NCBI GenBank assembly: GCA_903848645.1
Contig: CAINGU010000082.1
Location: forward strand, 62,001 to 126,000
Direction: 5' to 3'
Origin: an uncultured cyanobacterium
Lineage (GTDB): Bacteria > Cyanobacteriota > Cyanobacteriia > Cyanobacteriales > Nostocaceae
DNA: 64,000 bases
Shown: positions 1 to 64,000 of the stretch, piece by piece
Position numbering within the stretch: the stretch's first letter is position 1
Layout of the letters: each line of letters opens with the position of its first letter
Made by a program: the position numbers and the translations under genes
The notes under the pieces: model-generated
Told to the model about the DNA's origin: nothing
Database searches by the model: none
The model's input: only the letters and a program-made list of their open reading frames with translations

Positions 1-30
1 GGATCAAGCAATTATCCTAATTTATGAGTC

Positions 31-63
31 AGATCCCCGACTTCTTAAAGAAGTCGGGGATCT
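31..63. repeat. Dispersed palindrome, copy 1 (compact form)
   Basis: Perfect inverted repeat: arm AGATCCCCGACTTCTT at 31-46, one-base loop, exact reverse complement at 48-63. Same family as copies at 356, 1575, 19549 and 24040. Confidence 0.9.
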
Positions 64-355
64 TGGGGATCTTGTTGTTCCACCTTACTTTTCCCTACTT
101 TTTAATTAATAAATATAATTTCCACTTATTTTTTACTACTTATTTGAGTTTAAATTGCTCCTAAACCTAGATAAATATTCCCTATTTTTTAGTGTTTGAA
201 TTTTATCTAAATCCACGCATAATCAAAACATCAAATCAGAAAACATGAAACAAGAAACTTAAAAAAGCTATGATATTTACATTATCAATGATGGGAAACA
301 GCATTAATGGTGATGATGAGGATGATGATCCCATCGTTCCACCTAGTTGATACCC

Positions 356-421
356 AGATCCCCGACTTCTGAGATCAATTTATCATTTTTGGAGATAATA
401 AATAAAAGAAGTCGGGGATCT
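356..421. repeat. Dispersed palindrome, copy 2 (long-loop form)
   Basis: Arms AGATCCCCGACTTCT (356-370) and its exact reverse complement (407-421) are separated by a 36-base AT-rich loop instead of the 1-3 bases seen in the compact copies. Confidence 0.9.
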
Positions 422-461
422 TATCGCCTTTACATCAAAATATTTATAGCGATTTTCATCT

Positions 462-1496
462 TTATATCGCTGTTTCCATGATATTTCTCATGGCCTCAAG
501 TTTCCAAATTTCTAGTTCTGGTAAATTCCAGCGGACTCTTTGTAATTGTTGATCATGAGAGTAAAATTCTAGAAATTTTCTCCAGAATATTATAGAATCT
601 TGTTTATTTCCTGCTGCTGCTTGGACTTGTGCTAATAAGCAATATGCTGGAGGGTAATCATTTTCCAATTCCAGAGATATAAACAAATGCTGTTTTGCTT
701 GTTCATAAAAATTTTGCTGAAAATAAGCCCAACCAAGGTTTTTATGTAATGCAGCTTTCACTGTGTTATCTTTAACCTTGGATAAAATTGGCGAAATCAT
801 TTCTACAGCAGTAGCACTATTCCCTCGCAAAATTTCCAACCTAGCTAAATTATTAATTGCAGCTTCTCCAGCCCGATTTTGATATTGCATAGCAATTTTA
901 TAATGTTCACAAGCTTGAGTCCAATCATCTATTTTTTCATAAGTTGCTCCCAGATTATAATGAGCAGATGCGAAATCAGGTTTAAATTCAATTGCTAATT
1001 TTAGATAGGATAAAGCAATATTTAAATCACTATTTAAATATTGTTGATATCCGATTTTATTCAGAAATTTAGCAATTTGTTTCTTCTCTTGTTCATTGCA
1101 ATTAAACCGCAGAATAAATTTCTTAAATTCTTCAGTTATGGGTTGATTAACTGATAGTAATTGTAAGATAAATTCGGAAATATCATTGTCATCTGTATCT
1201 GTTGTTTCCGTTATTTTATCTGTGATTTTAAGCTGATATTCAGTTAGTAAGTCAGGTTTATATTTAGCAACCAGTGTCACTAACTCTGAGCGTTTGTAGC
1301 GACGACTATCAGAATGTTCACTACTTAGTCCAAATTTTTCACATATTCTTTCAATATGTTTTCTGACTGTAGGCTCTCCAATTTCCATAGCGGCTGCTAT
1401 ATCTGCATCTGTTTCACCCGCTAGTATCCTTTGCAACACTTCCTTTAGCCTGGTTGTCAGTTTTTCAAATATAAGTTCAAACTGTTGTTGGTTCAT
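462..1496 (-). CDS. LuxR-type HTH protein with TPR repeats
   Basis: A 344-residue, probably cytoplasmic protein. Residues about 10-60 form a LuxR/sigma-4-like helix-turn-helix (LKEVLQRILAGETDADIAAA, then EPTVRKHIERICEKFG), which normally binds DNA. From about residue 155 to 320 there are tetratricopeptide repeats with the usual spacing (for example FASAHYNLGATYEKIDDWTQ and LHKNLGWAYFQQNFYEQAKQ), which normally bind protein partners. The middle (about 75-150) is a poorly conserved linker. HTH plus TPR suggests a transcription regulator controlled by protein contacts; the target is unknown. It starts at an ATG. It is divergent from the vMAP/WD40 gene, and the two share a 256-bp upstream region. 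Confidence 0.8.
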   Translation of the reverse strand: MNQQQFELIFEKLTTRLKEVLQRILAGETDADIAAAMEIGEPTVRKHIERICEKFGLSSEHSDSRRYKRSELVTLVAKYKPDLLTEYQLKITDKITETTDTDDNDISEFILQLLSVNQPITEEFKKFILRFNCNEQEKKQIAKFLNKIGYQQYLNSDLNIALSYLKLAIEFKPDFASAHYNLGATYEKIDDWTQACEHYKIAMQYQNRAGEAAINNLARLEILRGNSATAVEMISPILSKVKDNTVKAALHKNLGWAYFQQNFYEQAKQHLFISLELENDYPPAYCLLAQVQAAAGNKQDSIIFWRKFLEFYSHDQQLQRVRWNLPELEIWKLEAMRNIMETAI

Positions 1497-1574
1497 CTTT
1501 TGATTATATGAGTATTTTTCACAAATGTGACTGTTGTTTTCAAAATTATTGCCAACTTCCAGGACTCAACAACA

Positions 1575-1607
1575 AGATCCCCGACTTCTTAGAGAAGTCG
1601 GGGATCT
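1575..1607. repeat. Dispersed palindrome, copy 3 (compact form)
   Basis: Arms 1575-1589 and 1593-1607 are exact reverse complements (AGATCCCCGACTTCT) with a 3-base loop. It sits in the divergent region between the HTH/TPR gene and the vMAP/WD40 gene. Confidence 0.9.
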
Positions 1608-1693
1608 GAAACTCTCGACCTATGGCTAAAAATCAAATAGGAGTCCTATATTTAAAATTTACTTTTATCCGTTGACAAGAACAAGGGTTTTAT

Positions 1694-1715
1694 GTCACCA
1701 TCGTGACTATATAAT
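1694..1715 (+). promoter_or_regulatory. Possible operator next to a -10 box
   Basis: An inverted repeat GTCAC-N4-GTGAC (1694-1707) abuts TATAAT (1710-1715), 38 bases before the vMAP/WD40 start codon. A TTGACA at 1672 lies too far upstream (32-base spacing) for a normal -35. The repeat would place a dimeric regulator over the -35 region. The function is inferred only from position. Confidence 0.35.
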
Positions 1716-1752
1716 ATATCACAACAACTAAATCATAATTACAAATGAGTAA

Positions 1753-2316
1753 ATGACCCTTGAAGAAGTGATACCTACGGCTAGAGAAGCTATTGTACTA
1801 GTCGAGCAGTTATTAAAACGGGGACGCTTAACAACAGTTCAAGAAATTGTATTCCGTCAATCTTGGACTGGTAAGACGTACTTAGATATGGCTATAGACT
1901 ATGATTACGATCTTGGTTACATCAAAGACGTTGGCTCAAAACTCTGGAGATCGCTCTCCCAAGCTTTAGGAGAAAAAGTCACTAAAAGCAACCTGCACAA
2001 AGTCTTAAAGCGAACTCTACAGGAACAAGAAATCAGCAATAGCAAGCAACACTTTAATCAACAAATTGGCATTTTAAAAGCGATGGCTTTTAGTCCTGAC
2101 GCTAAATTCCTTGCCAGTGCTAACAATGACCATATAGTTAAAGTATGGCATCTAGGCACAGGAAAATGTGTGCAAACTCTAGAAGGACATAATGCTTGTG
2201 TGTGGAGTGTGGCTTTTCACCCCATAGATCAAATCTTAGCCACAGCGAGTGAAGATAACACAATCAAGTTGTGGAATCTGGAAACTGGAAGCTGTGTGCA
2301 AACTCTGAAAGTTTAA
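1753..2316 (+). CDS. vMAP-type N-terminal HTH fused to two WD40 repeats
   Basis: A 187-residue protein. Residues about 1-90 match the N-terminal helical HTH domain that starts many cyanobacterial NB-ARC/WD40 STAND proteins and vWA-MoxR-associated (vMAP) proteins (TLEEVIPTAREAIVLVEQLL; LDMAIDYDYDLGYIKDVGSK). Residues about 105-187 are two WD40 blades (ILKAMAFSPDAKFLASANND ... VKVW; VWSVAFHPIDQILATASEDN ... IKLW). The roughly 300-residue NB-ARC ATPase that normally sits between them is absent, and two blades cannot close a propeller. It reads cleanly from ATG to stop, so it may be a working adaptor or an internally deleted remnant. It converges on the Lon-N gene with a 12-bp gap. Confidence 0.7.
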   Translation: MTLEEVIPTAREAIVLVEQLLKRGRLTTVQEIVFRQSWTGKTYLDMAIDYDYDLGYIKDVGSKLWRSLSQALGEKVTKSNLHKVLKRTLQEQEISNSKQHFNQQIGILKAMAFSPDAKFLASANNDHIVKVWHLGTGKCVQTLEGHNACVWSVAFHPIDQILATASEDNTIKLWNLETGSCVQTLKV

Positions 2317-2328
2317 AGTTTGGCCAGT

Positions 2329-2979
2329 TTATTCCATCTCACTAAAGGTATCTTTGAGAACAGAACGCGCTGCTAAATGATTACGAGTAGAAGTAAGAAT
2401 TTCTGCTTCTCGTTCTAAACGAGCCAGTGTATCCTGTATTTCTAATAATGCTTGTTGTTCGGGAGCGACACCATAGAGATTACTAGCTATCCAATAAGAT
2501 AATTCTGTGGGTAAATCTGGTAAATCGTTTGGTAGTTCAATCTCTTGTTCTGTTAATTTGGCTGAGAGACGCACAACATCCCGCAATAGTTGTTCTACAT
2601 CAGCAGCTAAAGGACGTAAATCTTTAGCTGGTGGTTGATCTTCAATCCATTCTACCAAACCGACGCGATAGGGCTTTTCGCGCACATATTCTAAAACCCG
2701 AAATCTTTGCTGTCCTAAAGCTAATAGCTTGATTCTGTCATCAGGTAGGCGTTGATAATGCAGAATTTCGGCACAACAACCCACGTTAGCAATTGTCCCT
2801 TTTGCGGGATCAATCATCAATACCCCAAATCGGCGATCGCTCTCCAAAATCGTATTCATCATGATTCTGTAGCGAAATTCAAAGATATGTAGGGGTAATG
2901 GTCTAGTAGGAAATAGAACCACTTCTGGTAATGGGAATAGAGGTAGTTCACGCACTGCAATTTTAGAAGAAGATGTCAT
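2329..2979 (-). CDS. Lon N-terminal (LON substrate-binding) domain protein
   Basis: 216 residues, made only of the Lon protease N-terminal domain (ELPLFPLPEVVLFPTRPLPL, HIFEFRYRIMM, then a helical part to the C-terminus). There is no AAA+ ATPase and no Ser-Lys protease domain. Stand-alone LON-domain proteins of this length are common in cyanobacteria; in Lon the domain recognises substrates. The real role of the stand-alone form is unknown. It lies just downstream of the rpsJ terminator on the same strand, so it is probably transcribed separately. Confidence 0.85.
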   Translation of the reverse strand: MTSSSKIAVRELPLFPLPEVVLFPTRPLPLHIFEFRYRIMMNTILESDRRFGVLMIDPAKGTIANVGCCAEILHYQRLPDDRIKLLALGQQRFRVLEYVREKPYRVGLVEWIEDQPPAKDLRPLAADVEQLLRDVVRLSAKLTEQEIELPNDLPDLPTELSYWIASNLYGVAPEQQALLEIQDTLARLEREAEILTSTRNHLAARSVLKDTFSEME

Positions 2980-3073
2980 TGTTAGTATTGTTAGTTAAGT
3001 ATAAATTCTAGTCTTAAAATATTATATTTTTCCGTACTTTATTTATATTTTATCATGATGTTTTATGGCTAAT

Positions 3074-3104
3074 AAAAAGCCCTGAGATAAATTTTCTCAG
3101 AGCT
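3074..3104 (-). terminator. Intrinsic terminator of the rpsJ end of the str operon
   Basis: Read on the minus strand: AGCTCTGAGA, a 7-base loop, TCTCAGGGCT (one G-U pair), then TTTTTATT. It lies about 80 bases after the rpsJ stop codon. This is the clearest rho-independent terminator in the window. Confidence 0.8.
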
Positions 3105-3112
3105 TCCTAAAT

Positions 3113-3181
3113 GTCAGTTGTCCGTTGCCCGTTGTCAGTTGTTTTTCTTTCACCACTGACCACTGACCACTGACCAATGAC
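3113..3181. repeat. Heptamer tandem repeats in inverted arrangement
   Basis: Four heptamers of the GTCAGTT type (3113-3140) are followed, after a short T-rich gap, by four heptamers of the CACTGAC type (3154-3181), the opposite-strand form. The two arrays could fold as a hairpin. Short tandemly repeated heptamers are typical of heterocystous cyanobacteria. Confidence 0.8.
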
Positions 3182-3185
3182 AAAT

Positions 3186-3503
3186 TTACAATTTGACTTC
3201 AATATCTACACCAGAAGGCAAATCTAGCTTCATGAGTGCATCAATAGTTTTAGAAGAAGGCTGGTAAATATCAATAATCCGGCGATGGGTGCGGGTTTCA
3301 AAATGTTCGCGGGAATCTTTATCTACGTGAGGCGATCTCAGTACGCAATATATCTTGCGTTTTGTTGGCAAAGGAATTGGTCCGATAGCTGTAGCGTTGG
3401 TACGGTTAGCGGTGTCTACAATCTTCTCGCAAGATGTATCTAATAAACGTCGGTCAAATGCCTTTAAGCGAATTCTAATCTTCTGCTGCTGTAGAGTTGC
3501 CAT
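3186..3503 (-). CDS. rpsJ: 30S ribosomal protein S10
   Basis: 105 residues, full length for the family. The start [20 protein letters not shown] and the later [20 protein letters not shown] are the standard S10 core. It is part of the 30S head; in other bacteria it also joins NusB in antitermination. It is the last gene of the minus-strand series rpsL-rpsG-fusA-tuf-rpsJ, an order normal for cyanobacteria. A hairpin at 3597-3634 separates it from tuf, and a strong terminator follows it. Confidence 0.97.
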
Positions 3504-3596
3504 CTTTAGTTTTCCAGGTTCGGTAAATTTTCGACTTTAGACTTTAGATTTTAGAGTGATCCCAAATCCGAAATTTAAAATTGTTTATGGGAATAG

Positions 3597-3634
3597 AAAG
3601 GAGTAGAGATTTTAGGATTCATCTCCACTCCTTT
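3597..3634 (-). terminator. Hairpin between tuf and rpsJ
   Basis: On the minus strand a 14-bp stem (AAAGGAGTGGAGAT / ATCTCTACTCCTTT, one G-U pair) with a 10-base loop lies 25 bases after the tuf stop. No long T-run follows, so it may be a partial terminator or an mRNA-processing or stability element rather than a full stop. Confidence 0.45.
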
Positions 3635-3658
3635 TGAATGAGATCAAAAACGTGAGTG

Positions 3659-4888
3659 TTATTTCAAGATTTTAGCGACAACGCCAGCACCAATAGTGCG
3701 TCCACCTTCACGAATAGCGAAGCGCATACCTTCTTCAATAGCGATCGCGTTGATCAATTCTACTGTTACTTTGATGCGATCGCCAGGCATGACCATTTCC
3801 ACATTTGCACCCTCATCAGAGGTAAAGGCTTTGATTGTGCCAGTTACATCAGTTGTCCGCACATAAAACTGAGGACGATAACCCGCGAAAAATGGTGTTT
3901 TCCGACCACCTTCTTTCTCAGTTAAAACGTAAACTTCGCCTTCAAACTGAGTGTGAGGTGTGATTGATTTTGGTTTGGCAATTACCATCCCCCGTTCAAT
4001 ATCAGCTTTTTGCATACCACGAAGTAGTACACCTGCGTTATCTCCGGCTTGACCTTCATCGAGACTCTTCTTGAACATCTCAATTCCAGTTACAGTTGTA
4101 GTTCTGGTGTCTCTGATACCTACCAATTCTACAGTATCACCGACTTTAACAATACCACGCTCAATCCGTCCAGTAGCCACAGTCCCACGACCTGTGATGG
4201 TGAACACATCTTCTACAGCCATCAAGAATGGTTTGTCTACAGCCCGCTCAGGAGTAGGGATAGATTTATCTACAGCATCCATCAACTCATAGATTTTATC
4301 TACCCACTCATTTTCGCCGCGCTGAGTTTTGGGATTAGCGGTCATTGCTTCCAGAGCTTTCAGACCTGAACCTTTGATAATGGGAATATTGTCACCATCG
4401 AAATCATAATCGGTGAGCAGTTCCCGCAATTCCATTTCTACCAATTCCATCAACTCGTCATCGTCCATCATATCTTGTTTGTTCAAGAAGACGACCAGAC
4501 TAGGAACACCTACTTGTTTTGCCAAGAGGATGTGTTCACGGGTTTGGGGCATAGGACCATCTGTAGCTGCAACTACGAGGATACCTCCATCCATTTGCGC
4601 TGCACCAGTGATCATGTTTTTCACATAGTCAGCGTGTCCAGGACAATCTACGTGAGCATAGTGACGAGCAGTGGTTTCATACTCAACGTGAGCGGTATTA
4701 ATTGTAATACCCCGTGCCTTTTCTTCAGGAGCATTATCAATTTGGTCGTAACCCTTACCTACCGCTTGACCATTAGCGGCCAAGGTCATGGTAATAGCTG
4801 CTGTTAAAGTGGTTTTGCCGTGGTCAACGTGGCCAACAGTCCCGATATTAACGTGAGGTTTATTTCTTTCAAACTTTGCGCGTGCCAT
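3659..4888 (-). CDS. tuf: Translation elongation factor Tu
   Basis: 409 residues, the normal cyanobacterial EF-Tu length. It is the GTPase that carries aminoacyl-tRNA to the ribosome. G-motifs are intact: GHVDHGKTT (P-loop, about residue 19), [11 protein letters not shown] (G3), NKQD (G4). Domains 2 and 3 follow from about residue 210 to the end. It starts at ATG 22 bases after the fusA stop, so it is co-transcribed with fusA. Confidence 0.98.
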
Positions 4889-4910
4889 GAATAATCTTTT
4901 CCTTTTTTAA

Positions 4911-6989
4911 TTAAGCGTTCCCTTTACTTTTTGAGATGATGCCCTCAGCCACGCTGCGAGGCACCTCTTCGTAGGTACTAAACTCCATTGTAAAGATACC
5001 TCTACCTTGGGTTTTCGACCGGATATCAGTGGCATAACCAAACATGGTTGCCAGTGGAACTTTCGATACCACCTTCGCCAACCCATTATCAGTGCTTTGG
5101 CTTTCAATCTGTCCTCTGCGGGAGATTAAATCACCAATCACGTTCCCGATATAATCTTCGGGGACTTCAACTTCAACTTTCATCATCGGCTCTAAGATGA
5201 CAGGAGAGGCTTTTGATGCCGCTTCTTTCATCGCCATAGAACCGGCAATTTTGAAAGCCATTTCTGAAGAGTCTACGTCGTGGTAAGAACCATGTACCAA
5301 GGTGGCTTTGACATCAATGAGCGGATATCCAGCTAAAATACCGGATTCACAACATTCTTTCATTCCCTGTTCCGCAGGTCCGACGTACTCTTTGGGGACA
5401 ATCCCACCGACAATTTTGGAAACAAAGACAAAACCTGTGCCTGGTTCGCCTGGTTCTAGGTTGATCACTACGTGACCGTACTGACCCTTACCACCACTTT
5501 GGCGGATAAATTTACCATCAATTTTTTCGACAGCTTTGCGGATGGTTTCGCGGTAAGCCACTTGAGGCGCACCAACGTTTGCTTCCACTTTGAATTCCCG
5601 TAACATCCGATCTACGAGAATTTCTAGGTGCAATTCTCCCATACCCGCAATTACGGTTTGGTTGGTTTCTGGATCAACACGCACACGGAAGGTGGGGTCT
5701 TCTTCGCTCAAAGATTGCAGAGCTTTGGAAAGCTTGTCCATGTCGTTCTTGGTTTTGGGTTCAACCGCTACCGAGATCACAGGTTCAGGAATAAATAGGG
5801 ATTCCAAAATAACTGGTGAACCTTCATCACAAAGGGTATCACCTGTCAATGTATCTTTTAATCCTAAAGCAGCACCTAAATCACCAGCCCGTAGTTCATC
5901 TACGTCTTGTCGGTCATCTGCTTTCATCAGCACTAACCGAGAAATCCGTTCTTTTTTATTCTTGCTGACGTTAAGAACGTAACTACCTTTCTTCAGCACA
6001 CCAGAATAAACACGAACGAAGGTGAGGCGACCGTAAGGATCAGCCATAATCTTAAATGCCAAAGCTGATAATGGTTCGTTATCATCAGCATGACGTTCTA
6101 CGGGATCACCGTTAAGCAGTGTGCCTTGAATTGGTGGAACTTCCAGTGGTGATGGTAGGTAATCTATCACCGCATCCAACATCAATTGCACGCCTTTGTT
6201 CTTAAAGGCTGAACCGCAAAGCACTGGTACGATTGTCCCAGCAATTGTTCCTTTCCGCAGCGCAGTACAGATTTCCGCTTCTGTTAGTTCTTCGCCCTCG
6301 AAGTACTTATTCATCAGCTTGTCATCAGTTTCAGAGACAGCTTCTACCAACTTGGTGCGGTATTGTGCTGCTTTCTCTGCTAGTTCCGCTGGAATTTCTG
6401 TTGTTTGGATATCAGTTCCTTGGTCGTTTGTGTACATATATGCACACATTTTCACCAAGTCGATAATCCCCTTGAATTCAGTTTCACTACCGATAGGCAG
6501 TTGAATCGCAATGGCATTAGCCCGCAAGCGATCAACCATCTGATCATGCACTCTATAGAAGTTCGCACCGGTGCGATCCATCTTGTTAATAAAGGCAATG
6601 CGAGGGACTTTATAGCGGTCTGCTTGTCGCCATACTGTTTCTGATTGGGGTTGGACACCACCTACGGAACAAAATACAGCGATTACACCATCTAATACTC
6701 GCATGGAACGTTCAACTTCAATTGTGAAGTCTACGTGACCGGGAGTATCAATAATGTTAATTTGATGATCATTCCAACTGGTACTAATCGCAGCAGCAGT
6801 GATGGTAATTCCCCGCTCCCGTTCTTGTTCCATCCAGTCTGTGACGGCAGTTCCTTCATGAACTTCGCCAATTTTATGAATGATCCCAGAGTAAAATAAT
6901 ATTCTCTCTGTTGTCGTTGTTTTGCCCGCATCTATATGCGCCGCAATACCGATATTGCGTACTTTCTCTAGCGGGTTCGTGCGTGCCAC
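4911..6989 (-). CDS. fusA: Translation elongation factor G
   Basis: 692 residues, full length. It is the ribosomal translocase GTPase, also used in recycling with RRF. Motifs: [19 protein letters not shown] (P-loop, about residue 17), DTPGHVDFT (G3), NKMD (G4). EF-G domains II-V follow, including the domain IV signature GGKGQYGHV and the C-terminal domain V up to SKSKGNA. It lies between rpsG (178-bp gap) and tuf (22-bp gap) on the same strand. Confidence 0.98.
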
Positions 6990-7167
6990 AGTTACCTCCT
7001 ATCGTTTTCGCCTCATGATATCTTGTATATTACTCTTTGTTAAGATTCTATACTTTTACGGAAAACCGTATTTTTTTGTTAGCCTAGCTAGGCAGTTGCC
7101 TTTTTGGGCATTAGCTATAAATTCTACGATATACCGCATATCAAAAGACGATATATCGTTTTTCTAG

Positions 7168-7638
7168 TTAGTAACGATAATGTGCAAATGCTTTGTTTGC
7201 TTCCGCCATCCGGTGTGTTTCTTCGCGCTTACGAATAGCACTACCAGTTTCATTCGCAGCATCCATTAATTCGTTAGCCAGTCTTCCGGCCATGGTTCTA
7301 CCTGGACGTTGGCGAGAATACTGGACTAACCACCGTAATGCTAGGGTCGTACCACGATCTGTACGCACTTCCATTGGTACTTGGTAAGTTGCTCCACCAA
7401 CTCGGCGAGCTTTTACTTCTACTAATGGTGTAGCGTTACGCACTGCTTTTTCAAAAGTTTCTAATGGACTTCCACCAGTGCGCTCTTCAATAGTTTTCAA
7501 AGCGTCATAAACTATTCTTGCGGCAATTGATTTTTTGCCATGACGCATTATCCGTCGCATCATCATGCTGATCAGGCGACTATTATACACTGAGTCAGGC
7601 GGGACTGCACGCCTTTGACTAACACCACGACGAGACAT
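7168..7638 (-). CDS. rpsG: 30S ribosomal protein S7
   Basis: 156 residues, full length. It binds the 3' major domain of 16S rRNA and nucleates the 30S head. Family features: [20 protein letters not shown] at the start, then [20 protein letters not shown] and the conserved [12 protein letters not shown]. The end AFAHYRY is typical. It is separated from rpsL by an unusually long 386-bp gap. Confidence 0.97.
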
Positions 7639-8024
7639 ACTTCATCCTTGAATACGGAATTTGGCAACGAAATTATATGCTATCAGAACACAGGATCATA
7701 AAAGCGGTTTAAATTAGCCGCTGATTTTTCCTGAGTTTTGTTTATGGCTTGCGCCACTCTACTGCTATCAGTTGCAAGGAGGCTGAATTAATTCACTTAT
7801 TATCTGCTACCAGACTCAGAAGACGACAACATAATCAACTTTAAAATTTAGATTAAAGTGCTGTTATCGTTTACAGGATTATCCTCAGAAACTCATGCAA
7901 CTTATGTGTTTTTATACCAGATACAGTTTAATTTCTTAAAAAAATTTGTTACTGCTGGTTTTTTGCTTTATGCAGTTTCAGGTAGGACGATTAATCGTAT
8001 TTGACGCGATTAACCGCCGCTTAC
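7639..8024. other. 386-bp spacer between rpsL and rpsG
   Basis: No gene is seen. On the minus strand a short hairpin (AGCGG / CCGCT at 7703-7722, AT-rich loop) is followed by TTTTA and could weaken read-through from rpsL. A perfect 12-bp palindrome ACGATTAATCGT lies at 7987-7998, just after the rpsL stop. The spacer is long for two genes usually close together. Confidence 0.5.
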
Positions 8025-8408
8025 CTATTTTTTACCTGCTTTTGGGAGCTTAGTTCCATATTTGGAACGGCCTTGTTTCCGATCTTTAACTCCGGCTGTA
8101 TCTAATGTCCCACGGATAATGTGGTATCTCACACCGGGCAAGTCTTTGACCCGACCACCACGAATCATAACTACGGAGTGTTCTTGTAAGTTATGACCAA
8201 TACCTGGGATGTAAGCTGTGACTTCAAATCCAGAGGTAAGTCTGACCCTGGCTACCTTGCGGAGCGCTGAGTTAGGCTTTTTAGGTGTAGTTGTGTATAC
8301 TCTGGTGCAAACGCCTCGGCGTTGAGGGCATTGCTTCAGAGCAGGGGACTTGGTTTTCTGACGCGCTAGTTCGCGCTCACTACGTATTAGCTGCTGTATT
8401 GTTGGCAT
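8025..8408 (-). CDS. rpsL: 30S ribosomal protein S12
   Basis: 127 residues, normal length. It is a decoding-centre protein where streptomycin-resistance changes arise. The conserved blocks [39 protein letters not shown] and the GVRYHIIRG region are intact. The lysines usually hit by streptomycin resistance keep the wild-type context (TPKKPNS). It is first in the minus-strand translation operon; about 160 bp separate it from the IscA-like gene upstream. Confidence 0.97.
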
Positions 8409-8543
8409 GAGTTACAGCGCGTGAAGCTGCTTTATGATCTAAGTTTTAACAAATCCTGATTATATCTTTTTTTCTGATTTTCTGTCAATCATTATTTAAG
8501 AGGGAACAGGGAACGGGGAACAGGGAACAGGTAATTCTTAACT

Positions 8544-8578
8544 ACTGACAACTGACCACTGACAACTGACCACTAACC
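8544..8578. repeat. Heptamer tandem repeat, ACTGACM type
   Basis: Five heptamers: ACTGACA, ACTGACC, ACTGACA, ACTGACC, ACTAACC. The last one overlaps the stop codon of the minus-strand IscA-like gene (8573-8575), so the repeat forms the end of that reading frame. Confidence 0.85.
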
Positions 8579-8896
8579 AATAGAGAAAGAATTGCCACAG
8601 CTACAGGTGGATATTGCTTGGGGATTATGGAAGCGAAAACCGCCACCGGTCAAGTCTTCTGAATAATCTAGTGATAACCCATTGATGTAATTTAGGCTTT
8701 CTGGGTCTATAACTACGCGAATATCATACAACTCTAAAACCTGATCTTGAGATTGTACTGTGGCATCAAAAGCAAGATCATAAAACCAATCAGCACAGCC
8801 CCCAGATTTCACTCGCAAGCGAAATAAGATATTTGATGGTTGTTTAGATTTTAAGCGTCCGATTTCATTAATGGCTGCTGGACTCAAATGAATCAT
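8573..8896 (-). CDS. IscA/HesB-type iron-sulfur assembly protein
   Basis: 107 residues, the usual size for A-type Fe-S carriers. These proteins bind an Fe-S cluster or iron and pass it to target proteins. The three key cysteines are present: one in VKSGGCADWFYD and two in CSCGNSFSIG at the C-terminus. The GGGFRFHNP stretch before the last pair is typical. The last codons lie inside a heptamer repeat array (8544-8578), and an opposite-orientation array (8912-8951) lies just upstream of its start. Which A-type subfamily it belongs to (SufA, IscA or ErpA-like) cannot be settled by eye. Confidence 0.9.
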   Translation of the reverse strand: MIHLSPAAINEIGRLKSKQPSNILFRLRVKSGGCADWFYDLAFDATVQSQDQVLELYDIRVVIDPESLNYINGLSLDYSEDLTGGGFRFHNPQAISTCSCGNSFSIG

Positions 8897-8911
8897 GGAA
8901 TTTTTGTATTA

Positions 8912-8951
8912 GTCAGTGGTCAGTTGTCAGTGGTCAGTTGTCGGTTGTCAG
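8912..8951. repeat. Heptamer tandem repeat, GTCAGTK type
   Basis: Heptamers GTCAGTG, GTCAGTT, GTCAGTG, GTCAGTT, GTCGGTT plus a partial GTCAG. This is the opposite-strand form of the array at 8544-8578, so the IscA-like gene lies between two inverted arrays. Confidence 0.85.
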
Positions 8952-8980
8952 AAAGAAATTTCTTCCCCCTGCTCCCCTGA

Positions 8981-9421
8981 CTATTTTTCCGAACGGGCAT
9001 AGTCGTCTTGATAGCGAATAATATCATCTTCTCCGAGATATTCGCCATTTTGGACTTCAATCAACACCAAGGGAATCACACCGGGATTTTCTAACCGATG
9101 AGTTGTACATTGGGGGACATAGGTTGATTGATTATTGCCCAATAAAATTTCTTGATCACCACAAACTACTTTAGCTGTACCTGAGACAACAATCCAGTGT
9201 TCACTGCGGTGGTGGTGCATTTGTAAACTAAGGCGATGTCCGGGCTTGACTTCAATTCGCTTAATTTTGTATCCGCGCCCTTCTTCCAAGACTGTGAAAG
9301 AACCCCAAGGACGTAATTCGCCAGCAATAACACTTTTAGAATTAATTGTTGGTTGTAAAGTAAGAGTATTATTTGGGGCAGTTTCTGATACTTTAGCCAT
9401 AGTTACCTCAGATGGAGACAT
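8981..9421 (-). CDS. Cupin, mannose-6-phosphate isomerase type II-like
   Basis: 146 residues. It is a single cupin domain resembling the isomerase half of bifunctional ManC/type II phosphomannose isomerases. The metal-site motif 1 is PGHRLSLQMHHHRSEHWIVV and motif 2 is YVPQCTTHRLENPG; GYKIKRIEV and GEYLGEDDIIRYQDDYAR are also typical of the family. It probably interconverts mannose-6-P and fructose-6-P, feeding GDP-mannose for glycans. The nucleotidyltransferase half is absent. An in-frame ATG seven codons later (9400) is an alternative start. Confidence 0.85.
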   Translation of the reverse strand: MSPSEVTMAKVSETAPNNTLTLQPTINSKSVIAGELRPWGSFTVLEEGRGYKIKRIEVKPGHRLSLQMHHHRSEHWIVVSGTAKVVCGDQEILLGNNQSTYVPQCTTHRLENPGVIPLVLIEVQNGEYLGEDDIIRYQDDYARSEK

Positions 9422-9673
9422 AACAAACCCGTTTTGTAGTTTGAACAGTTGATGGAAAAGGGGCGAAATTTAGCCACCTTGATCAAGATAGCAAAACTCA
9501 TCATTGACTGGTAAAATTTCTTGCTTAAACTAATATCTCTACACAAAGTCTTCATTAAAAAAAATATTGCTTGTTCTCAACTTCAAAATTGGGAAATCAC
9601 AAAATCTCATGAAACCGGAGTTCTTTTTCCTTCTTCTTTCTTCCCTTCTAATCCTGACGCAGTTACTCCTGCT

Positions 9674-11530
9674 TTAAGGTTTGACAGACTTGGATTCTAG
9701 AAAAATCCCAATACCGTTGTGAACACGAGCCGCAGTATTGGGGGAACGGTCAAGTAACTGACCGCCTAAATAAAGACTGGTAGAACTACCACCATCTAAA
9801 TTTAGAGCATTGATACAACCCATTGCTTGCATTAATTGTGCTTGTTCCGCCAAAGTTGGACCCCCACCTCCAGCCCGATTATGTACAGCAGCAATCATTA
9901 AATTACCTGTAGAGGTGGTACAAATACTGCTACGAACTGCTTGACCTTTCATAAAAGTGGGGTTGAATTTTTCTGCTAGTCCGTCCAAGACTATTTGCCG
10001 ATTTTGGACTAACAGGGGACCTGCACCAATAATATGGGGGTAGCGACTAAATTCAGGTGTGGTAGTGGTACTGGTAATTGAGACTTTTGTGCCAATGGGT
10101 AATTGTGGGGTCTGATTGCGGAAGGTGAGGAGATAACCATTTTGAGGAATAGGAATAGCAGTTATACCACTTTTACCGCCGGCTAACTGATTGGTTACTT
10201 GATTATTTTCGACAACCACTATAGTTTCATTATCGGCTAGGGGTGTATAAGTATTTCCCCAGGCTGGAGTATAACGAGCGATACCGCCTTGGACATAGGC
10301 AGTATTGAGGAAGAGAATGGGTAAACGCTGATTATTGTTGGTAATTAAGGTTTCTGTGAGGGTGAGCCGACCAAAATAAAATTGTCCGCTATTATTCCAA
10401 GCGATTGCTCCTCGGTTGAGAATTGGGCCGGATATCCATTGATTATCTCGCCGAATTGCCCCTAAAGGTAATTTATTATTACGGTTAAAATAACCACCAT
10501 TAACTGCGGCTACGGCTAAGTAATTTTGAGCAGTTTGGATTAAAGGAGCAGTACCAGTGAGTGTTTGCGGGTTCGTGATTATGGGTTTAATTGTTAATCC
10601 CACAGTCCGGGGGTTAATATCCAACCAAACCACAGGAAAGCTATCTGCGCCTAAATTTACTAACTGCTGTCGCCATTGTAATCCCTGCGCCCAGGCAATA
10701 CTTCTTTCTAGCAAAGCTTCAGGTTGAATATCAATAACTAAGCGATTTGGTTGGGGAATAGTGCTAACTTGTACAGACTGACCAAAGGGAACACTCAACC
10801 GGACAATTGTTTGATTATTCACTACTTCCACTTTTTGAATGATTGATGCGGGGTCTGGTGGTGTAGTAGGTTGAAAATTATAGCGTTGTAATAAAGCTGG
10901 GTCAGCAATACCATCTAAGGTGACTGTCCATTCTCGGTTGGGTGGTGTGGTAGATTTGGGGATAATCTCATCAGGATCTACTACTTTTTTGACTGGTAAC
11001 TCTTGTCGAACTTGCCAGGGTGTTGCCATATCTAAATCTAGAACAACTCTATCTCCTTTTGGTTGTTTACCCAGACGGATATTTTTGAGTTGGGAGACTG
11101 GAGTAGAAATTACCAAGGTGTTACCATTAGCCTGGATTTTCCATCCCTGTTTAAGTGCTAATTGAGTAATATCTAAATAGCGATATCCTCCGCTGAGATT
11201 GGTATTGAGAATGAGGGGATTTATTGAACCAGAAAACCACTGTACTGGTTGTTTACCAGGATTGCTACTATTGAGTAAATCTATCCCCATTAATTGCTTA
11301 ACTGCGCCATCACTGAGATAGGTTTGTATGCCTTTTGTGGTTGCTTTTGGCTGTAACCATGCTCCTGGTAAGGTGCGGCCATTGAGAATAACTTGATTAC
11401 CAGCACTAACAGCCGTTGGGGTGGGAGTTGGTAAACTAGGAATATCTTGAGCAATTGCCCCATAGGTAGCACTTAAACATAGTGCTGTTGACAATATTGG
11501 TAACACAGAATTCAGCATTTTTAGGATCAT
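9674..11530 (-). CDS. Exported phosphodiester glycosidase (NAGPA domain) protein
   Basis: About 618 residues from the ATG at 11530; an upstream TTG (11557) would add nine. The start (ILKMLNSVLPILSTALCLSA) looks like a signal peptide. The middle (about 100-290) has AMIN-like beta repeats (VRLSVPFGQSVQVSTIPQPN; RLVIDIQP). The C-terminal part (about 340-615) is a phosphodiester glycosidase (NAGPA/DUF2233) domain with AAVNGGYFNRNNKLPLGAI, IIGAGPLLVQ and ALNLDGGSSTSLYLGG. Family members remove phosphodiester-linked sugars from glycans, so a role in cell-wall or exopolysaccharide turnover is likely. The AMIN-like region suggests binding to the cell wall. It stands alone on the minus strand. Confidence 0.85.
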   Translation of the reverse strand: MILKMLNSVLPILSTALCLSATYGAIAQDIPSLPTPTPTAVSAGNQVILNGRTLPGAWLQPKATTKGIQTYLSDGAVKQLMGIDLLNSSNPGKQPVQWFSGSINPLILNTNLSGGYRYLDITQLALKQGWKIQANGNTLVISTPVSQLKNIRLGKQPKGDRVVLDLDMATPWQVRQELPVKKVVDPDEIIPKSTTPPNREWTVTLDGIADPALLQRYNFQPTTPPDPASIIQKVEVVNNQTIVRLSVPFGQSVQVSTIPQPNRLVIDIQPEALLERSIAWAQGLQWRQQLVNLGADSFPVVWLDINPRTVGLTIKPIITNPQTLTGTAPLIQTAQNYLAVAAVNGGYFNRNNKLPLGAIRRDNQWISGPILNRGAIAWNNSGQFYFGRLTLTETLITNNNQRLPILFLNTAYVQGGIARYTPAWGNTYTPLADNETIVVVENNQVTNQLAGGKSGITAIPIPQNGYLLTFRNQTPQLPIGTKVSITSTTTTPEFSRYPHIIGAGPLLVQNRQIVLDGLAEKFNPTFMKGQAVRSSICTTSTGNLMIAAVHNRAGGGGPTLAEQAQLMQAMGCINALNLDGGSSTSLYLGGQLLDRSPNTAARVHNGIGIFLESKSVKP

Positions 11531-12149
11531 GGACTCAGTATTTGAGAAAGTTATCAATCAAAACCCAGCCTAACGAAAATTTATAGGGAAATTTAAAAAA
11601 TAATTACCTTTTTTAGGAATAATCGTGATAATATGTATATTGGGTTTTTGTCTCTTCTCAAGAGTAGTAAACAATAATCATGCTAAAAATACTAGCGGCA
11701 ACTGTTTTAAATAATACAAGCCGTTTGTCAACTATCATGATAGTATTAGAGACTAAAACCGAAATTCACACAATCAATCTCTAAAATTTGGGATTTTTAG
11801 ATGAGGAATCTCAATCTAAAGTCTAAAGTTTATTTGGTAGCTAATGAATAAGCAGCCAAAATATAGGCAAAAACAGATATATTTTAGGAATTGTCAAATG
11901 GGCATATAGTAAAAATACGCTGATTTTCTGGCCGCGTTAGAAAAATTGTGGCTTTTGGGACAGTGCAGTAAACAAATAGCATAAAAATAGGCATTGATTA
12001 CACACTTTTGGCTAACTGTCAAGAAGACAGCTAAAATTGTTATCCCTAAATTTTGGTAATTATGTATTTTTATCCAGTGCCAATAACTGAGAAAATTTCC
12101 CTCTAGCAGTAATAACAATATCTGTACCTCAACATTTCAGGAATAGAGT
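11531..12149. other. Divergent spacer upstream of glutamate synthase
   Basis: About 600 bp, AT-rich, between the divergent phosphodiester glycosidase and glutamate synthase genes. It must hold both promoters. I searched for an NtcA box (GTA-N8-TAC) and found no convincing one. A minus-strand open frame at 11894-12118 has no recognisable features. Confidence 0.5.
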
Positions 12150-16853
<4,704 letters not shown>

Positions 16854-16855
16854 TT

Positions 16856-17050
16856 TGTCAGAATCAGGATTTACAGGATTTAATTAATTACTTTGTCAGA
16901 ATCAGGATTTACAGGATTTCAAGATTTGCAGGATTTAATTAATTACTTTATCTGAATTTATCCTGTTAATCCTTTAATCCTGGTTATCCTGATTCAGACA
17001 TTTCTCTTATCTGTATTTATCCTTTCATCCTGGGTATCCTGATTCTGACA
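16856..17050. repeat. Nested inverted/direct repeat cluster between convergent genes
   Basis: The outer arms TGTCAGAATCAGGAT (16856-16870) and its exact reverse complement (17036-17050) enclose a second direct copy (from 16894) and a second inverted copy (about 16987-17001, one mismatch). The unit CAGGATTTAATTAATTACTT also repeats inside. It could fold into alternative long hairpins and probably ends transcription from both sides. Confidence 0.8.
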
Positions 17051-17057
17051 TTTTTCT

Positions 17058-17990
17058 TTAAGGTTTTTGAGGTTTTTGAGATTTCGATTTATTTTGAGCA
17101 ACTACCTGTGGATATTGATCTTGCATTTCTAAAAGTTCGGGAACAGTGACAAATTCATAACCCTGTTTACGAAACTTACTAATAACTTCTGGTAAAGCTT
17201 TGACAGTATGAGAGCGATCACCTCCACCATCGTGCATTAACACAATTCCACCTGGTTTAGCTTCCCTAAATATATTATTCATTAACCGAGGCACAGCCGG
17301 ACGAGAATAGTCCATGGAATCAGCAGACCACATAATGATGGCATATTTATTACTTTTAGCATAAGCTGCCACCCCATTACTCATAATCCCCCCTGGTGGA
17401 CGGAATAGGCTTGTTTTCACTCCTGTAGTTTGATAAATGATGTCTCCTGTATTAGCAACTTCGTAAGCGGCTGCTTGGGCATTCATGTGATGATACCAGT
17501 GATGCCAAGTATGGTTGGCAATAATATGACCTTCTGCAACTACCCGCTTACTTAAATCAGGATAATTCTTGACATTTTGGCCAACAACGAAAAATGTACC
17601 TTTGATATTATTCTTTTTGAGAATATCTAATACTTTTGCTGTACTACTAGGCCAAGGTCCATCATCAAAGGTTAAAGCAATAACTTTTTTGTTTGAGGGA
17701 AGTTTAGCTTCGCTAATCACAATCCCTTGAAACTTAGTTGGTACATCAGTAGCAAAGCCTTTTGCCTGTGCTTCTTGTTGCCAACTAGTGAGCATTTCCG
17801 TTTTAAATTCCTCTAACCGCTGCTGAGTTCGGACATTAGCCGCAGTATCCTTAACAGTGACGCTTTTAGTTTGAGCATCAGATGTGTTAGTTTTGAACAG
17901 GATCATGAGAGAAATGCTTAAAGTACCAGTTAGTCCCAGTATGGCAATTAGTATTCTCTGTGTCCACAAAAATGACTTATTATCTTCCAC
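17058..17990 (-). CDS. Membrane-anchored polysaccharide deacetylase (NodB domain)
   Basis: 310 residues. One N-terminal membrane segment (about 12-32, ILIAILGLTGTLSISLMILF) anchors a CE4/NodB-fold deacetylase in the periplasm. Catalytic motifs: ALTFDDGPWP (motif 1, metal-binding Asp), NHTWHHWYHH (motif 2), FRPPGG (motif 3), and LMHDGGG (motif 5 His). Family members de-N-acetylate peptidoglycan, chitin oligomers or exopolysaccharide. The start is GTG, supported by an AAGGAG ribosome-binding site 8 bases upstream on the minus strand. The substrate cannot be told from sequence. Confidence 0.9.
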   Translation of the reverse strand: MEDNKSFLWTQRILIAILGLTGTLSISLMILFKTNTSDAQTKSVTVKDTAANVRTQQRLEEFKTEMLTSWQQEAQAKGFATDVPTKFQGIVISEAKLPSNKKVIALTFDDGPWPSSTAKVLDILKKNNIKGTFFVVGQNVKNYPDLSKRVVAEGHIIANHTWHHWYHHMNAQAAAYEVANTGDIIYQTTGVKTSLFRPPGGIMSNGVAAYAKSNKYAIIMWSADSMDYSRPAVPRLMNNIFREAKPGGIVLMHDGGGDRSHTVKALPEVISKFRKQGYEFVTVPELLEMQDQYPQVVAQNKSKSQKPQKP

Positions 17991-18679
17991 AACTTATCTC
18001 CTTCAAGGGGTGAGCAATCAATGATGGCAGTGATGGCTCTGAGGGTAGGTTATAACACATTTTTCTATATATTAAAATTCTCAGCTATTGATTAACAATC
18101 ATGAAAATTAAAATACATATTTACATAAATTGCACAATCTCATAGATATATAATCAGAAACTAAGTATATATCTAATCATTATGACTGTGAACTATCACT
18201 GGCATAGATACTAATGTATAGTTTACTGCTTTTATTCATAGGTTACTCTTAAAGAAAAAGTTAAATTTTTCTGAATGCCATGAACTGGTTAGACGATAAT
18301 GAAATGAATATAGTTTCTCACTGATAAATGATCGTTAGTAGTTACGATGACTACCAGAGGACTTTTATTTTACTTTTGAAAACAAACTCAGTACACATAT
18401 TCGTGCCTTATTTCTCTTCTTTTCTGTTTCCTCCCTAGGTAAATAAATATGACTACACCTCCCGCAAGGGATACATAAATCAAATATTATTCCTATATTC
18501 TAAACTTGATTAGAGATATTTTTGCTTTAAATTTCCCTATTTTCATGAAAAAATTCCAGATTGGATAGAAGGAAATAAAACCTCACAAAGTTTCAGAAAT
18601 ATTGGCATCAATCAGAAAAATTGTAGAGAGCATCTTCCGGTAATATGGATAATTACGAATTATTGTTAATAAGTGGCTT
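17991..18679. other. Gene-free stretch upstream of a small hypothetical gene
   Basis: About 690 bp of very AT-rich sequence between divergent genes. I see no RNA gene, no clear palindrome family member and no credible coding frame. Confidence 0.5.
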
Positions 18680-19027
18680 ATGTCTTCTGTACCTCTAACA
18701 CTAAATCTGACAGAAGGTTCTGTTTCTGTCAGTTTTTCACCCCAAGCAGCGCAAGAATTAAAAGCAGCAATAGATGAATTAATGAAAAGTCTCAAAGTTG
18801 TTGCTAGTAAAAGTCCAGGTACAGGTAAAGTCAATCCCCAACCCTCGTTAGAGTATCGTTACACTGGGGATGTATTTATAGAAATATTCTGTAATCCTAA
18901 TATCTGGCCTACTCCTTTTGCGGCTAAAGTTTTGTTAACAATTCGCAATATGGGGATTCGGTTGACGACAGAAGCGGAACTTACTCGCGTTATTGAGGAT
19001 GTTAATCAGTATTTAGAGCAGTTTTAA
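18680..19027 (+). CDS. Small conserved-looking hypothetical protein
   Basis: 115 residues, not recognised. The N-terminal half has alternating beta-type residues (VPLTLNLTEGSVSVSFS) followed by a helix rich in Ala/Lys (AAQELKAAIDELMKSLKVVA). The C-terminal half reads as a compact domain (YTGDVFIEIFCNP; LTTEAELTRVIEDVNQYLEQ). There are no membrane segments and no known catalytic motif. Composition and codon use look like a real gene. It ends just before two tandem palindromic repeats. Confidence 0.6.
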   Translation: MSSVPLTLNLTEGSVSVSFSPQAAQELKAAIDELMKSLKVVASKSPGTGKVNPQPSLEYRYTGDVFIEIFCNPNIWPTPFAAKVLLTIRNMGIRLTTEAELTRVIEDVNQYLEQF

Positions 19028-19033
19028 ATTATC

Positions 19034-19223
19034 GTCTAAACTATGATTTTTGTGATTTTGATGATTTTTATGATCAATCCCTCATCTTCATCAAAATAAT
19101 CCTACAAATCATAGTTTGGACTTTTTTAAATTAACGTCTAAACTATGATTTTTGTGATTTTGATGATTTTTATGATGAATCCCTCATTTTCATCAAAATA
19201 ATCCTACAAATCATAGTTTGGAC
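19034..19223. repeat. Two tandem 88-bp palindromic repeats
   Basis: Unit 1 is 19034-19121 and unit 2 is 19136-19223, separated by 14 bp and nearly identical. Each unit begins GTCTAAACTATGATTT and ends AAATCATAGTTTGGAC, so each is itself an imperfect palindrome, with TGAT/ATCA-rich interiors. They directly precede the remaining part of a broken Uma2-family gene. Confidence 0.9.
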
Positions 19224-19231
19224 GTTTACAC

Positions 19232-19540
19232 ATGATTGGTAAAGAAAAAATTGATTTAAATATTGATCCTCCTCCTGATTTAGTCATAGAAATTGATGTT
19301 ACTTCCAAAACACAATTAGATGCTTATTTAGCTTTAGCAGTTCCCGAAGTATGGCGATATGAAAATGATAAATTACAGATTAATCTTTGGCAAGATGGTA
19401 AATATATATAATCAAAAATTAGTCCTAATTTTCCTAATTTACCAATTGCAGAAATAATTCCCCAGTTTGTTGAAAAAAGTCGAATTCTTGGGAGAAGTCC
19501 TACTTGGAGGAAGTTTCGACAGTGGGTAAAACAGCAATAA
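19232..19540 (+). pseudogene. Uma2-family (DUF820) nuclease-like gene remnant
   Basis: A reading frame from ATG at 19232 gives PPPDLVIEIDVTSKTQLDAY and VPEVWRYENDKLQI, the C-terminal half of a Uma2/DUF820 protein (PD-(D/E)XK-like fold; EID and the later acidic/aromatic motif). A TAA at 19409-19411 interrupts it. The same frame continues for 42 more codons (LPIAEIIPQFVEKSRILG to the stop at 19538), which fits the normal family C-terminus. The N-terminal half is missing; the 88-bp tandem repeats occupy that place. So it is truncated at the 5' end and carries a nonsense codon. Confidence 0.75.
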
Positions 19541-19548
19541 CAAAGACT

Positions 19549-19613
19549 AGATCCCCGACTTCTGAAATTAGTTCATAATTTATTCATATCATGAAAGAAG
19601 AAGTCGGGGATCT
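19549..19613. repeat. Dispersed palindrome, copy 4 (long-loop form)
   Basis: Arms AGATCCCCGACTTCT (19549-19563) and its exact reverse complement (19599-19613) enclose a 35-base AT-rich loop, like the copy at 356-421. Confidence 0.9.
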
Positions 19614-19765
19614 GAATAAATCTGGTTTACGACTCAACAACTATTAATCATTATAACAGTTTTAAACTAAGTGATAGGCAAGAATTTTCCAAGTTACCAA
19701 TCACCAATCACCAAACTTAGTTAAAATAATCAACTAACCCCAAAACAGAAATAAGCCGAAAACTC

Positions 19766-20992
19766 ATGGCAGATCAAATGCAGTGGACAAATGCCCTATC
19801 AACCCGTCCTTCCTTAGAAGCGGCTATTACAGATGTCGTAGAACAAGCAATGGCATCTTTAACAGCACCAGCGGATTTAGGGCTGGTATTCATTTCTTCT
19901 GCCTTTATGAGTGAGTATTCCCGACTTTTGCCTTTATTGGCGGAAAAACTGGCTGTACCTGTATTGATTGGTTGTAGTGCTGGGGGTGTAATTGGCAGAA
20001 AACAGGCAGGAGAAACCGAAGAAATAGAAGCAGAACCCGCCCTGAGTCTGACTTTAGCCCATCTTCCCGGTGTCGAAATCCGACCTTTTCATATTGTCGC
20101 CGAAGAATTGCCAGATTCCGATAGTTCCCCCACCGCTTGGGTTGATTTGCTAGGTGTGCCACCTTCAGTAGTGCCTCAATTTATTCTCTTGTCTAGTCCC
20201 TTTGCTTCAGGAACGAATGATTTGTTGCAGGGGTTAGATTTTGCCTATCCAGGTTCGGTGGTGGTAGGAGGACAGGCCAGCAGTGGCTTTATGAATGGTC
20301 GCGTCGGCTTATTTTGTAATGATAAATTGTATCGGGAAGGTACAGTAGGCATAGCTTTAAGTGGCAATATCGTCTTAGATACCATTGTTGCCCAAGGATG
20401 TCGTCCCATTGGTGAACCGTTACAAGTCACTAAAGCGGAACGGAATATTATTGTTGAGTTAGATGAAAAAGTACCTTTGGTGGTATTGCGAAATTTAATT
20501 AGTAGTTTAAGTGAAGAAGAACGAACATTAGCACAACATTCTTTATTTGTAGGTTTAGCAATGGACGAATTCAGGCTAAATCTAAATTCGGGGGATTTTT
20601 TAATTCGCAATATTTTAGGAGTAGATCCTAATGCTGGGGCGATCGCAATTGGCGATCGCATTCGTGCCGGTCAAAGGTTACAATTTCATCTGCGGGATGC
20701 CGAAGCATCAGCGGAAGATTTGGAAATTTTACTGCAAGAATATCAAAGTCAAAATGCCAGCGAACCCTCTCCCGTAGGCGCTTTAATGTTCACCTGTTTA
20801 GGACGAGGAACAGGACTTTATGGCAAACCTAATTTTGATTCTCAATTATTTAGCCGTTACGTCCACGACATACCAATGGGTGGTTTTTTCTGCGGTGGTG
20901 AAATCGGTCCAGTCAGCGGTAGAACTTTCTTACATGGTTATACTTCTGTATTTGCCATTTGTCGTTCTTTAATCAGCAGCCTGGGCGATTAG
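19766..20992 (+). CDS. FIST N/FIST C sensory domain protein
   Basis: 408 residues with a FIST N domain (about 30-220; VLIGCSAGGVIGRKQAGE, VVVGGQASSGFMNGRVGLFC) followed by FIST C (about 225-395; VGALMFTCLGRGTGLYGKPN, FFCGGEIGPVSGRTFLHGYT). FIST domains are predicted to bind small ligands, probably amino acids, and usually feed signalling. There is no output domain here, so it may work with a separate partner. The start is ATG. The stop codon lies inside the left arm of a palindromic element (20984-21139), so the last two residues come from the repeat. Confidence 0.9.
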   Translation: MADQMQWTNALSTRPSLEAAITDVVEQAMASLTAPADLGLVFISSAFMSEYSRLLPLLAEKLAVPVLIGCSAGGVIGRKQAGETEEIEAEPALSLTLAHLPGVEIRPFHIVAEELPDSDSSPTAWVDLLGVPPSVVPQFILLSSPFASGTNDLLQGLDFAYPGSVVVGGQASSGFMNGRVGLFCNDKLYREGTVGIALSGNIVLDTIVAQGCRPIGEPLQVTKAERNIIVELDEKVPLVVLRNLISSLSEEERTLAQHSLFVGLAMDEFRLNLNSGDFLIRNILGVDPNAGAIAIGDRIRAGQRLQFHLRDAEASAEDLEILLQEYQSQNASEPSPVGALMFTCLGRGTGLYGKPNFDSQLFSRYVHDIPMGGFFCGGEIGPVSGRTFLHGYTSVFAICRSLISSLGD

Positions 20993-21139
20993 AAATCGCG
21001 GCTATATAGGCAAAACCCACCTATTCCTTCGGAACGCTACGCGAACGTGGGTTAAATTACTTTCTTTGGTTGAAAATCTCAATTTTCTTTTAGTCCACGC
21101 AGGTGGACTTTGTTTGTTTAGTAGCGATTTCTAATCGCC
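20984..21139. repeat. 156-bp MITE-like element with 16-bp perfect terminal inverted repeats
   Basis: Left end GGCGATTAGAAATCGC (20984-20999), right end GCGATTTCTAATCGCC (21124-21139), exact reverse complements. Inside are two smaller hairpins (AACCCAC...GTGGGTT and TCCACGCAGGTGGA). It has no coding capacity. The left end supplies the stop codon of the FIST gene. Confidence 0.85.
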
Positions 21140-21197
21140 ATAAACTTTTAAAGCATCTTGTAAAATCCTGATTCAGACAATTTCCCATTCAGACAAT

Positions 21198-22298
21198 TTA
21201 CCGTATCAATAACGTACTATGATTATCAATTAAAGCCGGATTCCCATCATTAACTGCGCTATATTCTTCAATGTAACGACGGACATGAATAGGGAAATGT
21301 GGATAGTCTAACATAGCATCACCATCAGCAATTGTCGCCCAAAAGTCCCGTAAACCAGGGGCTAGGGTTTGTGCCTGTGCTAATGGTAGACTTAAAGGTG
21401 GTAAAGTCAATAATTTGAGGACAAAGGGATAAGAGCGATCGCCCATCCATTGCCGTGATAATGTTTGTAAGTTGGGAAAATCTGGAACTGATTCCACACG
21501 ATGAGAAACAACCTGTAAAGATTCATTACCCAATTCATCGCAGTTAAATTCTAATACCCGATAAGGATGAGGATAGCTAACTAAAGAACCAGTCGTAATA
21601 TCATATATTCCTTCTGCATAAGCAATATCTTGAACGTGCAAATGTCCTGTAAATACTAATTTAACTCCATATCTTTGTAATAATGTCCGCAGTTCTGGAG
21701 CATTTTCCAGCATATAACGATTTGCCATCGGATGACTTGATTGATTTGGTAAATGTTCAACCACATTGTGATGGATCATTACTAAAACTAATTCATCTTT
21801 AATGCTTGCTAATTCCCTTTCTAACCACTGGAATTGTTGACTATCTAACCGTCCTATTTGCTCACCTTGATCATTAAATGAGTTAGAATTAAGACCGATT
21901 AACCTAACTCCTGGGAATATCTGCCGATTGTAATAATGTTGTTGAGGATTTTCATAACCAAATTTTTGATAAAAATAGGGAAAATCTGCAAACGCAATTG
22001 ATTGTTTATTGGCCGTTAAAACAGGGACATCATGATTACCAGGAATCACATAAGATGGAAAAGGTAACTCAGATAACCTGTTTTGTAACCAATTGTGATT
22101 TGCTGGTTCACCATGTTGGGTTAAGTCTCCAGGGATCAAGATAAAATCTAAATCTAACTGTGTTAAATGTGCTAATACACTATCAAAAGCTGGAATACTC
22201 ACTTCCACCAAATGAAAGCGACTAGGATGATCCCAGATGGTTTCAGGAAGCGCAATATGTAAGTCGCTAACTATAGCAAAACGAAAATTGAGTTTCAT
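21198..22298 (-). CDS. Calcineurin-like metallophosphoesterase
   Basis: 366 residues. Metallophosphoesterase motifs are in order: SDLHI (about 10-14), GDLTQHGEP, GNHDVPV, and the C-terminal histidines in MIHHNVVEH and VFTGHLHVQDI. These bind two metal ions and hydrolyse phosphate esters. The layout is like Icc/CpdA-type cyclic-nucleotide phosphodiesterases, but a specific substrate cannot be assigned. The last 100 residues are a C-terminal extension of unknown role. The divergent neighbour trmB starts 149 bp away. Confidence 0.9.
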   Translation of the reverse strand: MKLNFRFAIVSDLHIALPETIWDHPSRFHLVEVSIPAFDSVLAHLTQLDLDFILIPGDLTQHGEPANHNWLQNRLSELPFPSYVIPGNHDVPVLTANKQSIAFADFPYFYQKFGYENPQQHYYNRQIFPGVRLIGLNSNSFNDQGEQIGRLDSQQFQWLERELASIKDELVLVMIHHNVVEHLPNQSSHPMANRYMLENAPELRTLLQRYGVKLVFTGHLHVQDIAYAEGIYDITTGSLVSYPHPYRVLEFNCDELGNESLQVVSHRVESVPDFPNLQTLSRQWMGDRSYPFVLKLLTLPPLSLPLAQAQTLAPGLRDFWATIADGDAMLDYPHFPIHVRRYIEEYSAVNDGNPALIDNHSTLLIR

Positions 22299-22446
22299 TG
22301 ATTTTATGAAAATGTTAAAAATGAAATTGCAAAAATTCTTATTCTCAAAGTATAACGCTCACTGTGTATACCTGTGTAGGGATATTTAGACTTAACAATA
22401 TTTGTATACATTTATTTAGAATTGTTGTTTTTTAGGAGCGTAAATT

Positions 22447-23097
22447 TTGTCACCTGTTCGAGTTCGTCAGCACGTTAACCCCCTTGCGAGTAAGTTCCAA
22501 ACCCCCACCGCTTCTCCAGAATGGGAAAAGATTTATATCCAACAAAACCTACCTCTACATTTAGATATCGGTTGTGCTAGAGGTAGATTTGTCCTGAAAA
22601 TGGCACAAGTAGAACCAAATTGGAATTTTTTAGGTTTAGAAATTCGAGAACCGCTAGTAGTCGAAGCAAATAGAATCCGCGACGAAATGGGATTAACAAA
22701 TTTGCATTATCTGTTTGCAAATGTGAATAATTCCCTAGTTTCCTTATTATCAACTTTACCTGTAGGAAGCTTACAAAAAGTTACAATTCAATTTCCCGAT
22801 CCTTGGTTTAAAAATCGTCATGCAAAACGTCGGGTAGTACAACCCGAATTAGTCACAGAATTAGCGAATTATTTAACCCCTGGTGGTGTTGTTTTCCTGC
22901 AATCTGATATAGAATTTGTGGCAGTGGAAATGTGCGATCGCTTTCATGAACATCCTGCATTTGAGAAGCTGGGAACAACAACATGGTTAGCCGAAAACCC
23001 CCTTCCAGTTCCCACAGAACGGGAAATAGCCACTCAAAACAAAGGTGAACCAGTTTATCGAGCTTTATTTAGAAAACGGATGATCATTAATTCATAA
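22447..23097 (+). CDS. trmB: tRNA (guanine46-N7)-methyltransferase
   Basis: 216 residues, normal length. It uses SAM to make m7G46 in the variable loop of tRNAs. Motifs: [17 protein letters not shown] (SAM-binding) and [20 protein letters not shown] (the family's catalytic signature), with [20 protein letters not shown] at the C-terminus. The start codon is TTG at 22447, backed by AGGAG at 22434-22438 with an 8-base spacer; no better ATG exists. Confidence 0.96.
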
Positions 23098-23242
23098 ATT
23101 CCCGAAATTAAGTTAGGTATTTTGCTGTTAATACACTTTAAACTACCTGAAGATAGATATGCTTTTATCTCTTCAGATAGTGTTAATAGCAAAAATATTT
23201 CGCCATATTGAATATAAGTGTTGCATGAGATTTATATTCAAT

Positions 23243-24025
23243 ATGACCATGAATAAAAACATTAAAGAACAAATTCAACTAGATTTACACCAAGCTCAAG
23301 AAACAGGACAATTAAAGGCTGAACGCATTCGGGAAATCGTGAAATCTGCTGTTTCTCAAGTAGGTTCTGAATTTCAAGAAGGTTCTCATGAACTGCGTAA
23401 TTTAGTGAATGATGCTGTTTCTACAGTCGTTGATAATTTACAAGAGAAAGGTAGTGAAGTTAAAGAAGGAGTGGTAGCTTCAATTGAAGGTGCTATGGAA
23501 GCTATAAGTCTTAAAAAACACTCAGCTATTACCCAAACTCAAGCAGAAATCAAGCAGCTACAAGCCAGATTAGATAGGGAAGAAGAAGAACTACAAGCAG
23601 AACTGGAAGCAATTTTCACAAAGATAGTAGAAACAAGTCAAGATAAATCTGCGGATACGAAAATTGCGATTGATTCAGCAATTGATTCTATCAAAGATAG
23701 TGAAGAAGTAGGATTATTAAAGAAACGTTATGCACAATTACAAGCACAATTAGCAATTGTTCGAGCCAATTTATCGGCGCGTTATAGCGGAAGTAATCAA
23801 GAGGTACAGGATTATTTAAATGAAGCCAAACAATGGTGTGATAAATCCCATCCAAAAGCTGAATCTATCACTGTCCAGGTAAAGGACAATTACTCACTTC
23901 TAGAACAGAAATTAGCAGACGCAGGTGCAGTTATAGCTAAAAAAGAACGTCAATTAAAACAAACTTTACGTGAGTTACTTTTAGCAACTGCTGATTTATT
24001 CAAAGATAAAGATATTCGTGCTTAA
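23243..24025 (+). CDS. Long helical (coiled-coil) protein of unknown function
   Basis: About 260 residues. I took the ATG at 23243 (TMNKNIKEQIQLDLHQ); ATGs at 23225 and 23159 are also in frame but add a hydrophobic, poorly coded leader. No strong ribosome-binding site decides. The protein is almost all charged helix: repeating segments such as SEVKEGVVASIEGAMEAI and a strong coiled coil (EIKQLQARLDREEEELQAEL). The amphipathic repeats recall apolipoprotein/LEA-like helices. There are no catalytic motifs. A dispersed palindrome (24040-24072) follows and may terminate it. Confidence 0.75.
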   Translation: MTMNKNIKEQIQLDLHQAQETGQLKAERIREIVKSAVSQVGSEFQEGSHELRNLVNDAVSTVVDNLQEKGSEVKEGVVASIEGAMEAISLKKHSAITQTQAEIKQLQARLDREEEELQAELEAIFTKIVETSQDKSADTKIAIDSAIDSIKDSEEVGLLKKRYAQLQAQLAIVRANLSARYSGSNQEVQDYLNEAKQWCDKSHPKAESITVQVKDNYSLLEQKLADAGAVIAKKERQLKQTLRELLLATADLFKDKDIRA

Positions 24026-24039
24026 TTAGATCCCTAATT

Positions 24040-24072
24040 AGATCCCCGACTTCTTAGAGAAGTTGGGGATCT
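24040..24072. repeat. Dispersed palindrome, copy 5, between convergent genes
   Basis: Arms 24040-24054 and 24058-24072, one C-to-T change giving a G-U pair in RNA, 3-base loop. It lies 15 bp after a plus-strand stop and 16 bp before a minus-strand stop, so it is well placed as a two-way terminator. Confidence 0.85.
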
Positions 24073-24087
24073 TGTTGATTGCTATAG

Positions 24088-24279
24088 TTAATAAGTACCT
24101 TCCTCTCTATTCATATTTTCTTCATGCTTAACAATTACCCAAACTGCATGAATGCTACCAGGAAGCCAACCAAGCAGAGTCAGCAAAATGTTAATTAACA
24201 AAGTTGGACCAAATCCAACTGTGAGAAAAACTCCCAAGGGGGGTAAAAATAAACCGATAAGTATACGTAATAAGTTCAT
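24088..24279 (-). CDS. YqaE/Pmp3-family small membrane protein
   Basis: 63 residues with two membrane segments (RILIGLFLPPLGVFLTVGF and LLINILLTLLGWLPGSIHAV), the standard Pmp3/UPF0057 layout with the PPLGV motif and the GWLPGxxHA signature. Members are small hydrophobic proteins often induced by salt or cold and thought to protect membrane potential. It lies 42 bp downstream of the holin-like gene on the same strand, so the two small membrane proteins are probably co-transcribed. Confidence 0.93.
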   Translation of the reverse strand: MNLLRILIGLFLPPLGVFLTVGFGPTLLINILLTLLGWLPGSIHAVWVIVKHEENMNREEGTY

Positions 24280-24321
24280 GGATATTTCCTAGTTTTGAGA
24301 TTTGGTTTACCTGGGATTTAC

Positions 24322-24690
24322 CTATTGACTATCTTGTAATTCAAAACCTTTTTCTGCAAAGTATTTACTTAAAAATGTATTAGCTAAAGAGAGAACTACA
24401 GGACCGAGAATAAAAGCAATAAATCCTTGAACTTGAAAACCTGGAACTAAAACTGATGCTAACCAAAAGCAAATTCCGTTGACAATTAGGGAAAATCCAC
24501 CCAAGGTAAGATATGTCAAAGGTAAAGATAAGATATTGATAGTTGGTTTAATCCCACTATTAATTAAACCAATCACAACAGCAGCAATTAAAGCTGCGGG
24601 AAAATTAGCAATATCGACACCGGGAACAACTAAATCAACAATTAGCAAACTTAAAGCTGTAGCGAGTGCGACGAAAAAATATGCCAACAT
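24322..24690 (-). CDS. Holin-like (superfamily IV) four-helix membrane protein
   Basis: 122 residues with four predicted membrane segments: 1-22, about 31-50, about 56-80 and about 88-112. The motif INSGIKPTINILSLPLTYLT and GFIAFILGPVVLSLANTF match the bacterial 'phage holin family' (Mycobacterial four-TM type) common in cyanobacteria. There is no phage context, so the name reflects homology, not a lysis role. It is paired with the Pmp3-like gene. Confidence 0.85.
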   Translation of the reverse strand: MLAYFFVALATALSLLIVDLVVPGVDIANFPAALIAAVVIGLINSGIKPTINILSLPLTYLTLGGFSLIVNGICFWLASVLVPGFQVQGFIAFILGPVVLSLANTFLSKYFAEKGFELQDSQ

Positions 24691-24833
24691 TTTTTTACCT
24701 CAGTAACAGCAATACCAGTGCTAATTACTATTTTCAAATATAGATTAATATTTGACATCTTTTCTTAGGTAGAATCTTGATCTATCTTAGGGTGGAGTAA
24801 ATCCAAAATCTATTGACTTCTGAATTCTGACAA

Positions 24834-26993
24834 TTATTGTTTGAGTCCTTTCATTGATAAACTTATGCGTTTGAGTTTTTCGTTAATTTCCAAAACCTGT
24901 ACTTTGACAACTTGTCCAACCTTGACAATTTTTTTGGGATCATCTACAAATTTATCAGCAAGTTGGGAAATATGCACTAAGCCATCTTGATGGACACCAA
25001 TATCAACAAAAGCACCAAAGTTAGCAACATTGGTAATCATTCCTTCTAGCTGCATTCCTACAGTTAAATCCCTAATTTCTTTAATTCCTTCTTTAAAAGT
25101 AGCATATTTAAATTCAGCACGAGGATCTCTTCCTGGTTTTTCTAATTCGCTGAGAATGTCGCGCAGAGTTGGTTCTCCAATAGTGTCAGTAACGTATTTT
25201 TTGATATTGGCTTTTTTGAGATTTTCAGCAACTTGTGTAACTTGATTTAAGGATACTCCTAAATCAGCCGCGATAGATTGCACTAGGGAGTAACTTTCTG
25301 GATGCACTGCGGTATTATCTAAAGGATTTTCACCACCACGAATTCTTAAAAAACCTGCGGCTTGTTCAAAGGCTTTTGGTCCTAACTTGGCTACTTTTAA
25401 GAGTTGACGACGATTTTTAAATGCTCCATTTTCGTTGCGATAGGCAATAATATTATTAGCTATAGTTGGGGTAATTCCCGAAACAAATGTTAGCAGTTCT
25501 TTAGACGCAGTATTTAAATCTACACCCACATAGTTAACGCAACTTTCGACAGTTTCATCTAATTTCTTTTTCAGCAATTTTTGATCAACATCATGTTGAT
25601 ATTGTCCCACACCAATTGATTTAGGATCAATTTTGACTAATTCTGCTAAAGGATCTTGTAATCTTCTCCCAATACTAATTGCACCCCGCACAGTAATATC
25701 TAAATCAGGAAATTCTGCCAATGCTACATTACTAGCAGAATATATAGATGCACCTGATTCATTTACCATGACTTTAACTGGTTTATCGGCTATATTTGTT
25801 AATACTTCCGCCACAAATTCTTCTGTTTCCCGCGAAGCTGTTCCATTACCAATAGCGATTAATTGAACTTGATATTTTTCAATTAGTTTTTTAAGAGTTT
25901 GTCCTGCTTTTTGGCGTTGTTCTGCTGCTTGGTGGGGAAACACAGCTTGATATTCTAAAAATTTCCCAGTTTCATCTAATATAGCTACCTTACACCCGGT
26001 TCTAAAACCTGGATCTATAGCCATTGTCGGTTTCATTCCTGCTGGTGCTGATAACAGCAATTCTCGTAAATTCGTTTCAAAGGTTTTGATTGATTCTATG
26101 TCAGCGTAGGTTTTTTTCTCATTAATTACTTCACTAATCAAAGATGTTTTCATCAAGCGGTTAAAACCATCTTTTAACATTCCTTGATAAAAATCTCGCA
26201 CATTACGAACCTTAGTTTTAATTTCCTGAGATTCTAAATAACCAAGAACAAAACCTTCATCAAAAGCAACTTCAAAACTGAGAATTTTTTCATCTTCCCC
26301 CCGACATAAAGCCAACATATTATGAGGGGCGATATTTTTGACTTTAATTTGATAATTTCGGTACATTTCAAATTTGGTTGTCCCTTCGGGATATTCCTCT
26401 TTAATCCGAGAAATAAACACCCCATTATCTAGAAAGTAATCGCGTATATATGTACGTAATTCCGCTTTTTCTGCTACTTCCTCTGCTAAAATATCAGATG
26501 CACCTTTTAAAGCTTCATCTGCGCTTTTTACTCCTAAAGTTTCTGAAATATACTTTGCTGATTCTTCCTCTAAAGATGCGGAAATACCATTTTTAACATT
26601 TAGGGATTTAATAAAAATAGCCAGGGGTTCTAGTCCTTTTTCTCTGGCAATAGTAGCACGGGTACGACGTTTAGGACGATAGGGTAAATATAAATCCTCC
26701 AGTTCGGTTTTTTGTAAACAGGATTCTATTTTCGCATTTAGTTCTGGGGTGAGTTTACCTTGTTCAGAAATCCCATTGACAATTACTTTTTTTCTCTCTT
26801 CTAATTCCGTTAAGTAATTATGCCTATCTTGCAAATCCCGCAATTGCACTTCATTCATTTCATCAGTTCTTTCTTTACGATAACGCGCAATAAAGGGAAT
26901 TGTTGCCCCTTCTGCTAAAAGTTCCAGCGCGTTTTTTACCTGGAGGGGTTTGAGTTTTAGTTCAGTTGCGAGGAGTTGAGAAATGTTCAACAT
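24834..26993 (-). CDS. tex: Tex-family RNA-binding transcription accessory protein
   Basis: 719 residues, near the usual length. Domains in order: N-terminal helical Tex domain (ATELKLKPLQVKNALELLAE, PFIARYRKERTDEMNE), YqgF-like RNase H fold (about 325-450; MAIDPGFRTGCKVAILDE), helix-hairpin-helix region (about 480-560; LNTASKELLTFVSGITPTIA) and a C-terminal S1 RNA-binding domain (GMQLEGMITNVANFGAFVDI). Tex binds nucleic acids and affects transcription. It starts at ATG and stands alone on the minus strand. Confidence 0.95.
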   Translation of the reverse strand: MLNISQLLATELKLKPLQVKNALELLAEGATIPFIARYRKERTDEMNEVQLRDLQDRHNYLTELEERKKVIVNGISEQGKLTPELNAKIESCLQKTELEDLYLPYRPKRRTRATIAREKGLEPLAIFIKSLNVKNGISASLEEESAKYISETLGVKSADEALKGASDILAEEVAEKAELRTYIRDYFLDNGVFISRIKEEYPEGTTKFEMYRNYQIKVKNIAPHNMLALCRGEDEKILSFEVAFDEGFVLGYLESQEIKTKVRNVRDFYQGMLKDGFNRLMKTSLISEVINEKKTYADIESIKTFETNLRELLLSAPAGMKPTMAIDPGFRTGCKVAILDETGKFLEYQAVFPHQAAEQRQKAGQTLKKLIEKYQVQLIAIGNGTASRETEEFVAEVLTNIADKPVKVMVNESGASIYSASNVALAEFPDLDITVRGAISIGRRLQDPLAELVKIDPKSIGVGQYQHDVDQKLLKKKLDETVESCVNYVGVDLNTASKELLTFVSGITPTIANNIIAYRNENGAFKNRRQLLKVAKLGPKAFEQAAGFLRIRGGENPLDNTAVHPESYSLVQSIAADLGVSLNQVTQVAENLKKANIKKYVTDTIGEPTLRDILSELEKPGRDPRAEFKYATFKEGIKEIRDLTVGMQLEGMITNVANFGAFVDIGVHQDGLVHISQLADKFVDDPKKIVKVGQVVKVQVLEINEKLKRISLSMKGLKQ

Positions 26994-27212
26994 TGGATAT
27001 TTAAATTGAAAGTGTTAAATTAATTGCAGCACGAATAGATAGTGTTAACCTAATTTAGCAAATAATGACATCATTTGAAAATAGCCACACCATAGCTTTT
27101 CAATCAAGTTGTTGCCAATTTGCCTTACTTAAGTATATGATTAATAACGTTCCTGAAGATGGTTCAAATCTACTGGTATTAACAGTAGCTCGTAGTTTGG
27201 AGATTAGTAAAA

Positions 27213-27425
27213 ATGCCTTTATTTTTCTTGATGACATTAGTGACAGGTTTAATTACTGGCTATCTCTTCAAAAGAAATGATGATGAAATCACTAATATTG
27301 CAGGTGTTTTAACCGCCGTCATTTTTATTGTGAGTTTAGTATTATCACCTTGGCAAATTCAGTTTGGTTTGTTGATGTTTGTTGTCATTGTCAGTCAGAA
27401 ACTATTGCATAAAAATTGGTTTTAA
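27213..27425 (+). CDS. Small two-helix membrane protein
   Basis: 70 residues. Two hydrophobic segments (MPLFFLMTLVTGLITGYLF and LTAVIFIVSLVLSPWQIQFG, continuing to about residue 62) are split by a charged loop KRNDDEITN. No family was recognised with certainty. The hydrophobic pattern and a GGAG-like site about 10 bases upstream make it more credible than the overlapping frame that starts at 27065. Confidence 0.55.
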   Translation: MPLFFLMTLVTGLITGYLFKRNDDEITNIAGVLTAVIFIVSLVLSPWQIQFGLLMFVVIVSQKLLHKNWF

Positions 27426-27763
27426 ATCTATGTTACAGCGTTATGAAGCAGAAAAAACGCATTTAATGTGTTTTGACAAAATGTAACTTATTGCTATAAG
27501 AATCAATAAAATGCTTTAAAATACTTTGATATTTGAAAATTTTTCAGTAGTGTAGGGTGGGCAATGCCCACCCCACATAATATTTAAAAAATAAAATATT
27601 AATTCTATACCGCTGTTTTAATAATTTAAGAATAAAGAAAATTGTAGGTTGGGTAAAACGAAGTGTTCACGAAGTGTGGCCAAGCCATAACCCAACGAAG
27701 TCATGATTTTGTTGGGTTTCCTTACGTCAACCCAACCTCCTGAATTTAAGAATCACCTTAACT

Positions 27764-29011
27764 TTAATTGCTCTTGGCTTCAGCATGACCGTTACGAATA
27801 GACCATGCTAATTCTAACATTTGCGTCCAGCGTTTTTGGAGTTGTTTAGGAGTACATTGAACAGCTTTAGAAATAAGTACATCACTTTGACAAGCAGTTT
27901 TCAACTCAAAAATTTGCTGTTGCTGTGGTGTAAGTTGATGCCAAAAAATATCCCATTGCTGAGAAGATAAACCTAACTTATGTTCTAAACCAGCACCCAA
28001 CCATTGATGAACTAATTGCCATTGGTGTTGTTTAGCAAACTTCTCAACGTGATATTTAAATCTTTGTTGTAAATAATCCCGTTGACGACTGGTTAAACCC
28101 AGAATTTGGTCAATTTCCGGTGCAGAAAGATCCTGGAGTTTGAGAGTCAAGTAATTCATACAATCAGATTGTCCTTGAGACTCCAGATATTTCATCAATT
28201 CCGTAATCACCCGATTGCGTTCCGACTCTTCAGAAGGATCAAAACCAGGTTTAGCAATCATTTGTGAGCGAATTTGCTGCACTGCCACATTGCGTTGATA
28301 AGACTCTGCTTCTTCCGTTTTCGCAGAATCCACAGCCATTTCAATATCTACAGTAGTTTCTTGGGGTTGACGACGGGCAAAACCTTGAGCGCGTAAAACA
28401 ATTAATTGCTGATTAGCACCACCAGGTAAATTAATCCGACGTTTGGCATATTGTTCTGTAAACGCCATATACTCAGCGACTTGTAACTGAGTTCGAGGGG
28501 TGTAATCTTCAGGTAATTCAGTTTCTCGACGAAAAGCTTTAATAGCTTCGATATAAAAAGCTTGTAAAAAATCTTCAATTAGATTGTAACGAGCCTCAAA
28601 CCCTAAATCTGAGCCGGCAATAGTAACGTGACGATAAACAATTGCGCCCAAACTGCTATGTAATTCCACGCGCCCTTGTTTAGAACCGAGTTGGTAGTAA
28701 CGCAGGCACTTTTGTAAACGATGTCTTCCTAAAGTAATTTGCCAAGACTGAATTTGTCCTGAATTTTGAATGCGGGAGCTTTTATCACATATCCGTTCTA
28801 CCTCTTTGGCTATGCGTCCGACGACATCTTGCACACCAGAAGTGGCAGCTTTAACTTGAGATTGCATCTCATGGGATAAAAGTTGCACCAATGTATCACT
28901 GGTGGGAACAGACAATTCTTCAAGAGAAATATAGCTATCAAAAACAGATGTAGAATTAGGCAGATTGGCGATGTTAGCTTTCATGACTTTTCTATCAAAT
29001 TGGTATTGCAC
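27764..29011 (-). CDS. HetZ-family protein (putative)
   Basis: 415 residues, all-helical and cytoplasmic. The blocks WQITLGRHRLQKCLRYYQLG, RVELHSSLGAIVYRHVTIAG, IEDFLQAFYIEAIKAFRRE and AEYMAFTEQYAKRRINLPGG resemble the HetZ/HetZ-related family of filamentous cyanobacteria, whose founding member controls early heterocyst differentiation. The C-terminal third has helix-turn-helix-like segments (LSAPEIDQILGLTSRQRDYL), in line with a DNA-binding regulator. I recognise the family, not the ortholog; it may be a HetZ paralog without a heterocyst role. No patU-like gene is adjacent. It starts at ATG with a 485-bp upstream gap. Confidence 0.6.
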   Translation of the reverse strand: MQYQFDRKVMKANIANLPNSTSVFDSYISLEELSVPTSDTLVQLLSHEMQSQVKAATSGVQDVVGRIAKEVERICDKSSRIQNSGQIQSWQITLGRHRLQKCLRYYQLGSKQGRVELHSSLGAIVYRHVTIAGSDLGFEARYNLIEDFLQAFYIEAIKAFRRETELPEDYTPRTQLQVAEYMAFTEQYAKRRINLPGGANQQLIVLRAQGFARRQPQETTVDIEMAVDSAKTEEAESYQRNVAVQQIRSQMIAKPGFDPSEESERNRVITELMKYLESQGQSDCMNYLTLKLQDLSAPEIDQILGLTSRQRDYLQQRFKYHVEKFAKQHQWQLVHQWLGAGLEHKLGLSSQQWDIFWHQLTPQQQQIFELKTACQSDVLISKAVQCTPKQLQKRWTQMLELAWSIRNGHAEAKSN

Positions 29012-29496
29012 CTTAACTCAAACGCAGATACAGTATTTAAGATCAGTCCCAGCAGGGAAGATATTTTGGGATTTATTCCTCAAAATTCACCAACTAGTAC
29101 ACAACGGCGTAATCCAACCAACCATTAAAAATTCGCAAAAAGCTTGTGTAAGAGGCTTTTTTAATTTTTAATTATTAATTTTTAATTCCGCCCTGCGGTA
29201 CTAGACTGCTGATATATAAACACTGTAGAAAATTTCCAAAGTTAAGGGCTTGTTAATTGTGTCGCTTTATTTTTAGCAACTAAATCAAAGATGGCATAAT
29301 AGATATTCACTCTGAGGACAAATCGCCAAAAGTTTAGTCATGGTAAGATTGGCTCATAGCCTGGGTGGCGTAGCCATCATTTCATGACTAGGGATGACAG
29401 CAACTGTGAATATGACAATTTAAAAATTGGCGTAAGGTAATCATAATTAGCGCAATCTAGTCCAAAACAAAGGATTGCACTTGTAAAGCTTTATTC
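29012..29496. other. Spacer holding a MITE-like element
   Basis: 485 bp between the HetZ-family gene and the TsaC-like gene, both on the minus strand. It contains the CTAG-bounded element at 29094-29204. No gene is seen in the rest. Confidence 0.6.
29094..29204. mobile_element. CTAG-bounded MITE-like element, copy A
   Basis: 111 bp from CTAGTACACAACGGCG to CCCTGCGGTACTAG. The two ends are imperfect inverted repeats, about 14 of 19 positions. The interior is AT-rich with TTTTTAATT runs and no coding capacity. A second copy lies inverted at 36879-36981. Confidence 0.75.
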
Positions 29497-30156
29497 TTAA
29501 ACCCAAGTAGCTACAGCTTCCCAACCTAAGCCCCTCCGAATAATAACTGGTTCTTCATCGGTCAAATCTAAAATGGTAGACACTTGATATGTAGGTTCTT
29601 CAGCAGTGTCAATAATGATATCTACCAATTTATCCAAATGATCATATAAATCAACCCGTGACAAAATTGGTTGTTTTCCGTTCTCAACTATTTCCTCATC
29701 TTCGTCATTTGCTCTAACATGAGCCGAAGTAGAAATAATTGGGTTTCCTAACGCTTCGAGTAATGCCAAGCAAACGTTATGATTTGGCACTCGAATTCCT
29801 GTGGTTTTGCGTTTGGGATTTTGCACCAGTCGCGGTACTAGTTTGGTAGCAGGAAGCAAAAATGTGTAGGGTCCTGGTATTAACCGCTTCATAATCCGGT
29901 AGGCTGTATCACTTACGGAGGCATAAGTCGCCACATTGGAAAGTGAGGGACATAAAAATGTCAGAGGTTTATCATTTGCTAACTGCTTAATTTTCCGCAC
30001 TCTTTCCACCGCCGACTTGGAATTCAAATCACAACCAATTGCATAAACTGTATCTGTAGGGTAGAGCATGATAGCGCCACCTAATAGCGCCAACTTTACT
30101 TCCTCTATTCGGCGGCTTTGAGGATTATCAGGATGAATGGTGAATATTTTGGCCAT
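29497..30156 (-). CDS. TsaC/Sua5/YciO-family L-threonylcarbamoyladenylate synthase
   Basis: 219 residues from the ATG at 30156. The enzyme makes threonylcarbamoyl-AMP from threonine, bicarbonate and ATP for the t6A37 tRNA modification. Motifs: GGAIMLYPTDTVYAIGCDLN, RKTTGIRVPNH and ISTSAHVRAN. It is a single YrdC-like domain without the Sua5 C-terminal domain. The frame stays open upstream to 30252, but that part is translated heptamer repeat (PHYPLPITHYPLPI), so I reject the longer start. YciO-type paralogs cannot be excluded. Confidence 0.88.
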   Translation of the reverse strand: MAKIFTIHPDNPQSRRIEEVKLALLGGAIMLYPTDTVYAIGCDLNSKSAVERVRKIKQLANDKPLTFLCPSLSNVATYASVSDTAYRIMKRLIPGPYTFLLPATKLVPRLVQNPKRKTTGIRVPNHNVCLALLEALGNPIISTSAHVRANDEDEEIVENGKQPILSRVDLYDHLDKLVDIIIDTAEEPTYQVSTILDLTDEEPVIIRRGLGWEAVATWV

Positions 30157-30170
30157 AATGATGATTATTG

Positions 30171-30253
30171 GTAATGGGTAATGGGTAATGGGTAATGGGT
30201 AATGGGGTAAGAGTTTTCTTCTTCCTGACAACGGACAACGGACAACTGACAAT
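30171..30253. repeat. Heptamer tandem repeats upstream of the TsaC-like gene
   Basis: Five GTAATGG units (30171-30205), then after a short gap four heptamers of the TGACAAC/GGACAAC type (30226-30253). They fill the divergent space between the TsaC-like gene and larC. Confidence 0.85.
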
Positions 30254-30267
30254 TAACAAATAAATTT

Positions 30268-31545
30268 ATGAATAAAATCGCTTATCTTCAATGTCCCACA
30301 GGGATTTCCGGTGATATGTGTTTAGGGGCGTTAGTCAGTGTAGGTGTACCTGTGGAGTATTTGGTAGAACAACTCAATGGCTTGGGAATTGAGCAGGAAT
30401 ACCGATTGCGGGCGGAATTTGTTCACCGTCAAACGCAACAAGCGACTAAAGTTCATGTGGATTTGCTACATGATCACCATCATCACCATGAACATGATCA
30501 CCATCACGGCCGTCATTTGCCAGAAATAGAGGAGATGATTGTCCAGGGGAATTTGCCAAAGCAAGCGGAAGCTTGGAGTTTAGCTGTTTTCCGACGGTTG
30601 GCAGTGGCAGAGGGGGCTGTTCATGGCATCGCACCGGAAAAAGTTCATTTTCATGAAGTGGGGGCTGTGGATGCGATTGTGGATATTGTGGGTACTTGTT
30701 TAGGGTTGGATTGGTTGGGTATTGACAGCAATCGGGAGGGGTTGCCCTTGCTATACTGTTCTGCTTTCCCCACGGGAGGTGGAACTGTTCAGGCGGCACA
30801 TGGACGAATGGCAGTACCAGTACCAGCGGTGTTAAAGTTGTGGGAAATGCGGGGTTGTCCAGTTTATAGCAATGGTATTGACAGAGAATTGGTAACACCA
30901 ACGGGGGCGGCGATCGCTACTACTTTAGTCCAAGACTTTGGTTCTCCACCACCAATCACTATCAAACAGGTAGGATTAGGGGCAGGTTCTCTAGATTTAC
31001 CCATTCCCAATATACTACGGTTGTGGTTTGGTGAAAGTGAATCTTTACAGACTGATAACTCTGATTTAGGGGAATATTCTCCAAATCTAGAAACGATTAC
31101 TGTCCTAGAAACCCAAATAGATGACTTAAATCCCCAAGTATTCGGTTACGTATTTGAGGCTTTATTCGCTGCGGGTGCGGTGGATGTTTTTACCCAACCT
31201 ATAGGGATGAAAAAATCTCGTCTGGGAATTTTATTAACTGTGATTTGTCATCCTGAAAAGTTATCTAGTTGTGAAGCGGTGTTATTTCGAGAAACTAGCA
31301 CTTTAGGGATTCGTCGCACTACTCAACAACGGTCAGTTTTACAAAGGGAAATGCAAAAGGTGGAAACTATTTATGGGACAATATCTATAAAAATTGCCTG
31401 GACAGGAAAAGCCTCAGAAAAGGTAATTACTAATGTGCAGCCAGAATATGAAGATTGTGCAGAATTAGCAAGACAAAATAATATTCCTTGGCGAGAAATT
31501 CATCGGTTGGCATTAGAAAGTTGGTATTTGCAGAATCAAAATTAA
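30268..31545 (+). CDS. larC: LarC-type nickel insertion protein
   Basis: 425 residues, LarC (DUF111) family. LarC uses CTP to insert nickel into the pincer cofactor of lactate racemase and related enzymes. Motifs: YLQCPTGISGDMCLGALVSV at the start, HFHEVGAVDAIVDIVGTC, and FPTGGGTVQAAHGRMAVPVP. The C-terminal LarC2 domain starts at about 275 (TQIDDLNPQVFGYVFEALF). Residues about 71-84 form a His-rich loop (nine or more His), probably a nickel-handling site. It is one uninterrupted frame, unlike species where larC1/larC2 are joined by frameshifting. larA, larB and larE are not in the window. Confidence 0.92.
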   Translation: MNKIAYLQCPTGISGDMCLGALVSVGVPVEYLVEQLNGLGIEQEYRLRAEFVHRQTQQATKVHVDLLHDHHHHHEHDHHHGRHLPEIEEMIVQGNLPKQAEAWSLAVFRRLAVAEGAVHGIAPEKVHFHEVGAVDAIVDIVGTCLGLDWLGIDSNREGLPLLYCSAFPTGGGTVQAAHGRMAVPVPAVLKLWEMRGCPVYSNGIDRELVTPTGAAIATTLVQDFGSPPPITIKQVGLGAGSLDLPIPNILRLWFGESESLQTDNSDLGEYSPNLETITVLETQIDDLNPQVFGYVFEALFAAGAVDVFTQPIGMKKSRLGILLTVICHPEKLSSCEAVLFRETSTLGIRRTTQQRSVLQREMQKVETIYGTISIKIAWTGKASEKVITNVQPEYEDCAELARQNNIPWREIHRLALESWYLQNQN

Positions 31546-31561
31546 TCAGGTAGAACAACAT

Positions 31562-31627
31562 GGGCGGGCTAGAAGCCCACCCCACAAGAGTAATGTATTT
31601 ATTGTGGGGTGGGCATCCTGCCCGCCT
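31562..31627 (+). terminator. Long hairpin after larC
   Basis: GGGCGGG...GCCCACCCCACA pairs with TGTGGGGTGGGC...CCCGCC, giving a nearly continuous stem with internal loops, followed by TTTA on the plus strand. It starts 16 bp after the larC stop. It is also a dispersed 'GTGGGCGGGC' repeat type, so terminator use is inferred. Confidence 0.5.
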
Positions 31628-31673
31628 TTAAAAATAGAGAATTCCGAATATTTTCAATGTTCACAAATTAAAA

Positions 31674-32591
31674 ATGAAGAAAATTGTCCGGTGGTTAATT
31701 TTAGGTGGAACGCTGTTTTTTTTATTGAAATCGTTAAAAGATAATTGGTTAGGAGTTAGTGCAATTCAGATTAATATAACCGGATGGTTAATATTAGCAA
31801 CTGCTACAACTGTAACTTTACTGGCACATATTTGGGCGGGTTGGATTTGGACTTGGGTATTAAAGGAGTTAAATCAATCTGTATCGTCTATTGAATTTAT
31901 TCAAGTTTATTTAAAAACGAATATTGCTAAATATTTACCTGGGAATGTTTGGCATTATTACGGGCGCATTATGGCAGCTAAAAATGCTAATATTCCTACT
32001 AATATTGCTACTTTAAGTGTTTTATTAGAACCACTATTAATGTTAGCGGCAGCTTTAATTATTATTGTTTTATTTGGTAGTAAACTTGTTGTTAATAATC
32101 TAAAATTTAATTTAATTATCCTGCAATTTCTGAGTTTAATAATTGTCTTGATTATACTTCATCCGCGATTTTTAAATCCAGCTATTCAACTTTTAGATAA
32201 GTGGAAAAATAAAAAATCTGATCAAGAAAATCAATTAATTAATAGTTTTATAATTCAACGATATCCGGTAAAACCCTTATTAGGAGAATTAGTATTTTTA
32301 GGCTTGCGGGCTACTGGATTTATTTTAACTATGTTGGCTTTAAATTCTTTGAGTTGGGAGCAAATTCCCTTATTAGTGGGGGCTTTTAGTTGTGCGTGGG
32401 TATTGGGGTTAATTGTTCCTGGTGCGCCAGGTGGTTTAGGAGTATTTGAAACCACAGCCATATTACTATTACAATATCATTTCCCAGCGGCTTTAGTGAT
32501 TAGTGCGATCGCTCTTTATCGTCTCATTAGTATCTTAGCAGAAACCACAGGAGCAGCCCTAGCTTGGTTATTGGAACAGATTAGTAATTAA
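31674..32591 (+). CDS. Flippase-like integral membrane protein (UPF0104/LPG-synthase TM type)
   Basis: 305 residues with about eight membrane segments (for example WLILATATTVTLLAHIWAGW, LLEPLLMLAAALIIIVLFG, FNLIILQFLSLIIVLIILH). It carries the family motifs KTNIAKYLPGNVWHYYGR and IVPGAPGGLGVFETTAILLL of the lysylphosphatidylglycerol-synthase membrane domain family. It has no C-terminal aminoacyl-transferase domain. Relatives are thought to move lipids or lipid-linked molecules; the substrate is unknown. It converges on the TldE-like gene. Confidence 0.82.
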   Translation: MKKIVRWLILGGTLFFLLKSLKDNWLGVSAIQINITGWLILATATTVTLLAHIWAGWIWTWVLKELNQSVSSIEFIQVYLKTNIAKYLPGNVWHYYGRIMAAKNANIPTNIATLSVLLEPLLMLAAALIIIVLFGSKLVVNNLKFNLIILQFLSLIIVLIILHPRFLNPAIQLLDKWKNKKSDQENQLINSFIIQRYPVKPLLGELVFLGLRATGFILTMLALNSLSWEQIPLLVGAFSCAWVLGLIVPGAPGGLGVFETTAILLLQYHFPAALVISAIALYRLISILAETTGAALAWLLEQISN

Positions 32592-32654
32592 ATGATTTTT
32601 AAATCTAGTTCCCCTCCTCGCTTGCGGGGAGGGGTTAGGGGGGGTAATTGGATA

Positions 32655-33995
32655 TTAATCTCCAGTAATCGAAAGTTCACTTACCCAAACCCTGGGAGCA
32701 ACTCCCCCTGGTGTTAACTCAACTTCTTTCTCCACATAAACAATTGATTTCAAAAGTTCCAAGAAATCACCAGCTACCGTTGCTGACTCAATACTGGTTT
32801 TCTCACCCTTATTAACTAACCAACCATCAAAAGGCAAAGAAAAAGAACCTTGCAAAGCCTTAACACCCGCATGAAGAGCTTGTAAATCATCAATTAAAAT
32901 CACATTTTCCGCAGTTGCTAAACTCAATTCTTGCTCAGGAGTTCCCGCTGCAAAAACATGATAAAAATTGGGACTGACGCTGACTTTTGCGCCAATACTC
33001 GCATTACCTGTAGGTTGAGCATTTAACCGTTTAGCAGTTCCCGCACTATGCAAAAAGCTGGTTAAAATGCCATTTTCTATTAACTTAATTTGCCGGGTGG
33101 GAGTACCTTCACCATCAAAACTTTCAGCCCCAATATTAGCAGGGTGTAAAGCATCATCATAAACTGAAAGTAAAGGTGAAGCCAGTTTTTTACCGATATC
33201 ATCAGTTTTCGATAAACTTTGATTATCAAGGATACTTTGGGCGTTAAATAAATTAGAAAAAGCCCCCAACAAACTTAAAAAAGCTTCAGCAGAGAAAACT
33301 ACTTGATATTTACCAGTTTTGATTTTTTCATAATGTAAATGACTGATGGTTTTCTCAGCAGTTTCTTGAATACAACCTGCAATATCTAAATCAGCGACAC
33401 TTTCCTTAACTCGATAAGCACCAGCACTGCGGGGTTTTTTATTTTCCTCTTCAGTTTTGCTGTACAAATAAATAGAAGCTAAAGAATGAGATTCAGTTCT
33501 GACAGCACCATCACTATTGAGATAAAATCTGTCAATATCTCTTTGTGCTAAACCATTATAAGGCACACTTGTAATAGCAGGATGTTTTGCCATTAATTCT
33601 TTTTCTGCTACTAATAATTTTTCTATTAGTTCAGAAACAGGTGCTTGCAGGGATTTTTCTTGATGTTTATTAGGAATAGGAATAGTTGCTTCTGGACTAA
33701 AATCAGGAACATTTTCTTTCACCCCAAAAAAACTCGCTTCGTAAGCTGTTTTCAGGGCTAATTCTAATCCTTGAGGATCTACATCTGTGGTGCTGGTAAC
33801 ACCCATTGTATTTTCTTCATTCCAAACCCGAACTGTTACCCCAGAACGATTGGAAGCTTTGACTTGTTTGGGTTCTCCTTGGTCAACTTGAACGCTGGTA
33901 TCATCTACGGTTGAGCCGTAAATATCGAATTTTTTAATGCCGAGTTTAGCAGCATTTTCTTGGGCGTAAGTTGCGATTTCTTGAATGTTAGACAT
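32655..33995 (-). CDS. TldE/PmbA-like subunit of a TldD/TldE metalloprotease
   Basis: 446 residues, TldD/PmbA family. It lacks the HExxxH zinc motif, as TldE/PmbA subunits do, and ends with the family block GDFLELLKSIVYVEKEVELT. In E. coli the TldD/TldE heterodimer cleaves unfolded peptides and processes microcin and CcdA. The catalytic partner lies 480 bp upstream on the same strand (34475-35947), with a small four-helix-bundle gene between them. Confidence 0.9.
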   Translation of the reverse strand: MSNIQEIATYAQENAAKLGIKKFDIYGSTVDDTSVQVDQGEPKQVKASNRSGVTVRVWNEENTMGVTSTTDVDPQGLELALKTAYEASFFGVKENVPDFSPEATIPIPNKHQEKSLQAPVSELIEKLLVAEKELMAKHPAITSVPYNGLAQRDIDRFYLNSDGAVRTESHSLASIYLYSKTEEENKKPRSAGAYRVKESVADLDIAGCIQETAEKTISHLHYEKIKTGKYQVVFSAEAFLSLLGAFSNLFNAQSILDNQSLSKTDDIGKKLASPLLSVYDDALHPANIGAESFDGEGTPTRQIKLIENGILTSFLHSAGTAKRLNAQPTGNASIGAKVSVSPNFYHVFAAGTPEQELSLATAENVILIDDLQALHAGVKALQGSFSLPFDGWLVNKGEKTSIESATVAGDFLELLKSIVYVEKEVELTPGGVAPRVWVSELSITGD

Positions 33996-34082
33996 GATTG
34001 AATGAATTTTGGATTTTAGATTTTAGATTTTGGATTCCATAAAGAACTGGTTTAGAAATTAGATTTTGGAGTTTGGATGTTA

Positions 34083-34439
34083 TTATTTGGGTTTTTGTCG
34101 AAGGGTTTTTATTGAAGCAACTGTCATAGCCAGAATTTCGCTAGTTTCTTGCATTAAATTGTTAAGTTTTTCTGCTGTTATTAATCTTGATTCAATCAGG
34201 AGTTCTAACCAGTAAAGAGTTTCATCAGCTTCTTCTTCTACAATACTAAGTTTGGCAATTAAGTCAGCCGTAGACTTAGCACGACAAGCTGATCTATAGT
34301 TAGCACCTACAGAAGTTGCCGAGCGCAACACCTGTTTACCAATAACGTCAGCAGTTTTAGTTGTTGCTAATGATTCAACTAGACGAATGACTCTTAATGC
34401 AAGTTGTTTTGTTCTGGTCTTAAACTGTTGCTCATTCAC
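34083..34439 (-). CDS. Four-helix-bundle protein (23S rRNA intervening-sequence family)
   Basis: 118 residues. Motifs RTKQLALRVIRLVESLATTK, GKQVLRSATSVGANYRSACR and EEADETLYWLELLIES define the four-helix-bundle/S23 family first seen in 23S rRNA intervening sequences; a related form (bAvd) assists diversity-generating retroelements. It probably binds nucleic acid as a multimer. It is inserted between the TldE-like and TldD-like genes. AT-rich heptad-like repeats (ATTTTAGATTTTAGATTTTGG type) lie on both sides in opposite orientation (34005-34035 and 34440-34470). Confidence 0.88.
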   Translation of the reverse strand: MNEQQFKTRTKQLALRVIRLVESLATTKTADVIGKQVLRSATSVGANYRSACRAKSTADLIAKLSIVEEEADETLYWLELLIESRLITAEKLNNLMQETSEILAMTVASIKTLRQKPK

Positions 34440-34474
34440 AATCCAAAATCCAAAATCTAAAATCTAAAATTGAG

Positions 34475-35947
34475 TTATCTGCCGCCAACGGTGATGGAAT
34501 CAACTTTGATATGGGGTTGTCCAACGGTGGTGTAAATGCTTCCACTGACTGAACCACAGAAGCCGGGAGCTAGTTCTAAATCTTGGGAACATAGGGAAAT
34601 TTTATTCATGATTTCCTTAGCTTCACCGATGAGGGTAGCACCTTTTAATGGTTTGGTAATTTTGCCATTTTCTATTAAGTAAGCTTCGTCAACGCTAAAG
34701 TTAAATTGACCTGTTGCGCCTACACTGCCGCCACCCATTTTCTTACAGTAAATGCCTTTATCAACGGAGGCAAATAGGTCTTCTGTTGTGTGTTCACCGC
34801 AATCAATATAGGTATTTCGCATCCGACTAGCGGCGGCATAGGTGTAATTTTGCCGGCGGCCACTGCCTGTTCTGGGGTGTCCGGTTCGCACTGAACCAGT
34901 TCTATCCGCGAGGAAGTTTTTGAGAATGCCTTTTTCAATTAATAATGTTCTTTGGGCGGGCATTCCTTCATCATCCATATCAATAGTTCCAAAGGCATTA
35001 TCGGCGCGGCCTTCGTCCCAAGCTGTTAAACTTTCATGGGCGATTTTTTCACCTTTTTTATCGGCAAATGGTGTGGTTTTGCGTTCAATTTGGGTGGTTT
35101 CTAACAGGTGTCCGCAAGCTTCGTGGAAAATTACACCACCAAAATGATTGGCCATGATAATGGGGTAAGTTCCTGATTCTACGTAATCTGCGTAAAGCAT
35201 TTTACCAGCAGATTCGGCTATGTGTTCGGAGGCTTGTTGATAATCCCAAGTTCTAAGGAAGTTCGCGTCACTGGTGTTACCAGCGCGTTCACCAATGGAG
35301 GAACGGTTAGCACCGTCAGCACAAAGCAGGTTAAAGCCGACGGACTGGGTGAGGCGGATATCACGGGCAAATGTGCCGTCACTACCCGCAACTAAGACTT
35401 CTTGCCAATCACGGAAGTAGGAAGCGCGGCGGGATTGGACGTGGGTAGCTTTTTTGTTGAGTTGGGCTGTACCATCAAGGAGGACTTCTCCCATTTCCCG
35501 GATAGAACTGCACAAGGGTAGCCAAGCGTCTTTGCCGCGTTTGCTGGCGTAGTCTCTGAGTAATTCTAGGTTGATTTCGGGAATGAAGGCACTCAGTCCA
35601 GGTAATTGTAATCCTAAGATGGAAAGAGCTTTTTCTAAGGCGGCTTTTAAACCTGCAAATGTGAGATTATTGGTGCTAACGTAGCAGTCAGCTTTGCCGC
35701 GAAATACTCGCACTCCTGCACCGGTGGCTAAACTGGGTGAAATGCTGGTGATGGTATCTTCTTCGGCTAGACAACTGATGTAGTTGCGACGTTCTAAAAA
35801 GTATTCCACAAAATCTGCCCCAGCGGCGCGTCCTAGTCCCAAAAGGGTTGCCAGGGGAGCTTCCCAAGTGTCATCGAAGCGTTCTGTAGTGGATGAATAT
35901 TGTAAACTGGGAAGTTGATTTGAGAGAAGTAGCGTGTTTGTAAGCAT
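34475..35947 (-). CDS. TldD-like zinc metalloprotease subunit
   Basis: 490 residues. The metal-binding HExxxH motif is in [17 protein letters not shown] (about residue 275), followed by the TldD signature [19 protein letters not shown] and [20 protein letters not shown]. It is the catalytic partner for the TldE-like protein at 32655-33995. It starts at ATG. Family members act on small unfolded peptides, including peptide natural products; no such precursor was found in this window. Confidence 0.93.
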
Positions 35948-36363
35948 GAAGTGCCTCGTCTGCTGGCGTTATCTACAGATGTGACTGAAAAAAATCCTGG
36001 TGTGTTCATTCTAGAACTTTTTTATGTAAAACAAGTTCTTTAAACAATAGCTTGACCGCTTTAACGGCTACTGCCAACGAGAAAAAAGTAACGCCTGATA
36101 ACAGCAAGCACTAACTTTTTCAGTTGGGATTCTAGATACAGCAGATTGCAGATCAATGAGGGACAAAATCTAAATTGAAACCTATACACAAAGCCAGTTT
36201 TACTCCTGACTGCTGACTCCTGCTGTAACTTTTCCAAAGTAAGGTAATGATTACAACTATTAAGTATAAAATAAGAATTCAGACCGACAATTCAGCGTGG
36301 TAGAAAATCGCTTCGCAGTCATAAGTGCCGGTCTGCGTTTAAGCCATGCTCCTTGAATCGCCG
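35948..36363. other. Divergent spacer and ilvN leader
   Basis: 416 bp between the TldD-like gene and ilvN. No gene is seen. CAGACCG (36280-36286) and CGGTCTG (36329-36335) could pair across a 42-base loop just before ilvN, a possible leader RNA structure; support is weak. Confidence 0.4.
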
Positions 36364-36882
36364 ATGAAACATACGCTGTCCGTTATCGTTGAAGATGAAG
36401 CGGGGGTTCTATCCCGTATTTCTAGTTTATTTGCTCGTCGAGGTTTTAATATCGAAAGCCTTGCTGTCGGACCTGCGGAGCAGGGAGGAGTATCCCGTAT
36501 TACTATGGTTGTACCTGGTGATGATCGCATTATTGAGCAACTTACCAAACAACTATATAAGTTAGTGAATGTTCTCAAAGTGCAAGATATTACGGAAATT
36601 CCTTGCGTAGAAAGAGAGTTAATGCTTCTGAAAGTAAATGCTACTAGTAGTAATCGTTCAGAGGTGATAGAATTGTCTCAGATTTTCCGAGCGCGAATTG
36701 TTGATGTAGCTGAAGATTCTTTGACTTTAGAAGTTGTGGGTGATCCTGGGAAAATGGTAGCGATTGTGCAAGTGCTACAAAAATTTGGACTTAGAGAAAT
36801 TGCTCGTACAGGTAAAATTTCTCTGACTCGTGAATCTGGTGTAAACACCGAATTACTGAAGTCTTTACAAGCAAAAGTCTAG
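36364..36882 (+). CDS. ilvN: Acetolactate synthase small (regulatory) subunit
   Basis: 172 residues from the ATG at 36364, the usual cyanobacterial length; the ATG at 36346 would add six non-conserved residues. It is the regulatory subunit of acetohydroxyacid synthase, first common step of Val/Leu/Ile synthesis. The N-terminal ACT domain ([32 protein letters not shown]) binds valine for feedback inhibition; the C-terminal ACT-like domain follows. The catalytic ilvB is not adjacent, which is common in cyanobacteria. Its stop codon lies in the CTAG end of a MITE-like element. Confidence 0.95.
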
Positions 36883-36981
36883 TACCACAGGGCGGAATTA
36901 AAAATTAAAAATTAAAAAGCAGATTGTATAAGCTTTTCAGGGATTTTTAATAGTTGATTGACTTCCGCCGTTGTGTACTAG
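36879..36981. mobile_element. CTAG-bounded MITE-like element, copy B
   Basis: 103 bp from CTAGTACCACAGGGCGG to CCGCCGTTGTGTACTAG. Its reverse complement lines up end to end with copy A at 29094-29204. The first CTAG overlaps the ilvN stop codon (TAG at 36880-36882). Confidence 0.75.
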
Positions 36982-37829
36982 CATGATTGAAAATAGATGA
37001 TAAACAAGTTAAAAATCGAGGTTTTTAATGTAATCAAGCAGCAGATATAGTGTAGCTACTATGTTTGCTGCTATTATTTTATTTTAGTCGGGAATTATGT
37101 CAAACTGGCGTGACTTTAATAGTGAAAACCTGATAAAAAGTCTTATAGTTCAAGACACAAAATAATAACCCATACATTAATTAATGTTCATGTTTGATTG
37201 GTAAATATAAATGATATAGCATTCTAATTTGATTAATGAAGATTTATTTTTGTAAATTACTACTTCAGAAGTAGAAGAAAAAAATTGCAAGAATATATTT
37301 TTATCAATGAGTTATTGATGTTATATGATTTAGGAGAAATCCCCAAAAGATGATCAAGATACTGAATAAACTCGTCAGTTATTAAATCAGAAATATTTTT
37401 TTGCTCAAGATGGGTATTTCTGATATTAAGTAGGTGGGCGTTGAAAAATATAAAATAGACCTAACCCCCTTCCCTACCTCTCTCTAACCCTCTCCTAAGA
37501 GGAGAGGGAAGCGGAAAGACTTTTGTTAGCTGGAAGGGGGAGTCAAAGCCTCTCCAGTATTAAGAGTTATTCCTTTTCCCTCTCCTTGTAGCAGAGGGTT
37601 AGGGAGAGGTAGGGGAGAGGTTTACCAGAGAGGTTTTATATTATTTAATTGTGCCAAGCTACTTAATAGATTAGTTAGTATTGATAATCAATTAAGAAGT
37701 TGCTGGATAATCACTAATATTCATAGTTAAATAGGGTGATTTCAATATGCAATCTCTTGGAATGATTAATTAAAAATTCAGGTGTTTATCCGGTGAAAAA
37801 ATTCTGTAAATTTTCCTGGAGACATTGAT
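36883..37829. other. 947-bp region before the exopolysaccharide locus
   Basis: AT-rich. Besides the element ending at 36981 it contains a GC-richer repeat block (37459-37634). I see no gene and no tRNA. It must contain the promoter of the first exopolysaccharide gene. Confidence 0.5.
37459..37634. repeat. Inverted-repeat block shared with 44858-44984
   Basis: Begins ACCTAACCCCCTTCCC, contains CCCTCTCCTAAGAGGAGAGG and AGCGGAAAGACTTTTGTTAG, and ends with the complementary GGGTTAGGGAGAGGTAGGGG and TTTACCAGAG. The two ends can pair. The second copy at 44858-44984 is shorter inside. Confidence 0.8.
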
Positions 37830-39848
37830 GTGAATATCATATTTCTTATTTCTCATGTCACTATTCAGAAAACAATTAGACATTTGTCTAGTCAACTAAG
37901 TAAGATCAGGAATAGACATTGGTTTATTTTTGATATCACTATTTTTGCAGTTACACCATTGTTAGCATTGTGCTTGAGTTTAGATATGAATCTAAATTTA
38001 CAAGCATATATTTCACAGTTAGAAATTGCGACAATTTTGTTTTTGGTACTCAAACTAATTGTTTTTTGGCAGTGTGGTTTTTATAGACGCTATTGGCGCT
38101 ATGCAAGTATTGAGGAAGTAATTTATATAGTCACATTGATGATAGGTATAGTTCTTATCCAAACAACGCTATTTAACGTACTGGATAAAACATTCAATTT
38201 GCTATTAGATGAACTTCCTCAATCATTACCAATTTTGGATGGATTACTGTCTTGTATCTTTGTGATTGCACTCCGGTTTAGTGTTCGGGTTCTAGAAAGG
38301 GCAAGTCATAGACAGAAAATATCTAAAAATAGGGAAAGAGTGCTGATTATTGGTGCAGGTAATGCAGGACTTTCTCTTGTAGAAGATATGCAAAGAAATC
38401 CACAGTTTGGGGTTTATCCTGTAGGATTTATTGATGACGATCTCAAAAAACAGCGGATACATTTAAGGGGAATTCCTGTATTAGGCGATCGCTATAGAAT
38501 TTCTGAAGTGATCAAAACACTAAAAATTCAGAAAGTTATTATCGCTATGCCTACAGTTTCTGGACAAGTTATTAGAGAAATCGTAGATATTTGTCAAGCC
38601 AATGGAGTGCAACCTAGCACCTTACCAGGAATCTATGAAATCCTCAATGGTCGTGTCCGGGTAGATAGTGTTAGAGACATAAAGATTGAAGATTTACTCA
38701 GACGTGAACCCATTCAAATTGATACTGAAAGAGTCTCCAAATTTATCAAAAATAAAACATTATTAATTACAGGTTCAGGAGGATCAATTGGTAGTGAACT
38801 ATGTCGGCAAATCCTCCGTTGTCACCCAGCAAAAATTATCCTGATTGGACATGGAGAAAATTCGGTTTTCAATATTCAACAAGAACTAGAACAACTGATC
38901 CAAATCCTCAAAAACAATGATAAATCAGCCATAAATATTCCCCAGATTTATACATTCATTGCTGATATTCGAGTGCGGTCGAGATTGGAATATGCTTTTG
39001 AGAGATTTAAACCGGATGTAATTTTTCATGCTGCTGCTCATAAACACGTTCCGCTGATGGAATTAAATCCCGCAGAAGCAATTACTAATAACGTGATGGG
39101 AACAAGTAATTTACTAGAAGTAGCACTGCAATATAATGTTGAGCATTTTGTGATGATCTCCACAGATAAAGCAGTCAATCCCACTAATGTCATGGGTGCT
39201 AGTAAAAGAATAGCGGAAATGTTAGTTCTACAAGCTGCAAAACAAAGTGGTAAATCCTATGTAGCCGTGCGTTTTGGTAATGTTTTAGGGAGTCGAGGTA
39301 GCGTAGTTCCTACTTTCCAGAAACAAATCTTAGCAGGGGGACCAATTACAGTTACTCATCCCGATATTTGCCGTTACTTTATGACCATACCAGAGGCAGT
39401 GCAACTGGTTTTACAAGCATCTGTCCTGGGTCGTAGTGGTGAAGTCTTAATGCTAAATATGGGTGAACCTGTGAAAATTGTAGACTTAGCTAAAGAACTA
39501 ATTCATCTCTCAGGATATGAGGTCAACAAAGATATTGACATAGTATTTACAGGTTTAAGACCAGGGGAAAAGTTATTTGAAGAATTGTTTATTGAGGGAG
39601 AAGAATATGAAAAGACGGAGCATGAAAAACTGCTAATTGTGAAAAATGCGAGTCAGATTATTCCTAGTTATTTAAATATTACTGTAGATAAATTACTAGG
39701 AGCAGCCGCCAAAAATGATACCCAATCTATTATCTTTTTGCTGTCGCAATTGGTTGTAGGTTACAAACCGAAATTATCAGTAGAAAGCGAGTTAATAGAA
39801 ACTGCTAAATATGCCAATCACAAATCAAATATTTTGGCAAATATCTAG
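37830..39848 (+). CDS. Membrane-bound UDP-N-acetylglucosamine 4,6-dehydratase (CapD/WbpM/PglF type)
   Basis: 672 residues. Four N-terminal membrane segments (about 30-155) precede a CoA-binding-like Rossmann domain (about 165-290; VLIIGAGNAGLSLVEDM) and an extended-SDR dehydratase (about 305-600; LITGSGGSIGSELCRQIL, MISTDKAVNP). The active site has the subfamily's Met-x3-Lys (VMGASKR) in place of Tyr-x3-Lys, as in PglF/WbpM. It converts UDP-GlcNAc to the 4-keto-6-deoxy sugar. With the aminotransferase at 60539 and PglD-like proteins it fits a bacillosamine-type pathway. The start is GTG, with GGAG 8 bases upstream. First gene of the locus. Confidence 0.93.
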   Translation: MNIIFLISHVTIQKTIRHLSSQLSKIRNRHWFIFDITIFAVTPLLALCLSLDMNLNLQAYISQLEIATILFLVLKLIVFWQCGFYRRYWRYASIEEVIYIVTLMIGIVLIQTTLFNVLDKTFNLLLDELPQSLPILDGLLSCIFVIALRFSVRVLERASHRQKISKNRERVLIIGAGNAGLSLVEDMQRNPQFGVYPVGFIDDDLKKQRIHLRGIPVLGDRYRISEVIKTLKIQKVIIAMPTVSGQVIREIVDICQANGVQPSTLPGIYEILNGRVRVDSVRDIKIEDLLRREPIQIDTERVSKFIKNKTLLITGSGGSIGSELCRQILRCHPAKIILIGHGENSVFNIQQELEQLIQILKNNDKSAINIPQIYTFIADIRVRSRLEYAFERFKPDVIFHAAAHKHVPLMELNPAEAITNNVMGTSNLLEVALQYNVEHFVMISTDKAVNPTNVMGASKRIAEMLVLQAAKQSGKSYVAVRFGNVLGSRGSVVPTFQKQILAGGPITVTHPDICRYFMTIPEAVQLVLQASVLGRSGEVLMLNMGEPVKIVDLAKELIHLSGYEVNKDIDIVFTGLRPGEKLFEELFIEGEEYEKTEHEKLLIVKNASQIIPSYLNITVDKLLGAAAKNDTQSIIFLLSQLVVGYKPKLSVESELIETAKYANHKSNILANI

Positions 39849-39920
39849 GGATTTAGTGCATAAACAACTTAGATTTCGCTTTTGTAATCTTCATGAATTT
39901 GATAATCCTGATGAGAAAAT

Positions 39921-40919
39921 ATGAAACTAGATAGTAGAGTTCAGACGGGAAAATTTGCAAAACCAAAATATTTATCTTCTCTGAAAGAAATAGCAAAAAC
40001 TTTTGTGAGTAGGAAGCAGGATTGGTCAATAGGAATTTATACAGGTGAATCACCTTTTAAGTTAAGTTCTCCAAAGAATATTCAGAATCCAGTTTTAACG
40101 GCTAAAGATGTTACAGATGTACCAGCCCAGTTTGTGGCTGATCCATTTATGGTGCGTGAAAATGGGACTTGGTATATGTTTTTCGAGGTTCTGAATGATT
40201 TGAATAATCAGGGAGAAATCGGACTTGCAACTAGTAATAATGGATTCAAATGGAATTATCAGCAAATAGTAATTCGTGAAGATTTTCACTTATCTTATCC
40301 CTATGTATTCAAATTTCAAGATGAATACTATATGATTCCAGAAAGCTATCAAGCAAATTCGATTCGTTTATATAAAGCCGTTGAATTTCCAACTCAATGG
40401 ACATTTGTTAAAACCTTACTAGACGGCAGTGATTATATAGACTCTTCAATTTTTAATTTCCATGATCAGTGGTGGATATTTACAACATCACCTAAAGGCA
40501 ATATTCTGCATCTTTACTATGCTGATAACTTAATGGGGAATTGGATTAAACATCCTGAAAGTCCTCTAATACAAGGAAATTTTCATATATCCAGACCAGG
40601 AGGTAGAGTAGTAGTTTACGATGGCAAAATTTTCCGATATACCCAAGATGTTAAGGGTAATTATGGTAATCAGGTGCGAGCTTATGAAATTACCAAATTG
40701 ACAACTACTAATTATGAAGAAAAAGCAATTGTAGACAATCCCATTATTAAAGCCAGTGGTTATGGGTGGAATAAAACAGGAATGCACAATATCGATCCTC
40801 ATCAACTCGATGATGGTAAATGGATAGCTTGTGTAGATGGTTATCAAATGTTTATTTTGTTTGGTATGGCACAACAGAAACAAGTCAAAGAAATGACTAA
40901 GATCAATGCCAAAAAATAA
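39921..40919 (+). CDS. Beta-propeller glycan protein (GINT1 N-terminal/GH43-like)
   Basis: 332 residues, predicted five-bladed beta-propeller. Blocks QFVADPFMVRENGTWYMFFE, GEIGLATSNNGFKWNYQQIV, HLSYPYVFKFQDEYYMIPES and GNFHISRPGGRVVVYDGK match the domain found at the N-terminus of plant glucosamine inositolphosphorylceramide transferase 1 and in bacterial glycan clusters. The residues resemble GH43/GH68 acidic positions (ADPF, PES). Whether it is hydrolytic or a transferase partner is unknown. It overlaps the Wzx gene by 14 bp, so they are translationally coupled. There is no signal peptide. Confidence 0.75.
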   Translation: MKLDSRVQTGKFAKPKYLSSLKEIAKTFVSRKQDWSIGIYTGESPFKLSSPKNIQNPVLTAKDVTDVPAQFVADPFMVRENGTWYMFFEVLNDLNNQGEIGLATSNNGFKWNYQQIVIREDFHLSYPYVFKFQDEYYMIPESYQANSIRLYKAVEFPTQWTFVKTLLDGSDYIDSSIFNFHDQWWIFTTSPKGNILHLYYADNLMGNWIKHPESPLIQGNFHISRPGGRVVVYDGKIFRYTQDVKGNYGNQVRAYEITKLTTTNYEEKAIVDNPIIKASGYGWNKTGMHNIDPHQLDDGKWIACVDGYQMFILFGMAQQKQVKEMTKINAKK

Positions 40920-42147
40920 ACCCTTAACACTACGGCGCAATTTTTCTTGGACATTTATTGGTAATTTAGTTTATTCAGGTTGTCAATGGGGAATGCTCAT
41001 AGTTTTAGCTAAACTTGGTAGTCCAGAAATGGTGGGTCAGTTTACATTAGGATTGGCAGTAACAGCACCTATAATCATGTTTACAAATCTTCAGTTGCGG
41101 GGTGTCCAAGCAACAGATGCTAAACAACAGTATTCATTTAGTGATTACTTAGGATTAAGGCTAATATCAACAGGGCTGGCACTTCTCATTATTACAGTCA
41201 TTAGCTTATTAGGAGGATATCAAAGAGAAACATCTTTTGTTATCTTCTTAATAGGAATAGCCAAGGCATTTGAGTCTATTAGTGATGTATTTTATGGGCT
41301 AATTCAGCAGCATGAACGGATGGATCAGATTGCCAAGTCATTGATGATTAAAGGACCTCTATCATTGCTACTGCTAGGGCTGGGAGTATCTCTATCGGGA
41401 AGAGTTATTTGGGGTGTATTGGGGTTGGTTTTTGCTTGGCTTGTGGTGTTATTTGGGTGTGATCTTCCTAGTGGTTTATTAATGGTAAAACAGAGGTCAA
41501 AATTACAACCTCATTGGCATTGGCAAACCCTAATCAAGCTTATATGGCTGGCTTTACCTTTGGGGTTTGTAATGATGCTAATTTCATTCAATGCCAACAT
41601 TCCCCGTTACTTTATTGAGCGATATTTAGGTGAGCGGGAATTGGGCATCTTCGCCGCTTTAGCCTACCTGATGGTAGCAGGTGGTATGGTAGTAAACGCC
41701 CTGGGGGAGTCCGCCAGTCCTCGACTTGCAAAATATTACGCAGAGGGCAATCTTGGAGCTTTTCGTACCCTTCTGCTCAAACTGGTAGGAGTTGCTGCCC
41801 TCATGGGAGGAATAGGTATTTTAGTAGCTATTATCGGTGGGCGGCCAATTCTAACGCTCTTATATAGACCCGAATATGGCGAACAGACAACGTTATTTAT
41901 TTGGCTGATGGTTACTGCGGGAATTAACTATATATCCTCGTTCCTGGGCTATGGAATGACGGCAGCCCGCTACTTTCGAATTCAAATGCCTTTATTTATT
42001 ACTGTGGCTAGTATCTCTGCGATCGCTTGTTTGTGGTTATTGCCAAAACTGGGATTGTTAGGGGCAGCGATCGCTTTGTTACTTGCGGCTACAGTGCAAG
42101 CTTTGATTAGTTTAGGAGTAATTATTTATGTACTACACAAACGATAA
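40906..42147 (+). CDS. Wzx-type polysaccharide flippase
   Basis: 413 residues with about 12 membrane segments, PST/MATE-type oligosaccharide flippase (NLVYSGCQWGMLIVLAKLGS; FTLGLAVTAPIIMFTNLQLR; NIPRYFIERYLGERELGIFA). It should flip the undecaprenyl-diphosphate-linked repeat unit across the inner membrane. It overlaps the propeller gene upstream (14 bp) and the glycosyltransferase downstream (20 bp). With Wzy at 43299 and the Wzc-like protein at 61702 it defines a Wzx/Wzy-dependent pathway. Confidence 0.9.
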   Translation: MPKNKPLTLRRNFSWTFIGNLVYSGCQWGMLIVLAKLGSPEMVGQFTLGLAVTAPIIMFTNLQLRGVQATDAKQQYSFSDYLGLRLISTGLALLIITVISLLGGYQRETSFVIFLIGIAKAFESISDVFYGLIQQHERMDQIAKSLMIKGPLSLLLLGLGVSLSGRVIWGVLGLVFAWLVVLFGCDLPSGLLMVKQRSKLQPHWHWQTLIKLIWLALPLGFVMMLISFNANIPRYFIERYLGERELGIFAALAYLMVAGGMVVNALGESASPRLAKYYAEGNLGAFRTLLLKLVGVAALMGGIGILVAIIGGRPILTLLYRPEYGEQTTLFIWLMVTAGINYISSFLGYGMTAARYFRIQMPLFITVASISAIACLWLLPKLGLLGAAIALLLAATVQALISLGVIIYVLHKR

Positions 42148-43324
42148 ACTTATGCTTAACGGGAATGAAAACCACAGATTAGCTGATCAGCGTCCCATTC
42201 GCATACTTCATGTAGTTAATACCATGAATCGGGATGGTATTGAAACTTGGTTGATGCATATCCTTCGTGACATTGATCGTAATCGCTTTCAAATGGACTT
42301 TTTAGTTCATACCACTGATGTTTGTGCTTATGACCAAGAAATACGTAGTCTTGGTAGCAAAATTATTCCCTGTCTTCATCCCCACCAACCGTGGCTATAT
42401 GCCACTAATTTTTGGCGAATTCTTCAGGAACATGGTTCTTACGATATTATTCATAGCCACATTCATCATTACACGGGTTTCATCCTTTACTTGGCTCAAC
42501 TGGCGGGTGTACCTATCCGCATCGCTCATAGCCACTTAGATACTTCTAAACAAGAAGTTAAAGGAGGGTGGAAGCGACATTTATATTTAGCTTTGATGAA
42601 ATGGTTAATTGCTCGTTATGCAACACTCGGTTTTGTCTGTAGTCAAGATGCAGCAATAGATTTGTTTAACCATTCCTGGAAAACAGACCCACGTTGGCAA
42701 CTTCTTTACTGTGGAATTAACTTCCAGCCGTTTGAAAATGTGGTTAATAACTATACAATGCGGGCTGAACTCGGCATACCTGCGGATGCTTTTGTAATTG
42801 GCCATGTTGGTAGATTTGATCCCCAAAAAAACCATAAGTTTCTCATAGAAATAGCCGCAGAGATTGCCCAAAGAGAGCCAAGGATATGCTTGTTGCTAGT
42901 TGGGAAGGGTTTGTTACGTCAGGAGGTTGAACAACAAGTTGCTCAAATGGGGTTGGTAGACAAGGTAATATTTGCCGGCACGCGCTCTGATGTTTCTCGT
43001 CTCATGCTAGGTGCGATGGATATATTTTTATTTCCCTCACTTTATGAAGGTTTACCCATTGTAGGGCTAGAAGCTCAAGCTGCTGGACTGCCTTTGGTTA
43101 TTTCTGATGTTATTTCCACAGAGCTTGACCAAGTTAAACCTCTGATTAAACGTCTCAGTTTATCTGAACCCGCATCTGTCTGGGCAGAGGCAGTTTTAGC
43201 AATGCTAAATCTGCGAGCAGAAATTAACCAAATCAATAGCCGATTGACGATGGAAAACAGCCCATTTAATCTTAAATCTAGTGTAAATGCACTTATAAAT
43301 GTTTATGAAAACCAATGTAAATAA
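42128..43324 (+). CDS. Glycosyltransferase, GT4 family
   Basis: 398 residues, GT-B fold. The N-terminal domain carries ILHVVNTMNRDGIETWLMHI. The C-terminal donor-binding domain has VIGHVGRFDPQKNHKFLIEI, VIFAGTRSDVSRLM and FLFPSLYEGLPIVGLEAQA, whose ExGLPxxxxE pattern is the GT4 nucleotide-sugar motif. It probably adds one sugar to the lipid-linked repeat unit, in the cytoplasm. Sugar specificity cannot be read by eye. It overlaps its neighbours by 20 and 26 bp. Confidence 0.92.
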   Translation: MYYTNDKLMLNGNENHRLADQRPIRILHVVNTMNRDGIETWLMHILRDIDRNRFQMDFLVHTTDVCAYDQEIRSLGSKIIPCLHPHQPWLYATNFWRILQEHGSYDIIHSHIHHYTGFILYLAQLAGVPIRIAHSHLDTSKQEVKGGWKRHLYLALMKWLIARYATLGFVCSQDAAIDLFNHSWKTDPRWQLLYCGINFQPFENVVNNYTMRAELGIPADAFVIGHVGRFDPQKNHKFLIEIAAEIAQREPRICLLLVGKGLLRQEVEQQVAQMGLVDKVIFAGTRSDVSRLMLGAMDIFLFPSLYEGLPIVGLEAQAAGLPLVISDVISTELDQVKPLIKRLSLSEPASVWAEAVLAMLNLRAEINQINSRLTMENSPFNLKSSVNALINVYENQCK

Positions 43325-44795
43325 AACTGTGAACCAAGATCAAATTTCCTCTAAATCTATCATTTTGGTAGCTCATTGTTTCATGCTCATAGTTTTGATT
43401 TTATTTTGGTTACTGTATGACCCATTTAGCTTGGAAACTCAATCACTAATTTATCTTTTTAGTTGCTTATTGTGTTTTCAGGCTATTTGGTCATTCTGGT
43501 CTTGGTATATGCTGACAAAAAGCTTGTTTAATCCTTATCTTTTATTCTTTTTGTCGGCATTTTTATTTAACGCTGGTCAGGCACTATTAGAAGTTTTTCA
43601 TCTTAACAAGGCAGGTATTTTAGGACAATTAGATTTTACTTATTTTACGGATGAAACTATAATTAATGCCCTATTCTTAGTAATGTTATCATTAGCTTCG
43701 TGGCATTTAGGGGCATTAATTAGTGTCTCACCCATTCAAGCTATTTATGTAAAAAGTAAAATTCAAGAACAAATACTTTCTTTAAATAGTAAGAATTGTT
43801 ACGATCTTGGTTATTTCTTAATGTGTATATCTTTGTTTCCATCTATTTATGTTCTAAAAAATAATCTTGGAACTGTTATATCTGATGGCTATGCTGGACT
43901 ATACCAAGTAGAAGATGCCACAGGTTTTGCCGCTATTCCTAATATTTTAAGCACTTTTATCGTACCATCTAGTTTTTTCCTCTTAGTCGGAAGTAAGTAT
44001 AAAAATAAGGGAAAAATATTATCAGTCACTATTATATTTATCTACTCAATAATGCAGTTTATTATTGGACAGAGAAATCAAGGAATCATGCCATTGATTA
44101 GCTTTACTTGGCTATGGAATAATTTTGTTCGCCCGTTACCTAAAATTCTTTTGTTGGGTTCAGGTTCTTTAATGATGTTTGTTTTTATTCCGCTAATTGC
44201 AACTACTAGAGATGCCCAATCTCAACACCAGTTCTCCATTGATTTTTTAGTAGAAAGTTTTTCATCTATAGATAATCCTGTAGTTGCAGCTATATCAGAG
44301 ATGGGCAGTTCTATCTTAACAGTTACAGCCACCCTGGAATTAGTTCCTACTACTAAAAATTTCCAACTGGGAGCAGAGTATTTATATGCCTTACTTACCC
44401 TAGTTCCAAATTATTTTGGCAAGGTTCATCCAACCATAGCACGAGGTATTCCTGATCAATGGTTAGTTCAACAAATCAATCCATACTTTGCAATGAACGG
44501 TGGTACGTATGGATTCTCTTTTATTGCTGAAGCTTATCTCAACTTTGGTTGGATAGGAACTCCAATCGCTTTGGCTCTAATGGGATTTATATTTGCAAAT
44601 TTTATCTCATGGGCATCTAGATATACCGAACCCGGAAAAATGGCTTTGCTTGCTAGTTTTATTTCATTTTTCTTGTTCTTTCCCCGTAGTGAATCTGCTC
44701 TTCTAGTCCGTCCCCTGTTCTGGTACTCGTTGATTCCTTACTGGGTTGTATGTTTTTTAAATAAAAGCTCTTTCAAAAATAACAAAATCAGTTGA
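43299..44795 (+). CDS. Wzy-type polysaccharide polymerase
   Basis: 498 residues with about 11-12 membrane segments (AHCFMLIVLILFWLLYD, IYLFSCLLCFQAIWSFWSWY). The large loop between late segments holds IPDQWLVQQINPYFAMNGGT and GFSFIAEAYLNFGWIG, features of the 'O-antigen polysaccharide polymerase Wzy' family. It should join repeat units in the periplasm. It overlaps the GT4 gene by 26 bp and is followed by a repeat block rather than directly by the next gene. Confidence 0.85.
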   Translation: MFMKTNVNKTVNQDQISSKSIILVAHCFMLIVLILFWLLYDPFSLETQSLIYLFSCLLCFQAIWSFWSWYMLTKSLFNPYLLFFLSAFLFNAGQALLEVFHLNKAGILGQLDFTYFTDETIINALFLVMLSLASWHLGALISVSPIQAIYVKSKIQEQILSLNSKNCYDLGYFLMCISLFPSIYVLKNNLGTVISDGYAGLYQVEDATGFAAIPNILSTFIVPSSFFLLVGSKYKNKGKILSVTIIFIYSIMQFIIGQRNQGIMPLISFTWLWNNFVRPLPKILLLGSGSLMMFVFIPLIATTRDAQSQHQFSIDFLVESFSSIDNPVVAAISEMGSSILTVTATLELVPTTKNFQLGAEYLYALLTLVPNYFGKVHPTIARGIPDQWLVQQINPYFAMNGGTYGFSFIAEAYLNFGWIGTPIALALMGFIFANFISWASRYTEPGKMALLASFISFFLFFPRSESALLVRPLFWYSLIPYWVVCFLNKSSFKNNKIS

Positions 44796-44857
44796 AATAA
44801 TCATATTAATTTAGAGGTTGTTTGAGAAGTATTATATGAAACCCATAATCTCCAAAA

Positions 44858-44984
44858 ACCTAACCCCCCTACCTCTCCCTAACCCTCTCCTAAGAGGAGA
44901 GGGAAGCGGAAAAACTTTTGTTAGCTGGAATGGGGGTTTTAAAACCTCTCCCCTACCAGGGGAGAGGTTTACCAGAGGGGTCTG
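44858..44984. repeat. Inverted-repeat block, second copy
   Basis: Same start (ACCTAACCCCCC), same core CCCTCTCCTAAGAGGAGAGG and AGCGGAAAAACTTTTGTTAG, same end (GGAGAGGTTTACCAGAG) as 37459-37634, with a shorter right half. It fills most of the 259-bp gap between the Wzy gene and the beta-helix gene. Confidence 0.8.
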
Positions 44985-45054
44985 TTTACACATTAAAAAC
45001 TTTTAAAACATCCTCTTAGTTAGGAATATCCAGTTTTTATTAATTTGCAAATTT

Positions 45055-46695
45055 ATGATGATCTTATCTGTAGAATATTTAGCTATTTCCTGGTTAACAC
45101 TGTTGATTAATTACGCATTAAATCCAACTATTAATATCCATCAGGTTCTGACAAAAATGCCACATTTAGAAAAACCCAAACTTGATATAAATAATAGGCA
45201 AGATATGATGAAACTGACATCAATTTTTGTTCATCCTATTGCTAATTCTAACTTAGATATTTCCGTTAAAGATTTTGGTGCTGTTGGTAATGGTATCGTG
45301 GATGATACAAAAGCTATACAATCTGCCATTGATGCTGTTTCTGAATCTGGAGGAGGGGTTGTCTTTTTCCCCAGTGGTATTTACAAAGTTAGCATTAACC
45401 CTGGTAAATCAAAAGCTATAACTATTCGTGCTAACATTATACTCAAAGGCTTTGGCAACAAAAAAAGCATCATTAAGTTAGCTGATAAACAAGGTAATTT
45501 CGACGCAATACTAGCTGGAGAAAGACTAGATTCTAATATATTGAATTTTGCAATGTATGACCTAGCAATTGATGGCAATGGTACTAATAATCCAGTTAGA
45601 AATAAATCAGATTTACTTAAAAAAGGGATGAGGTACTCTCTGCGGATTTATCTCGGTTCAAAAATTGACATAGAACGATGTAGATTTATAAATCAAAATA
45701 ATACTAATAGTATTACTGTGAATAACGACGAGGGTTTTTTATCAGATGTAAAGATAAAAAATAATATATTTGAATTGATTGGTGGAGGTCAGATAGATTA
45801 TGATCATTCAACAATCTATACCCATGGAAAACGGATTGAAATATCTGATAACTATTTCTCCTCTAGACATGGAGCCGGTACTTATGGAGCAAGGACAGCA
45901 ATTGAAATACATGGAGATGAACATATCGTTAGGAATAATACCATTAATGGATTTACCAACGGAATAAATGTTACAGGTGTTGCCAGCAGTTCCCATAATC
46001 AGCTTATTACCAATAACTTCATAAAAGATGCACATTCAGGTATTGTAATATGGTCAAAAAGCTATAAAAATAAATCTGATAAATACGCCCTGAATAATTG
46101 CATAATTTCCCACAACAAAATTACTATAAATGTTGATGGTTGGCGCAAATTATGGGGTGATGATCCTAGTGCGGGTATTACGCTAGAACCAGATTCAGAT
46201 GCACCATTTAAAAATTTGGAAATCATTCATAACCAAATTTATTTTACAAAACTATTAAAAAATGGTCGAACTGGTGACAGTCTGGCAAATGGAATCAGAA
46301 TGTGGAGAAGCGATTTTCCCCAGGTTGAGAGTGAAAATATTCGCATTATAGGTAACAAAATAGAAAATTCTTTAGCTGGCGGTATTTATATATATATGCC
46401 AATTAGGCAAGGAGAAATATCTGAAAATACTATTCTTAATCCAGGGAAAAGTAATGGAAAGTTCCATGACGATTACCGGGCAGGTATTTTAGTAAGTGGA
46501 GACCTTAATCAAGTGAATATTAACAACAACTTCCTGATTGATAATCAAGTCACAAATACCCTCAAATTGGGAATAATTTCCTTTGCTAATTGTATTAATA
46601 GATGCGAAGCCAAGGGTAATTCTTTACAAATCAGCAGTGGGGCAAAATTGAAAATTTTTGAATTTAAATCTCACAAAAATAATTTTGAAATATGA
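45055..46695 (+). CDS. Membrane-anchored right-handed beta-helix protein (pectate-lyase-3 type)
   Basis: 546 residues. The first 25 residues are hydrophobic (SVEYLAISWLTLLINYALN), a signal or anchor. From about 68 the pectate lyase superfamily start is clear (VKDFGAVGNGIVDDTKAIQS, GGGVVFFPSGIYKVS), followed by about ten beta-helix coils to about 520 (ISDNYFSSRHGAGTYGARTA; HNQLITNNFIKDAHSGIVIW). Related proteins are polysaccharide lyases, hydrolases or C5-epimerases. In this locus it may trim or modify the polymer; catalytic residues cannot be fixed by eye. Its stop overlaps the next start (ATGA). Confidence 0.82.
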   Translation: MMILSVEYLAISWLTLLINYALNPTINIHQVLTKMPHLEKPKLDINNRQDMMKLTSIFVHPIANSNLDISVKDFGAVGNGIVDDTKAIQSAIDAVSESGGGVVFFPSGIYKVSINPGKSKAITIRANIILKGFGNKKSIIKLADKQGNFDAILAGERLDSNILNFAMYDLAIDGNGTNNPVRNKSDLLKKGMRYSLRIYLGSKIDIERCRFINQNNTNSITVNNDEGFLSDVKIKNNIFELIGGGQIDYDHSTIYTHGKRIEISDNYFSSRHGAGTYGARTAIEIHGDEHIVRNNTINGFTNGINVTGVASSSHNQLITNNFIKDAHSGIVIWSKSYKNKSDKYALNNCIISHNKITINVDGWRKLWGDDPSAGITLEPDSDAPFKNLEIIHNQIYFTKLLKNGRTGDSLANGIRMWRSDFPQVESENIRIIGNKIENSLAGGIYIYMPIRQGEISENTILNPGKSNGKFHDDYRAGILVSGDLNQVNINNNFLIDNQVTNTLKLGIISFANCINRCEAKGNSLQISSGAKLKIFEFKSHKNNFEI

Positions 46696-47888
46696 ATGTA
46701 CTTATTGCACTCGAACATCGTTTTGATCGCACACCAGACGGGGACGTATGGACACAAACACAGTTCCCATATTCATTTTGGCAACGGTATCTAGAAGTTT
46801 TTGATCATGTCCAGGTGGTTGCCCGTATTCGGGATGTACCAACAGTGTCCTCTGATTGCAAAGAGGCTAATGGTGATGGCGTTTCCTTTACTGCTATTCC
46901 CTATTACATTGGACCAGTGCAGTATTTATGGCGATCTCTTCAGATCAAACGTACTGCCCAACAAGCTGTGAGGCCAGAAGATGCAGTAATTTTGAGAGTA
47001 GGTTCGATAATTGCCTCGTGTATAGAACCCAAACTCCGTGCTATCAATCATCCCTATGCTGTAGAGGTAGTTGGTGATCCCTATGATGTCTTCGCTCCCG
47101 GTTCTATTAGGCATCCTTTGCGCTCATTTTTCCGTTGGTGGTCTCCCCGCAAATTGCGACAACAATGTGCTAGGGCTTGTGCCTCTGCCTATGTTACAAA
47201 ACACACTTTACAAACTAGATACCCTTGTCCGAACTATTCAGCAGGAATCTCAGACGTAGACATTTCCGATGAGTTTTTGGCTTTAACTCCCCGTCAATTT
47301 AACAAAGTTGGAACATTGAATCTGCTCTTTGTTGGTTCTTTAGCTCAACTGTATAAAGCCCCTGACATCTTGATCAATGCTGTAGCTATCTGTGTACAGG
47401 AGGGAATAGACCTGAAATTGACAATGGTTGGTGATGGTAAGCACAGAAGCGAGCTAGAGGCACAAGTAGCAGCTTTAGGTTTAAAAGAACGAGTCTGTTT
47501 CCGTGGCCAGTTAACGGCTGGTGATGCTGTCCGGGCAGAACTAGATCAGGCTGACCTATTTATTCTTCCCTCCAAGTCAGAAGGTCTACCTAGAGCAATG
47601 GTAGAAGCAATGGCACGAGCATTACCCTGTATCGGTTCTAGAGTAGGCGGTATTCCTGAACTACTAACTGATGAGGATATGGTTGCACCTGGTAATGTGG
47701 ATGCTTTAGCCAGCAAGATTCGGGAGGTTGTGACTAACCCAGAACGCATGGCTCGGATGTCTGCTCGCAACCTAGAGAAAGCTAAAGAATACAGAGATGA
47801 ACTGCTACGGGATCAAAGGATTGCGTTTTATCGCCACGTGCGCCAACAAACCGAAGCATGGCTTTTACAGCACTTTCCGGTGTTATGA
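46692..47888 (+). CDS. Glycosyltransferase, GT4 family
   Basis: 398 residues, GT-B fold. The N-terminal start is MNVLIALEHRFDRTPDGDVW. The C-terminal domain has LNLLFVGSLAQLYKAPDILI, KERVCFRGQLTAGDAV and FILPSKSEGLPRAMVEAMAR (the ExGLPxxxxE donor motif). It probably adds a sugar to the repeat unit. Translation is coupled to the beta-helix gene by an ATGA overlap. The last 23 bases of the gene, with 54 bp downstream, are duplicated about 4 kb away at 51845-51967. Confidence 0.92.
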   Translation: MNVLIALEHRFDRTPDGDVWTQTQFPYSFWQRYLEVFDHVQVVARIRDVPTVSSDCKEANGDGVSFTAIPYYIGPVQYLWRSLQIKRTAQQAVRPEDAVILRVGSIIASCIEPKLRAINHPYAVEVVGDPYDVFAPGSIRHPLRSFFRWWSPRKLRQQCARACASAYVTKHTLQTRYPCPNYSAGISDVDISDEFLALTPRQFNKVGTLNLLFVGSLAQLYKAPDILINAVAICVQEGIDLKLTMVGDGKHRSELEAQVAALGLKERVCFRGQLTAGDAVRAELDQADLFILPSKSEGLPRAMVEAMARALPCIGSRVGGIPELLTDEDMVAPGNVDALASKIREVVTNPERMARMSARNLEKAKEYRDELLRDQRIAFYRHVRQQTEAWLLQHFPVL

Positions 47889-47942
47889 GGTACATATATA
47901 GCGGGCAAGATGCCCGCACTACAAGAGTTTCATAATTCAAGT
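47866..47942. repeat. 77-bp direct repeat, copy 1
   Basis: Identical to 51845-51889 plus 51936-51967. It starts inside the last codons of the glycosyltransferase (residues QHFPVL and stop) and contains the hairpin GCGGGCA-AGA-TGCCCGC. Copy 2 has 46 extra bases in the hairpin loop. Confidence 0.92.
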
Positions 47943-47973
47943 AACTCAGAAAAAGTAACAAGGTCAGATAATT

Positions 47974-48927
47974 ATGAATAAACAAACTGTCTTAGTCACG
48001 GGTGGATGTGGATTTATTGGTTCACATCTGACTGAAGCTTTAGTGCAACGAGGCTATAAAGTTCGTATTCTGGATAATCTTTCGACTGGTAAGTTGGAAA
48101 ATATTGCTACTCTTAATCCCCAGAATATTGAAGTCGTAGTCGGTGATGTTGCTGACTTTTCAACGGTGGATGCTGCTATAGAAGGATGTGAGTATGTTTT
48201 CCACCAAGCAGCGATCGCTAGTGTTACCAAATCTATCAACGATCCCATAGGCAGTAGTAATGTTAACTACCGTGGCACTCTCAATGTATTAGAAGCGGCA
48301 CGCAAACATAGTATTCACCGTGTTATCTTTGCTGGAAGTGCGGCTGCTTATGGGGATGAACCAACTCTGCCAAAAATAGAGTCAATCCCTGCAAACCCAA
48401 TCACGCCCTATGGGGTGGACAAACTAGCCTCTGAACTCCTGGGTCACTTCTATGCTCGGACTTTAGGGGTAGAATTTGTCTGCTTGCGATACTTTAATGT
48501 TTTTGGTTTGCGTCAAGATCCATCAAGCCCCTATTCAGGTGTAATTTCTATATTCTGCGATCGCATCCGTCAAGGGTTAGCCCCCATAATTTATGGTGAT
48601 GGTTTTCAAAGTCGTGATTTTGTCCACGTTTCTGATGTCGTTGCTGCCAACCTGATAGTCATGGGACACCCAAAAGCCACAGCTAGAACTTTCAATGTTG
48701 GGCGCGGTGTAGCCACCTCTTTACTGCAAATCGTTCAGATACTCAACGATTTGACTGGTCAAAATTTGCACCCCATCTATAAAGAATCCCGCCCTGGTGA
48801 TATCCGTCACAGTCTCGCCAACAATACAGCGCTCACAGCCTTGGCATGGTCACCAAGCATAAGTATTCGTGAAGGTTTAGCAGAGTTGTTAGAGGCAACA
48901 CACAAATACTTACAAATCAAAAGATGA
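47974..48927 (+). CDS. NAD-dependent epimerase/dehydratase (extended SDR)
   Basis: 317 residues. The NAD-binding motif TGGCGFIGSHLTEALVQRGY is at residues 8-27, the Ser in IFAGSAAAYGDEP and the catalytic Tyr-x3-Lys in ITPYGVDKLASELLG. It is closest in style to UDP-glucose/UDP-GlcNAc 4-epimerases or UDP-glucuronate epimerases, so it likely supplies a nucleotide sugar. The exact substrate is open. The stop overlaps the next gene's start by ATGA. First gene of the block flanked by the 77-bp direct repeats. Confidence 0.9.
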   Translation: MNKQTVLVTGGCGFIGSHLTEALVQRGYKVRILDNLSTGKLENIATLNPQNIEVVVGDVADFSTVDAAIEGCEYVFHQAAIASVTKSINDPIGSSNVNYRGTLNVLEAARKHSIHRVIFAGSAAAYGDEPTLPKIESIPANPITPYGVDKLASELLGHFYARTLGVEFVCLRYFNVFGLRQDPSSPYSGVISIFCDRIRQGLAPIIYGDGFQSRDFVHVSDVVAANLIVMGHPKATARTFNVGRGVATSLLQIVQILNDLTGQNLHPIYKESRPGDIRHSLANNTALTALAWSPSISIREGLAELLEATHKYLQIKR

Positions 48928-50072
48928 ACAAACTTTTAATCGTCACTACAATCCCAAGTACCCTTAATGCTTTTCTCCTGCCTTTTGCTCACTACTTTCG
49001 CGCTCAGGGTTGGAGCGTGGATGCCATGGCTTGTGGAATTACGGCAAATACCGAATGTTTACAGGCTTTTGATCGGGTCTGGGATATACAATGGTCACGC
49101 AATCCCCTAAATCCACTCAATCTAGCCGTTGCTCCCGGCATCATTCAAGAAATAGTCCAACAAGAGAAATATGACATCGTTCACGTTCACACCCCAGTTG
49201 CTGCCTTTGTGACTCGATATGCTCTCAAAAACCTCAGAAAGCAACTTAACACTCAAGTCATCTACACTGCTCATGGTTTTCACTTCTATTCTGGGGGCAA
49301 AGCTTTAAAAAATACTTTATTCCTGGCTTTAGAGAAACTGGCTGGATATTGGACAGACTATTTAGTAGTCATTAATCGTGAAGATCAAGAAGCAGCCACA
49401 CAGCAGAAGCTGATTTCACCGGAACGTCTCCATTATATGCCAGGAATTGGTGTAGATTTACAATACTACAACCCTGATTCTACCTCTGATGCTAACATTG
49501 AGCGATTGCGTCAAGAATTAGGATTAGCAACAAACACGCCGTTATTCTTGTCTGTGGCTGAGTTTATTCCCCGTAAACATCTTCAAGATATTTTAAAGGC
49601 TTATGCTCGTCTAGCTAGACCGGAAATCTGCTTGGCTTTTGCCGGAAATGGAGTGTTGATGGAGCAGATGCAGCAGTTAGCATTGCAACTAAATTTGCAA
49701 AATCAAGTCCGTTTTTTAGGTGTACGCCGAGATATTCCCACTTTAATGCGTGCCGCAGTAGCTACTGTACTGGTTTCTGAGCAAGAGGGTCTACCTCGGT
49801 GTGTGATGGAGTCCATGTCTCTAGAAACTCCTGTGATTGGGACAAATATTCGGGGAACTAGGGATTTACTCACAGACGGTTGTGGTTTACTTGTGGAAGT
49901 CGGTGATGTAGAAGCAATTACAAAAGCAATGGCATGGATATTAGATCATCCTCAAGAAGCTCGCATCATTGGTAAAAGAGGACGAGAACGAATGGCTGAT
50001 TATGATATGAAGGAAATTATTAGGCTGCACGCAAGTTTATATGCTGAGGCTACCAACATCTCTCAGGTTTGA
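48924..50072 (+). CDS. Glycosyltransferase, GT4 family (EpsD-like)
   Basis: 382 residues, GT-B. EKYDIVHVHTPVAAFVTRYA and IYTAHGFHFYSGGKALKNTL are typical of the EpsD/CapM-like GT4 group. The donor domain has FLSVAEFIPRKHLQDILKAY and VLVSEQEGLPRCVMESMSLE. Such enzymes often add the second sugar on the lipid carrier. It is coupled to the SDR gene by ATGA. A 336-bp gap follows before the initiating transferase. Confidence 0.92.
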   Translation: MNKLLIVTTIPSTLNAFLLPFAHYFRAQGWSVDAMACGITANTECLQAFDRVWDIQWSRNPLNPLNLAVAPGIIQEIVQQEKYDIVHVHTPVAAFVTRYALKNLRKQLNTQVIYTAHGFHFYSGGKALKNTLFLALEKLAGYWTDYLVVINREDQEAATQQKLISPERLHYMPGIGVDLQYYNPDSTSDANIERLRQELGLATNTPLFLSVAEFIPRKHLQDILKAYARLARPEICLAFAGNGVLMEQMQQLALQLNLQNQVRFLGVRRDIPTLMRAAVATVLVSEQEGLPRCVMESMSLETPVIGTNIRGTRDLLTDGCGLLVEVGDVEAITKAMAWILDHPQEARIIGKRGRERMADYDMKEIIRLHASLYAEATNISQV

Positions 50073-50408
50073 CTCACCGAATTTTAGATTTTAGATTTTG
50101 GATTAGACATCTTCGGAAAAGAATCTAGGGACAATTCATGAATTGTCCCTACAAGGATTTCATGACTCCTGAATTCTGTTCGATAAAAATATTGACAAAA
50201 TGACCATCTTATCTTGCTGATTTTAGTTATATTTTTTTATAGATTATGAATTGCCAATAACGTACTTTTTCAATCTAAAAATCTACTCAAACAAAAATAG
50301 TTTTACAGCCATAACCACACATCCCTACAGTTATTTTCTGGTAGATAAAAAGGCTGTTCACAATATTTTTTTTGCCATTTTTGTAATTTTTAATTGACAG
50401 AGGTATTC
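50073..50408. other. Spacer with a perfect 24-bp palindrome
   Basis: 336 bp without a gene. At 50127-50150 the arms AGGGACAATTCA and TGAATTGTCCCT meet without a loop, a widespread cyanobacterial palindrome. An ATTTTAGATTTTAGATTTTGG repeat lies near 50081. A promoter for the next genes may lie here. Confidence 0.6.
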
Positions 50409-51071
50409 ATGAAAGCTAGAGATTTACAGAGTGATAGCTATGATTATCGTAGGCATCGTCTAATAAAAATTAGTAGATTTATTAAATCAATATTAGATAG
50501 ATTTGTCGCCGTAATTGCCTTAATTCTTCTTTTTCCTGTCATGCTAGTTGTAGTGATCGCTATTTATTTGCATGACGGTAGCCCAGTTATTTTTAACCAA
50601 CCACGTCCCGGTAAAGATGCGCGGATTTTTAACTTTTACAAATTCCGTACCATGACCAACGATAAGGATGAGAAAGGTAATTTATTACCTGATGAAAAAC
50701 GCCTGAAATCTTTCGGTAAATTTTTGAGAAAAACTAGTTTGGATGAACTTCCTCAACTGTGGAATATTCTCAAGGGTGATATGAGTTTTGTTGGTCCACG
50801 TCCTTTACGTGTGGAGTATCTGGAACTTTATACTCCCGAACAAGCACGACGACATGAAGTATTACCTGGTATCACAGGATTAGCTCAAATCAATGGACGC
50901 AATGCTATTAGCTGGGAAACAAAATTTAAGTTAGACGTTTCGTACATTGACGATTGGAGTCTTGGGTTAGATTTCAAAATCCTCTTGTTAACAGTCTGGA
51001 AAGTTATTAAACGTGAAAACATCAGTCAGGAAGGATATGCAACTGCTGGAGATTTTAAAGGTCAGCTTTAG
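50409..51071 (+). CDS. Initiating sugar-1-phosphate transferase (PglC/EpsL type)
   Basis: 220 residues from the ATG at 50409 (AGAGG 6 bases upstream); an in-frame TTG at 50394 is less likely. It is a monotopic phosphoglycosyl transferase: hydrophobic helix (about 27-48; AVIALILLFPVMLVVVIAIY), FYKFRTMTND, the catalytic Asp-Glu in KTSLDELPQLWNILKGDMSF and VGPRPL. It transfers a sugar phosphate, in the PglC subgroup diNAc-bacillosamine phosphate, to undecaprenyl phosphate, starting the repeat unit. It is short, without the N-terminal membrane domain of WbaP-type proteins. Confidence 0.93.
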   Translation: MKARDLQSDSYDYRRHRLIKISRFIKSILDRFVAVIALILLFPVMLVVVIAIYLHDGSPVIFNQPRPGKDARIFNFYKFRTMTNDKDEKGNLLPDEKRLKSFGKFLRKTSLDELPQLWNILKGDMSFVGPRPLRVEYLELYTPEQARRHEVLPGITGLAQINGRNAISWETKFKLDVSYIDDWSLGLDFKILLLTVWKVIKRENISQEGYATAGDFKGQL

Positions 51072-51100
51072 ATATAGATGAGATAAAGGATGAGAATTTT

Positions 51101-51757
51101 ATGGACAAAGTTGTTATTTTTGGAAACAAGTCTTTTGCAGAAAGTATTCACTTTTATCTCAAGCATGATTCTGAATATGAGATAGTTGGGTTTACTGTTG
51201 ATGAAGACCACATTCAGGCAGAAAGTTTCCATGATTTACCAGTTGTACCCTATCAAAAACTGGAAAAATATTATTCACCCAACGAATACAAATTGTTTAT
51301 TCCTCTTGGTTATCAAAAGCTCAATAAGTTGCGGGCAGAAAAATACTACAACGCTAAAAAAAGGGGATATAGTTTTATTTCCTATATTAGTTCTAAGGCA
51401 TATTATCATGGCACACCAATAGGTGAAAACTGCTTAATTTTGGAAAACAATGTGATCGAACCTTTCACGAACATTGGTAACAACTGTATTCTCACAAGTG
51501 GAAATCATATTGGGCATCACTCTGTCATCAATGATCACTGTTTCATTGCTTCTCAGGTCGTTATTGGTGGTGTATCAAGCGTAGGAGAATACACTTTTAT
51601 TGGTTTGAATGCTACTATCAGAAATCACGTCAAAATCGGCAAAGAAAATATTATTGGTGCGGGATCAATAATTCTTTCTAATACGGAAGATGGGGCTGTT
51701 TACTCTCCAGGAGAAACTGCAAAGTTTGAAGTACCAAGCAATCTAGTGAATATTTAA
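51101..51757 (+). CDS. PglD/NeuD-like sugar acyltransferase, paralog 1
   Basis: 218 residues. An N-terminal Rossmann-like nucleotide-sugar domain (DKVVIFGNKSFAESIHFYLK) precedes a left-handed beta-helix of hexapeptide repeats (about 95-200; IGENCLILENNVIEPFTNIG). The putative catalytic His lies in SGNHIGHHSVINDHCFIASQ. PglD acetylates the C4 amine of UDP-4-amino-4,6-dideoxy-GlcNAc; NeuD acetylates sialic acid. It is closely similar to the protein at 58668-59330. The two differ mainly in the last 40 residues, where the acyl-CoA binds, so they may use different acyl donors or sugars. Confidence 0.88.
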   Translation: MDKVVIFGNKSFAESIHFYLKHDSEYEIVGFTVDEDHIQAESFHDLPVVPYQKLEKYYSPNEYKLFIPLGYQKLNKLRAEKYYNAKKRGYSFISYISSKAYYHGTPIGENCLILENNVIEPFTNIGNNCILTSGNHIGHHSVINDHCFIASQVVIGGVSSVGEYTFIGLNATIRNHVKIGKENIIGAGSIILSNTEDGAVYSPGETAKFEVPSNLVNI

Positions 51758-52107
51758 TAATCTTGAAGATTGCTGTTACCAAATATTATATAAAGCCATC
51801 ATTTCAATAATTTGTAAAATTCGGGGAAGTGAATTTTTTTTAGATACAGCACTTTCCGGTGTTATGAGGTACATATATAGCGGGCAAGACTTGTACTGAG
51901 CTTGTCGATAGCGCAGCGTGGCGTTAGCCATAGTATGCCCGCACTACAAGAGTTTCATAATTCAAGTTTGTACCTCCTTAGAGCGAAATATGCTGTAGTT
52001 GTTGGCTTGAGTTGTCCGCAGATGAATTGATCAATACCAACTTAATTATCTAAATATCTCATTCATACCCAGAAGATTTGTGTCAGATTTACAAGGATAC
52101 ATGAATT
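51758..52107. other. Spacer with the second copy of the 77-bp repeat
   Basis: 350 bp. Contains the repeat at 51845-51967 and nothing else recognised. An AAGGA at 52093-52097 precedes the NRPS-like start. Confidence 0.6.
51845..51967. repeat. 77-bp direct repeat, copy 2, with a 46-bp insert
   Basis: 51845-51889 equals 47866-47910 and 51936-51967 equals 47911-47942. The 46 bases between (51890-51935) sit in the loop of the GCGGGCA/TGCCCGC hairpin. Copy 2 carries a fossil of the glycosyltransferase C-terminus with no gene attached. Confidence 0.92.
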
Positions 52108-55100
52108 ATGTCCAGCTTTTCCTGTTTTGTTGTCGGCGATGGTATTCTGCCATTAAGTTGCTTGGAAATCCTCTTGGAAAGAGGTTGGCAAGTGCTGGGA
52201 GTGTGTTCAACAAATTCATTGCAAAAGTGGTCTCAGGAACATAGCATCACCCATGCTGCTTCTCGATCTATTTTTCACAAAACACTTCTGGGTGTTGAGT
52301 ACGATTATCTTTTTAGCATCAATAACACCCAATGGATCATTCCTGGGGATGTAATTGGACGGGCAAAAAAAGCTACTATTAACTACCACGACTCGCCGTT
52401 ACCAAAATATGCTGGTTTGTATGCAACTTCTTGGGCTTTGCTAAACGGTGAAACTGAATATGCTGTTACCTGGCACGAAGTGATCTCAAAAATTGATGCT
52501 GGGCGAATATTCAAACAAAAATCCGTGCCGATTTTGGCAGATGATACAGCATTTAGCCTGAATGTTAGGTGCTTTAATGCAGGAGTTGACTCATTCAACG
52601 AATTGGTGCAAGAACTGGCAATGGATCTGGTTCAGCCTTATCCTCAAGACTTCTCTCAACGGAGTTATTTTGGACATGGAGATCGCCCAGATGCCGCCTC
52701 TGTGATCTCCTATGATGTTAGTAGTAAAGATATCTGTCATCTGGTAAAAGCATTAGATTTTGGTCTAACTCGCAATGAACTTGGTCTGGCCAAAACCTGG
52801 CTACCAGGAGGGGTGATTGTTGTGGGGTCTGCCCGGTTAATGACATCTGATTACGGTACTCCTGGACAAGTGCTGAAACTAGATTCCCAAGGGATGTGTA
52901 TCGCTACTATAGATGGGGCTGTGCATTTAGGTGGGTTAAGCACGTTAACTGGAAAGGATATCTCCCTAAAACAGTTGAAAGAAGATTATGGTGTGCGCGT
53001 CGGTGACATCTTACCTGCAATTGATACCAAGACAAGAAAGACAATTAGTGAGCGGAATGCTGCCTTATGTCGTCATGAACAAGCTTGGGTAAAACACTTG
53101 ATGCAGGTTGCTCCTTTTCAGCATCCCTATTTACCATTGGCAACATCTAGTCAAAAACTAGATATCTCCATGCAGTGCTACTCTATTTTGCCGTTAACAA
53201 AGCAGGTAGAAGCGAAATCTTTGTTATCCATGTTTGCTGCTTACTGTGCGCGACTGACAACAGAAATGGAATTTGACCTGGGACTGCAAACCGATTCACA
53301 GCGCAGTATTGCTCCCGAAATATTTGCCCAACGAGTTCCAATTCGCGTGAAAACTCAGGCTCATGAGTCTTTCAGTGACTTTAAAAAGCGATTTGAAACA
53401 GCCTTAGATGATGCTTCTCGTCTGGGTAGCTTTAGACGTACCATCTGGAGACGTTATCCACAACTGCACGATGTCTGGGATGGGCATAGCTATGATAATT
53501 TTCTGCCGGTAGCCATCGTCCTTGCTACCTCCCCCGACCAATTGGATTGGCACTCTATGGGAGCGTCTATGGCCTTGGTGGCTTATGAAGATGGGAGTTT
53601 ACCAGAATTAATACATACGGGGTTACTCAATGACACTGACTCTAACGCCATTGTTCAGCAACTTCAGAGTTTAATAACCGCTTGTATAGAAAATCCTCAA
53701 CAATCTCTGCATCAACTACCACTGCTCTCCGTTGCCGAACAGCAGCGAATTTTAGTGGATTGGAACAATACAGCACAACCTTTCCCCACAGATAAATGTA
53801 TTCATGATTTATTTGCGGAACAACTAGAGCGGATTCCTGATGCGATCGCTGTGGCCTTTCAAGACCGGGAATTAACTTACCGAGAATTAAACGCACAAGC
53901 CAATCAATTAGCCCACTATCTACGACTACAGGGGGTTGCTCCCGATGTGTTAGTGGGTCTTCATCTAGAAAGATCATTAGAAATGATGATCGGGTTATTG
54001 GCAATTCATAAAGCCGGAGGGGCATATCTTCCCCTTGATCCTGATTTTCCGCAAGATCGTCTGACTTTCATGGTGCAAGATTCCCAAGCAACTGTCATCT
54101 TAACCCAGGAAAAACTAATTTCCCATCTCGTTGTTGACCATGATGTCCGCATTATCCCCATTGATAGGATGTGGGGAGAAATTACCCAACAACCCACCAC
54201 AAATCCCCACAGTGGGGTTAAACCCGAAAACCTGAGTTATATCATCTACACCTCCGGTTCTACTGGCAAGCCCAAGGGGGTGATGGTAGAACATGAGAAT
54301 GTGGTTAACTTTTTCACGGGGATGGATGCTGTCATTGACCATGAACCACCGGGAGTATGGTTAGCAGTTACAAGTTTATCTTTTGATATTTCCGTCTTGG
54401 AACTGTTCTGGACATTGGCCAGGGGATTTAAAGTAGTTATCTATAACCCCAAACAAGAACGGCAGCAGACGACTGCCCAGCCCATAGCTGTAAATAAATT
54501 AAAACATACCGATTTTAGTCTCTTTTACTTCTCTAGCCATGAGAAAGGTCAAGATGCGGCGGAAAAGTATCGGCTGTTGTTTGAAGGAGCTAAATTTGCT
54601 GATGCCAACGGGTTTAAAGCAGTTTGGACTCCTGAACGTCATTTTCATGCCTTTGGTGGCTTGTTCCCCAATCCTGTAGTTAGCAGTGCAGCGATCGCCA
54701 CGACTACCAAACATATCCAAATTCGTGCAGGTAGCTGTGTTTCTCCTTTACATAACACAGTGCGACTCACGGAAGATTGGTCTTTAGTAGATAACTTTTC
54801 TCACGGTCGGGTGGGGATATCCTTTGCTGCTGGTTGGCAACCCAATGACTTTGTACTGTGTCCCCAAGCCTTTGAAAACCGCAAGGAAGTTATGTTTCAG
54901 CAAGTTGAGGAGGTACGGGCGTTATGGCGTGGAGAAACCCTCACCTATCCCAACGGTAAGGGAGAAATCATCGAAGTACAAACCCTGCCTCGTCCCATTC
55001 AACCTAACCTCCCCGTCTGGATTACAGCCGCCGGCAACCCGGAAACCTTCCAAATGGCAGGAGCGAGAGGCTTTAATATTTTGACTCACTTACTGGGGCA

Positions 55101-56724
55101 AAGTTTGGACGAGTTAGCCGCCAAAATTGCCATTTATCGGCAAGCATGGCAAGAGAACGGACATTCTGGACAGGGAATTGTCAGCCTCATGATCCATACT
55201 TTTGTGGGAGAAAGTGATGATACTGTCAAAGAACTGGTGCGTCAGCCCATGCGGCAATACTTAGCTAGTTCCCTTGATTTAATCAAACTTGCAGCCTGGT
55301 CTTTCCCCACTTTCAAGCAGAAAACCACCAACGACAAGGGACAATTTTCCGTATCCCATCTATCTGACCCAGATATGAATGAGGTACTAGATTTTTCCTT
55401 TGAACGCTACTTTAAAACCAGTAGTTTGTTTGGAACTGTGGATACTTGTTTGCAAATGGTTGATCGGATTAAAGCCATTGGTGTCAATGAAATTGCCTGT
55501 CTGATTGACTATGGGGTAGATACGGATACGGTGCTATCTCAACTACCTTTACTCAATGAGTTGAAAACACGGGCTAATTACCAACCTACCACTGAATCTA
55601 TCGGTGATCTGATCAAACGTCATCAGGTGACACATCTGCAATGTACCCCTTCTATGGCTGGTTTATTGATGGCAGAAACCGCTAACCGCGAAGCTATGGG
55701 GCAACTTCGTCAGATGATGGTTGGTGGTGAAGCCTTGACTGAAGCCTTGGCAAATCAACTTCAGCAGATTATTCCTGGACAGATTCACAATATGTATGGT
55801 CCGACAGAAACCACTATCTGGTCAGCAACCCATACTCTAGCTGAAGTCAATGGAGTTGTTCCCATTGGTCGTCCTATTGCCAATACTGAATTATACATTT
55901 TGGACAAGAATCAGCAACCTGTGCCTGTTGGTATTGCCGGTGAGCTATATATTGGCGGTAAAGGGGTGACACGGGGATATTTGCACAGACCGGAGTTAAC
56001 CCAGGAACGATTTGTACCTAATCCTTTTAGTACCGATACTACTGCCCGTTTATACCGGACTGGCGACCTAGTTCGCTACGGAATGAATGGCAATGTGGAA
56101 TTCTTGGGACGCATGGACTTCCAGGTAAAAGTGCGGGGACACCGGATTGAACTAGGAGAAATTGAGACAATTTTAAGCCGCCATGAAGCAGTTCGGGAAG
56201 CGGTGATTATAGTTCGTGAAGATATGCCTGGGGATAAGCGCCTTGTGGCCTATCTACTGCCACAGCCGGGATATCAACCATCTCATGCAACTATGCGAGA
56301 ATACTTACTCTTTCTATTGCCTGAGTATATGGTTCCTTCTAACTTTGTTGTCCTGGAGAAATTTCCCCTCACTCCTAATCATAAAGTTGACCGCAAGGCA
56401 TTACCTATGCCGATGTTAGTCTCTCCGGCTAGGGATGCGGTGAATACAATAATATCTGCAAATCTTGTAGAGAAAACTCTCATAGAAATCTGGCAAAAAG
56501 TGCTTCAGATTTCTCAGGTGGGAACTCAAGACAATTTCTTTCACTTGGGAGGTAACTCTTTAGTTGCGGTGACTTTAGTTGCGGAAATTCGCGCAGTATT
56601 GAATGTGGATTTACCCTTGATTAGTTTGTTTCGATCTCCAACTATAACTGATCTCGCCAAGCAGATTTCATTGCCATCTTTTACGAATAAATCTAATGAT
56701 ATAGCGATCCTAAATAAGATGTGA
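52108..56724 (+). CDS. NRPS-like protein: formyltransferase, half C, A split by luciferase-like monooxygenase, PCP
   Basis: 1538 residues. Residues 1-310: formyltransferase with the catalytic triad Asn92-His94-Asp130 (INYHDSPLPKYAGLY; KIDAGRIF) and its C-terminal barrel. About 320-545: the second half of a condensation domain without HHxxxDG, ending in the usual linker LSVAEQQRILVDWNNTAQ. About 560-795: adenylation N-part (YIIYTSGSTGKPKGVMVEH). About 799-1150: MupA/Atu3671-type FMN-dependent luciferase-like monooxygenase (HTDFSLFYFSSHEKGQDAAE; AVWTPERHFHAFGG). About 1155-1450: rest of the A domain (MYGPTETTIW, YRTGDLVRYG, NHKVDRKALP). About 1460-1525: carrier domain with Ser1484 (FFHLGGNSLVAVTLV). 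No thioesterase. The pocket reads D-I-L-Q-M-G-M-I-W-K, close to the glycine code. In this locus it probably makes an acyl group for a sugar. Confidence 0.92.
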   Translation: MSSFSCFVVGDGILPLSCLEILLERGWQVLGVCSTNSLQKWSQEHSITHAASRSIFHKTLLGVEYDYLFSINNTQWIIPGDVIGRAKKATINYHDSPLPKYAGLYATSWALLNGETEYAVTWHEVISKIDAGRIFKQKSVPILADDTAFSLNVRCFNAGVDSFNELVQELAMDLVQPYPQDFSQRSYFGHGDRPDAASVISYDVSSKDICHLVKALDFGLTRNELGLAKTWLPGGVIVVGSARLMTSDYGTPGQVLKLDSQGMCIATIDGAVHLGGLSTLTGKDISLKQLKEDYGVRVGDILPAIDTKTRKTISERNAALCRHEQAWVKHLMQVAPFQHPYLPLATSSQKLDISMQCYSILPLTKQVEAKSLLSMFAAYCARLTTEMEFDLGLQTDSQRSIAPEIFAQRVPIRVKTQAHESFSDFKKRFETALDDASRLGSFRRTIWRRYPQLHDVWDGHSYDNFLPVAIVLATSPDQLDWHSMGASMALVAYEDGSLPELIHTGLLNDTDSNAIVQQLQSLITACIENPQQSLHQLPLLSVAEQQRILVDWNNTAQPFPTDKCIHDLFAEQLERIPDAIAVAFQDRELTYRELNAQANQLAHYLRLQGVAPDVLVGLHLERSLEMMIGLLAIHKAGGAYLPLDPDFPQDRLTFMVQDSQATVILTQEKLISHLVVDHDVRIIPIDRMWGEITQQPTTNPHSGVKPENLSYIIYTSGSTGKPKGVMVEHENVVNFFTGMDAVIDHEPPGVWLAVTSLSFDISVLELFWTLARGFKVVIYNPKQERQQTTAQPIAVNKLKHTDFSLFYFSSHEKGQDAAEKYRLLFEGAKFADANGFKAVWTPERHFHAFGGLFPNPVVSSAAIATTTKHIQIRAGSCVSPLHNTVRLTEDWSLVDNFSHGRVGISFAAGWQPNDFVLCPQAFENRKEVMFQQVEEVRALWRGETLTYPNGKGEIIEVQTLPRPIQPNLPVWITAAGNPETFQMAGARGFNILTHLLGQSLDELAAKIAIYRQAWQENGHSGQGIVSLMIHTFVGESDDTVKELVRQPMRQYLASSLDLIKLAAWSFPTFKQKTTNDKGQFSVSHLSDPDMNEVLDFSFERYFKTSSLFGTVDTCLQMVDRIKAIGVNEIACLIDYGVDTDTVLSQLPLLNELKTRANYQPTTESIGDLIKRHQVTHLQCTPSMAGLLMAETANREAMGQLRQMMVGGEALTEALANQLQQIIPGQIHNMYGPTETTIWSATHTLAEVNGVVPIGRPIANTELYILDKNQQPVPVGIAGELYIGGKGVTRGYLHRPELTQERFVPNPFSTDTTARLYRTGDLVRYGMNGNVEFLGRMDFQVKVRGHRIELGEIETILSRHEAVREAVIIVREDMPGDKRLVAYLLPQPGYQPSHATMREYLLFLLPEYMVPSNFVVLEKFPLTPNHKVDRKALPMPMLVSPARDAVNTIISANLVEKTLIEIWQKVLQISQVGTQDNFFHLGGNSLVAVTLVAEIRAVLNVDLPLISLFRSPTITDLAKQISLPSFTNKSNDIAILNKM

Positions 56725-56960
56725 ACGCGCAAACGTACCGTAGGCATAAATCTCTTCTTTCTCTACATCTGTGATCTCTGTGCTTCTGCGGTATACTCCG
56801 CGAACGTTAAAAAAACCTATTTCTTGATCAAGATAGTGCCAAAATGACAAGATTATTTCCACAGATTTAGGGTACATTATTTAGCAATTATTCATGAATA
56901 ATTGCAGATAGTAATTTACTGGTTAGAGCATTAGATAAATATAGTTTGATAGGAGGAAAT

Positions 56961-57215
56961 ATGATAGACCGCCAAGAAATACTGGAAATTTTAGGGGAAG
57001 CTATGGAAATCAGCAGTGCAAATCTTACGGAAGAAACTGTACTAGAAAACTTAGGAGATGCGTGGGATTCAGTGGCTATATTATCAGTAATATCCATGAT
57101 TGATAGTTATGCTAATCGCCCTATTCCTGTCAATGCTATTGTCGAGAGTAAAACGGTTAAAGACCTCATTGATCTTGTCTGTACAAGTGATACTCAAATA
57201 ATTGGTTGTAGGTAA
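56961..57215 (+). CDS. Acyl carrier protein
   Basis: 84 residues from the ATG at 56961, which follows AGGAGG (56951-56956); the in-frame TTG at 56946 is rejected. It is a helical carrier protein with the phosphopantetheine Ser37 in NLGDAWDSVAILSV (WDS instead of the usual DSL). It carries an acyl group as a thioester. It differs from housekeeping AcpP and lies between the NRPS-like gene and KAS III, so it should serve this pathway. Confidence 0.85.
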   Translation: MIDRQEILEILGEAMEISSANLTEETVLENLGDAWDSVAILSVISMIDSYANRPIPVNAIVESKTVKDLIDLVCTSDTQIIGCR

Positions 57216-57553
57216 TAACAATAAATAACCGATATATGTGGAGTACAACAGAAACATTGCAAAGTTTTACTATTATGATTCAACACTTCCTTGGAGGATG
57301 TTTTAAAAGTTACTCATGGTGTATCAAATATTTTTAAACCCCTTAATTACCAGTAAAAATGGGAATTTTGACTGTATTTCCCCTTTAGAAAGAGGGGTTA
57401 GAAGGGAATGGTTTCGCCACGTAAGCTATCCGCAAGTGCTTAAAGTTATGACCCAAAACTTTTCAAACAACCTCTTAGATAGAGAAGAGATTATAAACAT
57501 AATCAAAAGAGCATTTAAAGAAAAAAAATCTATTCTCCATTTAGGAAAATACT
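57216..57553. other. Spacer before the KAS III gene
   Basis: 338 bp. An open frame from 57316 runs into the KAS III gene in another frame; it has no family resemblance and contains a CCCCTTTAGAAAGAGGGG palindrome, so I do not call it. Confidence 0.5.
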
Positions 57554-58606
57554 ATGAACCAAATGATGATTCCCAACCTCAGTATGCGAAGTATAGCAAC
57601 TGCTTTACCTGAAAAAACTGAATTTAATTATGAATTATCTGATGTCTTAAATTATGAAGAAATAGAACGTCTCAGTCAAAAAATTGGCATTTACAGTAGA
57701 AGAGTTGCTGAAGATGGAATAACAGCTTTTGATCTAATGTACCAAGCTGTAGAAAATCTTGTTAAAACTACATCTCTTCCTAAAGAAGATATAGACTGTA
57801 TTGTATGTGTTACACAGACTCCAGATTATTTAATTCCTGGAAATTCATTCCTCTTATGTCATAAATTAGGATTAAAAACCAGCATTTTGACACTAGATAT
57901 AAATGCTGGCTGTGCGGGGTTTACACATGGTCTAATTGTCCTGGGAAGATTAATTAATAATGGTGATATTAAATGCGGATTGTTGGTTGTTGGAGATACA
58001 CTTACAAGATTGGTAAATCCCAAAGATAAAACTGAGCGATTGTTATTTGGTGATGGTGCGGCTGCGTGTGTTTTAGAATTTGATCAAAAAGGTAAAGGGC
58101 TAACAGCTTGCTGGCGAACTATTGCTGATGATTATGATAAGCTAATTGTTCCAGCCGGTGGCATGAGAAAGCCAACTACTGAAGAAACAAACATTACTAC
58201 TTTAAGAAAAAATGGAATCTACAGAAGCGAGAATAATTTTGCTATGGATGGTGCTGCTGTTTTTTCATTTTCAATTCAAGAAGTACCCGATATTGTCAAT
58301 TTTGCGATTGAAAGTTGTAATTTAAGCACTGACGATATTGATTTATTTATATTTCACCAAGCCAATAAATTTATGGTTGATTCTATCCGGACAAAATTAA
58401 ATCTTAGTGAAGAAAAAGTTCCCATTTTGGTAGAAGGCATAGGTAATACAAGTTGTGCATCCATACCAATTGCTATTAGTCGCTATGCCTTAAATCAAGG
58501 AATTAATAAAATTAGTGGTCGGCTATGTTTAACAGGGTTTGGGACAGGCTTGTCTCTGAGTAGCATCATTATTGAAGTAGAAGATTTAATTTTAACGCCT
58601 ATGTAA
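57554..58606 (+). CDS. 3-oxoacyl-ACP synthase III (KAS III)-like
   Basis: 350 residues, thiolase fold. The Cys-His-Asn triad is complete: Cys120 in LDINAGCAGFTHGL, His near 266 in FIFHQANKFMVDS, Asn near 297 in EGIGNTSCASIPIA. KAS III condenses an acyl-CoA with malonyl-ACP to give a 3-oxoacyl-ACP; related enzymes move acyl groups from thioesters onto amines or hydroxyls. With the adjacent ACP it could make a short acyl chain (for example acetoacetyl) for an amino sugar. No dedicated ketoreductase gene is present. Confidence 0.92.
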   Translation: MNQMMIPNLSMRSIATALPEKTEFNYELSDVLNYEEIERLSQKIGIYSRRVAEDGITAFDLMYQAVENLVKTTSLPKEDIDCIVCVTQTPDYLIPGNSFLLCHKLGLKTSILTLDINAGCAGFTHGLIVLGRLINNGDIKCGLLVVGDTLTRLVNPKDKTERLLFGDGAAACVLEFDQKGKGLTACWRTIADDYDKLIVPAGGMRKPTTEETNITTLRKNGIYRSENNFAMDGAAVFSFSIQEVPDIVNFAIESCNLSTDDIDLFIFHQANKFMVDSIRTKLNLSEEKVPILVEGIGNTSCASIPIAISRYALNQGINKISGRLCLTGFGTGLSLSSIIIEVEDLILTPM

Positions 58607-58667
58607 TTATTTTAATTAGGTCTGATTGAGAAATATGTACAAATTTCATTTACATAGGTAAGCAAAA

Positions 58668-59330
58668 ATGGATAAGGTAGTTTTGTTTGGTAATGGACAA
58701 ATAGCAAGTGTAGTTTACTATTATCTAACTTATGATTCACCGTATGAAGTTGTAGGATTTACTGTTGATCGCTCTCACATACAAGAAGAAAGTTTATTTG
58801 GTCTACCTATAGTGCCTTTTGAAGATGTCCAGTCCATATTTCCACCAGACGAATACAAAATGTTTGTCTCAATTAGCTATCGACAAGTTAATAAACTGAG
58901 AGCCGCTAAATATCATGAAGCAAAAGAGAAGGGATACAGATTAATTAGTTATATCAGTTCTAAAGCCAGCACATGGACTGGATTAGTTATAGGTGATAAC
59001 TGCTTCATTATGGAGAACAACGTAATTCAACCATTTGTGGAAGTTGGAAACAACGTCATTATTTGGAGTGGTAATCATATTGGACATCATACAGTTATTA
59101 AGGATCACTGTTTTCTTGCTTCCCATGTTCTCATCTCCGGTTATGTCACTGTCGAACCATACTGTTTTTTTGGTGGTAATTCAACAGTTAGAGACGGAAT
59201 TGTAATTGCAAAAGAGTCTGTAATTGGTGCAGGATCGTTGATTTTAAAGAGTACGAAAGAGATGGGTGTCTATATTGGTAGTCCAGCCCAGTTGTTTCCG
59301 CAAAGCAGTAATCAATTAAAGCGAATTTAA
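58668..59330 (+). CDS. PglD/NeuD-like sugar acyltransferase, paralog 2
   Basis: 220 residues, same two-domain plan as the protein at 51101: Rossmann-like start (DKVVLFGNGQIASVVYYYL), then hexapeptide beta-helix (IGDNCFIMENNVIQPFVEVG) with SGNHIGHHTVIKDHCFLASH. Roughly half the residues match paralog 1 by eye, most strongly in the sugar-side half (VGFTVDxxHIQ, ISYISSKA). The C-terminal end (YIGSPAQLFPQSSNQL) is the typical acetyltransferase form, whereas paralog 1 differs there. It likely N-acylates a 4-amino sugar. It lies 61 bp after KAS III on the same strand. Confidence 0.88.
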   Translation: MDKVVLFGNGQIASVVYYYLTYDSPYEVVGFTVDRSHIQEESLFGLPIVPFEDVQSIFPPDEYKMFVSISYRQVNKLRAAKYHEAKEKGYRLISYISSKASTWTGLVIGDNCFIMENNVIQPFVEVGNNVIIWSGNHIGHHTVIKDHCFLASHVLISGYVTVEPYCFFGGNSTVRDGIVIAKESVIGAGSLILKSTKEMGVYIGSPAQLFPQSSNQLKRI

Positions 59331-59370
59331 ATTAGTAGTTTACTATCCATTTTGAATAAACCACACTCCT

Positions 59371-60447
59371 ATGATGAAAATTAAAATCATTGATGTAGCT
59401 GATCCATTGTGGCTGGAAACGCTCAGAAAATTACGGCATGATATTTACCATTTACCTGAATATTTATTGTTAGAAGCAAAGCGGATTCAAGCTGTGCCTG
59501 AAGCGATAATTATTAGCCATCATGACAAAATATTTTTCATTCCCTATCTACTGCGATCTTGTGATGTTGATATTCATGGAGAATCAACCATAGGAGAGAT
59601 TTTTGATATTATTTCACCCTATGGCTATTCTGGAATTTTATTGAGTGAGACAGCTATGCAATCAGTAGATTTCTTCAATCTAGCAATGCAGCAACTCAAA
59701 GAATTTATGAATTCCAGAAAAATTTGTTCTGCTTTTTTCCGTCTTCATCCAATTCTTAATCAGAAATTGAGTGACATTTTTGCATCTGAAATTTGTCAAA
59801 TTAATGGTAACACAGTTTCAATTAATTTGAAGCTTTCTGAAGCAGAAATTTGGCAGCAAACAAAGCCTGAACATCGAAATAAAATTAACCGATGTAAACG
59901 ACGTGGTTTTCAGGCTAAAATAGTTGATTTCAAACATAATATTGACAATTTCATGGCTATTTATCAGGAAACAATGGATAGAGTAGGAGCAAGCAAATAC
60001 TATTATTTTGATGATAATTACTTTCGCCAGCTTTCTCTATTAGAACAATTAATTCATTTATGTATTGTTGAACAGGATAACCAAATTGCTTGCGTTGGTT
60101 TATTTACAGAATGTAGTGGTATTGTTCAATATCATTTAGGAGGAACAAAGTCCGATTTTCTCAAGGAAGCTCCTAGTAAGTTGATGTTTGATTATGTTCG
60201 CTTTTGGGCAAAAGAGCATGGTAATGAGGTACTTCACTTGGGAGGAGGAGTTGGAAGTGTTCAAGATAATCTTTATCGCTTTAAGGCTGGTTTCTCTCAA
60301 CAGAGACATACTTTTTCAACTATACGCTTAATCACAGATGAAGATAGTTACTATCATCTAGTCAACTTGCAAGCTAAATACTTAAATATCCATCCAGAAC
60401 AGCTATTAAAATCAGAGTTCTTTCCGGCTTATCGTGCTTCTCATTAA
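59371..60447 (+). CDS. FemAB/GNAT-type acyltransferase
   Basis: 358 residues with two GNAT-like halves. The second half has the FemAB pattern: KPEHRNKINRCKRRGFQAKI, then CVGLFTECSGIVQYHLGGTK, APSKLMFDYVRFWAKEHGNE and LHLGGGVGSVQDNLYRFKAG. Fem proteins transfer amino acids, often glycine, from aminoacyl-tRNA to lipid II amines; relatives in polysaccharide loci acylate sugars. Next to a carrier-bound glycine-type NRPS it is a candidate for moving the acyl group onto the amino sugar. It lacks the coiled-coil arm of true FemA. Membrane segments are absent. Confidence 0.82.
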   Translation: MMKIKIIDVADPLWLETLRKLRHDIYHLPEYLLLEAKRIQAVPEAIIISHHDKIFFIPYLLRSCDVDIHGESTIGEIFDIISPYGYSGILLSETAMQSVDFFNLAMQQLKEFMNSRKICSAFFRLHPILNQKLSDIFASEICQINGNTVSINLKLSEAEIWQQTKPEHRNKINRCKRRGFQAKIVDFKHNIDNFMAIYQETMDRVGASKYYYFDDNYFRQLSLLEQLIHLCIVEQDNQIACVGLFTECSGIVQYHLGGTKSDFLKEAPSKLMFDYVRFWAKEHGNEVLHLGGGVGSVQDNLYRFKAGFSQQRHTFSTIRLITDEDSYYHLVNLQAKYLNIHPEQLLKSEFFPAYRASH

Positions 60448-60538
60448 TACGAAAATTAATTTATTTTGTCAGTGCGATACCCTCACTCAGTGCTTACTTT
60501 ATCGCCTTGTTACTGTTAGTAGATAAATAAAAAAAATT

Positions 60539-61672
60539 ATGAATAAACCGATTCTCCTCTCGACTCCCCATATAGGAAACCAAGAATTAGCATTCGTTAA
60601 AGAAGCATTTGATACTAATTGGATTGCCCCTGTCGGTCCTCATGTTGATGCTTTTGAACAGGAGTTTTGTCAAGTAACTGGTGCTAGTTATGCGGCTGCT
60701 GTGAGTTCGGGAACTGCGGCTTTACATTTAGCTTTGCAATTAGTTGGAGTCACATCAGGAGATGAAGTTTTTTGTTCTACTTTAACCTTTGCAGCTACCG
60801 CTAATCCGATTACTTATTTAGGTGCAAAACCAGTTTTTATTGATAGCGATCGCATATCCTGGAATATGAACCCAAACCTGTTGCAGGAAGCTTTACAAAA
60901 ACGCGCCTATTTTGGTAAATTGCCCAAAGCAGTTGTAGTTGTACATCTTTATGGTCAAAGTGCAGATATTGAACCAATTCTCCAAGTTTGTAATCAATAT
61001 AATATTCCTCTCATTGAAGATGCAGCAGAAGCTTTAGGGGCTACCTACAAAGGGCTTTCTCCTGGTACTTTTGGGAAGTTTGGTATCTACTCTTTTAATG
61101 GTAATAAAATCATTACTACTTCTGGTGGAGGAATGTTAGTTTCTGATGATGATCAATTAATTGCCAAAGCCAAATTTCTAGCCACCCAAGCCCGTGATCC
61201 CGCACCCCATTATCAACATTCAGAAATAGGATATAACTATCGTCTTAGTAATGTTTTAGCAGGAATTGGTCGTGGTCAATTACAAGTTTTAAATGAACGA
61301 GTAGCAGCTAGACGACGCAACTTTGAAATTTACCAATCTGCTTTGGGAAATCTACCGGGAATAGAATTTATGCCCGAAGCTAATTTTGGAGATTCTACTC
61401 GATGGTTAACGGCTTTAACAATCACCCCAGAAGCTTTTGGTGCAGATAGAGAATACATCCGTATTCAACTTGCTAAACAGCAAATTGAAGCTCGTCCTGT
61501 GTGGAAACCATTGCATCTCCAACCTGTATTTTCTGAATGTGAATATATTGGTGCTGAAGTAGCTGAAGATTTATTTGTCCATGGTCTTTGTTTACCTTCT
61601 GGCTCTAATTTAACAGATGAAGATTTAGTCAGAGTAATTGATGCTATTAAAGCCATTTACTCTCCAAGTTGA
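60539..61672 (+). CDS. DegT/DnrJ/EryC1 sugar aminotransferase (PglE-like)
   Basis: 377 residues, PLP fold I. The phosphate-binding SSGTAALHLALQL is near 56-68, the Asp partner in IPLIEDAAEALGATYKG and the Schiff-base Lys near 189 in SFNGNKIITTSGGG. These enzymes aminate a keto-sugar nucleotide; the NGNKIITTSGGG form is typical of UDP-4-keto-6-deoxy-GlcNAc aminotransferases such as PglE. It pairs with the dehydratase at 37830 and PglD-like proteins to give a 4-amino-4,6-dideoxy sugar. 91 bp separate it from the FemAB-like gene. Confidence 0.94.
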   Translation: MNKPILLSTPHIGNQELAFVKEAFDTNWIAPVGPHVDAFEQEFCQVTGASYAAAVSSGTAALHLALQLVGVTSGDEVFCSTLTFAATANPITYLGAKPVFIDSDRISWNMNPNLLQEALQKRAYFGKLPKAVVVVHLYGQSADIEPILQVCNQYNIPLIEDAAEALGATYKGLSPGTFGKFGIYSFNGNKIITTSGGGMLVSDDDQLIAKAKFLATQARDPAPHYQHSEIGYNYRLSNVLAGIGRGQLQVLNERVAARRRNFEIYQSALGNLPGIEFMPEANFGDSTRWLTALTITPEAFGADREYIRIQLAKQQIEARPVWKPLHLQPVFSECEYIGAEVAEDLFVHGLCLPSGSNLTDEDLVRVIDAIKAIYSPS

Positions 61673-61701
61673 AAAACATACATGAAAAACTTTAATTTCT
61701 T

Positions 61702-63888
61702 ATGGAATTACAAGAATCTTCTATATCTCTAGAAAAATATTGGACGATCCTCAAACGTCGTTGGTTTGCCACTTTATCTATTACTTTTTGTGTTTTTCTG
61801 ACATCACAGTTAGCTTTATTTTTCAAGAAACCTATTTATTTAGCAGAAGGTAAATTGCGTTTTCAACGAAGTAATACTACTTCTTCTCTCACTGGATTAG
61901 GGGCAGAAATAGGCAAATTAGATCCTCTAATGCAGCAGGGTAATCCTATTAATACAGAGGTAGAAGTAATCCGTTCTCTTCCTCTTATAGTAATAACTAT
62001 TAACAGATTAAGTCTCAAAGATAATAAAGGTAATGTTTTAAAAACTAAGAAATTTCTCAAACAACTTACTGTCAAAGAAGTTAAAGGTGCTGATGTTCTT
62101 CAAATTACCTACAAGGATACTAACCCAAAAACTGCTGCCTACGTTGTAAATGAGCTAATCAAAGTTTATTTAGAACAAAATGTATCTTCACGCAGAGCCG
62201 AAGCAGCCGCAGCCAGGAAATTCATCGAAAACCAACTACCAAAAGCCGAATTAGTAGTCCGTCAAGCCGAATCAGAATTAGCAACTTTTAAAGAGCAAAA
62301 TAAAGTTGTTTCTTTGCAGGAAGAAGCCACTAAAGGAGTAGAAGTTATTAGTGATTTACAAATAAAAATTAACGATGCTCAATCTCAATTAGCTAATTTT
62401 AAATCACAATCTCAAGCAATTAGTCAACAATTAAGAATGCAGCCTGACAAGGCATTAGTAGTCACTTCTGTCAGCCAAATTTCTGGAGTCCAAGATATTC
62501 TTAAAGAAATTCAACAGCTACAATCCCAATTAGCCAATAAACAAACAGTTTTACAGAATGATCATCCACAAATTATAGATTTACAAGATAAAATTATTTC
62601 TTTAAATAGGGTTATTGATAACAGAATAACCCAGGCTGTAGGTAAAAATAACCTATCACCACAAAGTAACTTACAATTGAGTGCTTTACAACAACAACTC
62701 TCTACTAGACTCGTAGAATTAGAATCTAACCGTAAAGGTTTAAAAAGTCAAGCTGATTCTTTGTTAAAGTTACAATCTGCGTATAAACAAAGATTGAATA
62801 ACTTACCCAGATTGGAAGAAAATCAGCGGCAGTTAGAACGTAAACTACAAGCAGCACAAGCTACCTATTCTCTGTTGCTTCAGAAGCTACAAGAAAGTAG
62901 AATAGCTGAAAATCAAAATTTAGGTAATGCTACTAAGCTATCCGACGCTCAAATTCCTGATGAACCTACTTTATCTGCTATGGTTTCCTATTTAAGTTCA
63001 GGATTACTTAGTATATTGGCAGCTTTGATTACTATATATATTTTAGAAATAAAAGATAAATCTATCAAGACTGTTGATGAAGCTAAAGAATTACTAGGAT
63101 TGACTTTGTTAGGAGTTATTCCTACAGCTATTAAGTGGAAAAGATCCTCTAACATTTATGAAGAAAATGAATCCTATAGTCAAAGGATTATCATTCGAGA
63201 TTTTCCTCGTTCTTCCATTAGTGAATCTTACCGAATGTTGAGGGCAAATCTTAATTTTATTAGTGCTGACAAAGAGTTAAAAGTTATTGTTGTCACCAGT
63301 TCTGTACCCAAAGAAGGTAAATCAACAGTAGCGGCTAATTTAGCTACAGCAATGGCACAAATGGATCGACAAGTTTTATTAATAGATGGAGATTTGCACC
63401 GTCCAGTCCAGCATAAAATTTGGGATTTGATTAATAATCAAGGTTTAAGTAATTTGATTTTCAAACACGAGGAAATTAGCAATACGATTAAAAAAGTGAT
63501 GCCTAACTTAGATGTTTTGACTTCTGGTATAGTTCCTCCTAGTCCTGCATCTCTTCTCGACTCACAGCGAATGGCTACTTTAATGGCAAATTTTGCTGAT
63601 AAATATGACTTCGTAATTGTTGATGCACCAGCTTTAAATGTGGCTGCTGATGCTGTTACTTTAGGACAAATGGCTGATGGAGTTTTATTAGTAGTTCGTC
63701 CTGGTGTCGTTGATTCTGTAAATGCTAATTTTGCTAAAGAACTATTAGCAAAATCTGGTCAAAATGTCTTAGGACAAGTGGTTAATGGTGTGATTCTCAA
63801 AAACGAACCTCACAGCTATTACTACTTTCAAGAAGAAGACTATTTACAAAAAATCAATCAAGAGTCTCAAGAACCTGTAAAAGTTTAA
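61702..63888 (+). CDS. Wzc-type chain-length determinant fused to BY-kinase
   Basis: 728 residues. Wzz domain between two membrane segments (about 20-41 and 428-447) with a long periplasmic coiled coil (about 160-400; AAARKFIENQLPKAELVVRQ). The cytoplasmic tyrosine kinase starts at about 500: Walker A SVPKEGKSTVAANLATAM, Walker A' VLLIDGDLHRPVQ, Walker B FVIVDAPAL. The C-terminus has a tyrosine cluster (HSYYYFQEEDYLQ) for autophosphorylation. It controls polymer length and export in the Wzx/Wzy pathway. The partner phosphatase (Wzb) and outer-membrane Wza are not in the window. Confidence 0.95.
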   Translation: MELQESSISLEKYWTILKRRWFATLSITFCVFLTSQLALFFKKPIYLAEGKLRFQRSNTTSSLTGLGAEIGKLDPLMQQGNPINTEVEVIRSLPLIVITINRLSLKDNKGNVLKTKKFLKQLTVKEVKGADVLQITYKDTNPKTAAYVVNELIKVYLEQNVSSRRAEAAAARKFIENQLPKAELVVRQAESELATFKEQNKVVSLQEEATKGVEVISDLQIKINDAQSQLANFKSQSQAISQQLRMQPDKALVVTSVSQISGVQDILKEIQQLQSQLANKQTVLQNDHPQIIDLQDKIISLNRVIDNRITQAVGKNNLSPQSNLQLSALQQQLSTRLVELESNRKGLKSQADSLLKLQSAYKQRLNNLPRLEENQRQLERKLQAAQATYSLLLQKLQESRIAENQNLGNATKLSDAQIPDEPTLSAMVSYLSSGLLSILAALITIYILEIKDKSIKTVDEAKELLGLTLLGVIPTAIKWKRSSNIYEENESYSQRIIIRDFPRSSISESYRMLRANLNFISADKELKVIVVTSSVPKEGKSTVAANLATAMAQMDRQVLLIDGDLHRPVQHKIWDLINNQGLSNLIFKHEEISNTIKKVMPNLDVLTSGIVPPSPASLLDSQRMATLMANFADKYDFVIVDAPALNVAADAVTLGQMADGVLLVVRPGVVDSVNANFAKELLAKSGQNVLGQVVNGVILKNEPHSYYYFQEEDYLQKINQESQEPVKV

Positions 63889-64000
63889 CTAATTCTTAGT
63901 TTTAACTAAGTAGGTTGGCGTTAAAAATTGTCGTTATGACAAGGGAACAGGGAACAGAGAAGAGGTTTTGGGCAACTTTACTTTTCGTTACATATTACTT

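Follow-up and report, generated by a model that had tools for sequence, protein, structure and literature searches.

Gene content of the locus

Why should the surface-polysaccharide locus of a cyanobacterium encode a peptide synthetase, an acyl carrier protein (ACP) and a FabH-like KASIII among the genes of an amino-sugar pathway? The window, the entire 64,000-nucleotide stretch of DNA analyzed here, comes from a pond-water cyanobacterium that named orthologues place in the Dolichospermum/Anabaena group. The original prediction made from its sequence held that these genes form one system by which carrier-bound acyl groups decorate a bacillosamine-like sugar. Each gene named there was found as an intact open reading frame on the + strand (as are all features given below), at the predicted position or a few codons away, and domain searches agreed with the labels assigned.

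By sequence, the locus is of the Wzx/Wzy surface-polysaccharide type and includes an amino-sugar route of the bacillosamine kind (PglF, PglE, PglD and PGT). It encodes a PglF/FlaA1-like nucleotide-sugar 4,6-dehydratase (37830..39848; PF02719, 398.7 bits, plus CoA_binding_3), a Wzx-like flippase (40906..42147; PF01943, 54.1 bits), a Wzy-like polymerase (43299..44795; PF14296, 171.8 bits) and a PglC/WcaJ-type polyprenyl-phosphate sugar transferase (PGT; 50394..51071, alternative start 50409; PF02397, 221.5 bits). A PglE/LegC-type nucleotide-sugar 4-aminotransferase (60539..61672; PF01041 (DegT), 336 bits) follows downstream, and the locus ends with a Wzc-like chain-length regulator/tyrosine kinase (61702..63888; TIGR01007, 173.8 bits). 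The PglF-like protein reached 200 of the 407.75 bits of the PseB equivalog model, and the PglE-like protein, at 400.6 bits, fell slightly short of the LegC model (TIGR04181; cut-off 420). A 4,6-dehydratase of the PglF/FlaA1 kind and a PLP 4-aminotransferase of the PglE/LegC kind are both present, with only one 4-aminotransferase in the locus versus two PglDs, an imbalance that weighs against the mechanism proposed below.

Comparison with related genomes indicates that the predicted system is two separable units: unit A, consisting of the N-acyltransferase PglD1 and the synthetase, and unit B, consisting of ACP, KASIII and a second PglD. Pairwise dN/dS values against the window were 0.15-0.20 for the synthetase and 0.16-0.22 for PglD1 (six relatives each) and 0.19-0.24 for KASIII (four relatives); by this measure all three genes are under purifying selection. 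As related genomes keep the layout and dN/dS is low, the gene set is not due to chance. The FemAB/GNAT-like acyltransferase (59371..60447; PF13480 (Acetyltransf_6), weak at 26.8 bits, cut-off 22) is, on gene distribution, linked to neither unit. Among the genus loci searched it was found elsewhere only in relative G008 (54%), itself without a synthetase or KASIII orthologue, and it had no match in the synthetase loci of eight relatives that reach PglE.

A candidate route from synthetase to sugar

We tentatively favor a mechanism in which PglD1 puts a carrier-bound N-formylglycyl or N-formyl-hydroxyglycyl group on a 4-amino sugar, with unit B separate and optional; judged from gene order and sequence relationships, we put its probability close to, but below, even. 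A phosphopantetheinyl transferase (PPTase), present in the genome, would arm the synthetase carrier, the adenylation domain would load glycine onto it and the formyltransferase domain would N-formylate the glycine from formyl-tetrahydrofolate. The embedded flavin oxygenase may hydroxylate the alpha carbon of carrier-bound glycine, a step proposed because its relatives are reported to act so on carrier-bound glycine. PglD1 would then move the acyl group, N-formyl-alpha-hydroxyglycyl (or N-formylglycyl), from the carrier to the 4-amine of UDP-4-amino-4,6-dideoxy-GlcNAc, which PglF and PglE would supply, and PGT, Wzx, Wzy and Wzc would build the decorated sugar into polymer. Separately, ACP, KASIII and PglD2 may put a short beta-oxo or beta-hydroxy acyl group onto an amino sugar, for which unit B of the window would depend on contributions from the cell's ordinary fatty-acid enzymes. 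The acyl structure and the receiving amine are the least certain steps of this proposal.

Pairing of PglD1 with the synthetase

PglD1 is a left-handed beta-helix N-acyltransferase (51101..51757; TIGR03570, 170.1 bits, cut-off 160.8). It and the synthetase (52108..56724) are direct neighbors in 12 of 16 assessable loci and have one gene between them in three more, 15 of 16 in total. PglD1 lies upstream in all 11 Dolichospermum-group loci (directly in eight, with a DUF362 gene between in three) and directly upstream in four Chamaesiphon-type loci. Close copies of the two genes (at least 64% for the F domain and at least 70% for PglD1) occurred in the same six of 386 genomes of the phylum, which are not independent observations because all six belong to one genus. 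The synthetase-linked PglD1s form a single clade with support of 100/100, and all 15 linked copies carry a private tail, VY(S/A)PG(E/G)T, of which the PG(E/G)T part is present in none of 13 other PglDs.

The catalytic His region of PglD1 is conserved but, unlike the canonical PglDs compared, the protein has its GxPA tail replaced. It also lacks their N-terminal GAGGHAK stretch, which makes its nucleotide-sugar partner unsure. The predicted model (pLDDT 67, below 50 in the tail) is too weak to judge the tail. In the tree, PglD1 of the window clusters with G012/G015-type copies, whereas the window synthetase is closest to those of G005 and G013 (85%); these different nearest relatives indicate that the pair was reshuffled. 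No convincing DUF362, SDR or ligase remnants were found near the window synthetase. Plasmid searches with PglD1 matched 13 records, the best at 48.6%.

Alternatively, the synthetase could make a diffusible small molecule or starter, with PglD1 an ordinary acetyltransferase and the genes neighbors by history. This we consider unlikely, although ten family-level relatives that likewise have an oxygenase inside the adenylation domain (oxygenase identities 56-60%) adjoin genes that read, by sequence reading without domain search, as polyketide/peptide synthases. Similarly, a 68% synthetase copy (locus L095) stands beside genes reading as condensation, cyclisation/adenylation and oxidase, an apparent peptide cluster in which no PglD1 was found in the 15.5 kb seen and no recognizable PglF/PglE near the synthetase. 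However, the closer synthetases are single-module proteins without a thioesterase and pair with PglD1 in 15 of 16 loci, and the clade and private tail of the linked PglD1s also speak against this explanation. So does G008, which keeps PglF (86%), PglE (93%) and Wzc (81%) yet lacks PglD1 and the synthetase together. Moreover, Pfam searches with 20 proteins of the 34-64 kb region turned up no second NRPS gene, no ABC-type exporter and no downstream condensation module to take the chain.

Domains and predicted chemistry of the synthetase

The synthetase (Formyl_trans_N, AMP-binding in two pieces around TIGR04020, AMP-binding_C and PP-binding) consists of a formyltransferase domain (about aa 1-320), a condensation-like remnant (about 340-555), a glycine-type adenylation domain (560-1432) and a carrier domain (1457-1519); a domain search of the protein found no thioesterase. 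Its best solved match by sequence is LgrA. The middle segment was rejected as a working condensation domain, the HHxxxDG motif being absent from the protein; its match to PF00668 is weak (last 40 positions, E 0.067), and the G013 region gave no such match.

In profile searches, the formyl domain matched ArnA, FdtF, WlaRD and WbkC at 1e-14 to 1e-15 (ArnA and FdtF near 2e-15) and LgrA at 4e-6. Its top Foldseek matches were Fmt and ArnA, obtained with a predicted model of aa 1-565 that is poor overall (pLDDT 56.3) and whose 50 best matches concern the formyl domain. These similarities are what would be expected if the domain formylated the sugar amine itself, as do ArnA, WbkC and FdtF, the glycyl group going elsewhere, for example via the FemAB-like protein. 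Several observations make this improbable. Where the oxygenase is missing, in three loci, the formyl domain is shortened too (by sequence reading; L102 alone was run against Pfam), and in G022, a member of another genus, the residues ahead of the adenylation domain read as the tail of a condensation domain. Both observations fit N-acylation of glycine better than that of a sugar. The FemAB-like protein, as noted above, goes unmatched in the synthetase loci of the eight relatives that reach PglE.

The adenylation code DILQMG(M/L)(I/V)WK, which we take to be a glycine signature, is present in all 11 genus orthologues, in support of the earlier guess of glycine, and a glycine-type code was read in 27 of 27 aligned adenylation domains (last residue unaligned in three). 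Alignment to LgrA module 2 did not yield the classical glycine code, and no text giving the code was found in the literature searched, so the assignment rests on the signature itself plus two papers on embedded-oxygenase glycine modules.

A luciferase-like monooxygenase (aa 803-1153; TIGR04020, 502 bits, cut-off 244) interrupts the adenylation domain between A4 and A5; the original prediction had named this oxygenase without building on it. The myxothiazol and melithiazol glycine modules are reported to have an oxygenase in that position; according to the sections of PMC10204066 and PMC11342130 on these modules, it alpha-hydroxylates and the hydroxylation can cleave the product. The closest solved relative is PuwE, to which a portion of PMC4219810 assigns a role in making a 2-hydroxy acyl product. 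The embedded oxygenase probably alters the glycyl unit.

Cleavage of alpha-hydroxylated glycine in the myxothiazol and melithiazol modules raises a further possibility, namely that the oxygenase cleaves an N-formyl-hydroxyglycyl thioester, formamide leaves and PglD1 transfers a glyoxylyl group. We consider this improbable too, with slightly less weight than sugar formylation, since making a formyl group only to discard it would be wasteful and hydroxyglycine stays uncleaved in solanimycin, as described in part of PMC10204066.

Unit B is separate and variable

Unit B of the window comprises ACP1 (56961..57215; PP-binding, 23.9 bits, cut-off 20.8), KASIII (57554..58606; identified by domain searches, with Cys, His and Asn read in place) and the N-acyltransferase PglD2 (58668..59330; TIGR03570, 188.9 bits, cut-off 160.8). 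ACP1 orthologues (74-83%) are found in eight relatives and KASIII orthologues (78-92%) in 8 of 15 genus relatives. The unit is present or absent as a block: a second PglD directly follows KASIII in 8/8 loci with enough contig, and in G009 and G013, two of the 11 synthetase loci, the synthetase is intact but the locus gave no match to ACP or KASIII and has no second PglD. Because ACP-KASIII and the second PglD are missing together there, the genes are not the one system originally predicted, although the proximity of carrier-bound acyl groups to a bacillosamine-type pathway was borne out. Cooperation of the synthetase with the ACP/KASIII set on a single acyl chain is the least probable of the explanations weighed: despite the co-occurrence of both units at the locus of 9 of the 11 genus members, and a type I polyketide synthase at or one gene from related synthetases in alphaproteobacteria, G009 and G013 do without the ACP/KASIII set and each unit has its own PglD.

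PglD2 falls outside the synthetase-linked PglD1 clade and is 25% identical to the canonical PglD of about 208 aa that fills the same slot in relatives. The window unit B is shorter than in most relatives. Reductase and ligase are both present in 6 of 9 genus KASIII loci and a second carrier protein, ACP2, in 7 of 9; in the window, no SDR match was found at the site and no close copy of the ligase in the genome (best 28%). A possible, weak ACP2 remnant (57433..57549) matches ACP2 of G007 at 14 of 27 aa in a targeted search, with E values of 0.03-0.45 when the whole window was searched. Unit B thus looks partly eroded in the window genome. PHROGs searches with ACP and FemAB gave no matches.

The synthetase outside the genus

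The original prediction expected the synthetase to co-occur with amino-sugar genes. Within the genus it does: PglF (86-89%) lies upstream in 8/8 relatives having the synthetase and sufficient contig, and in 9/9 loci with contig extending to both PglF and PglE, the window among them, these two genes lie on either side of the synthetase. The expectation fails at L095 and at the Chamaesiphon-type pairs, where no PglF/PglE match was found in any of four loci (L101-L104, 6-20.5 kb each). G022, by contrast, has PglE (82%) and Wzc (62%) immediately after its synthetase (75%).

Six related single synthetases lie in polysaccharide loci of alphaproteobacteria, drawn from 89 plasmid records and chosen among at least seven annotated 'MupA/Atu3671 family'. 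A type I polyketide synthase adjoins the synthetase or is one gene away in 6/6; PglE had no match in these six loci and PglD one weak match (27%, L182), which, like the findings at L095 and the Chamaesiphon-type pairs, weighs against the favored mechanism. Two other plasmid records examined both carry large NRPS genes. In the first, a conjugative plasmid, their neighbors are sulfate genes, dioxygenase genes and a single glycosyltransferase; in the second they are transposases. Two synthetase matches among the matches listed were to Legionella plasmids. It is conceivable, but in our view doubtful, that free-standing, thioesterase-less synthetases of this formyl/glycine-adenylation/oxygenase/carrier type serve surface glycans in two phyla, handing an oxidised N-formylglycyl group to PglD1 in cyanobacteria or to a type I polyketide synthase plus glycosyltransferase in alphaproteobacteria.

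Discussion

Use of an NRPS and of KASIII/ACP in such a pathway had been predicted to be new. For unit B precedents exist. Portions of PMC7874193 and PMC4875605 report ACP/3-oxoacyl-ACP reductase/AMP-ligase sets in flagellin glycosylation islands, which share carrier, reductase and ligase with the fuller unit B of relatives; the islands have LuxC/LuxE, whereas unit B of the genus has KASIII and PglD and the window lacks the ligase and a local reductase. A chemical model for unit B is QuiNAc4NHb, QuiNAc4N with a 3-hydroxybutanoyl amide on N4, from Acinetobacter baumannii (qhbCB/gdr; sections of PMC9676051); the main text of that paper uses neither 'peptide synthetase' nor 'acyl carrier'. For unit A we found no precedent, no pairing of a synthetase with a sugar acyltransferase being mentioned in titles and abstract openings of the open-licence literature searched.

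Like the formylating initiation module LgrA of linear gramicidin, the synthetase joins a formyl, an adenylation and a carrier domain in a single protein, but it differs in its embedded oxygenase and condensation-like remnant, in a formyl domain nearer ArnA-type enzymes, in the lack of a following module seen in the locus and in having a sugar acyltransferase as neighbor. The glycine modules of myxothiazol and melithiazol with an embedded monooxygenase are MtaG and MelG. They share the glycine-type code and the oxygenase between A4 and A5, but are followed by a thioesterase in the pathways outlined in parts of PMC10204066 and PMC11342130, whereas the window synthetase is free-standing and has none. 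With the bacillosamine pathway (PglF/PglE/PglD/PglC) the locus has in common a dehydratase, an aminotransferase, a PglD-fold transferase and a PGT, and a route of this kind would yield a 2,4-diamino-2,4,6-trideoxyhexose; the predicted donor of PglD1, however, is a carrier-bound amino-acid derivative rather than acetyl-CoA. E. coli O121 and S. dysenteriae 7 reportedly contain N-acetylglycyl viosamine, likewise a glycine-derived acyl group on a 4-amino-6-deoxy sugar, and we know of no formyl-oxygenase synthetase for either. The literature searched held nothing relevant on a Pseudomonas viosamine precedent.

The known chemistry of bacterial surface sugars includes aminoacyl and hydroxyacyl amides; to our knowledge, the donors are often undefined, and an N-formyl-hydroxyglycyl amide has been described from no polysaccharide. 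Our analysis suggests a new way of decorating bacterial surface sugars. If the favored mechanism is true, a one-module synthetase with its own sugar N-acyltransferase would be a defined route for peptide-synthetase chemistry into polysaccharides, the N-formyl-hydroxyglycyl amide would be a predicted sugar substituent and such synthetases may be misfiled as orphan metabolite clusters. Should a glycan-dedicated family exist, a secondary-metabolite module would have turned into a supplier of sugar decorations.

Gene content and architecture of the synthetase

ORF calls and domain searches located in the window the genes listed by the original prediction, and both the gene list and its amino-sugar setting within the genus are solid. 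That genus is probably the Dolichospermum/Anabaena group, as its named orthologues come from Dolichospermum and Anabaena strains. The window covers positions 62001-126000 of contig C82 in a 5.4-Mb genome. Of the 22 larger ORFs upstream of about 37 kb, nine were run against Pfam, and most of these encode housekeeping proteins such as EF-Tu, EF-G, glutamate synthase, and Tex. The prediction had assigned the genes to a single candidate system for carrier-derived acyl decoration of a bacillosamine-like sugar. Here two units are distinguished among them: unit A, PglD1 (51101-51757) plus the synthetase (52108-56724, + strand), and unit B, which is composed of ACP (56961-57215), KASIII (57554-58606), and PglD2 (58668-59330).

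The 1538-aa synthetase begins with a formyltransferase domain, followed by a segment that weakly matches, and may derive from, the end of a condensation domain. Next come an adenylation domain into which a luciferase-like oxygenase is inserted (TIGR04020, 502 bits versus a cut-off of 244) and a carrier domain. Domain searches of the protein gave no thioesterase domain. The adenylation specificity residues are DILQMGMIWK, a code we take to mean glycine. Alignment showed DILQMG(M/L)(I/V)WK in all 11 genus orthologues. In a wider set of 27 adenylation domains (11 genus, four Chamaesiphon-type, L095, G022, and 10 others of the family), every one has DILQ(M/L)G(M/L)(I/V)W, with the final residue unaligned in three. 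The oxygenase is inserted after A4 and before the next specificity position; one of two papers (PMC10204066, PMC11342130) gives the insertion site as a4/a5, and passages of these papers describe hydroxylation of the alpha carbon by oxygenases embedded in glycine domains. The nearest solved relative of the embedded oxygenase is PuwE, the product of which is described in a passage of PMC4219810 as a 2-hydroxy acyl. The formyl domain most closely resembles ArnA and the sugar formyltransferases. A passage of a review (PMC8949500) calls NRPS formyl domains very scarce and puts the number of described cases at three. In genome G001 (locus L059) the synthetase ORF reaches 1763 aa and so exceeds the other ten by about 170-240 aa. 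Its best alignment with the window protein is confined to aa 679-1520, and thus some difference lies ahead of that point.

PglD1 and the synthetase occur as a pair

Formyl domains of at least 66% identity were found in 11 of 60 genomes (the window genome plus 59 relatives) and KASIII of at least 78% identity in nine, all within the genus. In a 386-genome phylum sample, the six genomes with close formyl-domain matches (at least 64%) were also those with close PglD1 matches (at least 70%); all six belong to one genus, and five of them had KASIII. Distant formyl-domain matches (32-35%) lay inside long NRPS frames (G041, G144, G332, and G413) or adjoined NRPS genes (G010).

PglD1 lies upstream of the synthetase in all 11 genus loci, the two being adjacent in eight and separated by a DUF362 gene in three (G004, G005, and G009). 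A contig scan gave 13 loci, eight of which matched already counted contigs in length and were left out as the same. Four of the five new loci (L101-L104, from Chamaesiphon MAGs and one uncultured cyanobacterium) have the pair side by side; in L102-L104 the synthetase has no oxygenase and its formyl domain is shorter than usual, as read from sequence, with L102 alone run against Pfam. The fifth, L095 from an Acaryochloridaceae MAG, has a synthetase without PglD1 in the 15.5 kb seen, in surroundings that read as a peptide cluster. The pairing is therefore found in 15 of 16 loci. G022, of another genus, was left out of this count because its contig begins inside the synthetase (75% identity), which is followed directly by PglE and Wzc. 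In G008 (L105) the polysaccharide locus is kept and the pair is absent, its place being occupied by a 393-aa unannotated gene, a PhyH dioxygenase, and a FemAB gene (54%). No close Wzc was found in G002, G006, G010, or G014 (best 40-43%).

The synthetase-linked PglD1s form one clade with 100/100 support, and the motif VY(S/A)PG(E/G)T near the C-terminus is present in 15 of 15 linked PglD1s versus none of 13 other PglDs. The GxPA tail, which contacts coenzyme A, is found in five of five canonical PglDs, window PglD2, and three of seven unlinked homologues; as some unlinked homologues also lack it, its absence alone is not special. Comparison thus provides good support for PglD1 and the synthetase forming a pair.

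Within 51101-56724, window PglD1 groups with G012/G015-type copies and the synthetase is closest to the G005/G013 copies, differing affinities that point to recombination between the two genes. DUF362 adjoins the synthetase in three genus loci (L054, L057, and L062), and a DUF362 gene near the L095 synthetase (L095:1723-2801), apparently in two frames, is 66% identical to that of the genus.

Composition of unit B

ACP and KASIII are present in nine genus loci. A reductase and an AMP-ligase lie between them in six (G001, G003, G007, G011, G012, and G015) and neither is there in the window, G004, or G005 loci; a second carrier protein is found in the same six plus G004. Families were assigned by Pfam on the G012 copies, except for the second carrier, which Pfam did not recognize and which was read from sequence. 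The best match to the AMP-ligase elsewhere in the window genome was 28%, and hence no close copy was found there. A second PglD directly follows KASIII in eight of eight loci having enough contig, and is missing from the G009 and G013 loci, both of which lack KASIII. Window PglD2 is only 25% identical to the PglD usual in this slot. The window KASIII is under purifying selection.

Among small-genome members of the phylum, G113 and G277 have KASIII next to an aminotransferase and a protein resembling PglD1, G113 also having ACP, and thus carrier-borne acylation near amino-sugar genes recurs; the other neighbours in these genomes were labelled by reading their sequence. In loci L133-L136 of such small-genome members, KASIII clusters with aminotransferase and, by sequence reading, probable sugar-isomerase genes; a PglD1-like protein is part of the cluster in both L133 and L134, and ACP in L134.

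Alphaproteobacterial relatives

Six of eight alphaproteobacterial plasmid loci examined (L181, L182, and L184-L187, from Parasedimentitalea, two Ruegeria, Shinella, Aminobacter, and Paracoccus) encode a related single synthetase of the formyl-glycine-oxygenase kind, 1530-1556 aa long, that aligns to most of the window protein. Identity is 38.9-43.2% in five, the sixth aligning in two pieces (47.8% and 32.5%), and the code is DILQ(L/M/F/A)GMIWK in all six. Polysaccharide-type genes lie near these synthetases. A type I polyketide synthase adjoins the synthetase or is one gene off in all six loci, with a GT2 gene between in four, and a PPTase lies beside the synthetase in three; the Ruegeria conchae polyketide synthase consists of a single module and carries a thioesterase domain. 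The six stretches gave no match to PglE and one weak match to PglD (27%, L182). A DegT-type aminotransferase is annotated at the edge of the L186 stretch.

The putative amino-sugar acceptor

A LysA-like PLP decarboxylase and a PylC-like ATP-grasp protein are encoded between the synthetase and PglE in L054 (G005), L062 (G009), and L063 (G013) and before ACP in L057 (G004), which suggests yet another amide decoration.

PglF (37830-39848) and PglE (60539-61672) had no match in four of four Chamaesiphon-type loci (stretches of 6.1, 12.3, 14.4, and 20.5 kb), which counts against an amino-sugar acceptor. However, both genes flank the synthetase in nine of nine genus loci with contigs that reach both (the window and eight relatives; the G001 and G011 contigs end too early and were left out). 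We infer the acyl structure and its acceptor, and it is mainly this flanking within the genus, with G022 as a second genus, that argues that the acceptor would be an amino sugar.
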